Part shown: positions 1 through 64,000 of the stretch, one piece after another
Layout: each line of letters begins with the position of its first letter
Position numbering within the stretch: the stretch's first letter is position 1
NCBI RefSeq assembly: GCF_947490415.1
Contig: NZ_CANLGX010000007.1
Location: 61,223 to 125,222, forward strand
DNA from: an uncultured Eudoraea sp.
Lineage (GTDB): Bacteria > Bacteroidota > Bacteroidia > Flavobacteriales > Flavobacteriaceae
DNA length: 64,000 nt
Reading direction: 5' to 3'
Made by a program: the position numbers and the translations under genes
The notes under the pieces: generated by a model
Databases searched by the model: none
Told to the model about the DNA's origin: nothing
The model's input: only the letters and a program-made list of their open reading frames with translations

Positions 1-510
1 AATATTTCAGTATTGAAAATATTGGAATGGTGCATTGTCAATAAGTATGAGGTTATGGACATGGGTTTTGGTGCCTTTGACTATAAGGTTAAATGGTGTA
101 ACCAAACCTACGATTTTGAGCATCATTTATTTTATACAAAATCATCAATACTTTCAAGAATGTTGGTATTCTATATCAGCGTGAAAACCAAATTGATCAA
201 TTATTTACTTTCAAAAAAAGTCAATCTTTATTATCATCAACTGAAAACTTTCTTTCTTGGAGGGAAAAAGTCTGACCTAAAAAAATTTAGTAAGGAGCAG
301 GTGGATGCTAATTCATTAGAACTAAATAAATGCAAAATAATTTATCCTATGAAAGATAATTCATTTGCGTTTTTGAGAAGAGCACTTTGCGACTTCTTGT
401 ATACATATCAAGAAAATGTATCTAAAGTTGAGGTCTATGAATTTGAGAGAAACAGGACTTTTTTTTTCAAAGTAGAAAATCAAATACTAAAGATTACATA
501 TGAATCCTAG
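1..510 (+). CDS. C-terminal part of a probable CelD/BcsL-type GNAT acetyltransferase (partial)
   Basis: The frame is open to the left edge of the window, so the gene is cut at its 5' end; the first in-window start-like codon is a TTG at 13. What remains is about 170 residues. The stretch with GFGAFDYKVKW near residues 20-30 resembles the end of the FemAB-like GNAT domain of CelD/BcsL acyltransferases, where a short hydrophobic turn is followed by a D-x-x-K-x-x-W/F element. The rest is basic and rich in aromatic residues, with no signal or membrane segment I can assign. The assignment rests on this one motif and could be wrong; hypothetical protein is the safe fallback. No partner gene is visible, because the next gene lies on the other strand. 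Confidence 0.4.
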   Translation, partial: NISVLKILEWCIVNKYEVMDMGFGAFDYKVKWCNQTYDFEHHLFYTKSSILSRMLVFYISVKTKLINYLLSKKVNLYYHQLKTFFLGGKKSDLKKFSKEQVDANSLELNKCKIIYPMKDNSFAFLRRALCDFLYTYQENVSKVEVYEFERNRTFFFKVENQILKITYES

Positions 511-830
511 CGCGCTGGATACCCATTCCATAATAAAAATGTCCGTTTTATTTGATCTTTAATATTTACAGGGCCATTCTGAAAAAGATTTGACCTCCTC
601 CGGATAAACCGGATAATTCAAAACTAGTAGCCCCTAGTTGGGCTTCTTCCATAATTGGTATCCATAAATACAAGAATTACTTCAAAATGCTACATATTAT
701 ACAATAAGATCAGTGGCAATAACATACCAATTACCAAAAAAGCCTTCGAAAGCAAGTTGGTCTTCTGAATCCCAAATAGGGAATTAAATTTGGTACTGGA
801 AAAAGTAAAAACATTAATAAAATCTAATTC
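511..830. other. Intergenic region, no feature recognised
   Basis: These 320 bases separate the partial acetyltransferase gene from the convergent OmpA-family gene. I see no convincing reading frame, tRNA, strong hairpin followed by a T-run, or repeat. A short ORF starting at 790 lies antisense to the OmpA gene and has no independent support. Confidence 0.5.
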
Positions 831-2084
831 CTATTTATTTAAACTAATTACATTTTCGCTCTCTTCAACCATGGAATATTCGGTTATTCTATTTTGTTTA
901 TGTTCTTCTTTGGTACATCTTACGCCGTCCGTACATCCGTTCGAGATCTGCAATTCCCCATACCCGGTTCCATATATTCGATTACTATCTATTCCTGAGT
1001 CAACGATATGCTTAACGGCACTATCGGCCCTTCTCTGCGATAGCCACTGGTTATAATCTGCCTTGCCCCTTGAATCTGCATGTCCTTTGACTTCTATGAT
1101 AACATCTGGATATTTATTCATAAATGCTACCAATTCATCCAAAATACCTTGATCGGAAACAGTTAAATAAGAAGAATCGAACCTGAAAAATACTTTATTG
1201 AGATTGGAAAGCTCATCCATTTTCTGTTTCTGCAAGTCAATTGCTTCCTGATTGGCCTTATTTTCAGCTGCTAATCTGGCAGCCTCTTCCTTTTCCCTGG
1301 CTAGCCTTTCTGCAAGTGCCGCAGCTGCAGCCTCCGCTTCTAAAGCCGCGTTAATTGAATCTGAAACACGCTTGGCCTCTTCTTCCATGGCATTAATTAA
1401 AGCCAGTTTTTCGAGCCCTTTTTTGGTAAGCTCTTTTTCAATATTAAATTGATAAACAACACCTACAGCGTGTTGTATGTGGTTGGATGCTTCGTTTCCG
1501 AACGACCATTTTCCAGAGGAACTAAAATCCAGCCCCCATCTATCTGAAAACCAGGTTCTGAATCCGATTACAGCATTATAAGTTCCTCTCCCAAGATCAT
1601 TCGCGTACGTATATCCTGCTCCTACGCCCACATAAGGATCAAACCAACCTGTCTGGCCTACTATTTTGTTTAAATCATAGCTAAACCTAGTATCAAAACC
1701 AAAATAGTCCTTATCCTCAGGATTAACAACACCATCTATGATTTTGCCTTTTTTATAATTGTTATAAGATGTAATTGCTTCCAATCCTATTCCGCTCTTA
1801 AAATAACGGCCTATACTTATTCTAGAGGGAAAAGCAACACTATTGTAATAGCCTTTAATTTTGGTAATATTGTTCAATCTATCTCCGGAATCATTCACAA
1901 AATTCCAGCCTAAACCTACCATCCAGGAACTCACCACCATACTGTCCTTAGCAGTTAACTGAAGTTCTTCCTGCTGATCTAGTACAAGTTGTTCTTGTTG
2001 AGTTGATTGAATTTCTTCCTGTGCGTAAAATGCATATGTCCCAAAGAAAAGAACAGCGAGGGCGCTTGTTGTGTAGGATTTCAT
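831..2084 (-). CDS. OmpA-family outer membrane protein
   Basis: A 417-residue protein with a signal peptide (about residues 1-22, ending at YAQ), an N-terminal outer-membrane beta-barrel of roughly 200 residues, an alanine/glutamate-rich coiled-coil linker (about 235-290) and a C-terminal OmpA-like peptidoglycan-binding domain (about 295-405). The last domain shows VFFRFDSSYLT, the GHADSRG core and NRITE, which are hallmarks of OmpA_C. Family knowledge places it in the outer membrane, with the C-terminal domain gripping peptidoglycan. A paired-cysteine insert (NGCTDGVRC) just before NR is common in Bacteroidota members. The gene stands alone, with a TAnnTTTG-type promoter directly upstream. 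Confidence 0.9.
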   Translation of the reverse strand: MKSYTTSALAVLFFGTYAFYAQEEIQSTQQEQLVLDQQEELQLTAKDSMVVSSWMVGLGWNFVNDSGDRLNNITKIKGYYNSVAFPSRISIGRYFKSGIGLEAITSYNNYKKGKIIDGVVNPEDKDYFGFDTRFSYDLNKIVGQTGWFDPYVGVGAGYTYANDLGRGTYNAVIGFRTWFSDRWGLDFSSSGKWSFGNEASNHIQHAVGVVYQFNIEKELTKKGLEKLALINAMEEEAKRVSDSINAALEAEAAAAALAERLAREKEEAARLAAENKANQEAIDLQKQKMDELSNLNKVFFRFDSSYLTVSDQGILDELVAFMNKYPDVIIEVKGHADSRGKADYNQWLSQRRADSAVKHIVDSGIDSNRIYGTGYGELQISNGCTDGVRCTKEEHKQNRITEYSMVEESENVISLNK

Positions 2085-2112
2085 AATGTAATGATTTAGG
2101 AGTATTACATTA

Positions 2113-2147
2113 CAAAATTACTATCCATTAAATACGATTCCTACAAA
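2113..2147 (-). promoter_or_regulatory. Candidate Bacteroidota-type promoter of the OmpA-family gene
   Basis: Read on the minus strand, TTTG (2147-2144) is followed after 23 bases by TAATTTTG (2120-2113), matching the TTG/TTTG and TAnnTTTG elements of the main sigma factor of this phylum. The -7 element lies about 28 bases before the ATG at 2084. Confidence 0.5.
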
Positions 2148-2203
2148 GCAAGTTGATGTGCAATTAAATTCGATATGAAACCTAAAAATGCTATTAATAA
2201 TTA

Positions 2204-2662
2204 CTAGTTATTACTGAGCATAATTTCCTTCTCGGTAAGTGGCATTTTATATAGATAAAAGGGCATTAATACAGCCGTAGAAGAACCTTTCTTTTGATTA
2301 GACTCTGGTTTTCTCGCAAAGATCATTTTATCGTCCTTGTCCTCCATCCTAGCTAATATAGGAGTATTCATATCAGTTGTTTTTCCGTTACAATAGATCA
2401 CAACCATTTCAGTATTAAAATCAATTTCAGGAATTTGAAGTCCTGGCTTTCGAGTCATATTTACTTTGGTAAAGAATCTTTTTAATGCCTTGTTATCCCG
2501 TATGACTAATAATTGTTCAGATTCCGCTCCTCCGTAATTATCACTCAATATTAGTGTTAAAGGATTATTGCCCAACTCCTGATAATTTATGTCTTTAACC
2601 TTATCCTTTTGACTGCCACAAGTTCCCGCCAACATTAATAGTCCCAAAATAAGAATTCTCAT
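2204..2662 (-). CDS. Small exported protein, PrcB-like, unknown function
   Basis: A 152-residue protein starting with a short hydrophobic leader that ends in LAGTCGSQK. This resembles a lipoprotein signal, but with an unusual T just before the cysteine. The middle (about 45-110) follows the pattern of PrcB-like domains: a request such as LLVIRDNKALKRFF, then IDFNTEMVVIYCNGK, then an alternating strand region. Family members are periplasmic or cell-surface proteins of poorly defined role. It lies 11 bases upstream of bshA on the same strand, so the two are probably co-transcribed, although no link to thiol metabolism is evident from the sequence. Confidence 0.55.
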   Translation of the reverse strand: MRILILGLLMLAGTCGSQKDKVKDINYQELGNNPLTLILSDNYGGAESEQLLVIRDNKALKRFFTKVNMTRKPGLQIPEIDFNTEMVVIYCNGKTTDMNTPILARMEDKDDKMIFARKPESNQKKGSSTAVLMPFYLYKMPLTEKEIMLSNN

Positions 2663-2673
2663 GAGAAATTACT

Positions 2674-3816
2674 TTAATAGGTATTGTTATAGTGAGCCTT
2701 ATAGGCTTTTTCATAGAGTGCCTCGTACAAGGGTAGTACATTCTTTATATCAAAATTCAGGGCCACCTGATAGGCATTCTCCTTAAACTCTGCAAGAACA
2801 GTATCATCACTAAGGATTTTTAGTGCATTTTTAACCATATCATCCACGTCGCCTACATCGCTCAAATAACCGGTCACCCCATGTATGTTAACTTCCGGAA
2901 TCCCCCCTGTATTACTCGATATTACAGGAGTCCTGTTTACCATTGCTTCCAGAGCAGCTAAACCAAAACTTTCTGATTTAGAAGGCAATAGAAATAAATC
3001 AGAAAAACAAAGTATTCTATCAATCTCATTACTATTACCTAAAAACACCACTTTATCTGCAATACCCAATTGCTCACATAAAAACTCAGCGTGCTCCTTT
3101 TCCGGGCCCTCACCAACCATTATCAATTTAGCCGCTAATTGCTTTTGAATGCCATTAAAAACATGAATAACATCAGGAATATGCTTTACTTTTCTAAAGT
3201 TACTAATATGGGTAATTATCTTTTCATTTTCATTTGCCATTAGTGATCGCTGACAGTCCGTGAAATCCAAACTGTATTTTGTTTTATCAATAAAATTGGG
3301 GATCACCTCAATTTCTTTTTTAATATCGAAAAAATCTATAGTTTTCTGCTTTAAATCTTCTGATACTGAGGTTACTACATCGCTTTTATTAATGCTAAAG
3401 TTCACTGCTGGTTTATAAAAAGGATGGTTACCCACCAGGGTGATATCTGTACCATGCAAGGTTGTAATCATGGGTATATAAATACCGTCTTCTTCAAGTA
3501 TTTTCTTCGCCATATAACCAGCATAGGCATGCGGTATTGCGTAGTGGACATGAAGTAATTCTATGCCATAAAGCTTAATTGTATCAACGAGTTTACTCGA
3601 AAGCGCCAATTCATATGGCTGGTAATGAAAAAGAGCATATTCCGGTACGTGTACCTCATGAAAATGAATTTTATTACTCAATAATTCTAGTCGAACCGGT
3701 TGTCTGTATGTGACAAAATGTATTTCGTGCCCTCTATTGGCCAAAGCAATCCCTAATTCCGTGGCAACAACGCCACTTCCTCCAAAAGTTGGGTAACAAA
3801 CTATAGCTATTTTCAT
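2674..3816 (-). CDS. bshA: N-acetyl-alpha-D-glucosaminyl L-malate synthase BshA
   Basis: A 380-residue GT4-family glycosyltransferase that transfers GlcNAc from UDP-GlcNAc to L-malate, the first step of bacillithiol synthesis in the cytoplasm. The N-terminus carries the typical CYPTFGGSGVVATELG loop, then LLHVHYAIPHAYAGYMA and TLHGTDIT. The C-terminal Rossmann half has the nucleotide-sugar motif E-S-F-G-L-A-A-L-E near residues 283-291. Length fits the family. Neither bshB nor bshC is in the window, as is usual for dispersed Bacteroidota bsh genes. The start is the first ATG, and no membrane segment is present. Confidence 0.93.
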   Translation of the reverse strand: MKIAIVCYPTFGGSGVVATELGIALANRGHEIHFVTYRQPVRLELLSNKIHFHEVHVPEYALFHYQPYELALSSKLVDTIKLYGIELLHVHYAIPHAYAGYMAKKILEEDGIYIPMITTLHGTDITLVGNHPFYKPAVNFSINKSDVVTSVSEDLKQKTIDFFDIKKEIEVIPNFIDKTKYSLDFTDCQRSLMANENEKIITHISNFRKVKHIPDVIHVFNGIQKQLAAKLIMVGEGPEKEHAEFLCEQLGIADKVVFLGNSNEIDRILCFSDLFLLPSKSESFGLAALEAMVNRTPVISSNTGGIPEVNIHGVTGYLSDVGDVDDMVKNALKILSDDTVLAEFKENAYQVALNFDIKNVLPLYEALYEKAYKAHYNNTY

Positions 3817-3903
3817 TTAACAGGCTTTTTTTAAATTGCTGTATATTAGTCTCTTATATGGATTGAGAAAAGATAAAACCTTCCTTATTTACAAATCTAA
3901 TAT

Positions 3904-6843
3904 TTAATTTCCTGCCTCATTGATAAGAGAATCATAAATTGCCTTTTGAATCCTTGTCCTCAGCTCTGATTTCACCAAAAGTCTGTTTGTAGCCGACGGA
4001 TAGGTCCTATTGGATAGAAAAACATATACTATCTCCTCGTCCGGATCTGCCCAGGTAAAAGTTCCGGTAAATCCACTATGCCCAAAACTCTTTCTGGACA
4101 CGCAACCACAGGTTGGTCCTTTCTCTTCGAGCTGCGGCTTATCAAATCCTACTCCACGCCGTACATTCTTATCGCAGAAATAACACTTATTGAATTTTTC
4201 TATGGTCCGAGCGTCTAAAAACCGCTCACCTCCGTAATACCCCCCCTGTATGTACATCTGCATAATTTTTGCCACATCGTTTGCATTACTGAACAATCCG
4301 GCGTGCCCTCCTACCCCACCTTGCATTGCTGCTCCCATATCATGGACATACCCCTGAACGAGTTGGTATCTGTAATAATTATCTACCTCAGAAGGAACTA
4401 TCATATTGATTGGGAATTTTTTTAACGGATTATAAGCGGTGTGGTTGGCTCCCAGAGGCTTGTAAAGGAATTTATCCATTAAATTATCTAAACCGGCATT
4501 ATAGGTTTCCTCAATATATTTTTTAAATACGTAATAGGGAACATCACTGTAACGATATCTATTTGATTTGAGTCCTTGTCTCCCAATTCGACTATAAATT
4601 GAATCTTTATAGGAGTCTTTCAGATACATCCTGTCCGTAACCTTAATGGAGAAGCCATCTGAAGGGTTACTTCGATAAAATTCCGGAGAAGGTCTTCTTC
4701 TCGCATTTAAAGTTTCCAGGTAGAATGCAATCCAGGATGGTAACCTACCATAATGACTTAAAGCTTTTAGCACCGTTACATCTTTAAGCTCTGTATCTGC
4801 ATATTCCGGTATTAAATCCTGAAAAGTATCATTCAAGGCTATTTTGCCATCCTCTTCCATTTTCATAACCGCTGGCAGCGTAGAGAGTATTTTAGTAAGC
4901 GAGGCAAGGTCGTAAAGGTTATTAGTGGTTAATTGATCTTTAGATTCATAAGTTGGTTTACCAAAAGCTTTATTATAAATTACTTTACCTCTTCTGGCAA
5001 TCAGGACCTGAGCTCCAGGGAACATTAAGGAATCCAAGCCATTTTGAACCAACTGATCAACCTTAGCAAGTTTTAATGAACTCATTCCTACCCTTTCAGG
5101 TTTACTGTATCCTAAACGCAATAAAGACTTTGTTTTAACCGAGGTATTCACAGGAAACTCCGGATTTGCAGTAACGGGTAATATACCTTTCGCAGGAATA
5201 GCCCCAAAAAGCACTTCTGCCGCTTTCTGCTGAGCAAGTTCACTGTTCTGATAGGCAACAAGTATCCCGTCTATATCATTAAAAGCTGTAATATCTAATA
5301 GTGCGTATGGCTTGGCAAATACACTTAGCAAAACATTGGAAGTCCTCTGTCTGGAAATTTCCTGAAGCCAAAAAAGTTCCTTCTGAGAAAACTTATAAGG
5401 TTTCCAGGGACTTTCATTACTCTTATGAAATCCAATGATGATCAGATTAAAATCAAAAAGTTTCTTTTTTAGGGTTGCAATATCACTACCGTTTACCTGT
5501 GTTACTTCAGCGTACTTATTTAATGCTTCCAAAAATGGTGTATTTACACCATCGCCAAATTTTACATAGGCAATTTTCTTATTTTCAAGTTTTTTGATAC
5601 CAACAAGGTTTAGTTTATCGCTAATAACCGTAATTGCACTCTCTATGGCTTCTTCATAGATTACATCATTTTCGGGGCTATTCAAGTCCTCAATGAGGTT
5701 ATTTGTATCTATTGGACGATATTCATTTAAGCCTGCTTTGTATTTGGCCATTAATATTTTTTTGACGGAATATGCCAGGCGCTGCTCCGATATTAAGCCA
5801 TTCTGATATGCCTTTAAAAAGGTATCCTTACTTTTTATAAAATCCTTAGGCATTAGCAAAATATCATTGCCTGATAAAAATGCTTCCAACTCTGTAATCC
5901 CGTTGCTTGCGAAGTCCGAAACCCCCTTCATATTCAACGCATCTGTAAATACCAGTCCTTCAAATTTCAATTCCCTTTTAAGCAAATTGGTAATTATATT
6001 TTTGGATAAAGATGAAGGCCGTTTATTTTCAGGCTCTAATTCCGGTACATTTAAATGAGCAACCATAACGCTGCTAAGTCCCGCTTCTATGAGTTTTTTA
6101 TAAGGATATAATTCAATACTGTCTAAACGCTGCCTTGTGAAATCTAAAGTAGGCAAGGATTTATGTGAATCTACAAAAGTATCCCCATGACCGGGAAAAT
6201 GTTTCCCGCTTGAAAGTACCCCGGCACTTTCCATGCCTTTCATAAACGCAATACCCTTTATCGCAACATTCTCACGATCTTCACCAAAAGATCGATTCCC
6301 AATTATTGGGTTTCTCGGATCTATATTTATGTCGATATCAGGTGCAAAATTTATATGAACCCCAAGTCGGTTTGCGTGCTTACCGATTTGATATCCCACT
6401 CTTGAAACAATTGAAGTATCTGCTATTGCACCCAGGGTCATGTTCCATGGAAATGAGTAGGTTGAATCGAGTCTCATTGCCAGGCCCCATTCGGCATCCA
6501 TTCCTATAAGAAGAGGAATTTTTGATAAGGACTGGTATTCATTTGTCAGTTTAGCCTGGCGCATGGGGCCTCCTTTTGAGAAAATCAACCCTCCTATTTT
6601 GTGATCCTTTATGAATCCCTTAATTTTTTGGGTTGCTGCTTTATCTTCCCCGGAAGATGCCATTACCATAAACAATTGCCCAATCTTTTCTTCCAGGGAC
6701 ATAGCGCTATACTTATCATTGACCCACCCCATCTGGGACAAAGTATCAGCTGTCACCAAAGGTGAATATTGACCTCGGGCAACCAGTAATAAAGTAAAAA
6801 AAAGAAAAGAAAGTAGGTATTTCCCCATAAATAATATATTCAA
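3904..6843 (-). CDS. GH3 (NagZ-like) glycosidase fused to a beta-lactamase-type serine hydrolase
   Basis: A 979-residue exported protein. After a leader (1-24), a GH3 N-terminal domain spans about 30-375 with the NagZ-type KHFPGHGDT (K214-T222), a downstream DSH (D225-H227) and the probable nucleophile D301 in VFTDALNMKG. A middle alpha/beta region (about 395-565) resembles a GH3 C-terminal domain. The C-terminal half (about 585-975) is a penicillin-binding/beta-lactamase fold with S648-L-T-K651, YSD in place of the usual YxN, and HSGFTGT. The fusion recurs in Bacteroidota; the likely substrates are peptidoglycan fragments (N-acetylglucosaminidase plus peptidase or esterase), which is inference. 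It is monocistronic or loosely linked to the gene upstream. Confidence 0.88.
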   Translation of the reverse strand: MNILFMGKYLLSFLFFTLLLVARGQYSPLVTADTLSQMGWVNDKYSAMSLEEKIGQLFMVMASSGEDKAATQKIKGFIKDHKIGGLIFSKGGPMRQAKLTNEYQSLSKIPLLIGMDAEWGLAMRLDSTYSFPWNMTLGAIADTSIVSRVGYQIGKHANRLGVHINFAPDIDINIDPRNPIIGNRSFGEDRENVAIKGIAFMKGMESAGVLSSGKHFPGHGDTFVDSHKSLPTLDFTRQRLDSIELYPYKKLIEAGLSSVMVAHLNVPELEPENKRPSSLSKNIITNLLKRELKFEGLVFTDALNMKGVSDFASNGITELEAFLSGNDILLMPKDFIKSKDTFLKAYQNGLISEQRLAYSVKKILMAKYKAGLNEYRPIDTNNLIEDLNSPENDVIYEEAIESAITVISDKLNLVGIKKLENKKIAYVKFGDGVNTPFLEALNKYAEVTQVNGSDIATLKKKLFDFNLIIIGFHKSNESPWKPYKFSQKELFWLQEISRQRTSNVLLSVFAKPYALLDITAFNDIDGILVAYQNSELAQQKAAEVLFGAIPAKGILPVTANPEFPVNTSVKTKSLLRLGYSKPERVGMSSLKLAKVDQLVQNGLDSLMFPGAQVLIARRGKVIYNKAFGKPTYESKDQLTTNNLYDLASLTKILSTLPAVMKMEEDGKIALNDTFQDLIPEYADTELKDVTVLKALSHYGRLPSWIAFYLETLNARRRPSPEFYRSNPSDGFSIKVTDRMYLKDSYKDSIYSRIGRQGLKSNRYRYSDVPYYVFKKYIEETYNAGLDNLMDKFLYKPLGANHTAYNPLKKFPINMIVPSEVDNYYRYQLVQGYVHDMGAAMQGGVGGHAGLFSNANDVAKIMQMYIQGGYYGGERFLDARTIEKFNKCYFCDKNVRRGVGFDKPQLEEKGPTCGCVSRKSFGHSGFTGTFTWADPDEEIVYVFLSNRTYPSATNRLLVKSELRTRIQKAIYDSLINEAGN

Positions 6844-6948
6844 GGTACTAACTTAAAACAAAATTAAATATTGTTTTTTTGTTCATTAATACAGCCGCAG
6901 TGGGATATTAGAGTGCCAAAAGGGTCTAATGGGGCTATAAACACAATT

Positions 6949-7431
6949 TTATAAAAATCGGCTATGCCAACTATCAGACGCCGGCACTTCCCAATGATTT
7001 ATATATTCATGTTTATTGGTAACTAAATTATTAAAAACTATGGTGTTCTTAGAAACTGCCTTATCCTTTGCCATTTTCTTAAAGTCTCCTAAAGGCTTAT
7101 ATGCAATATGCATGCCTTGTTTGTAGGAAACGTTCATTTTATCCAATAAATCTACATCATATTTTTTTTCGAGCTCCTGGATAAAATGTACGGATGCATC
7201 AATAGAACAACCAGAAGCAGAGGCAAAATTCTGATCCAAAGCAATTATAATAAAGCGCTTATATTTAATTTCATACCCTGCCTTAAGGTCGCTTCCATGG
7301 GCGGTCCATTCCGATATAAATCTGTCAAGGGCAGTAGTTATTTCACCAAGTTCTTCTTCCGAAAAACTTCTGTTAGCCTGGTAAATCCAAACTCTTGCCG
7401 TATCGCTTAATGATTCAAAATTTACCAGCAT
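6949..7431 (-). CDS. Conserved hypothetical protein (often labelled ABC transporter ATPase)
   Basis: A 160-residue cytoplasmic protein. Flavobacterial homologues are commonly called ABC transporter ATPase, but no Walker A, signature or Walker B motif can be seen, so that label is not supported. The visible pattern is VWIYQANRSFSEEE, EWTAHGSDLKA, FIIIALDQ and SGCSIDASVHFIQELEKKY. The central cysteine followed by SIDASVHF suggests a conserved functional pocket. It sits 57 bases downstream of the Fe-S reductase pair on the same strand and may be part of that transcript. Function unknown. Confidence 0.75.
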   Translation of the reverse strand: MLVNFESLSDTARVWIYQANRSFSEEELGEITTALDRFISEWTAHGSDLKAGYEIKYKRFIIIALDQNFASASGCSIDASVHFIQELEKKYDVDLLDKMNVSYKQGMHIAYKPLGDFKKMAKDKAVSKNTIVFNNLVTNKHEYINHWEVPASDSWHSRFL

Positions 7432-7488
7432 TTTTTCTTTTTCATGTTAATAGCAATTATGTATATTTTAGACAGTCCTTCAAACTGA

Positions 7489-8280
7489 TCACAGATCCTC
7501 CGCATTAGCTATCAACTCGGCGATATCCATTACCTTTACCGAAGCTTCTTTATCCTTGCTTTTTACGCCATCAGTCATCATTGTATTGCAAAACGGACAG
7601 GCCGCGGCAATAATTTCCGGCTGAGTTTGCATAGCCTCCTCCGTACGTTCAATGTTCACTTCCTTATCCCCTTTCTCGGACTCTTTAAACATTTGCGCAC
7701 CTCCTGCCCCACAACATAAGCCTTTTTTTCGGCAATTTTTCATTTCCACGAGTTGGGCATCAAGTTTTTTTATGATATTTCTTGGTGCTTCATATATGTT
7801 GTTAGCCCTTCCGAGGTAGCACGGGTCATGAAATGTAATACGTTTACCTTTATAGCTGCCGCCTTCCAGGGTAATTCTTCCTTCTTCCAATAACGCATTC
7901 ATGAACTGGGTATGGTGCATAACCTGATAATTTCCTCCCAGTCCCGGATATTCATTTTTAATGGTGTTAAAACAGTGCGGGCATGCGGTTACAATACTTT
8001 TTATCCCGTAGCCATTCATTACTTCAATATTGGTTACGGCCTGCATTTGGAATAAAAACTCATTTCCCGCCCGTTTTGCAGGATCCCCGGAACAGCTTTC
8101 TTCGGTTCCAAGAACGGCAAAACTCACATCAGCCTTCTGAAGTATTTTCACAAAAGCCTTGGTGATTCTTTTGGCCCGGTCATCAAAACTACCTGCGCAA
8201 CCCACCCAAAATAAAACTTCCGGCTGCTTACCTGCAGCAAAAAGCTCTGCCATAGTCGGTACTTTCAACTCCTCATTCAT
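7489..8280 (-). CDS. Cysteine-rich (CCG-domain) Fe-S oxidoreductase subunit
   Basis: A 263-residue soluble protein with two CCG-type cysteine-rich domains, as in HdrB/HdrD, GlpC and LutA. Visible elements are CAGSFDDRAKR, CSGDPAKRAGNE, CPHCFNTIKNEY, HDPCYLGRANN, CCGAGGAQMF and CPFCNTMM. Such domains bind an Fe-S centre that works in two-electron transfer to disulfides or quinone-linked partners. It follows the membrane Fe-S protein gene by 20 bases, and the two probably form one complex at the inner face of the cytoplasmic membrane. The physiological electron donor and acceptor cannot be told from the sequence. Confidence 0.88.
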   Translation of the reverse strand: MNEELKVPTMAELFAAGKQPEVLFWVGCAGSFDDRAKRITKAFVKILQKADVSFAVLGTEESCSGDPAKRAGNEFLFQMQAVTNIEVMNGYGIKSIVTACPHCFNTIKNEYPGLGGNYQVMHHTQFMNALLEEGRITLEGGSYKGKRITFHDPCYLGRANNIYEAPRNIIKKLDAQLVEMKNCRKKGLCCGAGGAQMFKESEKGDKEVNIERTEEAMQTQPEIIAAACPFCNTMMTDGVKSKDKEASVKVMDIAELIANAEDL

Positions 8281-8300
8281 GATCTTGTTTATTATGCTTT

Positions 8301-9626
8301 TTAAGATTCATCGACCCAATTAAGCCTATCCATTTGATTAAATGGCCAGGGTGCTCCATTATTTTCAATATTTCCCATCATAATATTGAGTTCACTTGGC
8401 GCAGCCGATTGTTCCATAACCATATACTGACGCATACTAATGATTATAGATAATGGGTCTATGCTTACCGGACAAGCTTCCACGCATGCGTTGCAGGAAG
8501 TACAGGCCCATAATTCTTCAGGTGAAATGAAGTCGCCCAATAACTGGCGCCCATCCTCAATGAATTTCCCTTTATTGGCATCCATATTACTTCCAACCTC
8601 CTCTAACCTATCACGCGTATCCATCATTATTTTTCTTGGTGATAGTTTCTTACCCGTAAGGTTTGCTGGACACTCACTGGTACATCGTCCGCATTCTGTG
8701 CATGTATAGGCATTCAACAACTGTACCTTACTGAGATCCATTACATCAGAAGCTCCAAATTTATCCGGGGGAGGTGCATCTTCCGCTGGCGCTGCAAAGG
8801 GATCCGCATTAGGATCCATCATCAATTTCACTTCTTTGGTTACTGCTTCAAGATTATCAAATTGACCCGGAGCGGTAAGTTTTCCATAATAGGTGTTTGG
8901 AAAGGCAAGTAAAATGTGTAGATGTTTAGAATAATACAAATAATTCAGAAAGGCCAATATTCCAACGATATGCATCCACCAGGCGGTGCGTTCTATCAGC
9001 ATTACGCTATTTACAGACATTCCATCGAAAATAGAGGTGATGAATTGACTTACAGGAAAAAGACCTGCTTTTGTATAATGAGGTGTATCCATGAGCTGAA
9101 GTTGATAATCCGCCGCATTCATGGTTAGGAATAAAGCCATTAAAACCAATTCTATATACAAAATAAGGTTTGCATCCATTTTTGGCCATCCTTTCATTTC
9201 AGGCTTAATAAAGCGTTTTATCCGAATAAAATTTCTTCGCAACCAAAAGATAACCACAGCCAGTATTACCAAAAGAGCAAGTACTTCAAAGGAAGCTATA
9301 AGGATGTTGTAAATTTTACCGAGCGGTGCAAAAACTCTATGGGTTCCAAAAATCCCGTCAATAATAATCTCCAGAACTTCAATATTTATAATTATAAATC
9401 CGAGATAAACTATTACATGCAATAAACCTGCTATGGGCCTTACCACCATTTTGGATTGCCCTAATGCAATACGGGCCATATTCTTAAAGCGCTCTGGCTT
9501 TTCATCTGCAGGCATTTCACCTCTTCCAAGGTTGATATTCCTGATAAGCTTCTTCACGTTCTTGGAAAAATAACCAATACCGGTAATTAAAATAATAAGG
9601 AAAATTATATTTGGTAGATACTGCAT
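8301..9626 (-). CDS. Membrane-bound 4Fe-4S dicluster protein (HdrE/HdrC-like fusion)
   Basis: A 441-residue protein. The N-terminal half has about five hydrophobic segments (near 4-20, 63-82, 105-130, 152-170 and 212-232), consistent with a NarI/HdrE-like haem b domain. The C-terminal part has two ferredoxin-type clusters: C309-x2-C312-x2-C315-x3-C319 and C375-x2-C378-x2-C381-x3-C385. It most likely passes electrons between the membrane quinone pool and the CCG-domain subunit encoded next. The start codon directly abuts the stop of the MlaD-like gene, indicating one transcript. A proline/alanine-rich linker (about 272-288) joins the two halves. Confidence 0.88.
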   Translation of the reverse strand: MQYLPNIIFLIILITGIGYFSKNVKKLIRNINLGRGEMPADEKPERFKNMARIALGQSKMVVRPIAGLLHVIVYLGFIIINIEVLEIIIDGIFGTHRVFAPLGKIYNILIASFEVLALLVILAVVIFWLRRNFIRIKRFIKPEMKGWPKMDANLILYIELVLMALFLTMNAADYQLQLMDTPHYTKAGLFPVSQFITSIFDGMSVNSVMLIERTAWWMHIVGILAFLNYLYYSKHLHILLAFPNTYYGKLTAPGQFDNLEAVTKEVKLMMDPNADPFAAPAEDAPPPDKFGASDVMDLSKVQLLNAYTCTECGRCTSECPANLTGKKLSPRKIMMDTRDRLEEVGSNMDANKGKFIEDGRQLLGDFISPEELWACTSCNACVEACPVSIDPLSIIISMRQYMVMEQSAAPSELNIMMGNIENNGAPWPFNQMDRLNWVDES

Positions 9627-10595
9627 CTATTCATTTGGTTTATTTATTGCAGGATCATCTTCGGGAACCTCATATTCTTTTTGCTTTTTCCCAAAAACGG
9701 ATACATTTACATATCGCTTTGGATTCAAGCGAAAATCCTGAAGCAGGAGGTCTAATTCTTTGGATGCTTCAGATAAATTGTTGTACAACTCCTCGTTATT
9801 CACCAATTTGCCAAGCGTACCTTCGCCATTTTCAATTTTGGCCAACATCTTATCCAAATTACTTATGGTAGATTCTAAACTTCTTATTGTATTAGTTAGT
9901 CCCACCTGTGCTATGGAATCTGAGAGTACCGAAAAATTAGTGGTAATCGTATTAATATTTGTAATGGAACTGTCCAGCTTACTTTTATTATCCGACAATA
10001 ATGTGTTTAGAGTGGCAGCACTCGATTGAAAACTTTGAACGGTAGTATTTAGCCCCTGGATACTTTCCCGTAAACTGCTTTTTGTCTCTTCATCCAGAAT
10101 ATCATTGAAATTTATTAATAAGGAATCCGCATTGGAAACTGCGCCTTCAATTTTAGATTGCAAGGGTGCTAATCTTTGCTGTAACAAATCTGTTAGGCCG
10201 GGTTTAATATTAGATGACAAAGTATCCCCGGATTGTGCAAATGGAGCGCCGTCAAAAACCGGATTAATTTGAATTCCTTTACCCCCTATAATTCCTGTAT
10301 CATATAGCTCAGCGACGCTATTTTCTGAAAATTCGAAATTACTGTCAACAGAAAAAGTAACAAGTAGGTTGCCACTTCCATTCTTAAAAGTAATATTAGT
10401 CACATTGCCCACATTAAATCCATTAATAGATACCTGTGTTCCGGGCTGCAAACCTCCAACGTGTTTGTAAACCGCATAAAAGGTTTTGCTATTGTTAAAA
10501 ATAGGGGTTGATTTAAGAAAACTGAAGCCCATGACAAACAGCAAAATACCTCCAATAACGATTATTCCTGTTTTAATTTCCCTGGATAGCTTCAA
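9627..10595 (-). CDS. MlaD/MCE-family lipid-transport protein
   Basis: A 322-residue protein with one N-terminal membrane anchor (about 8-27), an MCE domain (about 36-115, with YAVYKHVGGLQPGTQVSINGFNVGNV and GIIGGKGIQI), then a long helical tail rich in serine, asparagine and leucine (about 135-285). MCE proteins bind phospholipid in the periplasm and work with an ABC transporter in lipid traffic between the membranes. The partner ATPase and permease are not in this window. It is encoded 55 bases after the amidase gene and immediately before the Fe-S pair, an arrangement suggesting one envelope-related transcript. Confidence 0.9.
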   Translation of the reverse strand: MKLSREIKTGIIVIGGILLFVMGFSFLKSTPIFNNSKTFYAVYKHVGGLQPGTQVSINGFNVGNVTNITFKNGSGNLLVTFSVDSNFEFSENSVAELYDTGIIGGKGIQINPVFDGAPFAQSGDTLSSNIKPGLTDLLQQRLAPLQSKIEGAVSNADSLLINFNDILDEETKSSLRESIQGLNTTVQSFQSSAATLNTLLSDNKSKLDSSITNINTITTNFSVLSDSIAQVGLTNTIRSLESTISNLDKMLAKIENGEGTLGKLVNNEELYNNLSEASKELDLLLQDFRLNPKRYVNVSVFGKKQKEYEVPEDDPAINKPNE

Positions 10596-10650
10596 ACGAA
10601 TATATTTAGTTTACAAACAAAATTAGAAATAAATTTTACAAGACCTGCTT

Positions 10651-12072
10651 TTATTCAGAGATGTATTTTAAGGCCTCAGTTACAGGAATTCTTTTGCCCT
10701 CTTTATAGGCCACAATAAAGGAAGTTTCATAGCCTTTAGCATCCGCATTGGCCTTAAATAATTTTGCCTGAGAATATGAATTGGTCTTACCATACATATA
10801 CCTCACAATGTTTTTATGGCGTTCAGTTGAGAGTGAACTCAATCCATTAAACTCTTCAGGAAGCAGAGGCAGTACCCTTGAACTTGCCAATAATTGTACT
10901 TTAAATACTATTTCTGAGTCTGAAACAACCTCCTCCTTTATTACCTCTTCCTTTTTCTCATCAGCTATTGGTGTAGCAATGGGTTCTTCAGCAATAGTTT
11001 CGGGTATTTCTTTTACCGCTTCTTCAGGCACTACTTTATTTGGTACAGGCTTAGCCTCCTGGCTTATTACAACCTCATCAGTTTTATTTTGGATAGCCTC
11101 AGCAGTTTCAGTTTGAGGTAATTCAGCAGAAACGACCGCGATTGGTTCCTTGATTTCCTTTTTCGTCGCCTCATTATTGCTTTCAGTGGCTGCTGATACT
11201 TCTGTTTTTGAAGCTTCAATTGTCTCATTTACAGGTATCTCCTCCTCAATTTTGGTGGTGGTGATTTGCTCTGAAGACGCCGCATCCTCCAGGTTAATTC
11301 TGGTGTTGTTTTTATAATTAATTATTGCAGACGCAATAGCATTGCCCATTTCTTCCTGGCCTTTTTTAGAGCTTAGGTATAATCCCTCTGACTTATTAGT
11401 AAGAAAACCTGTTTCGATCAACACACTGGGCATAAAAGTTTGATGTAATACAATAAAACCAGCCTGCTTAACCTTTCTGTCATTTCGGCTCAAGTTGTTA
11501 GAAAAATTGTCCTGCATCATCTTACCAAGCATAACGCTTTGATCCAGGAATTCTTCCTGCATAATAGTCAAACCAATTATAGATTCGGGAGAATTTATAT
11601 CATAATCAGCATAGCGAGATTCGTAATTATCTTCGAGATAAATCACGGAGTTTTCCTTTTTTGCAATTTCAAAATTCTGTTGATTTGCATGTAATCCCAG
11701 CACAAATGTCCCGGCACCATTGGCATCAGAAGTATGTGAATCACAATGTACAGATACGAAAAGGTCCGCATTTGCCTTATTTGCAATTTCTCCTCTAACA
11801 AAAAGATCTACAAAACTATCGTCCTTTCTTGTGTAAATAACCTTTATGTCCGGATTGGATTCTAATTTCCTGCCAACATTTAATACAATATTTAGGGCTA
11901 TATTCTTTTCCATATAGCCATTGCCCAAATTACCCGGATCGTGACCTCCATGGCCTGCGTCTAATACTACAATAAATTGATCAGTCTGAGTATCTGAATC
12001 ACTTTTGTCATATGAGCATAGCAAGAAAAATAGTATTGCCAGGGGAATGAAAAAAAAATTATTAAACTTCAT
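10651..12072 (-). CDS. N-acetylmuramoyl-L-alanine amidase with C-terminal SPOR-like domain
   Basis: A 473-residue exported cell-wall hydrolase. The Amidase_3 zinc domain (about 33-250) begins VVLDAGHGGHDPGN (zinc-binding His) and continues with NIALNIVL, VSVHCDSH (second zinc His) and VLIETGFLTN (catalytic Glu). A long linker rich in E, T, A and I (about 255-385) leads to a SPOR-like peptidoglycan-binding domain (about 392-470, starting VFKVQLLASS). It cleaves the amide bond between muramic acid and the stem peptide, probably at division septa where SPOR domains bind denuded glycan. It heads the minus-strand set with the MlaD-like gene and is divergent from lptD. Confidence 0.92.
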   Translation of the reverse strand: MKFNNFFFIPLAILFFLLCSYDKSDSDTQTDQFIVVLDAGHGGHDPGNLGNGYMEKNIALNIVLNVGRKLESNPDIKVIYTRKDDSFVDLFVRGEIANKANADLFVSVHCDSHTSDANGAGTFVLGLHANQQNFEIAKKENSVIYLEDNYESRYADYDINSPESIIGLTIMQEEFLDQSVMLGKMMQDNFSNNLSRNDRKVKQAGFIVLHQTFMPSVLIETGFLTNKSEGLYLSSKKGQEEMGNAIASAIINYKNNTRINLEDAASSEQITTTKIEEEIPVNETIEASKTEVSAATESNNEATKKEIKEPIAVVSAELPQTETAEAIQNKTDEVVISQEAKPVPNKVVPEEAVKEIPETIAEEPIATPIADEKKEEVIKEEVVSDSEIVFKVQLLASSRVLPLLPEEFNGLSSLSTERHKNIVRYMYGKTNSYSQAKLFKANADAKGYETSFIVAYKEGKRIPVTEALKYISE

Positions 12073-12272
12073 TGATTTTAGAGTTATATTTTAAAGAACA
12101 TGGAACAATTGTAATGGCCTTATATCTTTTCCTAAGATAAAAATCTTTATGATTTTTACCTATTACAAATCAAAAATACAATTATCATCTTTCATCTGCT
12201 AAAAGAATTTTGCATCCATTTACTATGGTTAAATTTATTGTAATGTGCTACAAGCAGACCAAAAAATATATG

Positions 12273-12280
12273 TAAGTTTG
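12273..12280 (+). promoter_or_regulatory. Candidate -7 element upstream of lptD
   Basis: TAAGTTTG matches the TAnnTTTG consensus and lies 47 bases before the TTG start of lptD. No good -33 TTTG stands at the expected distance, so support is partial. Confidence 0.35.
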
Positions 12281-12327
12281 ACTACCAAAAACGAAGCCTT
12301 ACCGTTACAAAAATAGGATTTATCGCT

Positions 12328-15027
12328 TTGCAATCAAACAAACATTCTCTACTTTTCTTATTACTGCTTATCATGGGCATTATTCCGCTCTCTGCGCAGG
12401 AAGATCTGATCAGGCCCTTACCTATTAAAGCTGTGGGAGATACTATTTACGCGCCTCTTATGCCCGCACCTGCAGTATTAGATACAGTTTTGACCGATTC
12501 TATACAATCAGATTCAATTAGTGAGAAGCCAGGTTTTTTATCGGATAAAATAAAATATAAAGCGAAGGATTATGTTAAATTAAGTCAAAAAGATCAAAAA
12601 ATTTATCTGTACAATGAAGCTGAAATTTATTATCAGGATACCGAATTAAAAGCCGGTATAATAATTATGGATTACATAAAAAACGAAGTTTATGCCGGGC
12701 GTATAAAAGATTCTTTGGGTAATTATTCGCAAGTTCCTTATTTTAAACAAGGGGAAAACGTGGTAATTCCAGATTCAATTCGATTTAATTTTGACACACA
12801 AAAAGCCCTGATTTGGAATTCCAGAACAGAACAGCAGGCGGGTCTGGGGCAACTTGGTTCTGATGCCATGAAGGTTTATGCTTCGATTACCAAAAAGGAA
12901 AACGACTCGGTTTACTTTTTAAGTGAAGGAAGGCTAACTACCTCTAAAGATACTATAGACCCGGATTATTATATTCGAGTCAGAAAGGCAAAGTTTGTTC
13001 CAAAGAAAAAAGTCATAGCAGGATTTAGTAATATCTATATTGCAGATGTACCCACCCCTATTGCAATGCCATTCGCATATTTTCCTTTGACTTCCGGACG
13101 AACTGCAGGAGTAATGATGCCCACATTTGGAAACGACCCGGACAGGGGCTACTTTCTACAAAACTTGGGTTACTATGTACCTATTAATGACTATGTAGAC
13201 CTTACGCTTACCGGCGACCTCTATACCAACGGGAGTTGGGGTTTCAGAACACAATCTGTTTATTCCAAACGCTATAAATACAGAGGTAATTTTAATTTTA
13301 GATATGAAAATCAGGTGACAAGTCAAAAAGGATTTGATGATTACAGCCGGGGAACTATTTACAATATTCAGATCTCACATTCTCAGGATTCAAAATCTAA
13401 TCCTAATTCGAGATTATCGGCATCAGTAAACCTGGGTAGTAGCCAGTATTATAGAAACTCTTTACTTCAGCAGAATTTGCCCAATACCCAGATCAATAAT
13501 TTATCCTCTTCCATCTCCTATTCACGGACTTTTCCTGAATATCCTTCAGTAAATTTAAGCCTGACCGCTACACATAATCAAAACACAAATACAGATGTCG
13601 TAGACCTAACTTTACCCACTTTACAGGCCAGTATGGAGCGTATTTTTCCTCTTGCTAAAAGGGATGGCATAAAAAAAGGTGCATTACAGAACATCAATTT
13701 TCAGTATGATCTTAATGCCAGGAACAGCATTAGTACCACTACTGATGATTTTGGAACATCCAAGATGTTTGATAACGCTAAGGTCGGGGCACGGCATCGG
13801 ATACCGCTGAGTACAAATTTTAAAGTAGCTAAATTTTTTAGTGTAAGTGCAGGTGGCACCTATGAAGACGTATGGACCTTGCAAACATTTAATCAACGTT
13901 TTGATTCAGAGACGCAAAAAGTTGTTACCGATACTATAAAAGGTTTTGATCGGTTTAACCAATACAGTCTTAGCAGTAGTATTGGGACAACAGTCTATGG
14001 TACATTTAATTTTGGTGAGCAAAAAAAGATACAGGCTATCCGGCACATAATGAGACCTTCTGTTAGTTATGGCTGGGCGCCTTCTTTTGAGCAATATTAT
14101 GATGAATATATTAATGGAGTTACAGGAGATACCATTGAGTACACCAGGTTTCAAAATACGCTCTATGGTGCCCCAAGGAATGGTAAATCCAGTGCTTTAA
14201 GCTTTTCTCTCGCCAATACCCTTGAAGCTAAGGTACGGGACAAGGATTCCACGGCTTTGGAACCCAAGAAGGTTATGCTTCTAAATAGTTTTAATTTGTC
14301 CACAGGTTATAATTTCCAGGCAGATTCTCTTAATTTAAGTCCGGTAAGTTTAACCGGCGGCACCAATATTCTCAATAATAAAATGTCCATAAACTTTGGT
14401 GCCAATCTGGATCCATATGCAATTGACAATAATGGCAGGCGTATAAATACATTTAATATTAATAATGGAGGAAGTCTGTTCAGACTTACATCTGCCAGGG
14501 GTAACTTAAGTTATTCCCTGACCAGCAAAGACTTCCAACCCAGCAAGGACCGTGAAGAATATCCGACGGAGGGTGATGCCTACGTTGCCGCCAGTGGCGG
14601 CCGGACAGATGATCTTTTTGGAAAAGCAAATAACTTTGATGAAAGCCGGTTTGACGACAGAGATGAAAGTAAAGTTGAGAATCCTATTTATCAAAATAAA
14701 ATAGAATGGGATGTTCGGCTGCAATATGCTGTGACCTACAGTAATAATGCCAGACAAAATCAAATCTCCAATAATTCTCTCATGTTTTCCGGTAATATTA
14801 CGCTATCTCCCGGATGGGACGTTGGCGTGTCATCGGGTTATGATTTCGTTAGAAAAGGGTTTACTGTTACCCAGCTTCGGTTTAGACGCGACTTAAAAAG
14901 TTTTAAATTAAATTTTGACTGGACGCCGTTTGGTGATTTTGAAAGATGGTACTTTTTTATAGGAATTAAAAGCTCCATTCTTAAGGATCTTAAATTTGAA
15001 AATAGAAGTCAGCCTCCTCCCAGGTAA
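12328..15027 (+). CDS. lptD: Putative LPS assembly outer membrane protein LptD
   Basis: An 899-residue protein with an N-terminal OstA-like periplasmic domain (about 75-240) and a long C-terminal beta-barrel with alternating aromatic strands, the layout of Bacteroidota LptD. LptD receives lipopolysaccharide from the periplasmic bridge and inserts it into the outer leaflet. The TTG at 12328 is chosen because it retains a full signal peptide (LLFLLLLIMGIIPLSAQ); the next in-frame ATG at 12373 would lose most of it. The final residues end in an aromatic/arginine-rich strand. It is divergent from the amidase gene and followed by ridA after 83 bases. Confidence 0.87.
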   Translation: MQSNKHSLLFLLLLIMGIIPLSAQEDLIRPLPIKAVGDTIYAPLMPAPAVLDTVLTDSIQSDSISEKPGFLSDKIKYKAKDYVKLSQKDQKIYLYNEAEIYYQDTELKAGIIIMDYIKNEVYAGRIKDSLGNYSQVPYFKQGENVVIPDSIRFNFDTQKALIWNSRTEQQAGLGQLGSDAMKVYASITKKENDSVYFLSEGRLTTSKDTIDPDYYIRVRKAKFVPKKKVIAGFSNIYIADVPTPIAMPFAYFPLTSGRTAGVMMPTFGNDPDRGYFLQNLGYYVPINDYVDLTLTGDLYTNGSWGFRTQSVYSKRYKYRGNFNFRYENQVTSQKGFDDYSRGTIYNIQISHSQDSKSNPNSRLSASVNLGSSQYYRNSLLQQNLPNTQINNLSSSISYSRTFPEYPSVNLSLTATHNQNTNTDVVDLTLPTLQASMERIFPLAKRDGIKKGALQNINFQYDLNARNSISTTTDDFGTSKMFDNAKVGARHRIPLSTNFKVAKFFSVSAGGTYEDVWTLQTFNQRFDSETQKVVTDTIKGFDRFNQYSLSSSIGTTVYGTFNFGEQKKIQAIRHIMRPSVSYGWAPSFEQYYDEYINGVTGDTIEYTRFQNTLYGAPRNGKSSALSFSLANTLEAKVRDKDSTALEPKKVMLLNSFNLSTGYNFQADSLNLSPVSLTGGTNILNNKMSINFGANLDPYAIDNNGRRINTFNINNGGSLFRLTSARGNLSYSLTSKDFQPSKDREEYPTEGDAYVAASGGRTDDLFGKANNFDESRFDDRDESKVENPIYQNKIEWDVRLQYAVTYSNNARQNQISNNSLMFSGNITLSPGWDVGVSSGYDFVRKGFTVTQLRFRRDLKSFKLNFDWTPFGDFERWYFFIGIKSSILKDLKFENRSQPPPR

Positions 15028-15110
15028 TATCAAAAGTAAAAAAACAGCATACCTGTTTATACTGATCTATTTTTTAATTAGCTTAACGGGCTAAAGGTAA
15101 ATTCAAAAGC

Positions 15111-15491
15111 ATGAAAAAAATTATAAATACTCCTAATGCCCCTGCTCCTATAGGCCCTTATAACCAGGCAGTTTTGAGCGGTAATACATTATATGTTTCC
15201 GGACAAATTCCCCTGGATCCTTCAAGCGGAAAACTCATTGAAGATGATATAAAGAAGGAAACACTACAATGCATGAAAAACTTAAAAGCAATACTGGAAG
15301 CCGCCGATATGTCTTTTGAAGATGTAGTTAAAGCCACGATCTTTGTTAAAGATATGAATTGCTTTGCAGCTATTAACGAAGTTTATGGCTCATTTTTTAA
15401 TGTTGAAACCGCCCCTGCCAGAGAGACTGTTGAAGTCTCTAATCTTCCTAAATTTGTAAATGTTGAGATTTCGATGATTGCCGTCAGATAG
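15111..15491 (+). CDS. ridA: RidA family reactive-intermediate deaminase
   Basis: A 126-residue single-domain cytoplasmic protein of normal RidA length. Family landmarks are present: APAPIGPYNQAV at the N-terminus, LYVSGQIPLDP, FVKDM, then APARETVEVSNLPKFVNVEI at the C-terminus, where the arginine of PARE is the conserved carboxylate-binding residue. RidA hydrolyses 2-aminoacrylate and related enamines and imines formed by PLP enzymes. Its last eight bases overlap the convergent BadF-type kinase gene. Confidence 0.93.
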   Translation: MKKIINTPNAPAPIGPYNQAVLSGNTLYVSGQIPLDPSSGKLIEDDIKKETLQCMKNLKAILEAADMSFEDVVKATIFVKDMNCFAAINEVYGSFFNVETAPARETVEVSNLPKFVNVEISMIAVR

Positions 15492-16335
15492 TTTCTTTAT
15501 GGAATTCTACCAGTCCTTCAATTGGTCTCTGACGAATTACGCCTACGATCAGGTCATTTCTTTCCAGAACTGCTATTAATTCATCTTTAAGAAAATAAGC
15601 AATACTACCCACAAAATGTATAGGCACTTTGGTAGCTAATTCAAACTGCATAATGTAATTATTTACAAATTGCTGAAGGCCCTTGTCTATAACTCCTTTA
15701 CAATAGGGGTGTTCTTTGTTCTCAATCAGAAATCTTGCAAATGTGGCCAAATAAGTATTAGGATTTGGCTGCTTGTAAAGGTTTTCCTTAATAACATCGG
15801 CATCAAGGTCATACTCTTTGTCAAATTTAATTCCCAGTGCCTGTGGCATTTTATGAAAATAATAATCCCGAATTAATTTCCTCCCAAAGAAATTACCACT
15901 TCCATCATCCATAGGAATATAACCTAAAGAGACCACTTTTTGAAACAGTTGATGACCATCATAATAGCTGCAATTTGAACCTGTTCCCAAAATGCAGACA
16001 ATTCCCTGATGTCCGATTTTTGTTGTGGAATATATGGCAGCATAGGTGTCTTCCTTAACCTCTGCCGTGGCATTTGGGAAAAACGATTTAAAAATATTCT
16101 TAAGGAATTTCTTCATTCTATCGGTACCACAACCGGCGCCATAGAAATAGAGTCGGCTAACTTTCTCTCTGTTTTTAGACAACTCAAAATTATTGGCTAA
16201 CCTATCTTCGATGACCTCTCTTGTAAGAACCTCAGGACTTAAGCCCAGCGTTTGGGTCATAAATAATTCTTTACCCTTATCATCTAAGGCAATCCAATCA
16301 GACTTTGTGGCACCACTATCAACTATTAAAATCAT
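15484..16335 (-). CDS. BadF/BadG-type ATPase, probable N-acetylglucosamine kinase
   Basis: A 283-residue protein of the ASKHA fold. The first phosphate loop reads VDSGATKSDW, a second GILGTGSNCSYYDG-like loop lies near residues 114-128, and DDGSGNFFGRKLI follows. The C-terminal part has HFVGSIAYFLKDEL, the adenosine-binding region. Such BadF-type proteins in Bacteroidota are usually annotated as N-acetylglucosamine kinases acting in the cytosol on recycled amino sugar. Substrate specificity is not provable from the sequence. It lies downstream of gap but is separated from it by a strong terminator, so it probably has its own promoter. Confidence 0.82.
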   Translation of the reverse strand: MILIVDSGATKSDWIALDDKGKELFMTQTLGLSPEVLTREVIEDRLANNFELSKNREKVSRLYFYGAGCGTDRMKKFLKNIFKSFFPNATAEVKEDTYAAIYSTTKIGHQGIVCILGTGSNCSYYDGHQLFQKVVSLGYIPMDDGSGNFFGRKLIRDYYFHKMPQALGIKFDKEYDLDADVIKENLYKQPNPNTYLATFARFLIENKEHPYCKGVIDKGLQQFVNNYIMQFELATKVPIHFVGSIAYFLKDELIAVLERNDLIVGVIRQRPIEGLVEFHKETI

Positions 16336-16348
16336 AAATCAGGCATTA

Positions 16349-16397
16349 AAAAAGAATCCTCAAATTAAGCAAAGTTTTGCTCATTCTGAGGATTCTT
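16349..16397 (-). terminator. Rho-independent terminator downstream of gap
   Basis: Perfect 11-base arms (16352-16362 and 16387-16397) enclose a smaller hairpin built on AGCAAA/TTTTGCT. On the minus strand the outer stem runs into a T-rich tail. It lies between the gap stop codon and the kinase start. Confidence 0.75.
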
Positions 16398-16416
16398 ACT
16401 TATAAAATATAATTAA

Positions 16417-17421
<1,005 letters not shown>

Positions 17422-17440
17422 TTATTGTTTAAGATTAAAA

Positions 17441-18430
17441 CTATATAGTCATGATATCTGAAACCCTGATGAGTTCTTTATCAATTTTTGATTTTCCTTT
17501 TATGGCTTCACTTACCGGCGTAAATGTTATTTTATTATCAATAATACCGGCCATCAAATTTGTTTTGCCTTCCAGCAGAGCTTCAACAGACTTTACCCCC
17601 ATTCTACTGGCCAGTACCCTATCAAAACAAGAAGGTGCTCCACCCCGTTGCATATGACCAAGAACACAAACCCGAACATCGTAAACCGGAAGGTTCTTCT
17701 CTACAAATTCCTTTAGTTCATAAACATTTTTTCCGGTTGTTCTATCTCCTTCTGCAACCACTACAATACTGGAAGATTTTCCCCTGGCTTTGCTGCGAGT
17801 TAAGGAATCTAGCAACCTGTCTAAACCCAAATTCTCTTCAGGAATCAGTATCTCTTCAGCACCCGCACCTACTCCGGAGTTAAGGGCGATATGGCCTACA
17901 TCTCTACCCATAACCTCAACAAAGAAGAGTCTATGATGAGAACTTGCTGTATCCCGGATCTTATCAATTGCTTCTACAACAGTATTCAATGCAGTATCAA
18001 AACCAAGAGTGTATGTTGTTCCAAAAATATCATTATCTATAGTTCCCGGAATACCAATAAAAGGCATTTTGTATTCTTCATAAAAAGCTAGAGCACCCGT
18101 AAAGCTTCCGTCACCCCCAATAACCACAAAAGCATCAATATTATTGGAAACCAACTGATCATAAGCTTTTTTGCGACCCTCCGGGCTTCTAAACTCATCG
18201 CACCTGGCAGATTTAAGCACGGTGCCTCCCTTGTTAATTATATTATTTACACTACGGGCATTCATTGGAAGAAAATCCCCTTCGATCATCCCTTCGTAGC
18301 CTCGATAGATCCCAATACAATCTTTCTTAAAATATGCACATGTACGTACTACGGATCTTATGGCTGCGTTCATACCCGGAGAATCACCTCCAGAAGTAAA
18401 GACCGCAATTTTTTTTATTTGTGAATTCAT
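17441..18430 (-). CDS. pfkA: ATP-dependent 6-phosphofructokinase
   Basis: A 329-residue PFK of bacterial ATP type. It has the GGDSPGMNAAIR start, GGDGS with glycine at residue 108 (equivalent to E. coli Gly104) and PGTIDND with glycine at residue 129 (equivalent to Gly124). Both glycines mark ATP use. The TIDND aspartates supply the catalytic base. It commits fructose-6-phosphate to glycolysis and is co-transcribed with gap. A second PFK homologue with a different donor signature lies about 290 bases upstream on the same strand. Confidence 0.95.
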   Translation of the reverse strand: MNSQIKKIAVFTSGGDSPGMNAAIRSVVRTCAYFKKDCIGIYRGYEGMIEGDFLPMNARSVNNIINKGGTVLKSARCDEFRSPEGRKKAYDQLVSNNIDAFVVIGGDGSFTGALAFYEEYKMPFIGIPGTIDNDIFGTTYTLGFDTALNTVVEAIDKIRDTASSHHRLFFVEVMGRDVGHIALNSGVGAGAEEILIPEENLGLDRLLDSLTRSKARGKSSSIVVVAEGDRTTGKNVYELKEFVEKNLPVYDVRVCVLGHMQRGGAPSCFDRVLASRMGVKSVEALLEGKTNLMAGIIDNKITFTPVSEAIKGKSKIDKELIRVSDIMTI

Positions 18431-18447
18431 TTAAAAAATTAGAATTG

Positions 18448-18455
18448 CAAAATTA
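18448..18455 (-). promoter_or_regulatory. Candidate -7 element of the pfkA-gap operon
   Basis: On the minus strand this reads TAATTTTG, matching TAnnTTTG, 17 bases before the pfkA ATG. The nearest TTTG further upstream is about 28 bases away, longer than usual, so the -33 element is uncertain. Confidence 0.35.
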
Positions 18456-18720
18456 CTAAACTTATTGCAGAAAAAGAATTAGACAAACCCTTTATTTAAC
18501 ACCAGACAGCATCTAAATCGTTATAGTGGTAAATTTCTTTATTTATATGGCAAAATAACCCTATTCACGGATGTCTTGAACCCCTCAAAATCTGTGAAAA
18601 AATAGCCATTTTAATCAGGACAAATAGTATTCGCAAATAAAATAACAAATCCTCTCAAAAAAGTTATGTTCAATCAACTAATTAAGGACCTGCCTGTTTG
18701 TTGAATAGACTGCTTACTAG

Positions 18721-19923
18721 TTAGTCATTAGTCATAATAAATAAGGGTAGCATTTCAAAGTTTTTATAATAGGGATGCAGTTTAGGGCGGTTATAGAATT
18801 TATCCACGTTAACGAACTTTTTAGTTTCTGTAACCACTTCTATGGGCACATGATCATAACGCCCATTTTTCAATACTACCATTCTACCATCAATCCCTTT
18901 AAGTATTAAATCGAGAGCGAGATTTCCATAAGCCGTAGGAACTACAGAATCAATAAAATCAGGATCACCACAGCGTACCATGTATCCGAGTTTCTGATTG
19001 ATAACATTTACACGGTTTCCGTTATTATATTTAGGGGAGATTTTCTTTAATGCGAGAGAGACTTCATCACCAATACCACCTAGCTTGGCATGGCCAAAGG
19101 CATCTTTTTCCATTCCCTCATATTTCATCTCACCTCCTTCAAAGGTTGCCCCTTCGGAAATAAGTACAATCGAATAGTTACTCGGATTTCTATTCCTGTC
19201 CTCTGTAAGTAACTCCGCCAGTAGTTCTATATTGAAAGGCACTTCCGGAATAAGACATCTATTAGCGGCTCCAGCCAAAGTAGGCAACATAGCTGTAAAC
19301 CCGGCATAGCGTCCAAATACTTCCAGAACAAGAAAACGTTCATGAGATCCTGCTGCGGTCCGAAGACTGTTTGTAAGGCTAATTGTTCTGGTAACACATG
19401 TACTGAAACCAATACAATAATCCGTTCCGGGGACATCATTATCCATGGTTTTGGGAATGGCCATTACCTTAACTCCCTGTTTGAACAAATGAACGGCATA
19501 GCTAAGCGTATCGTCTCCCCCAATCGCAATCAAATAGTCTACACCTAACCAATCGAGATTTTTGATCACTTCCGGGGTAAGGTCATTGATCTCCTTCTTG
19601 TAGGTATCTCTTAAATGAGCTGGAACCATTAGGTTGGGTACATGACTTGCCCTGGTCCTGGAAGTATGAAGAAAAGTCCCACCTGTTCTTGCTGCTTTGT
19701 TCACCACTACCTGGGAAAGTTCCATAAAGTTATTGCTGTTGTCGTGCTTGCTGTTTCTTTCAATATCTATTAATCCCCTCCACCCTCTTCTAAAACCAAT
19801 CACCCTATATCCTTCCCGTATTGCTCTAAAAGTAACCGCCCTGATTGCCGGATTAAGTCCGGGAACGTCTCCACCTCCGGTTAAGATGCCGATGGTGCCT
19901 TTGGTCTTCTTAATGTTTGCCAT
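18721..19923 (-). CDS. 6-phosphofructokinase with pyrophosphate-type signature
   Basis: A 400-residue PFK homologue with TGGGDVPGLNPAIR at the N-terminus, GGDDT with aspartate at residue 138 and PKTMDND with lysine at residue 158. In the PFK family an Asp/Lys pair at these two positions marks pyrophosphate-dependent enzymes, whereas ATP enzymes have Gly/Gly. The protein may therefore catalyse reversible PPi-driven phosphorylation of fructose-6-phosphate; this is inferred from family rules, and databases may simply call it ATP-dependent PFK. It is divergent from the class I aldolase gene, whose product handles the same fructose-1,6-bisphosphate pool. Confidence 0.9.
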   Translation of the reverse strand: MANIKKTKGTIGILTGGGDVPGLNPAIRAVTFRAIREGYRVIGFRRGWRGLIDIERNSKHDNSNNFMELSQVVVNKAARTGGTFLHTSRTRASHVPNLMVPAHLRDTYKKEINDLTPEVIKNLDWLGVDYLIAIGGDDTLSYAVHLFKQGVKVMAIPKTMDNDVPGTDYCIGFSTCVTRTISLTNSLRTAAGSHERFLVLEVFGRYAGFTAMLPTLAGAANRCLIPEVPFNIELLAELLTEDRNRNPSNYSIVLISEGATFEGGEMKYEGMEKDAFGHAKLGGIGDEVSLALKKISPKYNNGNRVNVINQKLGYMVRCGDPDFIDSVVPTAYGNLALDLILKGIDGRMVVLKNGRYDHVPIEVVTETKKFVNVDKFYNRPKLHPYYKNFEMLPLFIMTND

Positions 19924-20092
19924 GATATATCATTATTTAATTTTCAGTTTAAAACCACAAAATAACTAGGATGGTTAAAGTACTAAATTATGCTGATATC
20001 TTATTAACATTTTCCAAAAAAAACCTCTAAAATCAGCCTAAAAAGTGGCTTTATCGGCGTATCTTTATAGGAAGATTGAAAACTGTAATATT

Positions 20093-21145
20093 ATGTCATT
20101 TAACATTGAAAAAATTTTAGGTAAAGAAGCCAATTACCTGCTAGATCACAAGTGCAAAACGGTAAAAAAAGAACATCTACATCTGCCCGGTCCTGATTTT
20201 GTGGATCGTGTTATGACCGCTTCAGACAGAAATCCTGTCGTACTTCGGAATATGCAAACTCTCTTTAATAACGGACGAATGGGTGGCACCGGATATGTCT
20301 CTATTCTTCCTGTAGATCAAGGAATTGAGCACACTGCAGGTGCATCGTTTGCACCAAATCCCATTTATTTCGATCCCGAAAAGATTGTTGAGCTTGCAAT
20401 AGAAGGTGGTTGTAATGCCGTTGCTTCGACTCTTGGTGTCCTTGGTTCTGTTTCAAGAAAATACGCGCACAAGATTCCATTTCTCCTTAAATTGAATCAT
20501 AATGAATTACTTACATATCCCAATAAGTTTGATCAGATAATGTTTGCAAGTGTAAATCAGGCGTTTGAGATGGGATGCATTGCCGTTGGAGCTACAATCT
20601 ATTATGGCTCAGAAGAGAGCACCAGACAAATTCAGGAAGTTACTGAAGCTTTTGAATATGCTCATGAACTTGGTATGGTAACCGTACTATGGGCTTACCT
20701 TCGCAATCCTGGTTTTAAAAAAGAGGGTATTGATTATCATGTTTCAGCTGACGTAACCGGACAGGCTAACCATTTGGCTTCGACAATTCAGGCAGATATA
20801 GTAAAACAAAAGCAGGCTGAAAACAACGGAGGTTTTAAAGCCATAAATTTTGCCAAAACACATGAGAAAGTATATTCAGAATTAACTACTGATCATCCAA
20901 TTGATCTTACCCGATACCAGGTAATGAATTGTCTTATGGGAAGGGCGGGATTAATTAATTCCGGAGGATCTTCTGGCGATAATGATTTGGCTCAGGCTGT
21001 TAAAACTGCTGTGATTAATAAACGAGCCGGAGGTATGGGATTAATATCCGGACGAAAAGCCTTCCAAAAACCTATGGCAGATGGAGTAGAACTTTTAAAC
21101 GCAATACAAAATGTATATTTAGATGATAAAATTACAATTGCTTGA
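20093..21145 (+). CDS. fbaB: Class I fructose-bisphosphate aldolase (DhnA/FbaB type)
   Basis: A 350-residue TIM-barrel aldolase. The ATG at 20093 ([10 protein letters not shown]) is preferred over an in-frame GTG at 20045, because homologous proteins begin here and the 16 extra residues look non-coding. Visible landmarks are [11 protein letters not shown], the LLKLNHNE strand and ADIVKQK, which carries the Schiff-base lysine. It cleaves fructose-1,6-bisphosphate to triose phosphates in the cytosol. It is divergent from the PPi-type PFK gene and closed by a clear terminator. Confidence 0.93.
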
Positions 21146-21206
21146 TATATAATGTTTTAAAGTAATTTACTTAAATTTAATTATAGGCTGAAAATATAAA
21201 CTTTTT

Positions 21207-21240
21207 AAAAAGCACCACCGTTTTTCGGGGTGCTTTTTTT
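21207..21240 (+). terminator. Terminator after the aldolase gene
   Basis: The hairpin has arms AGCACC (21211-21216) and GGTGCT (21229-21234), extended by A/T pairs, with a tail of eight T residues. It lies about 60 bases after the aldolase stop codon. Confidence 0.8.
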
Positions 21241-21275
21241 TAGTATATTTTATAAACATTACTAAAATGGATGAA

Positions 21276-24200
21276 TCACAATTTTGGAATATTTGTCTTA
21301 GGATAAAATTTTATTAAACTATCCTTTCCCATAACTGCAGTGGGCACAGTAGCCGTTGCCTGAGGTTCCTCTGTTTTGACATTCTTATTCCTAAAAATCT
21401 TTTGCATTAGTTCCTTAAAACTATTGAAATCTACCTCGTAGGAAATACCAACCCCTTGTGTATAACCCTGTTGTTCTGACAAAAACTGTTGTATTTCATT
21501 TTCGCGATTAAAAATCTTGGCCCGCAGTGTTCCTTCTTCATTTAATAAAATCTGCACTTCCACGTCGCCCGCAACCACTGTTTCACTTACCCCTCCTACA
21601 GGAACCCCGAACCTACCATTAAATAAAACTTTGTCACTTATCTGGGTAGATACAGTTACCCCTATTCTGTCTTCAGTAGAAATATCGTTAGGATCCAGAT
21701 AACCTTGCTCGTAAGTAACCCCAAAGTCAAACTTATCATTGCCGCCGCTGTCTAGAACCTGGTTTAATAAACCGGAGGCCGTTTGAATTAAGTTGCCAGT
21801 AACTGCCTGCTGGTTTATACCTGACCCCTCACTGACAAAAGTTCCCTGAGCAAGCAGGAAAAATGCATTTCGTTCTTCTATTGTCGGATCCTGGAGCCTG
21901 TATTCCAATTCAGATTTTACGGTAGAACTTGTGCCTGGAAATTCAATATTTAAATCAATTGTAGGTCTCTCTAACTGATCTGTTAGCCTAATAACCACAT
22001 CCGTCGGTATTCGCCTGCTATATCCGGAATTATCAAGTAAAGGAGCCGGATTCGCGTTTAGGGAATATACGGCCTCCATGTTTAAAGTTGCATCAAGCGG
22101 TGCCCCGTCCCATACAATGCTTCCTCCCGGTTTAACACTAAAAGTCCTGTCGATAATTCCCCCAAATTTGTAATTATACGACCCGGTGACCACCACAAAA
22201 TCGCCGTACATATTAAACTTACCATTGGTATTAATTTCTATAAAAACCAACCCTGCACCTGTCCCTTTTAAAGAACTTCCCGTTTTGGGGTCAATCACAA
22301 TCTCAACCTCTGCATCTGGAGTTACATCCAAATCAAATCTTAGTTCTAATCCGTCGTATTCTTTGAGCTGGCGCTGGAAATCAATAGTCTCAACTTCATT
22401 TTTATCAATAAATGTGATAAAGGAATAATCCCCCACGGAGGTCACATCACTTATCGGTATCTTTAAAGATGTCCCCCTGGCTGTGGAACCTTCAAAATTA
22501 ATGTTCATGGCATTAGACGGGCCAAAAATTCGTCCCGTACCATTAACAAAACCGGATCCATAGTAGAGTTTTTCTTCTTCAAATTCAGTATTTAGTATTA
22601 AAAACCTATCCCCACTGGTATTTATATCTAAATCAAAATTCCACTTCTTAAAGAAATAGTGCTTAATTGTACCGTCCAGAACGGCCTGGGTATTCAAAGC
22701 TACATCTATAAGTTTCACATTCTGGAAGTTAAAAGTCTGTTCATTTAACTTAACCACAGAGTTCGCCCCAAAATCATAGTCTACATTAAGATAAGGCACA
22801 GAAAGCCCTGCATTATTCATAGTTAAAAGTCCGTCAATATCAGGATTCCTTATATCCCCTTTTATTTGAGCATTGCCATTGAGCATTCCTCGAATATTGG
22901 AAATAATATCCTTGCCCAAAGGACTAAAAGGAGCCATATCAAAATTACTGAACGTAGCGACCAAATCTGCCTGAGGTATTTCCTGACCCCTTGTGACCTT
23001 GCCAAATACCCCAAATTTTTCAAGCCCGTTTTCCTTAATTTGGGAATTTACGGAAAACTCGGTAAGGTCGCGATTACCGACAATGCCAATGGTAAGGTTC
23101 CCCAGGTCTATGTCATTTACTCCAAATTCAGATATATCCAAATTACAAACGGGCAAGTAAATATTGTCCTTTTGAAGAACATTTAAGGTGCCATTGATCT
23201 CCCCTTTGAGCTTTAAACTGTCTATTGTAGGGGTTATTTTATTTAAGGATACTATTTTAAACTGAAGTTCCAAATCCTTATAAGTAGAATCTGCAAGTTG
23301 CCCTTTTAGCCTTATTTGTTCCCTGTTATCATTATTCATAACTATTTCTTCTATAGTAATACTATCCAGGGTACTATTAAAAATCACCTTGTTTTTGCTA
23401 TCGCTTTCACGATTTAGAATCCATGTATTTCCTTTAAAACTTACGTCAGATTTTTTTAAGCCAATCACTGATTTATTATCCTGATTGAAAGTGTGGTAAA
23501 AATTTAAATTATAACTATCGTCATACTCACTACCTCCCTTAAATTCTGTTCTAAAAAACAGCGTGTCATTTAAGGTGGTATTAATCAGGTTAAAGTCTTT
23601 TAAATCATAATAAGGAGTTGAAACATCCTGGACAGCCAGATAGGTGTTAAAAAGAGGGTTTTTGTTATCAATCCTAAAATCAATACTGTCTAGTTCATTA
23701 CCATAAGCCATAATATAAGGCGATTTGAAATTGAGTTTAAAATCTCCCTGATCTGCGATAATATTACCTCTGATAAAAGTATTTGGGCCAAACTCAACCT
23801 CCGGAAAAAAAACTTCAACTATTTTATTATAAATCTTAAAATTAAAGGCCATTTCCTGGCCTCCTGAAATTTCGTATGGTCTATAGTTTGTATAGATACT
23901 ACCTATTGAATTTCGGACTAGTCTACCAAGCTCCCTTACTTTAAATTTACCCCTCATATATCCTGTAATAATATCGGGGGAATTTATTTCTATAGACCGG
24001 GTAGAATCTGCAGAAAATGTGGATTCAATTTTAAAATCTTCAAAGTAATACGTGTCATTTATGTTTTGATAATTTGTTTGGGTAAACTTAATATCCCCCT
24101 CAATACTTTGGAAGGAACTTCCTGTGATGTCCATACTTACATTGCCCTTAAATATGGATACACTGTCGTCTATAAAATTCAATATTTTCAGATCTGCATA

Positions 24201-25739
24201 ATCTACCGAAGCATTAAAGTTGAAACTACTTTTATCTGTGCTAAAATCTGCAAGTCCTTCAAATCTAAATTGCAGGTTTTCATCATTACTGATTAAAGAC
24301 CCGTCAAATAACTGATCCCTTAAAATACCGGAAATCTTTACATCTTTATAATCATACCCATTGAAAGTAATGTTATACACCTGTCCTAAAACTTCAGTAT
24401 TCAGGTTCTTGCTTACAAAACCTTTACCTTCTACATTAACATCAATAGTTGTTTTACCCAAACTTTTATTATCCGTAAAACGACCCAAATCAAAATCAAT
24501 TAAGGACACAAACCCTTTATAACTTGCATTGTCTATATTGTCAATTTCTGTTAGGGTAAGATCTACATAGCTGCTTCCTATGGCCGTGTTCAGGTTTGCT
24601 TGGGTTTCTATTGATTTTGGTGTAATAAATGCATCACCCCTAACTGTAAACTGTCCTAGCCTCTGGAAAGTAGAGGGAAGAGATTTTCCTAATATTTGAG
24701 GCAATAATGATCTCATTTGATAATAGCTGGTAGTAATATTCTTTATTTTGGCATCCAGCTCAAAAATACTGTCCTTTGAGAAAATATTTTTAAAATTAAA
24801 ATCCCCTCTGATCCCTGTATTATCTGATTGTAGAAATAATTGTTCTACATTCAAATCATTTAACACCCCATTTAAAGTGGCAGAAAAATTTACTATTTTT
24901 TCTGAACCGAATTGGTCATACAGCATATTAATCTCATCCAATGCAACTGATGAATCTATAAAATCTGCATTTAAATTTACCTTGTCTATAAATTGTGCGA
25001 GGTCTTCCCTATTATAAGTAAATAACAAATTCCCAACAATATTAGATTTGGGGGTTTGGATTTGCAGGGAATCAAATCGCATCTGCTGTTTGGTGTATTT
25101 AAAATTTGTAGCCAGTTTTTCGACATCGATACCCAAAGCGCTTTTTAATGATAAACTTTCGATAACCGCAGTAACTTCCGGTCCGAGAATTTGAAAATCA
25201 CCGGCATCTATGTTTAGGTCCCTGAAATTTAATATTTCAACTTTTTCCTTATTCATATCTGTTAACCGGAATGTGCTATTTTTTATTTGAACATCTGACG
25301 AAGAAAAATAAAAAGGTGGTGTGTTCGGGTCACGGGGTTTTTTATCATCCAGCTTGTCAACAAAAACTCCGAGATTATTATCTTTTTCTCCCTTATAAGT
25401 TTTTAGATTAAAAAGCAATCCTTCTATGTCTATATCTCCAAATTGTAATTTCCCATTAATAAGGTTTCGTATACTTAAAATGGAGGTAGACAGCTCTTGT
25501 ATATATATCAGCGTGTCCTGCTTATAATCTTCAATATAAACATCCTTTAAAGCCGTGTCCCAGGAAATAAGGGAAATTCTAATTCTGTCTACATTAATAT
25601 TGGTGCCAAACTCATCATTTATAGTGTCAGTAGCGTAACGCGCAAGCTTTGTCTGCACAGCAGGAATAGAAAGAACTATAGTCCCTACAACGCAAGCCAG
25701 CAGGAATACTAAAAGCGTTCTAACGAGTATTTTTCTCAG
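21276..25739 (-). CDS. tamB: TamB-like translocation/assembly module protein (DUF490)
   Basis: A giant, beta-strand-rich protein of about 1487 residues with the TamB/DUF490 domain near its C-terminus (INTNGKFNMYGDFVVVTGSY, then PTDVVIRL and IEFPGTSSTVKSELEYRLQD). TamB-type proteins span the periplasm as a hydrophobic groove and move lipids or assist outer-membrane assembly. The first canonical start is a GTG at 25658, but the frame continues upstream and encodes a membrane anchor (about 24 hydrophobic residues ending VLSIPAV). I therefore place the start tentatively at a CTG at 25739, just before LRKILVRTLL; no ATG, GTG or TTG precedes the anchor in this frame. It is divergent from tsaD. Confidence 0.8.
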   Translation of the reverse strand: MRKILVRTLLVFLLACVVGTIVLSIPAVQTKLARYATDTINDEFGTNINVDRIRISLISWDTALKDVYIEDYKQDTLIYIQELSTSILSIRNLINGKLQFGDIDIEGLLFNLKTYKGEKDNNLGVFVDKLDDKKPRDPNTPPFYFSSSDVQIKNSTFRLTDMNKEKVEILNFRDLNIDAGDFQILGPEVTAVIESLSLKSALGIDVEKLATNFKYTKQQMRFDSLQIQTPKSNIVGNLLFTYNREDLAQFIDKVNLNADFIDSSVALDEINMLYDQFGSEKIVNFSATLNGVLNDLNVEQLFLQSDNTGIRGDFNFKNIFSKDSIFELDAKIKNITTSYYQMRSLLPQILGKSLPSTFQRLGQFTVRGDAFITPKSIETQANLNTAIGSSYVDLTLTEIDNIDNASYKGFVSLIDFDLGRFTDNKSLGKTTIDVNVEGKGFVSKNLNTEVLGQVYNITFNGYDYKDVKISGILRDQLFDGSLISNDENLQFRFEGLADFSTDKSSFNFNASVDYADLKILNFIDDSVSIFKGNVSMDITGSSFQSIEGDIKFTQTNYQNINDTYYFEDFKIESTFSADSTRSIEINSPDIITGYMRGKFKVRELGRLVRNSIGSIYTNYRPYEISGGQEMAFNFKIYNKIVEVFFPEVEFGPNTFIRGNIIADQGDFKLNFKSPYIMAYGNELDSIDFRIDNKNPLFNTYLAVQDVSTPYYDLKDFNLINTTLNDTLFFRTEFKGGSEYDDSYNLNFYHTFNQDNKSVIGLKKSDVSFKGNTWILNRESDSKNKVIFNSTLDSITIEEIVMNNDNREQIRLKGQLADSTYKDLELQFKIVSLNKITPTIDSLKLKGEINGTLNVLQKDNIYLPVCNLDISEFGVNDIDLGNLTIGIVGNRDLTEFSVNSQIKENGLEKFGVFGKVTRGQEIPQADLVATFSNFDMAPFSPLGKDIISNIRGMLNGNAQIKGDIRNPDIDGLLTMNNAGLSVPYLNVDYDFGANSVVKLNEQTFNFQNVKLIDVALNTQAVLDGTIKHYFFKKWNFDLDINTSGDRFLILNTEFEEEKLYYGSGFVNGTGRIFGPSNAMNINFEGSTARGTSLKIPISDVTSVGDYSFITFIDKNEVETIDFQRQLKEYDGLELRFDLDVTPDAEVEIVIDPKTGSSLKGTGAGLVFIEINTNGKFNMYGDFVVVTGSYNYKFGGIIDRTFSVKPGGSIVWDGAPLDATLNMEAVYSLNANPAPLLDNSGYSRRIPTDVVIRLTDQLERPTIDLNIEFPGTSSTVKSELEYRLQDPTIEERNAFFLLAQGTFVSEGSGINQQAVTGNLIQTASGLLNQVLDSGGNDKFDFGVTYEQGYLDPNDISTEDRIGVTVSTQISDKVLFNGRFGVPVGGVSETVVAGDVEVQILLNEEGTLRAKIFNRENEIQQFLSEQQGYTQGVGISYEVDFNSFKELMQKIFRNKNVKTEEPQATATVPTAVMGKDSLIKFYPKTNIPKL

Positions 25740-25742
25740 TTT

Positions 25743-25771
25743 TTTGATAGGGCTATTATGTTTTACCTTTG
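25743..25771 (+). promoter_or_regulatory. Candidate promoter of tsaD
   Basis: TTTG (25743-25746), a 17-base spacer and TACCTTTG (25764-25771) match the Bacteroidota -33/-7 pattern. Transcription would start near 25777, just before the ATG at 25796. This also argues against an in-frame TTG at 25769, because that codon falls inside the -7 element. Confidence 0.5.
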
Positions 25772-25795
25772 TGCTACCAATTTTTGTTCCAAACC

Positions 25796-26821
25796 ATGAG
25801 TGATAAACAAAATATATATATTCTGGCTATTGAATCATCATGTGATGATACATCGGCCGCTGTTTTGTATAACGACAACATGCTTAGTAACGTGGTAGCC
25901 ACGCAAAAAATTCATGAGGCATACGGTGGTGTTGTTCCGGAACTTGCATCAAGAGCACATCAGCAAAATATTGTTCCGGTAGTACACCAAGCGTTAGCCA
26001 AGGCAAATATCGACAAAAAACTAGTATCAGCCATAGCATTTACCCGCGGACCCGGACTACTAGGTTCATTACTAGTGGGGACTTCATTTGCCAAATCACT
26101 TTCATTGGGCCTAAACGTGCCATTAATAGAGGTTAATCACATGCAGGCACACATTTTAGCACATTTTATAAAAGAAGGCGATAAAAAAGTGCCCCCCTTT
26201 CCATTTTTAGCTTTAACCATTAGTGGCGGACACACTCAGATAGTTTTGGTCAATAATTATTTTGATATGGAAATTCTTGGGGAAACCCTTGATGATGCGG
26301 TTGGAGAAGCATTTGATAAGAGCGCAAAAATTCTTGGCTTACCATATCCCGGAGGACCATTAGTTGACAAGCATGCCGCAAAAGGGGATCCTATGGCTTT
26401 TCCTTTCCCAAAACCAAAGGTAAAAGGCCTAAACTTCAGTTTTAGTGGCTTGAAGACCAGCATCTTATATTTTATTCAAAGAGAAACTAGTAAAAATCCA
26501 AATTTTGTTGAAGAGAATTTGAATGATATATGTGCCTCGATTCAACATACCATTATAGGTATTTTGATGGATAAGCTTAAAAAAGCTGCCGCTCAAACCG
26601 GGATAAAAGAAATAGCGATAGCAGGTGGCGTCTCTGCTAATTCCGGAATAAGAAAGGCATTACAGGAAAGTGAAATCAAATACGGATGGAACACATATAT
26701 TCCAAAATTTGAATACTGTACCGATAATGCGGCAATGATTGGTATTGTTGGCTATTTAAAGTATCTTGATGGTAAATTCAGCGACCAGCGTATTGCGGCA
26801 AAGGCGAGATATGTGATATAA
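25796..26821 (+). CDS. tsaD: tRNA N6-threonylcarbamoyladenosine transferase TsaD
   Basis: A 341-residue ASKHA-fold protein that transfers the threonylcarbamoyl group to A37 of ANN-decoding tRNAs, working with TsaB and TsaE. Landmarks are the N-terminal AIESSCDDTSAA, the metal-binding HMQAHI, LTISGGHTQ, the nucleotide region PYPGGPLVDKHA and the late metal aspartate in CTDNAAMIG. The ATG at 25796 (MSDKQN) is chosen because the family N-terminus begins here. tsaB and tsaE are not nearby. It is divergent from the TamB-like gene. Confidence 0.96.
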   Translation: MSDKQNIYILAIESSCDDTSAAVLYNDNMLSNVVATQKIHEAYGGVVPELASRAHQQNIVPVVHQALAKANIDKKLVSAIAFTRGPGLLGSLLVGTSFAKSLSLGLNVPLIEVNHMQAHILAHFIKEGDKKVPPFPFLALTISGGHTQIVLVNNYFDMEILGETLDDAVGEAFDKSAKILGLPYPGGPLVDKHAAKGDPMAFPFPKPKVKGLNFSFSGLKTSILYFIQRETSKNPNFVEENLNDICASIQHTIIGILMDKLKKAAAQTGIKEIAIAGGVSANSGIRKALQESEIKYGWNTYIPKFEYCTDNAAMIGIVGYLKYLDGKFSDQRIAAKARYVI

Positions 26822-26934
26822 TTATATCCAATTAGAAATGGCCTTTGAATTAGAAGTGAAAAGGATCTGGTCAGGATTAGAATTCGTCAACATAAAATTA
26901 AATAGCAATTAACTAATTTTTTCTTTTTTTAACT

Positions 26935-27639
26935 ATGCAACTTTTCTACAACCCTTCGCTGGATAATAGCGCAAATCTGTTCTCTTTTGATAAAGAAGAA
27001 AGTAAACATATTGTAAAAGTTTTGCGCAAAAAAGAAGGAGACGAACTTTATATCACTAATGGCAAAGGTGATTTGTTTACTGCCAAAATACTAGCTGCGG
27101 ATATAAATATGTGCAAAGCGGCAATAATTTCGACGCAAAAGAGGCATCCTAAAATGTTTCGGCTCCACCTCGCCGTTGCTCCTACCAAAAGCGCTGAACG
27201 CTACGAATGGTTTCTTGAAAAAGCAACGGAAATTGGTGTTCATGAAATTACTCCCATCCTTTGCGATCATTCAGAGCGGAAAATTCTTAAAATGGAGAGG
27301 CTACAAAAAGTAGTTCAGTCGGCCATGAAACAATCACTGCGGACGTACCTGCCTAAAATAAATAATCCGGTTTCTTATACAGAATTTATAGCACAAGACC
27401 ATAAAGAACTCTTGTTTATTGCCCATTGTGAAGATGAAGAGAAACTGGACCTAAAACGATGCGTCGCCGCAGATAAGGATGTAACTATTTTAATAGGTCC
27501 CGAAGGGGATTTCTCTCATAAGGAGATAAAAGAGGCTTATAAAAAAGGTTTTTTACCAATATCCCTTGGTGAAGCCCGACTTAGAACTGAAACAGCTGCT
27601 ATAGTTGCCTGTACCGCTGTAGCATTAATTAATAGATGA
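26935..27639 (+). CDS. rsmE: 16S rRNA m3U1498 methyltransferase RsmE
   Basis: A 234-residue SPOUT-fold methyltransferase with an N-terminal PUA-like domain (about 1-70, with HIVKVLRKKEGDELYITNGKG) and the knotted C-terminal domain. The latter carries LIGPEGDFSHKE and SLGEARLRTETAA, the SAM-binding knot motifs. It methylates N3 of U1498 in 16S rRNA. It lies 113 bases after tsaD on the same strand, and no hairpin separates them. Confidence 0.96.
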   Translation: MQLFYNPSLDNSANLFSFDKEESKHIVKVLRKKEGDELYITNGKGDLFTAKILAADINMCKAAIISTQKRHPKMFRLHLAVAPTKSAERYEWFLEKATEIGVHEITPILCDHSERKILKMERLQKVVQSAMKQSLRTYLPKINNPVSYTEFIAQDHKELLFIAHCEDEEKLDLKRCVAADKDVTILIGPEGDFSHKEIKEAYKKGFLPISLGEARLRTETAAIVACTAVALINR

Positions 27640-27799
27640 TCCTAAAAGCCGTTAAGTCTTAATTTATTTATAGGTCACAGCGTTCAATTTAAACTTGAAA
27701 CCTAAATTTTGAATTATTGCTTAGGGGAAAGATTTTTAGAAATGAATTTTTTTATGGTGATTATAGTATCTTTAGAAACGTGACAAGTGACCCTTTTTT

Positions 27800-28441
27800 A
27801 TGAAATTACTTCCCCTATTTTTAACAATTTTGTGGATAGTCAATGTTAATTCACAGGAAATCGCAATTTTAAAATACAATGGTGGCGGCGACTGGTATGC
27901 GAATCCAACAGCCTTACCTAACCTTATCAGATTTTGTAACGAAAATATTGATACAGAAATTGAGCCACGACCTCAAACTGTGGACGTGGGCAGCTCAGAA
28001 ATATTTCAGTATCCCATCTTACATATGACTGGTCATGGCAACGTTTTCTTTACCCAGGATGAAGCGGATAACCTAAGAACATACCTTCTTTCTGGAGGAT
28101 TTATGCATATTGACGATAATTACGGTATGGAGCCTTATTTAAGAAAAGAACTTATCAAAGTTTTTCCTCAGAAGGAACTCGTTGAGATTGCCGCAGACCA
28201 CCCGATTTTTAAATCAAAATATGAATTTCCTAAAGGCTTACCAAAGATTCATGAACATGATGGAAAAAGACCACAGGCATTAGGCATTTTTCATGAAAAC
28301 AGGCTACTGTTGTTATTCACCTATGAGTCAGACTTGGGTGATGGCTGGGAAGATCCGGAAGTACACAATGATTCTGAGGAAGTGCGCCTCAAAGCACTTC
28401 AGATGGGTGCTAATATTATACATTATGCATTTAAAAATTAA
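27800..28441 (+). CDS. DUF4159 domain protein, exported
   Basis: A 213-residue protein with a cleavable signal (about 1-18, ending VNSQ). The remainder is a single DUF4159 domain with the conserved YNGGGDWYANPTALPNL, LHMTGHGNVFF, LLSGGFMHIDDNYGMEP and ADHPIF motifs. The fold is related to glutamine-amidotransferase-like domains, but biochemical function is unknown. It is followed three bases later by the AI-2E family gene, so the two are surely co-transcribed. Confidence 0.9.
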   Translation: MKLLPLFLTILWIVNVNSQEIAILKYNGGGDWYANPTALPNLIRFCNENIDTEIEPRPQTVDVGSSEIFQYPILHMTGHGNVFFTQDEADNLRTYLLSGGFMHIDDNYGMEPYLRKELIKVFPQKELVEIAADHPIFKSKYEFPKGLPKIHEHDGKRPQALGIFHENRLLLLFTYESDLGDGWEDPEVHNDSEEVRLKALQMGANIIHYAFKN

Positions 28442-28444
28442 ACT

Positions 28445-29533
28445 ATGAATTCGAAGATGATTTCAGATGGAATATTGAGGGCTGTGGCAGTTATTATTGC
28501 GGTTCTTATTATTTGTTATTTCTTTTTCAAAATCAGCACACTCTTGATCTATATAGCCATAGCAGTGGTTATTTCACTTATTGGAAGGCCTGTGGTGGTA
28601 TTCCTAAAAACAAGGTTAAAGATGAGAAGCACGCTGGCTGTGATTTTAACCATGGTACTTTTTTTGGGGATTGTAATCGGAATAGTTTCAATGTTTATAC
28701 CCTTATTGATAAAACAAGGACAAAACCTTTCCCTCTTAAATATTGATGCATTACAAGAAAATATTGAAAACCTTTACCGGGAGGTGACTAACTATTTTGG
28801 TATTACCACTGTAGATATTAAAATGCAGCTTCGGGAATCCAAGATATTTTCAAAAATCAATTTTAGTGTTATTCCGGAATTTTTAAATTCTATCGTAAGT
28901 CTTTTAGGAAGTTTAAGTATTGGTCTGTTCTCAGTGCTATTTATTGCTTTCTTTTACCTTAAGGACAGCAAACTTCTACAGGAGAATTTAATGGTCCTTA
29001 TTCCTGATGACAAGGAACCCAGGTTAAAAAAATCAATGCACACCATAAAACTACTTTTATCAAGGTATTTTGGAGGATTGGTACTTCAAATCTCAATATT
29101 ATTCGTTATCTATACCGCAGTTCTTTTAATCTTTGGCATTGAAAATCCTGTGGTCATAGCCTTTCTTTGTGCCCTTTTGAATCTTATCCCCTATATAGGA
29201 CCTGTTATTAGTGCTTTTTTAATGGCACTGTTAACCATGACCAGTAATTTAGGAGCCGATTTCAGCACGGTAATTTTACCTAAAACTATATATGTCATGA
29301 TGGGTTTTGCAATCGGGCAGTTGGTTGATAATTTTTTCTCTCAGCCATTTATTTTTTCCAATAGTGTAAAATCTCACCCCCTGGAAATTTTCCTTATCAT
29401 AATCACTGGCGGACTCCTCTTTGGTATCACAGGAATGATCATTGCAGTACCTGGTTATACCGTAATAAAAGTAATTTTGAAGGAGTTTTTTGCCGAAAAT
29501 AAGATCGTGAAGTCTTTGACAAAAAATTTATAG
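28445..29533 (+). CDS. AI-2E family transporter (membrane permease)
   Basis: A 362-residue polytopic membrane protein with about eight hydrophobic segments: two at the N-terminus (15-48), one at 60-84, then a soluble stretch (90-150) and a C-terminal bundle (150-350). The family motif GIENPVVIAFLCALLNLIPY and PFIFSNSVKSHPLEI are clear. Family members range from Na+/H+ antiporters to putative quorum-signal exporters, so the name alone does not define the substrate. It is co-transcribed with the DUF4159 gene and the methyltransferase gene downstream (seven-base gap). Confidence 0.93.
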   Translation: MNSKMISDGILRAVAVIIAVLIICYFFFKISTLLIYIAIAVVISLIGRPVVVFLKTRLKMRSTLAVILTMVLFLGIVIGIVSMFIPLLIKQGQNLSLLNIDALQENIENLYREVTNYFGITTVDIKMQLRESKIFSKINFSVIPEFLNSIVSLLGSLSIGLFSVLFIAFFYLKDSKLLQENLMVLIPDDKEPRLKKSMHTIKLLLSRYFGGLVLQISILFVIYTAVLLIFGIENPVVIAFLCALLNLIPYIGPVISAFLMALLTMTSNLGADFSTVILPKTIYVMMGFAIGQLVDNFFSQPFIFSNSVKSHPLEIFLIIITGGLLFGITGMIIAVPGYTVIKVILKEFFAENKIVKSLTKNL

Positions 29534-29540
29534 TTTTACT

Positions 29541-30719
29541 TTGAATAAGAATATCTTAAGCACTGGTGTACAGAATTATATAAATAATAATTTAAATACT
29601 GACATCATGTCAGTATTGCTTAAAAAGAGTAATTTTGATGCAATTTCTTCAAAAGAACTGGCGCAGCAGATTGAAGGTAAAAAAAAATGCGCTGTTAAGC
29701 TTCCAACATGGTTCAGAACTGCAGAAATATACTTTCCTTCAAAGTTAAATATTGAACAATCTTCCTCAGAAAATACAGCTATCTATAAGGCAGGTTTACT
29801 TAATGGTAAATCTCTTTTGGATGTAACCGGTGGGTTTGGTGTGGATAGTTATTTTTTTAGTCAAAGAATACGCGAAGTCATTCTATGTGAAATTAATAAA
29901 GAATTATCTGAAATTACTGCGCATAATTTAAAAGTACTTGGAGCAGATGGTATTAAAGTTGTAAATACTGATGGAATAGAATATTTAAAAAAGTCTGATA
30001 AAATATATGATTGGATTTATATAGACCCCTCCAGAAGAGATAAAACCAAGGGCAAAGTATTTAAATTATCGGATTGTTCTCCGGACATTACGGAACATTT
30101 AGATCTATTGAAGGAAAAATCAAAAGCTATCCTCTTAAAGACCTCTCCCCTCTTAGATATTGCCATGGGACTCAAGGAATTAAAAAGTGTTGAAGAAATT
30201 CATGTAGTTGCGTTGAATAATGATGTTAAGGAAATACTATGGGTCCTTAAGGACCAATATCATGCAGAGCCATTAATAAAAACAATAAATATCAAAAAAC
30301 CACAGGATGAGTTTTTTGCATATAAACGCTCAAGTGAATATTTAACCAAATCTGACTTCTCCGAGCCACTGGACTTCCTGTATGAGCCAAACGCAGCTAT
30401 TCTAAAGGCCGGGGCTTTTAAAACCATAGGAAATGAATTCCATTTAAAAAAGTTACACGAACATACGCATTTATACACCTCGGAAAAGCTGGTTAAATTT
30501 CCCGGGAGAGTTTTTAAAATACTTTCTGTTAACCCATATAATAAAAAGTCAATAGCTGCCCTTAATATTGGAAAAGCAAATGTTACCATTCGCAACTTCC
30601 CAATATCGGTGGCTGATATTAGAAAGAAACATAAAATACCGGAAGGCGGGGAACTCTATCTATTTTTTGTTAAGGATCTTAATAATAAGCTCCAGATTCT
30701 TAAATGTGTGAAGACTTAG
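29541..30719 (+). CDS. Class I SAM-dependent methyltransferase with THUMP-like C-terminus
   Basis: A 392-residue cytoplasmic protein. An N-terminal helical region ends KKLPTWF-like (KLPTWFRTAEIYFPSKLN), as in Bacteroidota proteins of this group. The Rossmann methyltransferase core is at about 88-210 (SLLDVTGGFGVDSYFFS is motif I; DWIYIDPSRRDKTKGK is motif IV), and a C-terminal THUMP-like domain follows at about 310-390. It probably methylates RNA or a nucleoside, but the target is unknown. The TTG at 29541 is preferred over an ATG at 29607, because related proteins contain the extra N-terminal residues and it keeps tight spacing to the upstream gene. Confidence 0.85.
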   Translation: MNKNILSTGVQNYINNNLNTDIMSVLLKKSNFDAISSKELAQQIEGKKKCAVKLPTWFRTAEIYFPSKLNIEQSSSENTAIYKAGLLNGKSLLDVTGGFGVDSYFFSQRIREVILCEINKELSEITAHNLKVLGADGIKVVNTDGIEYLKKSDKIYDWIYIDPSRRDKTKGKVFKLSDCSPDITEHLDLLKEKSKAILLKTSPLLDIAMGLKELKSVEEIHVVALNNDVKEILWVLKDQYHAEPLIKTINIKKPQDEFFAYKRSSEYLTKSDFSEPLDFLYEPNAAILKAGAFKTIGNEFHLKKLHEHTHLYTSEKLVKFPGRVFKILSVNPYNKKSIAALNIGKANVTIRNFPISVADIRKKHKIPEGGELYLFFVKDLNNKLQILKCVKT

Positions 30720-30784
30720 CAAAAATATTTTTCGGTATATTTAGATAATTAAACCACCTAAGTATAATTATTGATCATAAATAC

Positions 30785-32161
30785 ATGGAACCCAAAACAT
30801 TCAACATTAACAGGAGAAATTTTCTTAAAGGTGCTACAGCAGCGGCCGTATTATCTTCATTCGGAACATATGGATTTGAACTTATGTACAGAGATAAGCC
30901 CTGGCGAGTAGGACTTATTGGTGCCGGTTGGTACGGCAGCAGCGATCTTTTCAAGCTCATACAGGTGGCTAATGTAGAAGTTATAGCTATATGTGATGTA
31001 GACAGCAATTTTGTTGAGAACACGGCCAATCTCGTGGCCCAGCGTCAGAGATCAGGTAAAAAACCTAAAAAATATTCGGATTATCGGGAAATGCTGGCAA
31101 AAGAGGGTCTTGAAATTGTATTGATAGGCTCCCCGGACCATTGGCATGCACTCCAATGCATTGATGCCCTGAAGGCGGGGGCTCACGTTTATGTTCAAAA
31201 ACCTATTAGTGTTGATGTAATTGAAGGGGAAGCCATGGTAGCTGCCGCACGAAAGTATAATAGAGTTGTGCAAGTGGGGACGCAGCGCAAAAGCACTCCC
31301 CACTTAATACACGCCAAAAAAAATATTGTAGACACCGGGATGCTTGGAAAAATTTCTCATGTTGAGATGTGTTGTTATTTCCATATGCGTGCCAATGGAA
31401 ATCCTCCCGTTCAGGAAGTCCCGGATTTTCTGGATTATGAAATGTGGACAGGGCCCGCCCCGCTTAGACCATATGATGGCTTGCCGCACAAAAGATGGTG
31501 GCGGACTTTTATGGAATATGGTAATGGAATAATGGGTGATATGTGTGTTCATATGCTGGATACGGTTAGATGGATGCTGGACCTGGATTGGCCCAACCGC
31601 ATAAGTTCTACCGGAGGTATCTATGTTCAAAAGGACGGTAAATCCAATATTGCAGATACACAATCGGCTATTTTTGAATATGATGATCTCAACTGCATCT
31701 GGCAGCACAGAAGTTGGGGGACGCCAGATGACCCGGAATACCCCTGGTCATTTAAATTATTTGGTGAAAAGGGAACACTTTCCGGGAGTACTATGAAGTA
31801 CGATTTTGTTCCATACGGGGATGGTAAACCAATACACATGGATGTAGTATACGAAAAAGAGAAATATCCCGAAGATTTAACGGAAAAGGACATAGAACTT
31901 AATGCGGCTCCGGCCACGAGGTTGCATATGCTCGATTTTCTGGCGGCTATAGATAAAGGAACAAAACCGGTTGCAGATATTTTGGACGGTCACATTTCAA
32001 CAGCCAGTTGTATTCTTGCAAATATGTCTATGGAAGTTAAAAGACCTTTGATCTATGACCCTAAAAATTTTGTGGTAGTTAATGATTTAGAAGCGACAAA
32101 ATTATTGCAAAGACCTTATCGCAGTCCATACGAACATCCCCATCCGAACCAGTTTATTTGA
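30785..32161 (+). CDS. Tat-exported Gfo/Idh/MocA-family oxidoreductase
   Basis: A 458-residue dehydrogenase-fold protein. The N-terminus carries a twin-arginine signal (INRRNFLKGATAAAVLSSF), so it is exported folded with its cofactor, as for glucose-fructose oxidoreductase. The Rossmann domain (about 40-165) has LIGAGWYGSSDL and ends with the catalytic YVQKPISVD lysine. The alpha/beta substrate domain follows (about 170-390, with HKRWWRTFMEYGNGIMGDMCVHMLD). Related Bacteroidota enzymes oxidise sugar C3 hydroxyls or hydrolyse glycosides through a bound NAD. It lies just outside the mannan locus, convergent with an esterase gene, and could supply the same pathway; this is inference. Confidence 0.88.
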   Translation: MEPKTFNINRRNFLKGATAAAVLSSFGTYGFELMYRDKPWRVGLIGAGWYGSSDLFKLIQVANVEVIAICDVDSNFVENTANLVAQRQRSGKKPKKYSDYREMLAKEGLEIVLIGSPDHWHALQCIDALKAGAHVYVQKPISVDVIEGEAMVAAARKYNRVVQVGTQRKSTPHLIHAKKNIVDTGMLGKISHVEMCCYFHMRANGNPPVQEVPDFLDYEMWTGPAPLRPYDGLPHKRWWRTFMEYGNGIMGDMCVHMLDTVRWMLDLDWPNRISSTGGIYVQKDGKSNIADTQSAIFEYDDLNCIWQHRSWGTPDDPEYPWSFKLFGEKGTLSGSTMKYDFVPYGDGKPIHMDVVYEKEKYPEDLTEKDIELNAAPATRLHMLDFLAAIDKGTKPVADILDGHISTASCILANMSMEVKRPLIYDPKNFVVVNDLEATKLLQRPYRSPYEHPHPNQFI

Positions 32162-32177
32162 TTGAAATTCGGTTATA

Positions 32178-33122
32178 TTAAAATTGGAGCGTCCATTCGT
32201 ACAGATGCTGAGTCCACCTGCTAAGACTTTGGTGCTTCGTGGCTAATGAGAAGCCATGCCCTCCTTCCGGATAAATATGAAGTTCTGCCGGCACTCCTTT
32301 TTGGTTTAGAGCCCGAAAAAATAACAGACTGTTCTGAGGCGGCACAGCTTTATCATCTGCTGCATGGAAAAGAATTGTTGGAGGCGTATTCTCTGAAACC
32401 TGAAGTTCATTTGAAAAGTACCTAATACTTTCATTATCCGGCTCATCACCCAATAGGGCCTTTTTTGATCCGCTATGGACTAAAGAATCAGAAAAGGATA
32501 TCACGGGATAAACCAATGCCATATAATCGGGTCGGGCACTTAATAAATCGGCACCGTCTACATACTTATATACCTCATCATCAAAATGAGTCCCAAGCGT
32601 AGATGCAAGATGCCCGCCAGCAGAAAATCCAATAATGCCTATCTTGTTATCATCAATATTCCAGTTTTTTGCCATATACCGTGTAAGCCTCATGGCCCTT
32701 TGTGCATCCTGCAAAGGAACAAACTGGTTATTTTCCAAGGATTTTGAAATAGGTAACCTATACTTTACCACTATTCCTGCAATTCCTTTTGAATTCAAAA
32801 ATTTGGCAATATCACTACCCTCCCAGTCATAAGCAAGAATATGGTACCCCCCTCCCGGGAAAATTAACATTGCCTTACCCGTACTATTGGCTTCAGATGG
32901 TAAATACACCTCTATTTGGGGATATTGCACATAACTTATCCTTTGAATAGCACCTTTTTCGAGTATCTCGACTTCATCAGATTCAATTCGGTTGGGAACA
33001 GCATCTGCAGGCCAAAGAGGCAAAATGGTGTCCTGGGGATAAGCACAATGCATAAGCATAAATGAAATTAAAAAAGCATATATTATCCTAATCTTTTGAC
33101 TGTTTTTCTTTGGTTTAGCCAT
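32178..33122 (-). CDS. Secreted alpha/beta-hydrolase, probable carbohydrate esterase
   Basis: A 314-residue protein with signal region IIYAFLISFMLMHCAYPQD (possibly a lipoprotein). The alpha/beta-hydrolase fold shows the oxyanion motif FPGGGYHILAYDWEG, the nucleophile elbow GFSAGGHLAS, acid DDKAVPP and base PEGGHGF. This type is often called acetylxylan esterase or BD-FAE-like and removes acetyl or similar groups from plant and algal polysaccharides. The start at 33122 is chosen over an upstream ATG at 33182, which would overlap the vanX-like gene and put twenty unlikely residues before the signal. It is encoded 13 bases after that gene, on one transcript. Confidence 0.85.
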   Translation of the reverse strand: MAKPKKNSQKIRIIYAFLISFMLMHCAYPQDTILPLWPADAVPNRIESDEVEILEKGAIQRISYVQYPQIEVYLPSEANSTGKAMLIFPGGGYHILAYDWEGSDIAKFLNSKGIAGIVVKYRLPISKSLENNQFVPLQDAQRAMRLTRYMAKNWNIDDNKIGIIGFSAGGHLASTLGTHFDDEVYKYVDGADLLSARPDYMALVYPVISFSDSLVHSGSKKALLGDEPDNESIRYFSNELQVSENTPPTILFHAADDKAVPPQNSLLFFRALNQKGVPAELHIYPEGGHGFSLATKHQSLSRWTQHLYEWTLQF

Positions 33123-33135
33123 CTCTGAAATTTGT

Positions 33136-33870
33136 CTAATTACATTCCCATTTAAAATCTGCAATGCGGTCATTGGAAGCACTGGAGAGGTTGTAATGCC
33201 ACCACTCCGTCCTTACTGACCAAAATCCGTATTTTTCCATAGTTTCCTTTAAGACCTTTCTGTTTTTCAGGATTTCCTTAGGTAAATCGGTATTATCGTG
33301 ATATGCCTTTTTACCAAAGAAATCAAAATCGGTGCCCATATCCAATTCATCTCCGCTTAATGTTTCCAGGGTAATATCTACGGCACCCCCTTTATTATGG
33401 ATGGAACCCTTAACAGGATTCGCCACATACTGCGGGTTCGGGACAATCTCCCACATTTTATACTGCACAGAATTAGGCCGGTAGCAATCATAAAACTTAA
33501 TTTTGTATCCCTGCTTTATAAAATCATTGTTTGCCTTAATTAAGGCCTTTGCGGTCTTTACTCGCGTATAGCATTCTGCACAGTTGTAAACTTTGGCTTT
33601 TAAAAAATTGTTTTCTGTGGCATATCTAAGATCATATTCAAAGTCACTGCTATAGTCGGCTAAACGCACGAAAGTAGTATCAGCTATGTCAACTAAAGAT
33701 TTGAGCGCGTCTTCCCTGGGAGCAATTCTTGATTGTGTTTGTGCGTCCAAAACAATAACTGAATCTGATTCGGTATCTAATACCTTCTCTTTTACCGATT
33801 TTTCTTTGCACGCGGTAAAGAGGATAATAAAACAAAAAAATGTGATGGTTTTCAAAAGTGATTTCGGCAA
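33136..33870 (-). CDS. VanX-type D-alanyl-D-alanine dipeptidase (M15D), lipoprotein
   Basis: A 244-residue exported zinc dipeptidase. The leader ends LLFTACK, a lipobox with cysteine near residue 21. Catalytic features are FYDCYRPNSVQ (the conserved arginine), SIHNKGGAVD (the SxHxxGxAxD zinc motif) and TEWWHY (the ExWH glutamate and third zinc ligand). In cell-wall recycling, members cleave D-Ala-D-Ala. Only resistance clusters use it against glycopeptides, and no vanA or vanH homologue is present here. It shares a transcript with the downstream esterase gene. Confidence 0.92.
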   Translation of the reverse strand: MPKSLLKTITFFCFIILFTACKEKSVKEKVLDTESDSVIVLDAQTQSRIAPREDALKSLVDIADTTFVRLADYSSDFEYDLRYATENNFLKAKVYNCAECYTRVKTAKALIKANNDFIKQGYKIKFYDCYRPNSVQYKMWEIVPNPQYVANPVKGSIHNKGGAVDITLETLSGDELDMGTDFDFFGKKAYHDNTDLPKEILKNRKVLKETMEKYGFWSVRTEWWHYNLSSASNDRIADFKWECN

Positions 33871-34067
33871 TTGAATAGTTTAATTACGAAGTTAGAGAAA
33901 ATTAAAAACACATGTACTTCTAATAACTCATTTCTATTCTAAAGTATTTTTTTCAAAAATTTTCCCAGATTCAAATTATAATGTCTGATGTGGACTGCAT
34001 GAGATAAAAATCAGATCGAATAATGATTCAATTTAGTTAGAGATTCTATTAATTTTTGAGGAACTTT

Positions 34068-35207
34068 ATGGATGAATACACACCCATGCGTAAAAACATT
34101 ACATATTGGATTAAAATTATTCTTTTATTGGTTCTCCTGCAGTCCTGTAAATCGACAACTACCTTAATGAAACAGGAAGCTACTCTGGCTGACAAAATGG
34201 GAAGCAGACAAACTGAATACTTATACAACAGAATTAAAGAGATTGCCAAAGTCGGTTATGCATTTGGACACCAGGATGCCACGGCTTATGGTATGGGCTG
34301 GAAAAACGATGGTAGTATAAAAAGAAGTGATGTTCATGATGTCTCCGGAGCGTATCCCGCAGTTTACGGCTTTGAATTAGGGCATATAGAATTGGGACAT
34401 TCAATAAATCTTGATACCGTAGATTTTAAACTAATGCAAAAGCTCATCCAAAGAGCTCATAAGATGAGAGGAATCGTCACCTTAAGCTGGCATCCTGATA
34501 ATCCGGTATCAAAAAAAAGTGCCTGGGATACTACCGCTGCGGTTACTGAAATCCTTAAAGGAGGAAATTTACACAATGAATACAAGGAATGGCTCTCTAA
34601 ACTGGCGAACTTTATGAACGAGCTTAAAGATGAATCAGGCAATAGCATTCCTGTCGTTTTCAGGCCATTTCATGAAATGAATGGTGACTGGTTCTGGTGG
34701 GGTAAAGGCAATTGCAGCCCGGAAGAATATATTAGTCTTTGGAGAGAAACCTTTGATATTCTTACCAAGGAATATAGCGTTCACAATATGCTTTATGCCT
34801 ACTCCCCTAATACCTTAGAAAAAAAAGAGGATTATCTTAAATATTATCCAGGTGATTTATATGTAGACATATTGGGAATTGACATCTATCAACACGGCAG
34901 CTCTGAAGAGTTTATTGAGGCCCTTAAAAACGATATTGGTCTGTTACAAAAAATAGCGACCGATAAAAACAAACCGTATGTTCTTTCAGAGGCTGGCTTA
35001 AATGAAATCCCAATTGCCAACTGGTGGACCGAGGTTCTAGATCGGCATATAGCCAAAAGCGGGATTTCCTGGGCTTTATTTTGGAGAAATGCGTGGCCAA
35101 ACCACTATTTTGCTCCATATCCCGGACAAGCCAGTGCATCAGATTTTATTTTATATAAAAATTTATCACATGTCTTATTTCTGAATGATGTTAAAAAAAT
35201 CAGGTAG
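34068..35207 (+). CDS. GH26 endo-beta-mannanase, lipoprotein
   Basis: A 379-residue secreted glycoside hydrolase. The leader ends LLVLLQSCK, a clear lipobox, placing it on the envelope surface or in the periplasm. The GH26 TIM barrel shows GHQDATAYGMGW, LSWHPDNP, FRPFHEMNGDWFWWG with the acid/base Glu at about 203, and VLSEAGL with the nucleophile Glu at about 308. It cuts beta-1,4-mannan, most likely releasing mannobiose. The ATG at 34068 follows a GAGGA at 34058-34062; an ATG at 34086 is also possible. It opens the plus-strand mannan operon, and its 3' end overlaps the epimerase gene by 23 bases. Confidence 0.93.
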   Translation: MDEYTPMRKNITYWIKIILLLVLLQSCKSTTTLMKQEATLADKMGSRQTEYLYNRIKEIAKVGYAFGHQDATAYGMGWKNDGSIKRSDVHDVSGAYPAVYGFELGHIELGHSINLDTVDFKLMQKLIQRAHKMRGIVTLSWHPDNPVSKKSAWDTTAAVTEILKGGNLHNEYKEWLSKLANFMNELKDESGNSIPVVFRPFHEMNGDWFWWGKGNCSPEEYISLWRETFDILTKEYSVHNMLYAYSPNTLEKKEDYLKYYPGDLYVDILGIDIYQHGSSEEFIEALKNDIGLLQKIATDKNKPYVLSEAGLNEIPIANWWTEVLDRHIAKSGISWALFWRNAWPNHYFAPYPGQASASDFILYKNLSHVLFLNDVKKIR

Positions 35208-36438
35208 CAAAGACAAAAAACCAGCCGAGAAGCGAGATATAAGTCATGACAAATTTATAAAGCAATCAGTACAGGAACTTGCAAATATTCTAAGCTTTTG
35301 GCAATTAAATACAGTCGATAATTCCTTCAGTGGCTTTTATGGAAGGCGCGATCATTTTAACAGGCTTATCCCAAAAGCTCATAAAGGAATTATACTTAAT
35401 ACACGGATTCTTTGGTCTTTTTCAGCAGCAGGAAATTTTTATGGCAATAACCAATATCTGGAGATTTGTGGCCGGGCTTTTTCTTATTTAAAAGACAAAT
35501 TTAAAGATGAGGAATATGGCGGGGTGTATTGGATGGTGGATTACAAAGGCTTCCCATCAATAACAAGAAAACAAACTTACGCCCAGGCTTTTACCATTTA
35601 TTCCCTTGCTGAATACTATAAATATTCCCGGGACCAAAATGCACTGGACTGGGCATTTGAAATTTTTTATCAATTAGAGAGAATAGCTCTGGACCATAAT
35701 TCAGGGGGGTATATTGAATGCTTTACACGCGATTGGGAGCCCATAGAGGATATGAGACTCAGTGAAAAGGATCTCAATGCCAGTAAGACGATGAATACCC
35801 ATTTGCATATTCTTGAGGCCTACACTACCTTATTCGAAGTAAGCAGGAATGAAAAAGTAGGCAGCGCCCTCGAGAATTTAATCTATTTGGTTTTAGACAA
35901 ATTCTTGACGAAAGATGGCCACTTTAAATTATTTTTTAGCAGCGACTGGAACTCTTTGTCTACCGAAGCATCTTTCGGGCACGATATTGAAGCCGCCTGG
36001 TTATTGATTAATGCCGCTCGTGAATTGGGCAATAAAGAGTTAATTATATCTACAGAATCCATAGCAGTTTCCATAGCCGATTCTTTCTTAAAGAATGCCC
36101 TGGATTGTGATTATGGAGTTTATAACAACATGGATTTGCACACTAAGCAAGTAGACACGGATAAACACTGGTGGCCACAGGCCGAGGCCATTGTTGGTTT
36201 ATTGTATGTGTGGAATATAACGGGAATAAATAAATACCTTGATATTGCCAGTGGCATCTGGACTTTTATTGAACAAACAATTATAGACAAAACAAATGGG
36301 GAATGGTTTTTTAGGGTTAATAAAGAAGGTGTACCTTATGAGAATGAAAATAAGGTTGGTCCCTGGAAATGTCCCTACCACAACAGCAGGGCTTGCATGG
36401 AAATTGCAAGGCTATTGAAACAACCCGGATTGAACTAA
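35185..36438 (+). CDS. AGE-family epimerase, probable cellobiose/mannobiose 2-epimerase
   Basis: A 417-residue (alpha/alpha)6-barrel protein lacking any signal, so cytoplasmic. Conserved histidines stand in NTHLHILEAY (H206), SFGHDIEAAW (H266), KHWWPQAEA (H328) and CPYHNSRACMEI near the C-terminus, as in cellobiose 2-epimerases. Next to GH26 and a mannosylglucose phosphorylase, its likely reaction is mannobiose to mannosylglucose. The N-terminus carries a lysine-rich extension of about 18 residues. Translation starts inside the GH26 gene (23-base overlap), pointing to translational coupling between a secreted and a cytosolic step. Confidence 0.9.
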   Translation: MMLKKSGSKDKKPAEKRDISHDKFIKQSVQELANILSFWQLNTVDNSFSGFYGRRDHFNRLIPKAHKGIILNTRILWSFSAAGNFYGNNQYLEICGRAFSYLKDKFKDEEYGGVYWMVDYKGFPSITRKQTYAQAFTIYSLAEYYKYSRDQNALDWAFEIFYQLERIALDHNSGGYIECFTRDWEPIEDMRLSEKDLNASKTMNTHLHILEAYTTLFEVSRNEKVGSALENLIYLVLDKFLTKDGHFKLFFSSDWNSLSTEASFGHDIEAAWLLINAARELGNKELIISTESIAVSIADSFLKNALDCDYGVYNNMDLHTKQVDTDKHWWPQAEAIVGLLYVWNITGINKYLDIASGIWTFIEQTIIDKTNGEWFFRVNKEGVPYENENKVGPWKCPYHNSRACMEIARLLKQPGLN

Positions 36439-36460
36439 AAACAACAAATAATTTAAACAA

Positions 36461-37591
36461 ATGAAAACAAGTATCCTATTATTGCTAATTTTTTGTTCTT
36501 TAACGGCTATCTCCTGTAAGGAGAATAATAAAGAAAAACCTAAGGCAACGGTTAGTGAGGCAGATATATGGATGCTTGGCTTCGAAAAAACGGATATAAA
36601 TCCTATTATGACAGCAGATTCCAGTTATGTTTTCATGGACCCCGTAACAAAAGAGGATGTACAATGGCAAAAAGCCGATGTATTTAACCCCGCGGCCGTG
36701 GTGCGGAATGACACTGTTTTTATGCTCTTTAGGGCCGAGGATAACCCTGAAGCCATTTTGGGAGGAAGAACCTCACGCATTGGTCTTGCATACAGCACAG
36801 ACGGAATAAATTTCAGCAAATACCCCGAACCGGTTTTATATCCAAAAGAAGATGAATTTCAGAAGTGGGATTACCCCGGGGGCATCGAAGATCCAAGAGT
36901 AGTTGAAATGCCCGACGGGACTTACCTAATGATGTATACGAGCTGGAACAAAGATGTGGCCAGATTGTCAAGTGCTACATCAAAAGACCTTAAGAATTGG
37001 ACCAAGCATGGGCCGGTTTTTGAAAGTTTTCAAAAAGGGAAATTTAATAATATCTGGAGTAAATCCGGATCAGTAGTAACAGAGTTAAAAAATGGACGGC
37101 TAATCGCTAAAAAAGTAAATGGTAAATTTTTAATGTATTGGGGAGAGTTATTTGTCAATTTAGCACAATCTGAGGACGGTATCGATTGGGAGCCTTATTT
37201 GGATAAAGAAGGTGAACTATTGCATGTTTTTACTCCTTCTATTGGTGAATTTGACAGTCATTTAACCGAACCCGGACCTCCTGCGCTTTATACGGAACAT
37301 GGAATACTTTTGCTTTACAATGGCAAAAATCTAAGTGGAGAAGGCTCCAGTAATAAAGTAGCTGAGGGCACTTATTGCGGAGGTCAGGTATTATTTGATG
37401 TTAAAGATCCATCCCGGTTTATCAAAAGACTTGAGGAGCCGTTTATATGCCCGAGTCTACCGCATGAAACCAGCGGGCAGTACAAGGCGGGGACCACTTT
37501 TATTGAAGGTTTGGTCTTTTATAAAAATAAATGGTTTCTTTATTATGGTACGGCTGACAGTATGGTAGGATTGGCTGTGAAATCGGATTAA
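36461..37591 (+). CDS. Exported GH130-family protein (beta-mannoside hydrolase or phosphorylase), lipoprotein
   Basis: A 376-residue five-bladed beta-propeller. The leader ends LTAISCK with the lipid-attached cysteine at residue 19. GH130 signatures are LFRAEDNP, RTSRIGLAYSTDG, YPGGIEDPRVV with the probable catalytic aspartate D144, and MYTSWNKDVARLSSATS. Export is unusual for a phosphorylase, because no phosphorylated product can be kept outside the membrane. Known exported GH130 members hydrolyse beta-1,2-mannosides, so this one may trim mannosides in the periplasm. It is co-transcribed with the mannanase, epimerase and sulfatase genes, with 22- and 1-base gaps. Confidence 0.88.
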   Translation: MKTSILLLLIFCSLTAISCKENNKEKPKATVSEADIWMLGFEKTDINPIMTADSSYVFMDPVTKEDVQWQKADVFNPAAVVRNDTVFMLFRAEDNPEAILGGRTSRIGLAYSTDGINFSKYPEPVLYPKEDEFQKWDYPGGIEDPRVVEMPDGTYLMMYTSWNKDVARLSSATSKDLKNWTKHGPVFESFQKGKFNNIWSKSGSVVTELKNGRLIAKKVNGKFLMYWGELFVNLAQSEDGIDWEPYLDKEGELLHVFTPSIGEFDSHLTEPGPPALYTEHGILLLYNGKNLSGEGSSNKVAEGTYCGGQVLFDVKDPSRFIKRLEEPFICPSLPHETSGQYKAGTTFIEGLVFYKNKWFLYYGTADSMVGLAVKSD

Positions 37592-37592
37592 A

Positions 37593-39356
37593 ATGAATTT
37601 GAATATAAGTTTCCTGTTACTTCTATTATTCCTGGGGTGTGATACTAAAGAGGAAGGTGGAACAACAGTAAAACGGCCAAATATTGTTTTAATTATAGCA
37701 GATGACCAGGGATGGGGCGATCTAAGTATAAGCGGCAACAGCAATCTCAGCACGCCTAATATTGATGCGCTGGCCCAAAATGGTGTTTCTTTTGAAAATT
37801 TCTATGTTCAGCCTGTTTGTTCTCCTACCAGGGCCGAGATACTATGCGGCAGGCAATTTCAAAGACTTGGAGTTTATGGCACTTCTGCCGGCGGTGAAAG
37901 GCTGAATCTGGACGAAACCACAATTGCTGAGGTATTTAAAAAGGCAGGTTACCAAACAGCAGCCTATGGCAAATGGCACAGTGGCATGCAACCCCCTTAC
38001 CATCCTAATTCACGAGGATTTGATGACTTTTATGGTTTTGCTTCCGGGCATTGGGGTAATTATTTTGATCCGCTCATAGAGCATAACGGCAAACTGGTAA
38101 AAGGAAAAGGGTTTTTGGCAGATGATCTCACCAATAGAGCCCTGGAATTTATAATTAAGAATAAGGAAAAGCCCTTTTTACTTTATGTTCCCTATAACAC
38201 ACCTCATAGCCCAATGCAGGTTCCAGACAAGTATTGGAATAAATTCAAGGATAAGGTATTAACTGAAAAACACCGGGATACCATTATTGAGGATCCCAAC
38301 TTTACAAGGGCCGCACTTGCCATGGTGGAGAATATTGATGATAATGTTGGCAGGATAATAAATAAACTCCAGGAATTAAATTTAGAGGAAAATACCATTA
38401 TCGTATACCTCTCAGACAATGGTCCCAACGGATGGCGTTGGAATGCCGGAATGCGCGGTAAAAAAGGTTCTGTAGACGAAGGTGGTGTGCGTAGTCCTTT
38501 GTTTATCAGTTGGAAAAACACCATCCCAACTTCCAAAAACATAACTCAGATAACAAGCGCTATTGATATCCTACCTACTTTGGCCGGTTTAGCCGGTATT
38601 GAGGTAAAAACTCAAAAACCCCTGGATGGACTTAATACGGAGCCCCTGATTTTTGAAGAAAATCCTTCCTGGGAATCCCGATTTATTTATAACCAATGGA
38701 ATGATAAAACCAGCGTGAGATCACAGGAATTTCGATTGGATGATGAAAACCGGCTTTACCATATTCCATCAGATTTAGGCCAGACACGCGATGTGGCCAA
38801 AGATTACCCCGAGGTGTATATCTCTCACTTAAACGCAAAAGAGAATTGGCAAAAAGAAGTGCCTGTTGCTTCTAAGGCAATAAGGCCATTTACCATGGGG
38901 CATTCAAAATTTATAACTACCCAACTCCCTGCACGTGACGGAATTGCTCATGGTGGAATTAAACGAAGCAACAAATATCCAAATTGTTCCTTTTTTACAA
39001 ATTGGAAGAATCTTGGCGATTCCATCACCTGGGATGTAGAGGTTTTGTCAGATGGTGACTATGAAGTTATTCTGTATTATACCTGTACTAAAAAAAATGT
39101 TGGATCTACCATCCTGCTTGAATTAGATTCCGATAGTCTTAGTAAAAAGATTACTGAATATCATGATACGCCACTCAGCGGTATGGAAAATGACCGGATT
39201 CCCCGAATTGAATCCTATATAAAAGATTTTAAACCTGTTTCCATGGGAATAATGAAATTAAAAAAAGGTAAAGGGCAACTTACCCTTCGGGCATCGGAAA
39301 TAATTGGTGAAGAGGTTATAGATTTTCGATTGCTGCTTTTTAATAAGTTGAATTAG
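37593..39356 (+). CDS. S1-family sulfatase, lipoprotein, with extra C-terminal domain
   Basis: A 587-residue formylglycine sulfatase. The lipobox is LFLGC at 16. The metal site begins IADDQG (D37, D38), and the modified residue is C76 in CSPTRAEILCGR, followed by KWHSG and SDNGPNG. About 120 C-terminal residues after the catalytic domain (from about 465) form an extra beta-rich domain (TWDVEVLSDGDYEVILYY onward) that may bind carbohydrate. Co-transcription with mannanase, epimerase and GH130 suggests it desulfates a mannan backbone or side chain. No sulfatase-maturing enzyme is encoded in the window, so activation depends on one elsewhere. It ends three bases from the convergent sulfatase gene. 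Confidence 0.93.
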   Translation: MNLNISFLLLLLFLGCDTKEEGGTTVKRPNIVLIIADDQGWGDLSISGNSNLSTPNIDALAQNGVSFENFYVQPVCSPTRAEILCGRQFQRLGVYGTSAGGERLNLDETTIAEVFKKAGYQTAAYGKWHSGMQPPYHPNSRGFDDFYGFASGHWGNYFDPLIEHNGKLVKGKGFLADDLTNRALEFIIKNKEKPFLLYVPYNTPHSPMQVPDKYWNKFKDKVLTEKHRDTIIEDPNFTRAALAMVENIDDNVGRIINKLQELNLEENTIIVYLSDNGPNGWRWNAGMRGKKGSVDEGGVRSPLFISWKNTIPTSKNITQITSAIDILPTLAGLAGIEVKTQKPLDGLNTEPLIFEENPSWESRFIYNQWNDKTSVRSQEFRLDDENRLYHIPSDLGQTRDVAKDYPEVYISHLNAKENWQKEVPVASKAIRPFTMGHSKFITTQLPARDGIAHGGIKRSNKYPNCSFFTNWKNLGDSITWDVEVLSDGDYEVILYYTCTKKNVGSTILLELDSDSLSKKITEYHDTPLSGMENDRIPRIESYIKDFKPVSMGIMKLKKGKGQLTLRASEIIGEEVIDFRLLLFNKLN

Positions 39357-39359
39357 ATT

Positions 39360-40988
39360 TTAATCTATAGTATAAAACAAGTCATCACTATCCGTATAAC
39401 CAATCCGAACAGCCTTTGCAATAAATGAAACTTTCTTGTCTAAAGGTTGAGAAAAAATATGCCAGCTGACATCCCCGGGTTGTTTCCATATAATGGTAGC
39501 ATCTGATTTTTTTGAAATCAGATTAATTTTTTCCCCTTTTTCAACCATTTGAAGTGGTTCTAATTTAGGTGGTTCTCCATTTGGACACCACATTTCCATC
39601 AAATCTTTTTCTGGATATCTGCCCAAATCATTGGTTTCTTTGATCCAGGTGTTTAAAACCGTTCTCAGATGAACCAAAGTATCCTGCCATTGTGTTTGGT
39701 CTGAAAGATTCACTAATTCATAAGGATCATTTTGCGTATCGTATAATTCCTCCTCTGGTTTGGGTCTTCTGAACCATAAAGAAGCAAGAGAGTCCAATTT
39801 TCCGGAAGCCTGCAAAGACATCATATTTTGCATCATAGGCATTTGTTCCCGGTATTTAACCGCCATTGCATTTGATATATCGGTATTGTAATTCCTGATA
39901 TACTTAAATCTCTTAGTTCGAACGGCGCGTAATTTATCATACATTTCGTCAAACCTGTCTGAAGTGGCGAAAACATACTTGCTTGCCGTACTGTCTTTAT
40001 AAACTCCAAATCGTGCCTTGCCCTGCATGACCTTCGGAGGGTTTATGCCCGCCCAGGAAAGAAGGGTTGGGGCAAAATCTATAAAACTTAAAAGTTGGTC
40101 ATCGTAACTGCCTTTTTTTAAATTATCCTGAAATTTAATAACCAAAGGCAGTTTTATACCCGTATCATACAAAGCGCGTTTATGCCTTGGAAAGGGACCC
40201 CCATGATCCCCATAAAAGAAAATAATACTGTTCTCATATAGGCCGTCTTCCTTTAATTGATTAATAATTGCACCCAATTGTTCATCCAAACGTTTTAAGT
40301 TGGAGTAATTAACCGCCAGATCATGGCGAATAACATCATTATCAGGAAAATATGGTGGAACGGTTATGGAATCTGGTGAAACGAATAATTCTTCTTCTCC
40401 TTGTTTCCAGATACCTGATTCATGACAAACATTAAAATTAAAAACGGAAAAAAAAGGAGCGGCTTTAGGCCTGTTCCTCCAATGTGCAGTTGAACTGCTT
40501 TCATCCCAACCAGATTCGGGGGCTTTAAAATTGTAATCCTCTTTGGCGTTATTAGTGCAGTAATAACCTTCTTTTCTCAAGTATTCTGTAAACATTTTAA
40601 CTCCGTCCGGAACTATAGGGGAATAACTGGGAATCCCTATAGATGGCTGATTCTCCATAGAATAGGCATTATAAGTGCGCATATTATGAGTACCTAATGT
40701 AGTTGGGTACATCCCTGTTATAATGGCACTTCTGGTAGGGGCACAAACCGGTACAGGCGTATAGGCATTTGTAAAAACTACACCATCCGAAGAAAGCGAT
40801 TCAATATTAGGCAGAGCGATTGTACTATCACCGTACATCGGAAAAAAATCGGGCGATTGATCCTCTGCGACCAACCAGATAATGTTTGGCTTAATTTGGG
40901 CTTCACTTTGTATTTCATTATTTTTACATCCAGTCCCGAATGCAAAGAACATAGAACACCAAAGGATTGATCTAATAACTATTCTCAA
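39360..40988 (-). CDS. S1-family sulfatase, lipoprotein
   Basis: A 542-residue sulfatase with lipobox FGTGC at 21, metal aspartate in VAEDQSPD, formylglycine precursor C82 in PVCAPTRSAIITG, and the FYGDHGGPFPRHKRALYDTG active-site segment. It is the last gene of the minus-strand operon GMC oxidoreductase, subunit 3, TIM-barrel, sulfatase; its ATG overlaps the stop of the TIM-barrel gene by four bases (ATGA). That tight link suggests a desulfation step tied to the oxidative module rather than a stand-alone enzyme. Its sequence differs from the other two sulfatases here, so the three probably act on different positions or linkages. Confidence 0.93.
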   Translation of the reverse strand: MRIVIRSILWCSMFFAFGTGCKNNEIQSEAQIKPNIIWLVAEDQSPDFFPMYGDSTIALPNIESLSSDGVVFTNAYTPVPVCAPTRSAIITGMYPTTLGTHNMRTYNAYSMENQPSIGIPSYSPIVPDGVKMFTEYLRKEGYYCTNNAKEDYNFKAPESGWDESSSTAHWRNRPKAAPFFSVFNFNVCHESGIWKQGEEELFVSPDSITVPPYFPDNDVIRHDLAVNYSNLKRLDEQLGAIINQLKEDGLYENSIIFFYGDHGGPFPRHKRALYDTGIKLPLVIKFQDNLKKGSYDDQLLSFIDFAPTLLSWAGINPPKVMQGKARFGVYKDSTASKYVFATSDRFDEMYDKLRAVRTKRFKYIRNYNTDISNAMAVKYREQMPMMQNMMSLQASGKLDSLASLWFRRPKPEEELYDTQNDPYELVNLSDQTQWQDTLVHLRTVLNTWIKETNDLGRYPEKDLMEMWCPNGEPPKLEPLQMVEKGEKINLISKKSDATIIWKQPGDVSWHIFSQPLDKKVSFIAKAVRIGYTDSDDLFYTID

Positions 40989-41824
40989 AGGGTTTTAAGA
41001 AATTTAAGACTTTGAGGTACCTGTTCTACAACCCTGGAACACTCATCTTCAATAAACATATATTTCACAAAACCAAGCTCTTTGGATCGCTTCACTATTC
41101 CAGCAATATCTACCTGTCCTGTGCCCAGTACTACGTTGGTCTCAACATCTTCATGCCCTGTATTGTTGCCTTTTACTCCATGCTCCATGTCTTTAAGGTG
41201 TAGCAATACAACCTTATCAGGATAGCGATTCAAAAGTGCAAGTGGATCTCCTCCTCCATGATGTACCCAATACACATCCATCTCAAAAGCAAAATGATTG
41301 GCATTTTTTGCCATATAGTCAAATAGAGTGCCATCCTCATATGGCCTGAATTCATAACCATGAGCGTGATATGCCAGAGTAATCCCCTCTTCTTTTAGTC
41401 GTTTCCCTGCTTTATTAAAAACCTCGGTAGCTTCTTTAGTTTTGGCAATATCAAAGGTATTTCCATCATGTGGAATCCATGCGCACATTACATATTTGGC
41501 ACCAAATGTTTTAGCATTTTGAACGACCTTCTCAATATCATTCTGCAGGTCCTCATAACCGGCACCCACACTAACCATATCCAGATTATTATCCTTGAGT
41601 AATTTTTTATACTCGTCCATTGGAAGTCCATAACTACCCCCACCTTCTATTTTAGTAATTCCCCATTCATTAACCAGTTTAAGGGTTCCCTGAACATCAG
41701 TTTTAAACTGATTTCTTAAGCTGTACAACTGTAACCCTACTTCCTGAGCAACAATCTGATAAGTACTAAACTGACAACATAAAATTGCCACGCTCAGAAT
41801 TAAAATATTATTTTTTTTCATCAT
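40985..41824 (-). CDS. Exported sugar isomerase/epimerase-like TIM-barrel protein
   Basis: A 279-residue xylose-isomerase-like TIM barrel with a cleavable signal (about 1-26, ending QIVAQ), hence periplasmic. Metal-binding positions typical of the fold are visible: AYHAHGYEF, FEMDVYWVHHGG, LLHLKDM and MFIEDECS. Periplasmic proteins of this type located beside sugar 3-dehydrogenases have been shown in other Bacteroidota to act on 3-keto-glycosides (beta-elimination or related steps). That context is present here, since the GMC dehydrogenase and its partner are encoded just upstream. The precise reaction is inferred, not shown. Confidence 0.87.
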   Translation of the reverse strand: MMKKNNILILSVAILCCQFSTYQIVAQEVGLQLYSLRNQFKTDVQGTLKLVNEWGITKIEGGGSYGLPMDEYKKLLKDNNLDMVSVGAGYEDLQNDIEKVVQNAKTFGAKYVMCAWIPHDGNTFDIAKTKEATEVFNKAGKRLKEEGITLAYHAHGYEFRPYEDGTLFDYMAKNANHFAFEMDVYWVHHGGGDPLALLNRYPDKVVLLHLKDMEHGVKGNNTGHEDVETNVVLGTGQVDIAGIVKRSKELGFVKYMFIEDECSRVVEQVPQSLKFLKTL

Positions 41825-41839
41825 GTTATTAAATTTTAT

Positions 41840-42556
41840 TTACGTCAATAAATTTCCATTATCATCCCATTCCGCAATTACGCCTCGCTTACTTTGATCC
41901 ACACATTTAGCGAGCCATTCCTCATCATAAGCTAACCCATGCTGTTGCAGTACATCTTCAGGCACACCATCCCAAACGTTCGGCATATTCCCTTTATAGC
42001 CCAGCTCTTCAATACCAATTTTAGAGGTATAATATCCGGTAAGTGTTAGGTTTCGCATTAATGAGAAAAATTGTATTTCCAGTGGTTGCTCATCCATGGG
42101 AATTTTGGAATCATAAAAAGCGATTAGATCCAGTATTTGTTTTTGTTGCTCTTCAGTAATCGACTTAAATTCCGCACCAAAATCAGTATTACTTTTATGA
42201 TCGAGCCACATTAGGCCTCCGCGTAAATCTGTCTGTAATTTAGGAACGTCTTTAGCCATAAATTCAATGAATTCTGGAACTCCGGCGTCTGTAGCCCCAC
42301 CAAATTTATCATTCGGGGGCATTATCAGATTACTCAGTATCGCAATGGTACCCAATTCATGCTCATTAAAAAATTGTTCAGAATTTAATTTCTCAATAAG
42401 CTCTTTCTCTTCCGGTGTCCTCCCAAAGTGATTTTCACCTGATTTAACTGCTGCAATTTCCTCAGTACTTGCTGCTTCAGGTTTACAACCATGAACAACC
42501 AGACCGCCGGCAACGGTTCCAAGTAAGATTGATTTAATACTCTTCCTTCTATCCAT
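41840..42556 (-). CDS. Gluconate 2-dehydrogenase subunit 3-like protein, Tat lipoprotein
   Basis: A 238-residue protein with a twin-arginine leader (DRRKSIKSILLG) that ends in a lipobox (VVHGC). The mature part carries the subunit 3 pattern LSNLIMPPNDKFGGATDAGVPEFI and FFSLMRNLTLTGYYTS. In FAD-dependent sugar dehydrogenases the small subunit carries the Tat signal and brings the signal-less flavin subunit across the membrane with it. Here the large subunit, encoded three bases upstream, indeed has no signal. The two proteins should form a membrane-anchored periplasmic dehydrogenase. Confidence 0.9.
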   Translation of the reverse strand: MDRRKSIKSILLGTVAGGLVVHGCKPEAASTEEIAAVKSGENHFGRTPEEKELIEKLNSEQFFNEHELGTIAILSNLIMPPNDKFGGATDAGVPEFIEFMAKDVPKLQTDLRGGLMWLDHKSNTDFGAEFKSITEEQQKQILDLIAFYDSKIPMDEQPLEIQFFSLMRNLTLTGYYTSKIGIEELGYKGNMPNVWDGVPEDVLQQHGLAYDEEWLAKCVDQSKRGVIAEWDDNGNLLT

Positions 42557-42559
42557 TTT

Positions 42560-44278
42560 TTAGATATTTTGCTGTTTTAATTGTTCTACAATGTAGTCTG
42601 ATGCGCGCCAGGACAAGGCCAGAATGGTCCAGGTGCAGTTTTTATCTCCCTGCGAAACAAACGGACCAGCATCAGTTATAAAAACATTATTGACATCATG
42701 TAACTGTTGAAATTTATTTACCACCGACTTTTTTGGGTCATCGCCCATTCTCGTGGTTCCTACCTCATGGATTATTCTACCAGGAGCTAAAAGGCCATAA
42801 TCCTCTTCTTTTGACGGTGTATCACCCAGAACTTCTCCTCCCATATTGTGGATAAGTTCTTCAAATGTGGACTGCATATGCCTGGCCTGATTTCTTTCAA
42901 AATCTGACCAATTATAATTGAAACGAAGTACCGGAATTCCGAATTGATCGACGGTAGTCGGATCTATTTCACAATAGTTATCCTCTCTTGCAACCGCCTC
43001 TCCACGTCCTCCAAAACCCAGGACAGAGCCGTAATATTTTTTTACGTCCTTGCGTAAACTTTCGCCGTAACCTCCCGTGGGTAGGTTAAAAAATTTATTA
43101 AACTCATTTGGGTTAAATCCAAAGCCATAATTAGGCATCCGCATTCCACCCCAGACCTCAATATGATAACCCCGGGGGAAATCTAAATTCTTATTATCAA
43201 GCCACCAGGGTGTATAAACATGCATACCGCCTACCCCATCTTCATTGTATACTTTCCGATTCATCAGACCCGGGATAAATCCGGCCCGGCTGCTTCCCGT
43301 AGAGTCATGAAGATACTTCCCAACAACATTACTGCTGTTTCCAAGCCCATTGGGATGCTGTTTGCTTTTTGAATTCAGGAGAATTCGCGCCGAACTGCAC
43401 GCAGAAGCTGCAAGTACTACAACTTTTGCCTTTAGCTGGTACTCTTTGCGATCGTCCTTATTAATATATGAGACCCCTGTTGCTTTTCCCTCTTCATTCG
43501 TTGTTACTTCCCGTACAACAGAATTCACATAGAGGTCGACCTGACCTCCACTTTTCTGAGCAGGAAAAATTAAACAGGAACCTGCAGAAAAATCAGCATA
43601 TACCTGGCAGGAACGAGAACACTGGCCGCAGTAAAAACATACCCCTCGATCGTTGTTTATTTTTTTCGTAAGCATAGACATTCTGGAAGGAATAACCGGA
43701 ATATTGGATTTACGCGCACCTTTAATATACATAAGCTCATGCAGTCTCGGTTTTGGTGGTGGCAGAAAAAATCCATCCGGATCATTAGGAAGTCCTTCAT
43801 TGGTGCCGAAGACCCCAATAAGTTTGTCTACCTTATCGTAATATGGTTTTACATCTTCATAACCAATTGGCCAATTGTCACCAAGGCCATCTATATCTTT
43901 ATGCTTAAAATCTTTTGGTCCAAAACGCAGTGAAATTCTTCCCCAGTGGTTGGTTCTTCCCCCAAGCATATGCGACCTGTACCAATCGAATTTCGTGCCT
44001 TCTTTTCGCGTGTAAGGTTCGCCTTCTATTTCCCAGCCACCGTACGCCATATCAAATTCACCAAAATCTCTGGTAGTATTTGCGCCTCTTCGCGGTGATT
44101 CGTAAGGCCATTTTAACTGGGTCATTTGCTCCGGATCTGCAGGATCAAAAAAAGGTCCTGCTTCAACAACAGCAATTTTTAGACCAGCGTCTGCCAGGAC
44201 TTTGGCTGACATGCCTCCACCGGCACCTGAACCAACTATTATTGCATCATACATAGTTGGTGATTCTTTTATTTGCAT
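42560..44278 (-). CDS. GMC-family FAD/Fe-S sugar dehydrogenase, large subunit
   Basis: A 572-residue flavoprotein with the FAD loop IIVGSGAGGGMSA (about 12-25), a ferredoxin-like cysteine set C214-x2-C217-x2-C220-x3-C224 and the C-terminal GMC region HEVGTTRMGDDP plus FITDAGPFVSQGDKNCTWTILALSWRASDYI-type end. The cysteine set is a feature of glucoside 3-dehydrogenases and related sugar dehydrogenases that pass electrons to cytochromes. No signal peptide is present; export is expected through the subunit 3 partner. The likely reaction is oxidation of a sugar C3 hydroxyl to a 3-keto sugar, inferred from family and neighbours. It is the first gene of the operon. Confidence 0.9.
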   Translation of the reverse strand: MQIKESPTMYDAIIVGSGAGGGMSAKVLADAGLKIAVVEAGPFFDPADPEQMTQLKWPYESPRRGANTTRDFGEFDMAYGGWEIEGEPYTRKEGTKFDWYRSHMLGGRTNHWGRISLRFGPKDFKHKDIDGLGDNWPIGYEDVKPYYDKVDKLIGVFGTNEGLPNDPDGFFLPPPKPRLHELMYIKGARKSNIPVIPSRMSMLTKKINNDRGVCFYCGQCSRSCQVYADFSAGSCLIFPAQKSGGQVDLYVNSVVREVTTNEEGKATGVSYINKDDRKEYQLKAKVVVLAASACSSARILLNSKSKQHPNGLGNSSNVVGKYLHDSTGSSRAGFIPGLMNRKVYNEDGVGGMHVYTPWWLDNKNLDFPRGYHIEVWGGMRMPNYGFGFNPNEFNKFFNLPTGGYGESLRKDVKKYYGSVLGFGGRGEAVAREDNYCEIDPTTVDQFGIPVLRFNYNWSDFERNQARHMQSTFEELIHNMGGEVLGDTPSKEEDYGLLAPGRIIHEVGTTRMGDDPKKSVVNKFQQLHDVNNVFITDAGPFVSQGDKNCTWTILALSWRASDYIVEQLKQQNI

Positions 44279-44457
44279 AGGCTTTATTTAATTAATTACG
44301 GTCTTTATTATCAGTTAATAGCAAGCATAAATTACATTATTTATTTGAAATATTTTGCAGTCCGTCCAGTTTGGTAGAAATGTACAAGAAATTGACAATT
44401 TAGTGTAAGCCTATTGCCATAAAATACCCTCTAAACGTATTAACTACTTCTATGAAA

Positions 44458-45336
44458 TTATAATACTCTTCGAATACCGGAAAAATCCTGCCTGTATTGA
44501 GTAGGCGTACTGCCTTTGCTTTTTCTAAAAACCCGGTTAAAATTTGCAATACTATTAAAACCGCACATAAAGGCTATTTCGGATATGCTCAAATCTCTTT
44601 CAATTAACCATTTGGAAGCATAACCTATACGAATATCATTTACATATTCTACAAATGTCTTACCGGTTCGCTTCTTAATAAATCTATTAAATGAAACACT
44701 ACTCATATTCATTATATCTGCAACTTCCTGAAGGGTCATTTTTGCCGAATAATTATCCTGAACATAATCATATAATGTTTTGAGTTTTTTATTGTGCTCA
44801 AAGTCTTCCAGCAGAATTGTGGTCGTAGACAGCAACCGTTGATTTCTTGAAGTCGCCAGGTCATATAAAATTGAAAATAGTTCCATAAAGTAATCGATTC
44901 CACCCAGTTTTGATACTTTCAGTATTCTCGGAGCCATATTACGAGTTACTTCTTCGGAAAAAAGAATTCCATGAGCCGACCTATCAAACAAGTCTTTTAA
45001 GGGTTTCATAATTCTACGGCCAAGAAAAGCGGAATTGAGTAGATCATTGTGAAATTGAATCGTTATTTCATGTATATTTTTTTTTGTACACTCATGTTGT
45101 TCCCAGCCATGAAAAAGATTAGAGCCAACCAATACTAATTCTAGATTGTCAATTTCTTCAATGCTGTCGCCTACAATTCTGCGGATTCCTTTTCCATTGG
45201 AGATAAAGTTCAGTTCTAATTCCGGATGGAAGTGCACTGGATAATCAAAAAAATCCTTCACTCTGTCGAAAACTAGAAAACTGTCTTCATTAGAAAGAGG
45301 TGTGATCTCACGATGAATTTTTTTTAATAATTCCAT
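44458..45336 (-). CDS. AraC-family transcriptional regulator
   Basis: A 292-residue regulator with an N-terminal cupin-like sensor (about 20-100, with FPVHFHPELELNFISNGKG-like pattern) and a C-terminal double helix-turn-helix (about 190-287). The latter shows LQEVADIMNMSSVSFNRFIKKRTGKTFVEY and SISEIAFMCGFNSIANFNRVFRKSKGSTPTQYR, a canonical AraC/XylS signature. It stands between the oxidative operon and the symporter-phosphorylase operon, which it faces divergently, and probably controls one or both in response to a sugar. No SusR-type or hybrid two-component regulator is present. Confidence 0.93.
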   Translation of the reverse strand: MELLKKIHREITPLSNEDSFLVFDRVKDFFDYPVHFHPELELNFISNGKGIRRIVGDSIEEIDNLELVLVGSNLFHGWEQHECTKKNIHEITIQFHNDLLNSAFLGRRIMKPLKDLFDRSAHGILFSEEVTRNMAPRILKVSKLGGIDYFMELFSILYDLATSRNQRLLSTTTILLEDFEHNKKLKTLYDYVQDNYSAKMTLQEVADIMNMSSVSFNRFIKKRTGKTFVEYVNDIRIGYASKWLIERDLSISEIAFMCGFNSIANFNRVFRKSKGSTPTQYRQDFSGIRRVL

Positions 45337-45410
45337 TATTCAATGCTAGATCTGTCGTTATAATTCATTGATATGATAAAATAATACCAAAACAATATTA
45401 ACAAATATTT

Positions 45411-45418
45411 TAGATTTG
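45411..45418 (+). promoter_or_regulatory. Candidate -7 element of the symporter operon
   Basis: TAGATTTG fits TAnnTTTG and lies 117 bases upstream of the symporter ATG, leaving a long leader. No TTTG is seen at the right distance upstream, so an activator such as the adjacent AraC protein may be needed. Confidence 0.3.
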
Positions 45419-45535
45419 AACCAGAATTTAGCAAATGAAGGGTGTATATTTTAATGAATATTTAAAAAAGCACACTAATTTTTACTAATTCCAACTTATT
45501 TGATTAATCTTTAATTTTTTAAGTTAAAACAAAGT

Positions 45536-47359
45536 ATGCTGCAGGGAATAGATATTGCAATAATCCTATTATATCTTTTAGCTACAGTGCTTATTGGTCT
45601 TATACTCCGCAAAAGGGCACAAAGAAGCAAAGATGATTATTTACTTGGCGGCAAATCCCTGCCCTGGTATATGCTCGGTCTTTCCAATGCCTCAGGGATG
45701 TTTGATATTTCCGGGACCATGTGGCTGGTTACCTTAACCTTTGTATACGGTTTAAAAAGTATTTGGATACCCTGGCTTTGGCCTGTTTTTAATCAGATAT
45801 TTTTAATGATCTACCTAAGCGCCTGGTTAAGGCGTTCCAATGTCACAACCGGGGCTGAATGGATTTTGTTCAGATTTGGTGAAGGCAGGGGCGGCAAATT
45901 ATCACATACCGTTGTTGTGGCTTTTGCCATTATTAGTTGCCTTGGCTTTTTGGCCTATGGATTTATTGGCCTGGGGAAGTTTGTTGAAATATTTATTCCC
46001 TGGGAAATAGTCAGCGGTTATATTCCTTTTGATGTCCCGCTGGAATATGTCCCCCATTTCTATGGCACTGTTTTTACCTTGTTCGCTGTATTTTATTCGG
46101 TGCTTGGCGGTATGTCCGGTATTGTATGGGCAGACCTTTTACAATTTACAATAATGACCATTTCCTCATTTGCCATAGCTTTCATAGCCTGGCAGGCAAT
46201 GGGCTCAAATACCCTGAACGTTCCAGAAGGTTGGATGGATCCCTTTTTTGGATGGACTCTGGATATTGATTGGACTGGTCTTATTGCAGAAGTTAACGAC
46301 AAAATTGCTTCAGACGGCTATACATTATTTGGATTGTTCTTTATGTTGGTTGTCTTCAAAGGTATTCTGGCCAGTATCGCCGGTCCTGCACCAAATTATG
46401 ATATGCAGAAAATACTATCTACCAAATCACCAAAAGAAGCTGCAAAAATGAGTGGATTCGTGTCGATTGTTCTTATGCCTACCAGGTATCTTATGATAGG
46501 TGGTTTTGCAGTATTGGGTATCCTATTTTATGATCAGTTGGATCTACAACGTGCCGGAATTATTGATTTTGAAAATATTCTTCCCTCGGCCATAAGTAAA
46601 TTTGTGCCTGTTGGTTTAATGGGTCTTTTACTGGCTGGCTTATTGGCTGCATTTATGTCCACTTTTGCAGGAACCTTAAACGCGGCTCAGGCCTATATTG
46701 TAAATGATGTTTACTTAAGATATAAAAAAGATGCAAAACCAAAAGAGGTGAAATGGATGAACTATGGCAGTGGTATCCTGGTTGTCATAGTGAGTATTGC
46801 TTTGGGGTTTTTCGTCGAGGATGTGAATTCTGTTTTACAATGGATAGTTTCTGCCCTATGGGGAGGTTATGTAGTTTCTAATACTTTAAAATGGCACTGG
46901 TGGCGATTTAACGGCTACGGTTATTTTTGGGGAATGGTATCGGGCCTGATACCTGCAATTATTTTTCCACTGGTCTTTAAAGAAACGCTGGAACTTTATC
47001 TTTTCCCCCTGTTTCTTATAATTACCACCCTTGGCTGTATAATTGGAACTTATATGGGGCCGCCTACCAATGAAGCCACTCTAATTAATTTTTATAAAAA
47101 GACAAGGCCCTGGGGTTTTTGGAAACCCATACAAGAAAAAGTTAGTGCTCAGTATCCGGATTTTGTAAAAAACAAAATGTTCAAAATGGACATGTTTAAT
47201 ATTTTTATTGGTACCGCAGCTCAGACACTTTTGGTAATTATGCCTATATATTTAATCCTAAGAGAATATACGTCCTTATGGATATCGCTTGCGATTTTTG
47301 CTGTTTGCGGTTTTCTCCTTAAAAAATTCTGGTGGGATAAGTTAGACCAACAAATGTAA
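45536..47359 (+). CDS. Sodium:solute symporter (SSS family), probable mannooligosaccharide uptake
   Basis: A 607-residue inner-membrane protein with about 14 hydrophobic segments and SSS landmarks: [64 protein letters not shown]. It is co-transcribed with the mannosylglucose phosphorylase gene (gap of a few bases). In the known Bacteroides fragilis mannan system a sugar transporter stands beside the epimerase and phosphorylase genes, so this protein most likely imports mannobiose or another short product with sodium. Substrate is inferred. Confidence 0.92.
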
Positions 47360-47363
47360 CGTG

Positions 47364-48557
47364 ATGGAAACAGGCAGGCTAAAAAACCAAAAACGGATTT
47401 GGAATTATGAGCAGCTTATGAGAAATCATCAGCAACTTATAAATATGCCTAATGATGCAATTCCGGAAAATAATGGGATAATCACCAGATATGAGTATCC
47501 GGTGATTACTGCTGAACATATACCAATAAACTGGCGGTACGATTTAAATGCAGCGTCTAATCCATATGGCTTAGAACGTATAGGTGTTAATGCAGCATTT
47601 AATGCGGGGGCAATTAAATGGAATGATAAATATACACTTGTGGTAAGAGTTGAAGGCAGCGATAGGAAATCTTATTTTGCCTTTGCAGATAGCCCGGATG
47701 GAATAAATAAATTTAAATTCTGGGAAAAGCCTTTACTGCTTCCACAATTAAATGACCCTGATATTAATGTCTATGATATGCGGTTGATTGCTCATGAAGA
47801 TGGATTTGTTTATGGTATTTTTTGTGCTGAAAGAAAAAATCCGGATGCGCCACACGGGGACACTTCTTCTGCAATCGCAAACGCAGGCATCATCAGATCA
47901 AGGGATCTTAAAAACTGGGAGCGCTTACCCGACTTAATTTCGGGATCCAACCAGCAAAGGAATGTGACTTTGCACCCGGAATTTGTTCAAGGTAAATACG
48001 CCCTGTACACAAGACCACAGGATGGATTTATTGAAACTGGATCCGGAGGAGGTATTGGGCTGGGATTTATAGATGACATGACCCACCCCGAGGTTGTTGA
48101 CGAGATAATTATAAACCAAAAAGCCTATCATACTATATATGAATTGAAAAACGGGTTGGGACCTTCACCAATTAAAACGAAAGAAGGGTGGCTTCACCTG
48201 GCACATGGAGTACGCAATACGGCCGCAGGTTTAAGATATGTATTATATCTTTTTATGACAGATCTGCGGGATATATCTAAAGTCATTTATCAGCCCGGGG
48301 GTTATTTTATGGCTCCGAATACTAAAGAGATTGTAGGAGATGTGGGAAATGTTCTTTTTTCTAATGGTTGGATAGCAGATAATGACGGAACCGTTTTTAT
48401 CTATTATGCGTCTTCAGACACCAGAACCCATGTAGCCACCACGTCGATAAATATTTTGGTCGACTATTGCAAAAACACGCCCACAGATAGGTTATCAACC
48501 AATGAATCTGTAAAAAGCATATTAAACTTAATTGAAATGAATGAAATACAGCATTAA
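47364..48557 (+). CDS. 4-O-beta-D-mannosyl-D-glucose phosphorylase (GH130_1)
   Basis: A 397-residue cytoplasmic enzyme. The sequence matches known mannosylglucose phosphorylases throughout: [50 protein letters not shown] with the catalytic aspartate at about 138, [20 protein letters not shown] and [11 protein letters not shown]. It uses phosphate to split mannosylglucose into mannose-1-phosphate and glucose, saving one ATP. A GTG three bases earlier is an alternative start. It directly follows the symporter and is closed by the hairpin at 48691-48728. Together with the AGE epimerase it makes the known mannobiose pathway complete. Confidence 0.95.
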
Positions 48558-48690
48558 AAATAGTTTCCCCAACCTGCGCTTGGTTTTTTTGAATTAGCGC
48601 GGCGTTTCCCGTTTCTGACTGGCAAATCATAGGGGAACGATTGCAATTGTGATGCCCTTCTTAGTAAGGTAGTATCAGTAGCGTAGTAAG

Positions 48691-48728
48691 CAATGCCTTT
48701 TGGTTAACCCCAAAAGGTATTGTTTTAT
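48691..48728 (+). terminator. Terminator after the phosphorylase gene
   Basis: Arms of 13 bases (48691-48703 and 48710-48722, one G-T pair) around loop TTAACC, followed by a T-rich tail. It lies about 135 bases after the stop codon of the phosphorylase gene. Confidence 0.75.
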
Positions 48729-48829
48729 TAAAAAAAATAGTAGTAGTTTACAAGAATTGATAAAAAACAACAAAATGTTAAATTTATTTATATAACAAAT
48801 TCCTAATATTTCATTATTTGACAACTAAT

Positions 48830-48845
48830 TGACAAAATATTGTCA
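48830..48845. promoter_or_regulatory. Inverted repeat, possible operator upstream of susC
   Basis: TGACAA and TTGTCA flank four bases. A further direct copy of TTGACAA begins 11 bases earlier. Its position about 150 bases before susC fits a regulator site, but no factor is known. Confidence 0.3.
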
Positions 48846-48915
48846 CCGTTTATTATATTATTCGCATAATTTTATTAATATTATCAAAAATTTATGGTTT
48901 ATTTTAACATTTACC

Positions 48916-48927
48916 GCAAACGTTTTC
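48916..48927. promoter_or_regulatory. LacI-type operator-like palindrome upstream of susC
   Basis: GCAAACGTTTTC has the central CG flanked by AAA and TTT, as do many LacI-family operators, with one mismatch. It lies 65 bases before the susC ATG. No lacI-like gene is in the window. Confidence 0.35.
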
Positions 48928-48991
48928 GCTTTAAGTGTTATTTAAAATCATGAAAATCAATTAATTAAAGCTAACTAAACAACAAACGATT

Positions 48992-51900
48992 ATGATTCTA
49001 AAAAGTGATTATCACTCGTTAAAATCTTGTGCTGGCAAAATCAGCAGGTCCAGTATCAAGGTTTTTTCATTACTTATGGGGCTTGTTTGTTCGTTTGCTC
49101 TTGCAGCACCGACAACAAGTCTCGAAACAGTAACGACGATTGAAGCATTTCAATCCACCATCACAGGAACTATTACAGATGCAAGCGGGGTTCCGCTTCC
49201 TGGAGCGAATGTGGTAATTAAAGGCACTTCAACTGGTGCCGCGGCTGATTTTGATGGAAATTATTCCATCCAGGCCAGTCCCGGAGATGTCCTGGTGTTT
49301 TCTTACACCGGTTACAATTCGGCAGAATTGACAGTGGGTAGCTCCAGTGTTATAAATGCAACTCTTGAAGAAGGGCTTGCATTAGACGAAGTTGTAGTAA
49401 CAGGGTATACCACTGAGTCAAAAAGGGAAACCACAGCAGCGGTATCCATTGTTAGTGCCGAGGAGCTGGCAGCAATTCCTTCCGGTAACGTGGAACAACA
49501 ATTAGCTGGTAGGGTTGCCGGTGTTACAGTAATCACTAATGGCCAGCCAGGAACTCAAAGTCAGGTGCGGGTTCGTGGATATGGTGGTTTTGGTGGTAAC
49601 CAACCACTTTATATAGTAGATGGGGTACCTATTCAAAATATTGATTTCTTAAGCCCGGACGATATTGCTACGACCACAGTGCTTAAAGACGCTGCTGCGG
49701 CATCCATTTATGGGGCAAGAGCAGCAAACGGTGTAATTGTTTATACAACAAAACAAGGATCACGCGGAGATCGAAAAACCAACATTTCAATTAATATTCA
49801 AAGTGGTATTACCGATCCCAATGTAGCAGGATCTCCAAAAATGCTGAACCCTCAGGATATGGCCAATTATACGCATATTGGCTATCGAAATAATGCTGCG
49901 GCTAACGGAACTGAACCACAGTATACACATCCGCAATACGGTTCTAATGCAACACCAACTTTTCCTGATTATCTGCATGCAGATGGGCAGAATGGTGTTT
50001 CTGCCAGCGATATAAATTTAGCTCAGATTCAGGCAAATTATGAAGCAGATCCCGAAAATGTCTTTTTAATCAGGCCAAACCTTGCAGGAACAGACTGGTA
50101 TAGAGAAATTACCAGGGTTGCACCGGCTACAAGGATTAGCGTTGGTTTTGATGGAGGTAACGAGAATGGTCGCTTCTATGTAGGATTAAATATGCAGTCT
50201 ATAGATGGTATTCTTTTGTCGAACAGCCAGGACAGGTATACTGCCCGTTTTAATTCAGAATTTGATCTGGCACCCTGGTTAAGTATTGGTGAAAATCTGC
50301 AGATTACATATCAATCAATTGTAGGCCAAACCGGTGGTAACGGGGGACAAGGTATTGCGAATGATGAATCTGAAATTCTTTCAGCCTATCGTATGCCAAC
50401 GATTATCCCGGTATTTGATGAATTTGGCAGCTATGCCAGTACAAGGGCCGCAGGTTTTAATAACCCGCGTAACCCGGTGAGAAGATTAAAACAAGACAGA
50501 GGTGATGATAAGGCCTTTTCAACAAGTGCCATTGGTAATTTTTATGCACTGATCAAACCTTTTGAGGGCTTTACTTTTAGAAGTAGTATAGGTGGGTTCT
50601 ATTATAATTTTAACAATCTAGATTACAATTACAGGTATTTGGGAGATTCTGAACCACAGGCTAGTTATAGTTTTAGTGAAGGTTCAGAATATGGCTTCTC
50701 ATGGACATTTACGAACACCATTACCTATGAGAAATTAATTGCTGACAAACACAAATTAAAAGTTTTAGTAGGTCAGGAAGCAATTGAAGGGACAAATACC
50801 CCGGTAGCCGCGCCTCAGGGAAGAAGAATTCAAGGTTCCGGTATCAACCCGTTCTCTACAGATTTAGATTTTGTAACGCTCTCTGCAGTACAGAGCCCGG
50901 TAGTTCAAAGTTTTATAAGAAAAGGTGTTAATTTTAGTTCTTTATTTGGCCAGTTGCAGTACAACTATGACGAAAGATATTATGTTTCTGGGGTTGTTCG
51001 GCGAGACGGTTCTTCCGTATTCGGGGCTAACAACAGATATGGTACCTTTCCTGCATTCTCAGGAGCCTGGAGGATTGTTGGTGAATCCTTTATGGATAAC
51101 CAAAACTTTTTTCAGGATTTAAAAGTTCGAGTTGGCTGGGGACAAATGGGTAACTCCAACAACGTAGACCCTGCTAACCAGTTTTCTTTGGCAGCCTCGG
51201 CTTTGGATAATACTTTTTATCCCATACAAGGTCAAAGTAGTGGTGCCGATGAAGGTTTTGCTACCAGCCGTATAGGGAACCCGGATGCTAAATGGGAAAC
51301 CAGTACTACTACCAACATAGGTTTTGATGCTACTATTATTGACAACCATTTAGATATTGAATTCGACTGGTGGAAACGCGATACCGAAGACCTATTATTC
51401 CGTGTACCATTAGCAGGTGTAACCGGCAACTTCGCCCAGGCACCAGCCAGAAATGTGGGTTCTATGCTTAACCGGGGAATTGACTTACGAGTAGTTTATA
51501 AAGGAAATTTCACAGAAGATTTTACATTTGAATTTGCGGTTAATAACACCTTCCTTAAAAATGAAGTGTTATCATTTGCACCAGGTATCGACTTTTTGGA
51601 TGGAGATGGTTTTAGAGGAATATTTCCTACAAGGAACCAGATTGGAAAGCCATTATCTTCCTTTTTTGGTTATGATGTAATAGGTTACTTCGAAAGTGCG
51701 GCAGATGTTGCTTCTTCTCCTTCACAGGACGGAGCAGGTGTAGGTAGATTTAAATATAGGGATGTTGACGGAGATGGTGCAATTACCCCGGAAGACAGAA
51801 CCTATCTTGGTGATCCTATAGCGAATTACAGCGGTGGGGCAACTATAGATTTGAAATATAAGGATTTAAGAATGGAGATGTTCTGGAACTGGTCTACTGG

Positions 51901-52327
51901 CTTGGAGGTTTTTAATCAATCCAAATGGTTTAGAGATTTCTTTGGTACTTTTGAAGGCTCTGCTAAAGGTGTCGCTGCATTTAAATCATGGACTCCTGAA
52001 TTAGGTAACAACGCTGCTGCTCCTATCTGGGAAAGTGCATCTAACCTAAGTACCAGTGGAGCTTCTAATTCCTGGTATGTAGAAGATGGTAGTTATGCAA
52101 GACTTCAAAGACTTGCTTTCACCTACTCTTTTAGTCAACTGGTTGATAATTCCAATGTACTTAGCAAATTTGAAGTAGGACTTTCTGCCAATAATATCTG
52201 GACCATAACGGGTTATAGCGGATTAGACCCGGTTGTTGGTGGAGATGCTGATGTTAGATTTGGTATTGATGTAGGTAACTACCCCGTAACACCATCTTAT
52301 TTGATAAATGTTAATATTGGACTCTAA
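48992..52327 (+). CDS. susC: SusC/RagA-type TonB-linked outer membrane transporter
   Basis: A 1111-residue outer-membrane protein with a long signal region (about 1-40, ending SFALAAP), a CarboxypepD_reg-like domain (about 55-130, GTITDASGVPLPGANVVIKGTSTG), a short TonB-box-like LDEVVVTGYTTESKRE, a plug domain (about 150-255) and a C-terminal beta-barrel. It imports oligosaccharides through the outer membrane, with the SusD lipoprotein as lid. It precedes susD by 42-57 bases. Context (mannanase, phosphorylase, sulfatases) points to sulfated or plain mannan oligosaccharides as cargo. Confidence 0.96.
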   Translation: MILKSDYHSLKSCAGKISRSSIKVFSLLMGLVCSFALAAPTTSLETVTTIEAFQSTITGTITDASGVPLPGANVVIKGTSTGAAADFDGNYSIQASPGDVLVFSYTGYNSAELTVGSSSVINATLEEGLALDEVVVTGYTTESKRETTAAVSIVSAEELAAIPSGNVEQQLAGRVAGVTVITNGQPGTQSQVRVRGYGGFGGNQPLYIVDGVPIQNIDFLSPDDIATTTVLKDAAAASIYGARAANGVIVYTTKQGSRGDRKTNISINIQSGITDPNVAGSPKMLNPQDMANYTHIGYRNNAAANGTEPQYTHPQYGSNATPTFPDYLHADGQNGVSASDINLAQIQANYEADPENVFLIRPNLAGTDWYREITRVAPATRISVGFDGGNENGRFYVGLNMQSIDGILLSNSQDRYTARFNSEFDLAPWLSIGENLQITYQSIVGQTGGNGGQGIANDESEILSAYRMPTIIPVFDEFGSYASTRAAGFNNPRNPVRRLKQDRGDDKAFSTSAIGNFYALIKPFEGFTFRSSIGGFYYNFNNLDYNYRYLGDSEPQASYSFSEGSEYGFSWTFTNTITYEKLIADKHKLKVLVGQEAIEGTNTPVAAPQGRRIQGSGINPFSTDLDFVTLSAVQSPVVQSFIRKGVNFSSLFGQLQYNYDERYYVSGVVRRDGSSVFGANNRYGTFPAFSGAWRIVGESFMDNQNFFQDLKVRVGWGQMGNSNNVDPANQFSLAASALDNTFYPIQGQSSGADEGFATSRIGNPDAKWETSTTTNIGFDATIIDNHLDIEFDWWKRDTEDLLFRVPLAGVTGNFAQAPARNVGSMLNRGIDLRVVYKGNFTEDFTFEFAVNNTFLKNEVLSFAPGIDFLDGDGFRGIFPTRNQIGKPLSSFFGYDVIGYFESAADVASSPSQDGAGVGRFKYRDVDGDGAITPEDRTYLGDPIANYSGGATIDLKYKDLRMEMFWNWSTGLEVFNQSKWFRDFFGTFEGSAKGVAAFKSWTPELGNNAAAPIWESASNLSTSGASNSWYVEDGSYARLQRLAFTYSFSQLVDNSNVLSKFEVGLSANNIWTITGYSGLDPVVGGDADVRFGIDVGNYPVTPSYLINVNIGL

Positions 52328-52383
52328 GACCTTGATTATGAATAATTATGATAAAATTTTAATTATATTTGAAAAAAAAAGTT

Positions 52384-54144
52384 ATGATGACAATTAAAAA
52401 GATTAAACAATTCGGAGTTTTCGTCATGTGCGCCCTCGTATTGGGTGTCTCATGTAGCGATGAATTTTTAGAAGTACCGCCTGCAGGTTCATTGGGTGAT
52501 GCTCAGTTGGGAACCGCAGATGGTATTGAAGCCCTTCTTATTGGGACGTATTCTGCATTGAATGGCGTATTTGGAAATCGATTTGAAGGACCCAACCATT
52601 GGGTTACCGGTTCAATTATGGGTGGAGAAGCCAATAAAGGAACGGATGCAGGGGATTATTCGACTATCAACCCCATTCAGCGTTATGAAACAGATCCTAC
52701 CAGTGGGGATTTGAATAACCTTTGGCGTGGACGTTATGAAGGTATTGCAAGGGCTAACAGAGTGCTTGCTACTGTTGCTGCCAACCCGGACGCTCTAATA
52801 GCGTCTGATCGTGACAGGGTAACGGGTGAGGCACGGATGTTGCGTGGTCATTTTTACTTTGATCTCCAGAAGCATTTCGGTAACATCCCGGTTTTTGATG
52901 AAACTCTTCCCGCAGAGGAAGTAATTCTGGTTCCTAATTCAGGGACTGCCTGGGCTCAAATAGAAGCTGATTTCCAGTATGCGTATGATAATTTACCTGA
53001 GACTACAGATGCCGGTCGGGTAAATAAATGGGCGGCTGCAGCTTATATGGGCAAAGCCAAATTATTTCAGGGGAAGTTTTCAGAAGCTATAACCTGGTTT
53101 GATGATGTTATTGCTAATGGAGTTACTTCCAATGGTTTAAAGTATGCGTTATTAGATGATTACGCGCAAATTTACAATGCGGAAAATGACAACCATGCAG
53201 AATCTGTAATGGATGTTGAATCTGCTAATAATACGGGAAGTGTTCAAAATGCAAATGCTTTTGATGATTTAAACTACCCATACAACACAGGTCCTGATGG
53301 TCCTGGTAACTGCTGTGGATTCTTTCAGCCAAGTTTATCTTTAGCCAATTCCTTTAGAACACAAGCAAACGGTCTGCCGTTGTTAGATGAGTCTTATAAT
53401 GATCCGGCCAACGCAGTTCAAAATGCATTCTTTCACGTAATTGTGGATGGAAATGATGAAGCTACTTTTGTACCTGATTCAGGTCCGTTAGATCCAAGAA
53501 TAGATCATTCTATCGGGAGAAAATCGATCCCTTATTTAGATTGGATACCTCATCCTGGTTCTGCCTGGATTAGAAGTTTCCCGTATGCGGGTCCTTACTC
53601 TCCTAAGAAATATATCTATTACAAATCACAGGAGAATACTTTTACAGATGGTAGCTCATGGACACGTGGTTATGCCACCATGAATTATACCATTATACGT
53701 TATGCTGATGTATTGCTGATGGCTGCTGAAGCTGAAGTTGAAGCAGGATCACTTACAAAGGCATTAGATTATGTAAACCAGGTACGCCGTAGAGCTGCTC
53801 TTTCTGAGCATTGGGTTAAAAATGAGGATGGTACAGATGCCGCAAACTACAATATCTCTGAATACGTAGCTGCTGACTTTGCTACTCAGGATGCTGCAAG
53901 AACTGCAGTTCGTTTTGAAAGAAAGCTTGAGCTTTCAGGAGAAGGTCACCGTTTCTTTGACTTAGTACGTTGGGGAATAGCTGCTGAAACATTAAATGAG
54001 TATTTAGCTTATGAAGGACAATTCCTTGTTACCAAATTTGGTGGCGCAAGCTTCACTGCCGGTAAAAGTGAATTATATCCTATTCCACAAGCGCAAAGAG
54101 ATATTCAAGGCTCTGATATTTTATCTCAGAATCCAGGGTATTAA
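52384..54144 (+). CDS. susD: SusD/RagB-type surface glycan-binding lipoprotein
   Basis: A 586-residue lipoprotein with leader ending ALVLGVSCSDEF. The SusD fold is visible in the N-terminal FLEVPPAGSLGD, the helical TPR region (RYEGIARANRVL, EARMLRGHFYFDLQKHFGNIPV) and the C-terminal RFERKLELSGEGHRFFDLVRWG. It is the surface lid and binding partner of the SusC transporter encoded just upstream. An ATG at 52384 is chosen; a TTG at 52369 in an A-run would add five lysine-rich residues. The pair is closed by the terminator at 54167-54194. Confidence 0.95.
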   Translation: MMTIKKIKQFGVFVMCALVLGVSCSDEFLEVPPAGSLGDAQLGTADGIEALLIGTYSALNGVFGNRFEGPNHWVTGSIMGGEANKGTDAGDYSTINPIQRYETDPTSGDLNNLWRGRYEGIARANRVLATVAANPDALIASDRDRVTGEARMLRGHFYFDLQKHFGNIPVFDETLPAEEVILVPNSGTAWAQIEADFQYAYDNLPETTDAGRVNKWAAAAYMGKAKLFQGKFSEAITWFDDVIANGVTSNGLKYALLDDYAQIYNAENDNHAESVMDVESANNTGSVQNANAFDDLNYPYNTGPDGPGNCCGFFQPSLSLANSFRTQANGLPLLDESYNDPANAVQNAFFHVIVDGNDEATFVPDSGPLDPRIDHSIGRKSIPYLDWIPHPGSAWIRSFPYAGPYSPKKYIYYKSQENTFTDGSSWTRGYATMNYTIIRYADVLLMAAEAEVEAGSLTKALDYVNQVRRRAALSEHWVKNEDGTDAANYNISEYVAADFATQDAARTAVRFERKLELSGEGHRFFDLVRWGIAAETLNEYLAYEGQFLVTKFGGASFTAGKSELYPIPQAQRDIQGSDILSQNPGY

Positions 54145-54166
54145 TACACTTGTGCATATAATTTTT

Positions 54167-54194
54167 AAAAGGCCGCTGAAAAGCGGCCTTTTTA
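54167..54194 (+). terminator. Terminator after susD
   Basis: Arms GGCCGCT (54171-54177) and AGCGGCC (54182-54188), extended by A/T pairs, with loop GAAA and a T-run. It lies 22 bases after the susD stop. Confidence 0.85.
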
Positions 54195-54251
54195 TTTGTT
54201 CATGTGCCAGGGTTCTCGCATTTTTGTATGTTGATTTAAAATACATATCCA

Positions 54252-57200
54252 ATGAAAGCGAAAATTGTATTACTGGCAATTGGCTTATTATCAATGCTGG
54301 TTACCAGCTGTGATAATCCAGAAAAAAATACTGTTCTTTTCCAAAGAGTTACTCCCCAAAATTCAGGCCTGGATTTTACCAATGCATTGACCGAAAATGA
54401 TTCCATTAATATTCTTGATAATGAATTTGTCTACAATGGCTCCGGTGTGGCACTGGGAGACCTGGATGGTGATGGACTAGACGATATTTTCCTCACAGGG
54501 AATCAGGTAGATAATAGCTTGTTCCTCAATAAAGGACAATTAAAATTTATTGATGTCTCCACAGCGGCTGGCATAAATAAACCAGATTCTCTGCTATGGT
54601 CTTCAGGAGTATCTATTATAGATATTAACCTTGATGGGAAACAGGATATTTACATTTGTAACACTTTTTACAAAAACCAGGACAGAAGAAGGAACCTCCT
54701 GTACATCAACCAGGGTAATAATGAGAGTGGTACTCCCCTATTTAAAGAAATGGCGAAGGATTACGGTATTGCAGACACTACCTATTCTTCCCATGCACAA
54801 TTTTTTGACTACGACAACGATGGAGACCTGGATCTTTTTATTGGCGTGAACAGGATTGAAGGAATAAACCCAAGCCAGTTTAGTCCGTTAGAGGACGATG
54901 GTACCTCCCTTAGCCGCGACAGGCTCTATAAAAATGAGTGGAATGATACTATGGATCACCCTATATTTAAAGACGTATCAGAAGAGGCCGGAATTCGCTT
55001 TCACGGATACAGCCATAGTACGCTAATTCACGATTTTAATGAAGATGGATGGATGGACATCTATGTGGCGAATGATTTCCTGAGTAATGATCTGATTTAT
55101 ATCAATAATCAGGATGGTACCTACACCAACAGGGCCGGGGATATATTTAAGCATTTTAGCCTTTCTTCCATGGGTAGCGATATTGCTGATGTAAACAATA
55201 ACGGGCATATGGATATTTTTACCTCAGAGATGCAGCCTTACTACAACAAGCGAAAGAAGTTATTCCAGGGGCCCAGCAGTTATCAGAAAGAAATTTTTAC
55301 CAAAAAGTATAATTACGCATCCCAGTATACCAGAAACACACTGCAACTAAATCTTGGTATGAATCCGGAAACAGGGCTTCCTGTATTTGGAGACACAGGT
55401 ATGTTTGCCGGGATCCAGGAAACGGATTGGAGTTGGGCACCTCTTTTTGCCGATTACGACAATGACGGCTGGCAGGATCTTTTTATTACCAATGGATTTC
55501 CAAAAGATGTAACCGACAGGGATTTCGGGGATTTCCGTATCACGGCAAGCAGACTGGTCAGCAAAGAAAAATTGATAGCTGCCATTCCTGAGATAAAAAT
55601 TCCAAATTTCATGTTCCGAAATAAAGGAGACTTGAATTTTGAGGATGTTACCGATTCCTGGGGGCTTAATTTTGGCACCTACTCCAATGGAGCGGCCTAT
55701 GGAGATCTTGATAATGACGGGGATTTGGATTTAGTAATCAATAATATAAATGATCCTGTACTCCTAATGGAAAACAGGCTTTCTCAAATAAATCCGGAAA
55801 GTCATTACTTAAGGATTAAATTAAAAGGTTCCGATAAAAACCCTGCTGCCTACGGGAGTGTGGTAGAAATTTATTCTGATGGCATGAGTCAGAAGCAATC
55901 CTTGCTTTCCGGACGAGGGTATCTCTCCAAACCTGAAAGTGTATTTCATTTTGGACTTGGTACTAAATCCTCCGTAGATTCCATAAAAATTATCTGGCCC
56001 GGTGGAGGTATTCAGAAGTTACAGACTCAGGACTCAGACAGAGTTCTCAATATTTCTTTTGATTCGCTATTGTTGGAACCCGCTTTGGAAAAGGATTCCT
56101 TGTTTATTCCTATGCTGAAAGAAGTAGCAGAAAAGTATAATCTGGTACATGAAAGTAAGGATCATGACTTTATTGATTTTAATTTTCAGCGTACGCTACC
56201 ACATAAGTTCTCTCAATATGGCCCTGCTCTTGCTGTGGGTGACGTAAATAATGACGGCCTGGATGACATGTTCCTGAGTGCCAGCAGGAAATTCGCCGAG
56301 TCCTGGTTTATACAGCAAAAGGATGGGAGCTTTATTCAGGAGGAAGTTAATTACAAACAGGGTAAAGAATTGGAAGAAGAAGATGCCGGTACCCTGCTCT
56401 TTGATGCAGATGGTGATCAGGATTTGGATTTATATATAGCCCGCGGGTGCGCTCAGTATCCTCCGGGGGATATATTATATAAAGATATTCTGTTGTTAAA
56501 TGATGGAAATGGCAGGTTTTCTGTATCTGTTGAAGGTATCCCTGATATGAGGAGTAATTCATCCACTGTAAGGGCTTCGGATTATGACAGGGACGGAGAC
56601 CTCGACCTTTTTATAGGAAGCAGGGTACTTCCCATGGCATATCCAAAAGCAGACCGTTCCTATATTCTCCGGAATGAAAGTGCAAATGGCAATGTTCGTT
56701 TTATTGATGTAACTGAGGAAGTCTCTCCGGAATTGCAATATCCGGGACTAATTAGCGATGCCTTATGGACCGATTTTAACGGGGATTACTGGCCTGATCT
56801 TATTTTAGCCGGGGAATGGATGCCTATTCGTTTCTTTGAAAACAAGAATGGATCACTACACGAAGTAACGGATTCCAGTGGTATTCAGGATAATTTCGGC
56901 TGGTGGAACAGTCTGGCAGCTGCAGATCTGGATAATGACGGAGATACAGACTATGTAGCCGGCAATTTTGGGAAGAATATTAATTTTAAAGCCGATAAGG
57001 AGATGCCTGTACGCTTATATGCAAAGGATCTGGATGATAATGGAATGATAGACCCATTTATCTCGTATTACCTGAGAGATAGCGTAGGGACCAAGAAGGA
57101 ATACCTTTATCATCCCTGGCAGGATGTTGTAAAGCAGTTTGTGGGAATTCGAAAAAGATTTAACTCCTTTGGTGAATTTGGTGAAGCCACTTTGCCGGAA

Positions 57201-57827
57201 GTTTTTCCTGATGGCCTTCTGGATGATGCAATGAAACTCACGTTTAACTATATGCAGACGTCATGGATTGAAAATCTGGGAGATGGCAGGTTTAAGAGTC
57301 ATCCGCTGCCTATTGAAGCTCAACTTGCCCCTGTTTACGGCATTCTCATAACCGATTTTAATAATGATAACTTCATGGATATTGCATTGGTAGGGAACGA
57401 TTTTGGCATGGAAGTACAACAAGGCCCTGCTGACGCTTTTGTGGGTGTTGTGCTAAAGAATAAAGGAGAAGGAAGTTTTGAAGCCGTACCTCTGGAGGAG
57501 AGTCATTTCCTCGTCCCTGGTGATGCAAAAAGCCTTGTAAGAGTGAGTATTGCAAATGAAAAATCTATACTGGTCGCTTCTCAAAACAATGATTTCCTAA
57601 AAGTTTACGAAACAACTATAAATCCAACGCCTCAGTTAGTTCCACTAAAAGCTAATGAAGTTAAGTGCACATTATATTTCGGGAATAATAGCAGTCAGAT
57701 CCAGGAATATTATTGGGGTTCCTCCTTTCAATCCCAATCCAGCAGGTATATTGAAGTGAATCCAAACGTAAACCAAATCAAGTTTTTTGATAATCACGGC
57801 AAAGAAACCAGAACGCTAGATTTTTAG
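54252..57827 (+). CDS. FG-GAP/VCBS repeat lipoprotein with ASPIC/UnbV domain
   Basis: A 1191-residue exported protein with lipobox SMLVTSC near residue 20. It has many calcium-binding FG-GAP/VCBS repeats of the type GDLDGDGLDDIFLTGN, DINLDGKQDIYICN and DYDNDGDLDLFIG, in two blocks (about 60-510 and 650-1150). Between them is an ASPIC/UnbV domain (about 520-615, with YGSVVEIYSDG, LLSGRGYLSKPESVFHFGLG and IIWPGGG). Such proteins often follow susCD in marine Bacteroidota and are thought to be surface adhesion or glycan-binding factors; function is not established. It is separated from susD by a terminator and overlaps the convergent sulfatase gene by four bases. Confidence 0.9.
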   Translation: MKAKIVLLAIGLLSMLVTSCDNPEKNTVLFQRVTPQNSGLDFTNALTENDSINILDNEFVYNGSGVALGDLDGDGLDDIFLTGNQVDNSLFLNKGQLKFIDVSTAAGINKPDSLLWSSGVSIIDINLDGKQDIYICNTFYKNQDRRRNLLYINQGNNESGTPLFKEMAKDYGIADTTYSSHAQFFDYDNDGDLDLFIGVNRIEGINPSQFSPLEDDGTSLSRDRLYKNEWNDTMDHPIFKDVSEEAGIRFHGYSHSTLIHDFNEDGWMDIYVANDFLSNDLIYINNQDGTYTNRAGDIFKHFSLSSMGSDIADVNNNGHMDIFTSEMQPYYNKRKKLFQGPSSYQKEIFTKKYNYASQYTRNTLQLNLGMNPETGLPVFGDTGMFAGIQETDWSWAPLFADYDNDGWQDLFITNGFPKDVTDRDFGDFRITASRLVSKEKLIAAIPEIKIPNFMFRNKGDLNFEDVTDSWGLNFGTYSNGAAYGDLDNDGDLDLVINNINDPVLLMENRLSQINPESHYLRIKLKGSDKNPAAYGSVVEIYSDGMSQKQSLLSGRGYLSKPESVFHFGLGTKSSVDSIKIIWPGGGIQKLQTQDSDRVLNISFDSLLLEPALEKDSLFIPMLKEVAEKYNLVHESKDHDFIDFNFQRTLPHKFSQYGPALAVGDVNNDGLDDMFLSASRKFAESWFIQQKDGSFIQEEVNYKQGKELEEEDAGTLLFDADGDQDLDLYIARGCAQYPPGDILYKDILLLNDGNGRFSVSVEGIPDMRSNSSTVRASDYDRDGDLDLFIGSRVLPMAYPKADRSYILRNESANGNVRFIDVTEEVSPELQYPGLISDALWTDFNGDYWPDLILAGEWMPIRFFENKNGSLHEVTDSSGIQDNFGWWNSLAAADLDNDGDTDYVAGNFGKNINFKADKEMPVRLYAKDLDDNGMIDPFISYYLRDSVGTKKEYLYHPWQDVVKQFVGIRKRFNSFGEFGEATLPEVFPDGLLDDAMKLTFNYMQTSWIENLGDGRFKSHPLPIEAQLAPVYGILITDFNNDNFMDIALVGNDFGMEVQQGPADAFVGVVLKNKGEGSFEAVPLEESHFLVPGDAKSLVRVSIANEKSILVASQNNDFLKVYETTINPTPQLVPLKANEVKCTLYFGNNSSQIQEYYWGSSFQSQSSRYIEVNPNVNQIKFFDNHGKETRTLDF

Positions 57828-59332
57828 TGTTCTTGTTGGTGTTTAAAATCTCCAAAACGGTATTTAACTGTTCGCTTTAAGGGAATATTCATGCCATTGG
57901 TTTCTTCAAGCCAATCATATATGGCAGATGACATAGATTTCGCTATTTCCTGTTTGTCCGGATCTGCGATTAAATTGTACATCTCCTCAGGATCGTTCTG
58001 TAAATCATAAAGTTCATTTCTATCCCATATCCCCTGATACTTCATGTACTTATATTGATCTGTTCGCATGCCAAACACAGTTGGCGTCATGGGAAAATCA
58101 TACTCCCAGTAATATTCATAAAATATTTCTTTACGGGAAGCCATCTCTGTATTTCCGGTTAGAATAGGAATAAAGGAAACCCCGGGCATATTTTCTGGCT
58201 GTTTAACCCCTGCTTCAGCCAGAACTGTGGGTCCTATATCTATATTTTGAACCATTTGCTGTGGAACCTTACCCCCTTCAAATAATTCCGGACAACGCAC
58301 CAGCAAAGGAACTTTAACAGACTCTTCGTAAAAATGCCTTTTATCGATCAGGCCGTGCTCACCCCAACTAAAACCATTATCCCCCATGTAAATAATCAGT
58401 GTAGACTCATCCAGTCCTTCCTTCTTTAAATACTCCATTACGCTACCAATACTTTCATCAACTCCAAGGAGGGTTTCACAGTAATCCACAACCATTTCAT
58501 ATAAGTCACGGTTAGAATGGTACATATAATCTACCCCATGCCAGCTGATTCGCTGGTCAGCAACCCATTGTGGCCATTTTAAATCCCGGTACTTGCCTGT
58601 TTTGGTCTGTTCATAGGTAGCAGGGAGTTTTATCTTTTTACCTTTATAAATACCTTTATGTCTTTTAGCAGGTTGAAATCCTGCGTGCACTGCTTTATGT
58701 GAGAGATATAGAAAGAATGGCTTATTCTTATCCCTTTTATCCATCCAATCTACCGCGTGTTCCGTTAATAGATCGGTGATATATGTAGAATCTTTATAGG
58801 CCACTCTCTCCCCGTTAATATTTAAAGTAGGATTATAATAGACCCCTTGTCCGGGAAAACTTTCCCAATGTGTAAAACCGGGTTGTGGCTCATCACCATG
58901 GTCACCCATATGCCATTTTCCAAAAAAGCCTGTTTGATATCCGGCTTTCTGTAAATACTCCGGAAAATAAGTCAGGTTCCCGGGATCCGGAGCCTGGTTA
59001 TCCACAATAGTATGGCTATGTGAGAATTGCCCGGTTAAAATAGATGCCCGGCTTGGAGAGCACAGGGAAGTAGTGACAAAAGTGTTGGGCAGGTAAGCGC
59101 CTTCCGCTGCCAGCTTATCCATATTAGGGGTTTGCAGCCAGGGAACTTTACCTGTAAACCCCATATAATCATACCTGTGATCATCGGTAAGAATAAAAAT
59201 GACGTTTCGAGGTTTTGGTTTTTGTATTGTACTTGAGTCGTTTTCTATTTTTGTATTTGCAAAAGCGGTTTCCGTACTTCCCGTAAGGGCGCATACACCT
59301 AGTAAAGCGATAACAGTTTTAAGTATTCTCAT
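57824..59332 (-). CDS. S1-family sulfatase, secreted
   Basis: A 502-residue sulfatase with a Sec signal (about 1-25, ending ETAFA) and no lipobox. Key elements are LTDDHRYD (metal aspartates), C91 in LCSPSRASILTGQ (formylglycine site), GKWHMGDHGDE and YMGDNGFSWGEHGLIDKRHFYEESVKVPLLVR. The last pattern is shared with iduronate-2-sulfatase-like enzymes that act on exo or oligosaccharide substrates. It lies downstream of the GH9 gene (seven-base gap), so the two are co-transcribed. Activation requires a maturation enzyme encoded elsewhere. Confidence 0.93.
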   Translation of the reverse strand: MRILKTVIALLGVCALTGSTETAFANTKIENDSSTIQKPKPRNVIFILTDDHRYDYMGFTGKVPWLQTPNMDKLAAEGAYLPNTFVTTSLCSPSRASILTGQFSHSHTIVDNQAPDPGNLTYFPEYLQKAGYQTGFFGKWHMGDHGDEPQPGFTHWESFPGQGVYYNPTLNINGERVAYKDSTYITDLLTEHAVDWMDKRDKNKPFFLYLSHKAVHAGFQPAKRHKGIYKGKKIKLPATYEQTKTGKYRDLKWPQWVADQRISWHGVDYMYHSNRDLYEMVVDYCETLLGVDESIGSVMEYLKKEGLDESTLIIYMGDNGFSWGEHGLIDKRHFYEESVKVPLLVRCPELFEGGKVPQQMVQNIDIGPTVLAEAGVKQPENMPGVSFIPILTGNTEMASRKEIFYEYYWEYDFPMTPTVFGMRTDQYKYMKYQGIWDRNELYDLQNDPEEMYNLIADPDKQEIAKSMSSAIYDWLEETNGMNIPLKRTVKYRFGDFKHQQEH

Positions 59333-59339
59333 AATTTGG

Positions 59340-61067
59340 TTATTTAGATTCTTGTTCCAGAAAGCCCAGAATATAAGTCAAAGGGGAATTCCAGTTTAAA
59401 CATATTTCATTGCTTGCGTAACTATCCTCATGATCTACCCAACTTTTCATAGGGGCGACATTTTCAGGATAAATTACCCCGGCAGCAATATCCTGCTTGT
59501 CATCATTTGGCCCACCAGAGAGCAGTCCCGGTACCGGATCTACGATGCCGTCAGCGGCACTTTGCCTGTGATGTATTAACATAGGGGGATTATCTCCAAA
59601 ACCCGTTACAAAACTATATCCTAAAGCATTGGTTCCCAGTATATAATCAGCAGCTTGCCTTACAGCTGTTAGATATTCGGGTTTATTTTCCAGCCTGTAG
59701 GCCTGAGCAATAATCATCGCTGTATTCAGTACGTCGCTATTCGAACCCCATTGAAAATCATCAACACACTGAAAATAATCATTTGTTTTTGTTCTTTCAG
59801 TCAGGGCATCCGCGGTATTTAAAATTCCTTCTTTTAATTCATCATAGAGTTCCTCAGGAACGAGTGATTTGTTTTCCAAAAGTGTAAATATCCCCATAAA
59901 CCTCATAAATTTTGTCCAGCCATCACCAGGGCTGTAGTTAAAATCGATCTGTTCCTTATTCAGTTGTTCGAGGTAAGTGATATCAGAAGTAGATACATAT
60001 AGTTGTGCGCCGGCCCAGAACAATTCATCATCAAAATTGGTGTCTCCATATTGACCTGTACTAACATCTTCAGGATTTACAAATGCCACCTGTGAATTCT
60101 CTATGGACCAATTGTAAGCCTTTTTAGCTGCCTCCAGGCATTTCCCGGCATATGCAGAATTATAAGGCATAAAAACACGGGCAGCTTGCGCGGCAGCGCC
60201 TGCAAAATCCAGACTGGCGGCGGTTCCTTTTCCCACAATATATCTTTGATTTGTTGCCTCATGAGGCATTACCATCCCTTCAAAATTTTTAGTGGTCAGT
60301 TTGTGAAACATCCCACCGTCTTCATCCTGCATAGTTAATACCCAATCCATTTCATATTTCAGTTCATCCAAATAATCACTAATGGCATTACCGCTTTCCG
60401 GAATGTTTAAATCTCCATCCGCAACACTATTTGGATATTGCTCCTCCAGCAAAAAGAATTGACCTAAGGGGAAAGAGGCATTTACTACATATTTATTGTA
60501 GTCTCCGGCATCATACCAGCCCTTAGGGGAATTTAATGTGCCTGTTTGTTTGCCGCTGGACGGATGATACAAAACAGAATCATCAGGATGCCCAAGGGCC
60601 CTATGCCATTGTGATGCATATTTTTTATCAAGGGCCATACCGGCTCTTTGAAAGTACAAACCCTTTATTGATCCCCGAAAAACAGGAAGTAAAACATGTT
60701 CTTTTATTTCAAAAGGAAAAGAAAATCCAACATCTTTAATATAAATATGATAAGATCCGGTCTCTGTAAATTCACTGAAATCGGCAATACGCACTACTTC
60801 TCCTGCCATTTCCCAGTCTAATGGCTCTGAGAGCGCTCCAGAAAAAACAGCATCTCCGGATTCGCTATCCACAATACTGAATTTTTCATTTTCTATTTCA
60901 GTAACAACCACCGCTTTTTTCACGGCATCAGGATAATAACCAATTTGGTTTAATCTAATTTCAGAGCTAAATGAATTGGTAATGGCAGGGACAGCTTCTT
61001 TACAACCCGCAGTAACTAAAAGAACCAAAGTTCCGTAAAGACAAAATAACCTACTCATAGTATTCAA
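59340..61067 (-). CDS. GH9 endoglucanase-type hydrolase, lipoprotein
   Basis: A 575-residue enzyme with lipobox LVTAGC (C22), an N-terminal Ig-like CelD_N domain (about 35-120) and an (alpha/alpha)6 GH9 barrel. The catalytic aspartates lie in GWYDAGDYNKYV (D186, D189), and the acid E554 is in SYASNEICLNWNSPL. GH9 enzymes cut beta-1,4-glucan; beside mannanase and mannosylglucose phosphorylase, a glucomannan with glucose residues is a sensible substrate. It sits between the sulfatase and BASS-transporter genes on the same strand. Confidence 0.93.
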   Translation of the reverse strand: MNTMSRLFCLYGTLVLLVTAGCKEAVPAITNSFSSEIRLNQIGYYPDAVKKAVVVTEIENEKFSIVDSESGDAVFSGALSEPLDWEMAGEVVRIADFSEFTETGSYHIYIKDVGFSFPFEIKEHVLLPVFRGSIKGLYFQRAGMALDKKYASQWHRALGHPDDSVLYHPSSGKQTGTLNSPKGWYDAGDYNKYVVNASFPLGQFFLLEEQYPNSVADGDLNIPESGNAISDYLDELKYEMDWVLTMQDEDGGMFHKLTTKNFEGMVMPHEATNQRYIVGKGTAASLDFAGAAAQAARVFMPYNSAYAGKCLEAAKKAYNWSIENSQVAFVNPEDVSTGQYGDTNFDDELFWAGAQLYVSTSDITYLEQLNKEQIDFNYSPGDGWTKFMRFMGIFTLLENKSLVPEELYDELKEGILNTADALTERTKTNDYFQCVDDFQWGSNSDVLNTAMIIAQAYRLENKPEYLTAVRQAADYILGTNALGYSFVTGFGDNPPMLIHHRQSAADGIVDPVPGLLSGGPNDDKQDIAAGVIYPENVAPMKSWVDHEDSYASNEICLNWNSPLTYILGFLEQESK

Positions 61068-61107
61068 ATTTTATGATTATCCCCAGCTTGTTTCCACATA
61101 AATAATA

Positions 61108-62202
61108 TTACGATAAATCTTCCGCTTCATCCAATTCATCAATAGGTTTTCCTCGCCACCAGGTTGCCAAACTGGAACCCGTTATATTCATCATGGGGCC
61201 AAACACTGCAGGTGCCAGACCCATGGTAGCAACCCTTCCCATTTCTAAGGCAATGCCTGATGCCAGGCCAGCGTTTTGCATGCCTACCTCGAATGCAACC
61301 GTACGTGCCGACTTCCTATCGAGACCAAACACTCTACTTCCCCAATATCCGAAGAAATAGCCAATTAAATTATGCAAAATTACGGCGACTATCAAAAGTA
61401 ATCCAAGTGTTAGGAGGGAATCTCTGCCGGCAGCGGTTATAATTGTAATAATAATTGCAATTCCCGCCATGGAGACCACCGGCATTGCTTTATCGAGCCA
61501 TTTAAATCTTCCATGGGCAAATCTATTAAACACGAGTCCGGCAATGATGGGTATAATAACTATTTTCACAATACTCCAAAGCATTCCTAAAAAGTCTATC
61601 GGCACCAGTTGATTCGCTAAAATCTTCATCAGCAAAGGCGTAAATAGGGGTGCCAGCAGGGTAGCTACGGCAGTCAAAGTAAGTGAAAGTGCCAGGTTTG
61701 CACCGGAAATATAGGCCATTACATTAGACGCCAGACCACTGGGAGAGCTACCTACCAAAATAATTCCGGCGGCAATTTCGGGGGGAAATCCAAATACAGT
61801 AGCTAATCCATAGCCTACGAAAGGCATAATGGTAAACTGACATAAAATACCCACTAAAACCCCCTTAGGCATTTTAACAACTCCTCTGAAATCCTGAAGA
61901 CTCATCGCCGTCCCCATTCCGAACATGATTAGCATTAACAGAGGAACAATTAGTTTTTTAAGGTCGAAGCTTCCTGCTTTGGAAAAAAATTCGGGATAGA
62001 ACATAGAAGCAGTTACTGCAGCAAATATTAATATGGTAAAAGAAAACCCTTTCAATGAATCAAAACTTCGTATCGCTAAAGCAAGTGATAGAAAAAAAAG
62101 TATCAAAACAGGGCCCAGCGTATTAAAATCATCCAAAATCAATAACACAAGTGCCAGTATTCCGGAACCAATGGCTAATCCTGATATTATTTTTCTATAC
62201 AT
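61108..62202 (-). CDS. BASS-type (bile acid:sodium symporter) transporter
   Basis: A 364-residue membrane protein with about ten hydrophobic segments and family signatures MFGMGTAMSLQDF, ILVGSSPSGLASNVMAYISGANLALS and VAFEVGMQNAGLASGIA. Members carry organic acids or conjugated steroids with sodium. In this locus it could take up an acidic product released from the polysaccharide, such as a keto or uronic compound; this is inference. It is 40 bases upstream of the GH9 gene, with no terminator between them. Confidence 0.9.
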   Translation of the reverse strand: MYRKIISGLAIGSGILALVLLILDDFNTLGPVLILFFLSLALAIRSFDSLKGFSFTILIFAAVTASMFYPEFFSKAGSFDLKKLIVPLLMLIMFGMGTAMSLQDFRGVVKMPKGVLVGILCQFTIMPFVGYGLATVFGFPPEIAAGIILVGSSPSGLASNVMAYISGANLALSLTLTAVATLLAPLFTPLLMKILANQLVPIDFLGMLWSIVKIVIIPIIAGLVFNRFAHGRFKWLDKAMPVVSMAGIAIIITIITAAGRDSLLTLGLLLIVAVILHNLIGYFFGYWGSRVFGLDRKSARTVAFEVGMQNAGLASGIALEMGRVATMGLAPAVFGPMMNITGSSLATWWRGKPIDELDEAEDLS

Positions 62203-62298
62203 CTGCGTTATTCTTTGACTTCAATAAATATAGTATATTGAACACGGAACCCAAACGAAATTTCTAAAACTTAAAAGTAAAAGCATCGTAATGAGGAA

Positions 62299-63033
62299 TT
62301 ATTCTTTTTTACGCTTTTGATTCATAAACCATTCATACAATTCTTCGGTATTATAAGCCCGCACCCAAGCATTATGCCCTACCCCATCATATCTGGTAAA
62401 TGTAACATCATAGCCCATGGCCTTAAGCTTTGCAACCATTTCCTCAGATTCGGAAATAGGTATTGATTGATCTTCAGTTCCATGAAAAACCCATATGGGC
62501 ATATTTTTATTTATCCAGGCCGCATAGGGTACCGGGGTCATTCCGCATACTACCGCCAGAGCTGCAAATTTATCGGGGTATTGTACAGCAAGCTCCCAGG
62601 CAGCTCCCCCACCCCTGCTTAAACCGGTGAGATAAATTCTATCAATATCTACCCTGTTTGCTTCTATAATGGTGTCCAGTAATTGCATCACCGCCCGGGT
62701 ATTCCACCATTTTTTTTTGTAGGGATTTTGAGGGGCCAATATTAAGAAAGGGAATTCTTTTCCTTCCGCTAAAAGTTTAGGTGGTCCATTGGTTTTGAGG
62801 TCATCCAGTGTGCCTCCTGCTTCTCCTCCCCCGTGTAAAAATAAAAGCAAGGGAAATTTTTCGTTTTTTTCCTCTTCATATTCCTTTGGATAATAGAGGT
62901 AATATTGCAAATTCTCAACTGACACGGTTTCTTTTTCATCAGCGATCAATGTGGACTGTGCAGAACAGGATTGAATAGAAAGTAGAGATAGTATAATTAA
63001 AGTATGTTTGATAAAAGTCGAGATTCTTTCCAT
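62299..63033 (-). CDS. Secreted alpha/beta-hydrolase esterase (phospholipase/CE1-like)
   Basis: A 244-residue protein with lipobox SIQSC near residue 23. It has LLFLHGGGEAGG (oxyanion region), the elbow LTGLSRGGGAAWELA, acid HGTEDQSIP and base GVGHNAW. This pattern occurs in predicted esterases and feruloyl/acetyl esterase-like proteins of polysaccharide loci. Position at the end of the locus suggests a de-esterification role on the same polysaccharide, complementary to the other esterase gene near 32200; substrate unproven. Confidence 0.87.
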   Translation of the reverse strand: MERISTFIKHTLIILSLLSIQSCSAQSTLIADEKETVSVENLQYYLYYPKEYEEEKNEKFPLLLFLHGGGEAGGTLDDLKTNGPPKLLAEGKEFPFLILAPQNPYKKKWWNTRAVMQLLDTIIEANRVDIDRIYLTGLSRGGGAAWELAVQYPDKFAALAVVCGMTPVPYAAWINKNMPIWVFHGTEDQSIPISESEEMVAKLKAMGYDVTFTRYDGVGHNAWVRAYNTEELYEWFMNQKRKKE

Positions 63034-63309
63034 TTTTAATAATGTTATTCAGTTCAAGGTTTCATTTCAAAAATATCCAAGCCATTAAATGGTAAATTAA
63101 ACTCATATGAAATCCTTAATTTAGTTAAATTAATTTGTTTTGAAGCCTATAAAACTCAAGGCGTTCAACCTTTAGGATTTTTAATTATCTAAGAAAGTTT
63201 GAATTGTGTATGTAATCCCTTAAAAATTCAATAAAAAAGTTGCGTTCCAGGATATGAAGAATTACATTTGCATCCGCATTTTACAATGCACGTTCATTAA
63301 AGAATTACT

Positions 63310-63393
63310 GGAGAGGTGCCGGAGTGGTAACGGAGCAGATTGCTAATCTGTCGACGCGTAAGTGTCGCCTGGGTTCGAGTCCCAGTCTCTCCG
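63310..63393 (+). tRNA. tRNA-Ser(GCT)
   Basis: An 84-base cloverleaf. The acceptor stem GGAGAGG pairs with TCTCTCC (one G-U). The anticodon stem GCAGA/TCTGT surrounds loop TTGCTAA with anticodon GCT at 63342-63344. A long variable arm typical of serine tRNA and the GGTTCGAGTCC T-arm follow. The CCA end is not encoded. Confidence 0.97.
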
Positions 63394-63500
63394 CTTTCGC
63401 CAGCCTTTTTCCGCCAAGGGGCGGAACCGGCGGGCTTTAGCGGACATGTCCGCAAAAGTTCATTAAATTATTCCAGTTGTAATTCAAAACTGAAAATTAC
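63394..63500. repeat. Palindrome-rich spacer after tRNA-Ser
   Basis: It contains the inverted repeat TTCCGCC/GGCGGAA (63409-63415 with 63420-63426) and a perfect 14-base palindrome GCGGACATGTCCGC (63440-63453). These resemble repeat units that collect next to tRNA genes; copy number elsewhere is unknown. Confidence 0.6.
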
Positions 63501-63506
63501 ACCATT

Positions 63507-63624
63507 CGGGGTGTAGTCCCACAAATTGCTTTTATTCAAAAGCTCAAGAGGGATAAACTCCGCCGGGATATTGGGCTTGTTCTGTGAGCAGGAGGTCGTC
63601 ACGCCAAGGCGTGACCACCCCAAC
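63507..63624 (+). pseudogene. tRNA-Pro-like relic with enlarged D-arm
   Basis: CGGGGTGTAG (63507-63516) and GAGCAGGAGGTCG (63586-63598), plus CCACCCC (63614-63620), align with the intact tRNA-Pro at 63865. Between the first two blocks 41 bases are inserted in the D-arm region. The anticodon stem is kept by wobble pairs, with a loop that would present TGT. The T-arm is replaced by the palindrome TCACGCCAAGGCGTGA. Confidence 0.65.
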
Positions 63625-63635
63625 TAGAGAAAATT

Positions 63636-63980
63636 ATGTTTGTATATGTTCTCTTTAGTAAAACACGTTCTGGATATTATGTAGGTCAAACTGCAGATAT
63701 TGATAAAAGATTGAAAAGACACAATGGAGGTTTAGTACCTTCAACCAAGGGAGGAATCCCCTGGGAGTTAGTTTTGCAAATACCAGTAACCGACAGATTA
63801 GCGGCTGTGCATCTGGAAAAACGGATTAAAAAACGTGGTGCAAAACGATTTATAGATGACCATTCGGGGTGTAGCGTAGCCCGGTTATCGCGCCTGCTTT
63901 GGGAGCAGGAGGTCGCAGGTTCGAATCCTGCCACCCCGACCAACAAAAGCCAGACATTCTTGTCTGGCTTTTTTGTTTGA
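63636..63980 (+). CDS. GIY-YIG nuclease family protein, frame runs through tRNA-Pro
   Basis: The first 76 or so residues are a small UvrC/Slx1-type GIY-YIG domain: FVYVLFSKTRSGYYVGQTADIDKRLKRHNGG, with the catalytic-type arginine in this block and the glutamate in HLEKRIKKR. From about residue 77 the frame enters the tRNA-Pro gene, giving SRLLWEQEVAGSNPATPT, the well-known translation of a tRNA, and then the terminator. The stop codon therefore lies beyond both. The real protein may end functionally near residue 77, with a tRNA-coded tail. Biological role unknown; such genes are frequently next to tRNAs in this phylum. Confidence 0.8.
   Translation: MFVYVLFSKTRSGYYVGQTADIDKRLKRHNGGLVPSTKGGIPWELVLQIPVTDRLAAVHLEKRIKKRGAKRFIDDHSGCSVARLSRLLWEQEVAGSNPATPTNKSQTFLSGFFV
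63865..63942 (+). tRNA. tRNA-Pro(TGG)
   Basis: The acceptor stem CGGGGTG pairs with CACCCCG, the anticodon stem CCTGC/GCAGG holds TGG at 63900-63902, and the T-arm is CAGGTTCGAATCCTG. The CCA end is encoded at 63940-63942. It overlaps the GIY-YIG reading frame. Confidence 0.97.
63946..63974 (+). terminator. Terminator of tRNA-Pro
   Basis: Perfect 11-base arms (63946-63956 and 63961-63971) with loop TTCT and a T-run, starting four bases after the tRNA CCA. Confidence 0.9.
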
Positions 63981-64000
63981 ATGAGCTCAAGGCGAAGCTT

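What the first reader, a model, noticed from the sequence alone, without database searches (positions are those of the whole stretch)
39360..44278. Periplasmic oxidation module (GMC dehydrogenase, Tat subunit, TIM-barrel protein) tied to a sulfatase
Four minus-strand genes with gaps of 3 and 15 bases and a 4-base overlap encode an FAD/Fe-S GMC dehydrogenase without signal, its Tat-lipoprotein partner, an exported xylose-isomerase-like barrel and a sulfatase. The first three look like the oxidise-then-eliminate route through 3-keto-glycosides known from other Bacteroidota and proteobacteria. Linking it by ATGA overlap to a sulfatase inside a beta-mannan locus suggests a route for breaking linkages that ordinary glycosidases cannot reach, for instance next to sulfated residues. 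I am not aware of this exact arrangement being described.
Basis: partly seen in the sequence, partly recalled or inferred. Interest (0 to 1): 0.75.

Follow-up and report, generated by a model that had tools for sequence, protein, structure and literature searches.

The report
Sulfatase-linked oxidise-then-split sugar operon
Four adjoining genes of a marine bacterium, kept in the same order in many related genera, likely encode a sulfate-removing enzyme together with a pair that would oxidise a sugar and then split it off by elimination instead of hydrolysis, probably to take apart a sulfated algal mannan.

Summary
The order recurs: GMC - Tat subunit - barrel(s) - sulfatase in 26 of 120 fetched loci around close GMC orthologues, and 3 more lack only the barrel; with this genome, 30 genomes in 20 genera. 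Thirty of the 33 closest sulfatases in 397 family genomes lie at such a locus. The barrel's nearest solved relatives by sequence are 3-keto-glycoside lyases (AL1, BT1, AtOGE), and the metal ligands and catalytic His described for AtOGE are present and conserved. GMC orthologues elsewhere sit beside 3-keto-disaccharide hydrolase genes. The sulfatase is closest to S1_8 enzymes (2-O-sulfatases), the locus carries a beta-1,4-mannan toolkit, and Codium beta-mannan is sulfated at C-2. Best reading: a periplasmic oxidise-then-eliminate pathway coupled to desulfation of beta-mannan fragments. Substrate, C3 regiochemistry and order of steps are inferred. Against tight coupling, 91 of 120 GMC loci lack the sulfatase, and relatives of it occur without the GMC. 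New variant of a known kind.

The parts
42560..44278 (-). GMC flavoprotein, predicted catalytic subunit of a periplasmic glycoside 3-dehydrogenase; no signal peptide seen; C214-x2-C-x2-C-x3-C224 motif, H504 and N547
   Evidence: four Cys, H504, N547 invariant in 121 of 121 aligned sequences
41840..42556 (-). Gluconate_2-dh3 small subunit, twin-arginine lipoprotein-like, presumed export partner of the GMC
   Evidence: RR and Cys24 in 117 of 118
40985..41824 (-). AP_endonuc_2 TIM barrel with export leader, predicted 3-keto-glycoside 1,2-lyase; H153, H155, D183, H209, E259
39360..40988 (-). S1 sulfatase, lipoprotein-like, nearest to S1_8 (2-O-sulfatases); CAPTR formylglycine motif; TTG start overlapping the barrel stop
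37593..39356 (+). Second S1 sulfatase (nearest solved: iota-carrageenan / S1_19 type), convergent neighbour, seen in 24 of 29 sulfatase loci
36461..37591 (+). GH130 nearest to the BT3780 beta-1,2-mannosidase model
35185..36438 (+). Cellobiose 2-epimerase-like protein
34056..35207 (+). GH26, predicted beta-mannanase
44458..45336 (-). AraC-type regulator directly upstream of the four genes
45536..47359 (+). SSF sodium:solute symporter
47361..48557 (+). GH130, nearest to 4-O-beta-D-mannosyl-D-glucose phosphorylase
48992..52327 (+). SusC-like TonB-dependent transporter
52369..54144 (+). SusD-like glycan-binding protein

Best explanation
The four genes likely form a periplasmic module that would desulfate the non-reducing end of beta-mannan fragments, oxidise that sugar at C3 and then release it by elimination instead of hydrolysis. 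Proposed steps: (1) the S1_8-like sulfatase removes a sulfate, most likely at O-2, from the terminal mannose (inferred); (2) the GMC flavoprotein, carried across the membrane with its Tat subunit, oxidises C3 of that residue (inferred from family and gene neighbours); (3) the Mn-type barrel takes the H-2 proton with His155 and expels the rest of the chain from C1 as a 3-keto-glycoside 1,2-lyase (active-site residues shown, reaction inferred); (4) the GH26, GH130s, epimerase and SusCD of the same locus handle the desulfated mannan (inferred). Shown: gene order, families, active-site residues, conservation. Not shown: substrate, regiochemistry, order of steps, fate of electrons and of the keto product.
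For: Four-gene order in 26 of 120 loci, plus 3 lacking only the barrel; with this genome, 30 genomes in 20 genera. 30 of the 33 sulfatase matches over 650 bits and 55 of the 62 barrel matches over 298 bits in 397 genomes lie beside a GMC. GMC and sulfatase identities agree (r 0.73, n 30, 0 of 999 permutations). The sulfatase occurs with the window-type barrel (27 of 35 loci) and not where only another barrel is present (0 of 14). GH130b, SSF, GH26 and epimerase genes were seen only at sulfatase loci (7, 5, 3, 2 of 29; 0 of 91 each). Barrel matches to AL1, BT1 and AtOGE, with residues matching AtOGE H132, H134, D163, H189, E233. GMC orthologues beside PF06439 in 10 of 120 and near it in 7 of 40 loci. 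S1_8 sulfatases are the top five PDB sequences, 229-262 bits against 102 for the next. S1_8 acts on 2-sulfates; Codium beta-1,4-mannan carries 2-sulfate.
Confidence: 0.5

Rival explanations
1. The first three genes do run a 3-keto-glycoside route, but on a different sugar (a side chain or an unrelated glycoside), and the sulfatase merely shares the transcript, acting on another residue or at another stage.
For: GMC-subunit pairs without sulfatase dominate (63 GMC-SUB and 18 GMC-SUB-BARREL of 120); sulfatase relatives occur without GMC; GMC orthologues sit in varied contexts, including glycerol kinase genes in 5 of 120 loci.
Against: The sulfatase, when present, is the next same-strand gene after the subunit or barrel in 29 of 29 loci and goes with one barrel type.
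Confidence: 0.22
2. The barrel does not cleave glycosides: it is a hydratase, epimerase or isomerase of a keto-sugar, and the cleavage is done by one of the 3-keto-disaccharide hydrolases encoded elsewhere in the genome.
Against: By profile at E up to 1e-5 the six matches are AL1, BT1, AtOGE, 8tcs (title not seen; aligns like AL1) and two unassigned structures; the AtOGE catalytic residues are kept; no PF06439-like ORF was found at the 29 sulfatase loci.
Confidence: 0.15
3. The GMC pair oxidises free sugars or simple alcohols (as its nearest solved relatives do), feeding electrons to respiration, and the barrel isomerises the product; no glycosidic bond is cut.
For: Top PDB matches are glucose and fructose dehydrogenases (138 and 122 bits); GMC beside glycerol kinase genes in 5 of 120 loci.
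Against: Orthologues beside 3-keto-disaccharide hydrolases in two sets of loci; lyase-like barrel next door.
Confidence: 0.1

Closest known systems
LacABC-type periplasmic lactose/glucoside 3-dehydrogenase with DUF1080 3-ketoglycoside hydrolase (Caulobacter, Pedobacter; PMC9007349, passages read)
   Same: Periplasmic oxidation of glycosides, reported in Bacteroidota too; orthologues of this GMC lie beside or near PF06439 (DUF1080) genes in 17 of 160 loci. That LacA is a GMC protein and LacC the small subunit is recalled
   Different: No DUF1080 hydrolase and no cytochrome c gene found at this locus; a lyase-like barrel and a sulfatase instead; no direct sequence comparison with LacA was made
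3-keto-beta-glucopyranoside-1,2-lyases AL1 and BT1 (PDB 8tcd, 8tcr, 8tct; titles; original paper recalled, not read) and AtOGE (8bvk; PMC10628242, passages and section 8 read)
   Different: 20-29% identity; setting is a mannan locus with sulfatases, not glucosides or flavonoids
S1_8 2-O-sulfatases of the lambda-carrageenan PUL (9bba, 9bbd, 9bb9; PMC12549532, passages and sections 6 and 12 read)
   Same: Closest solved sulfatases by over 125 bits, formylglycine motif
   Different: Substrate there is galactose-2-sulfate; here a mannan context
[quoted passage not shown] MAR_2010_75 (PMC9860051, passages read)
   Same: GH26, GH130 mannosylglucose phosphorylase, epimerase, AraC regulator, symporter, SusCD
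   Different: That paper's main text has no occurrence of sulfatase, oxidoreductase or dehydrogenase

Membership tests
Periplasmic glucoside 3-dehydrogenase (LacABC type) | GMC flavoprotein with FAD site and catalytic His and Asn | tested here: met
   Pfam; GSGAGGG; H504 and N547 in 121 of 121; that these are the catalytic pair is recalled GMC knowledge
Periplasmic glucoside 3-dehydrogenase (LacABC type) | Small subunit of PF13618 with Tat motif next to it, catalytic subunit without signal | tested here: met
   gap 3 bases; that this defines the type is recalled
Periplasmic glucoside 3-dehydrogenase (LacABC type) | Third component LacB encoded with it (recalled as a cytochrome c) | tested here: not met
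   No CxxCH in window ORFs of 60 aa or more; no CxxCH ORF under 260 aa within 4 kb of the GMC in 120 loci; so it is said to work like LacABC, not filed as one
Periplasmic glucoside 3-dehydrogenase (LacABC type) | Oxidation at C3 of a glycoside | not testable with these tools
   needs assay
3-keto-glycoside 1,2-lyase / beta-eliminase | AP_endonuc_2 barrel with AL1, BT1, AtOGE as nearest characterised sequences | tested here: met
   in the structural second look an isomerase ties with them
3-keto-glycoside 1,2-lyase / beta-eliminase | Metal ligands and catalytic His of AtOGE (H132, D163, H189, E233; H134) | tested here: met
   H153, D183, H209, E259; H155, invariant in 42 sequences
3-keto-glycoside 1,2-lyase / beta-eliminase | Cleavage of a 3-keto-glycoside | not testable with these tools
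   needs assay
S1_8 sulfatase | S1 formylglycine motif CxPxR | tested here: met
   Cys and Arg in 30 of 30 (C70 and R74 counted from the ATG, C82 and R86 in the 542-aa protein)
S1_8 sulfatase | Assignment by SulfAtlas subfamily model | not tested
   No such library here; only PDB neighbours
S1_8 sulfatase | 2-O-sulfate specificity | not testable with these tools
   inferred from PMC12549532
DUF1080 3-keto-disaccharide pathway | PF06439 hydrolase at the locus | tested here: not met
   No PF06439 among the 20 window proteins scanned, the four genes included, nor by BLAST in the window ORFs of 120 aa or more or at 29 sulfatase loci; copies elsewhere in the genome
Beta-1,4-mannan PUL | GH26, GH130 mannosylglucose phosphorylase, 2-epimerase, SusC/SusD | tested here: met

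The most novel reading that the evidence does not exclude
A sulfatase-gated redox route for beta-mannan: an exo-2-O-sulfatase, a C3-dehydrogenase and a dedicated 3-keto-mannoside lyase work in succession on the same terminal residue, giving marine flavobacteria a non-hydrolytic way through C2-sulfated algal mannan.
Probability: 0.33. Interest if true: 0.78.

Novelty: new variant of a known kind. Interest (0 to 1): 0.6.

Why it matters
Oxidation followed by elimination is a recently recognised alternative to glycoside hydrolysis. If this module does what its parts suggest, that chemistry extends to marine mannan and is built together with desulfation, which would bear on how sulfated algal polysaccharides are degraded. 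It also gives concrete candidate enzymes: a predicted mannose-2-sulfatase and a 3-keto-mannoside lyase.
Full report
Observation. The four genes are present as described: GMC 42560-44278, small subunit 41840-42556, barrel 40985-41824, sulfatase 39360-40988, all minus strand, gaps 3 and 15, overlap 4. The overlap is TTGA and the sulfatase starts with TTG; the next in-frame ATG lies 32 bases past the barrel stop. The same TTGA junction is kept in five other Eudoraea-like loci (L038, L163-L166; L167 is the same record region as L038), and ATGA occurs in L043/L170, L057/L171 and L059. Overlap is not the rule, though: of 27 junctions in the main set (window and 26 loci) four besides the window overlap by 4 and one by 1; the other 21 have gaps or no nearby start. 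Families are as. The genus is inferred to be Eudoraea: genome G304, of the same genus as G000, has a contig of the same length as NZ_KB907555.1, E. adriatica, and named relatives at the head of the protein lists are Eudoraea.

Conservation of the GMC. Of 397 family genomes, 121 have a match at E up to 1e-120; outside this genome the identities run 65-97%, against 30-35% for the four full-length paralogues in this genome. I fetched 120 loci covering 121 of the 125 places outside this genome; G280:C44, G250:C10, G297:C30 and G194:C188 were left out. The small subunit is the gene directly downstream in 116 of 120; the other four are L048 (a small ORF between), L069, L141 and L149. Four Cys in the pattern C-x2-C-x2-C-x3-C, His504 and Asn547 are invariant in 121 of 121 GMC sequences; Arg3, Arg4 and Cys24 of the subunit are present in 117 of 118, the last having a gap. 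Three of the four Cys align with Cys of glucose dehydrogenase; that those bind an Fe-S cluster is recalled.

Conservation of the four-gene order. GMC-SUB 63, GMC-SUB-BARREL-SULFA 22, GMC-SUB-BARREL 18, GMC-SUB-DUF1080 5, GMC-SUB-BARREL-BARREL-SULFA 4, GMC alone 4, GMC-SUB-SULFA 3, GMC-SUB-BARREL-BARREL 1 (total 120). So 26 of 120 have the full order and 29 of 120 have the sulfatase, in each as the next same-strand gene. With this genome that is 30 genomes and 20 genera. Seen from the sulfatase, the 33 matches over 650 bits in 397 genomes include 30 beside a GMC; the exceptions are G325:C41, G389:C1 and G216:C12. The next matches drop to 567 bits and end near residue 465. Seen from the barrel, 55 of the 62 matches over 298 bits are beside a GMC; the 8 weaker listed matches (43-49% identity) are not, by their places. 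A scan of named genomes (80 loci kept of 215) shows GMC, subunit and sulfatase together in L163-L171, 9 loci, eight of them with a barrel; no GMC was labelled in the other 71, some of which have short flanks. Among these, L172-L181 carry a sulfatase at about 60% identity. Outside the family, 40 GMC loci (G623 and the fragment G770 left out) have the subunit in 36 and no sulfatase of this type. The full module therefore looks confined to this family in what I sampled.

Coupling statistics. Pairwise identities of GMC and sulfatase correlate at r 0.73 (n 30, 0 of 999 permutations as high); joint inheritance gives this, and so does shared species history. Sulfatase presence needs about 14 changes on the GMC tree against a mean of 27 for shuffled labels, so it has been gained or lost often. 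The second, convergent sulfatase (37593-39356) is present in 24 of 29 sulfatase loci and 5 of 91 others; GH130b, SSF, GH26 and the epimerase are in 7, 5, 3 and 2 of 29 and in none of 91; the BT3780-type GH130 is in 8 of 29 and 14 of 91, so it is not tied to the sulfatase. Barrels fall into two types that occur side by side or fused in nine loci. The sulfatase occurs in 27 of 35 loci with the window type and in 0 of 14 with only another barrel, two of the 14 (L077, L095) holding distant barrels (branch support 0.71, Fisher p 5e-7 without correction for relatedness).

What the dehydrogenase pair does. Direct evidence for C3 oxidation is absent. Context speaks for it: PF06439 3-keto-disaccharide hydrolase genes of one cluster are adjacent in 10 of 120 family loci. 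In five of those the locus also has two AP_endonuc_2 barrels, a Gfo/Idh/MocA protein, an MFS transporter and an AraC regulator, as named from cluster representatives. A BLAST check finds PF06439-like ORFs in 14 of 120 loci, none of them among the 29 sulfatase loci and none in the window. In loci from other families it lies on the same strand near the GMC in 7 of 40 (L273, L277, L285, L287, L288, L292, L295), with one more on the other strand in L260. PMC9007349 (passages) describes LacABC working with DUF1080 in Caulobacter and proposes it for Bacteroidota. This genome also has a separate region with two GMC paralogues, a protein beginning MDRRVALK (presumed Tat subunit, not scanned), AP_endonuc_2- and Gfo/Idh/MocA-like proteins and two PF06439 genes (C1:1012000-1044000), and 13 PF06439 matches in all. 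Against: five loci place the GMC pair beside a glycerol kinase-type gene, four of them also with MIP and GlpD-type genes and one with MIP alone, which could mean glycosylglycerol or another substrate; and no cytochrome c was found near.

What the sulfatase does. Five S1_8 sequences lead the PDB list at 229-262 bits, and the next is at 102. The second sulfatase of the locus instead leads with iota-carrageenan, S1_19 and S1_16 enzymes and lists no chain named S1_8 among its 57 matches at E up to 1e-20, which serves as a control. PMC12549532 (passages and sections 6 and 12) assigns 2-O-sulfatase activity to S1_8A-C on galactose and cites xylose-2-sulfate and N-sulfoglucosamine activities in S1_8. 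PMC7550628 (passages) reports Codium 4-linked beta-D-mannan sulfated on C-2 and less on C-6. The window locus carries GH26, a mannosylglucose phosphorylase (571 bits to 3was), an epimerase-like protein and SusC/SusD. Joining these gives the prediction of a mannose-2-sulfatase; it is an inference, and no call shows it.

Mechanism and rivals. A 2-sulfate would sit next to the C3 being oxidised and on the carbon whose proton the lyase removes, so removing it first is chemically sensible (inference). I commit to desulfation, C3 oxidation, then 1,2-elimination at the non-reducing end, at 0.5. Rivals are that the sulfatase is only a passenger (0.22), that the barrel is a hydratase or isomerase with cleavage by a distant DUF1080 (0.15), and that the GMC acts on free sugars or alcohols (0.1).

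Novelty. Each enzyme kind is known. The combination with a sulfatase in a mannan locus was not seen in the listings. The characterised Muricauda beta-mannan PUL paper has no occurrence of sulfatase or oxidoreductase in its main text (PMC9860051, passages), and PMC6298971 (passages) labels its beta-mannan PUL example non-sulfated. PMC13063451 (passages) concerns C6-sulfated alpha-1,3-mannan of diatoms, a different polymer. Nasseri and others (2024), which I recall as the source of AL1 and BT1, was not found in the library searches and was not read. Verdict: new variant of a known kind.

Noticed in passing
L039, L043, L057, L086, L106 (tandem); L058, L062, L105, L118 (fused, 528-529 aa): Two barrel paralogues side by side or fused into one protein, both with a complete active site.
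   Followed up: partly
L108, L116, L133, L139, L146: GMC orthologue and subunit directly upstream of a glycerol kinase-type gene, with MIP and mostly GlpD-type genes; might point to glycosylglycerol use.
   Followed up: no
G000:C1:1012000-1044000 (L249, L250): A separate canonical-looking 3-keto region in the same genome: two GMC paralogues, a presumed Tat subunit, AP_endonuc_2-like, Gfo/Idh/MocA-like and two PF06439 genes.
   Followed up: partly
cluster c8, e.g. L099:2670-4778: A PF03190 (thioredoxin/DUF255) type protein of about 660-700 aa, often directly upstream of the GMC; in 16 of 29 sulfatase loci and 8 of 91 others (one member scanned).
   Followed up: no
window 57824-63033: A second cluster with another S1 sulfatase, a GH9 protein, a bile-acid-type symporter and an esterase-like protein, next to the SusCD and an FG-GAP/ASPIC protein.
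   Followed up: no
L172-L181: Marine MAGs carry a roughly 60% identical sulfatase with no GMC in the flank held; in 7 of the 10 a bile-acid-type symporter lies just upstream.
   Followed up: partly
window 42560-44278: The C-x2-C-x2-C-x3-C motif is invariant in this GMC group but was not found in the four GMC paralogues of the genome.
   Followed up: no
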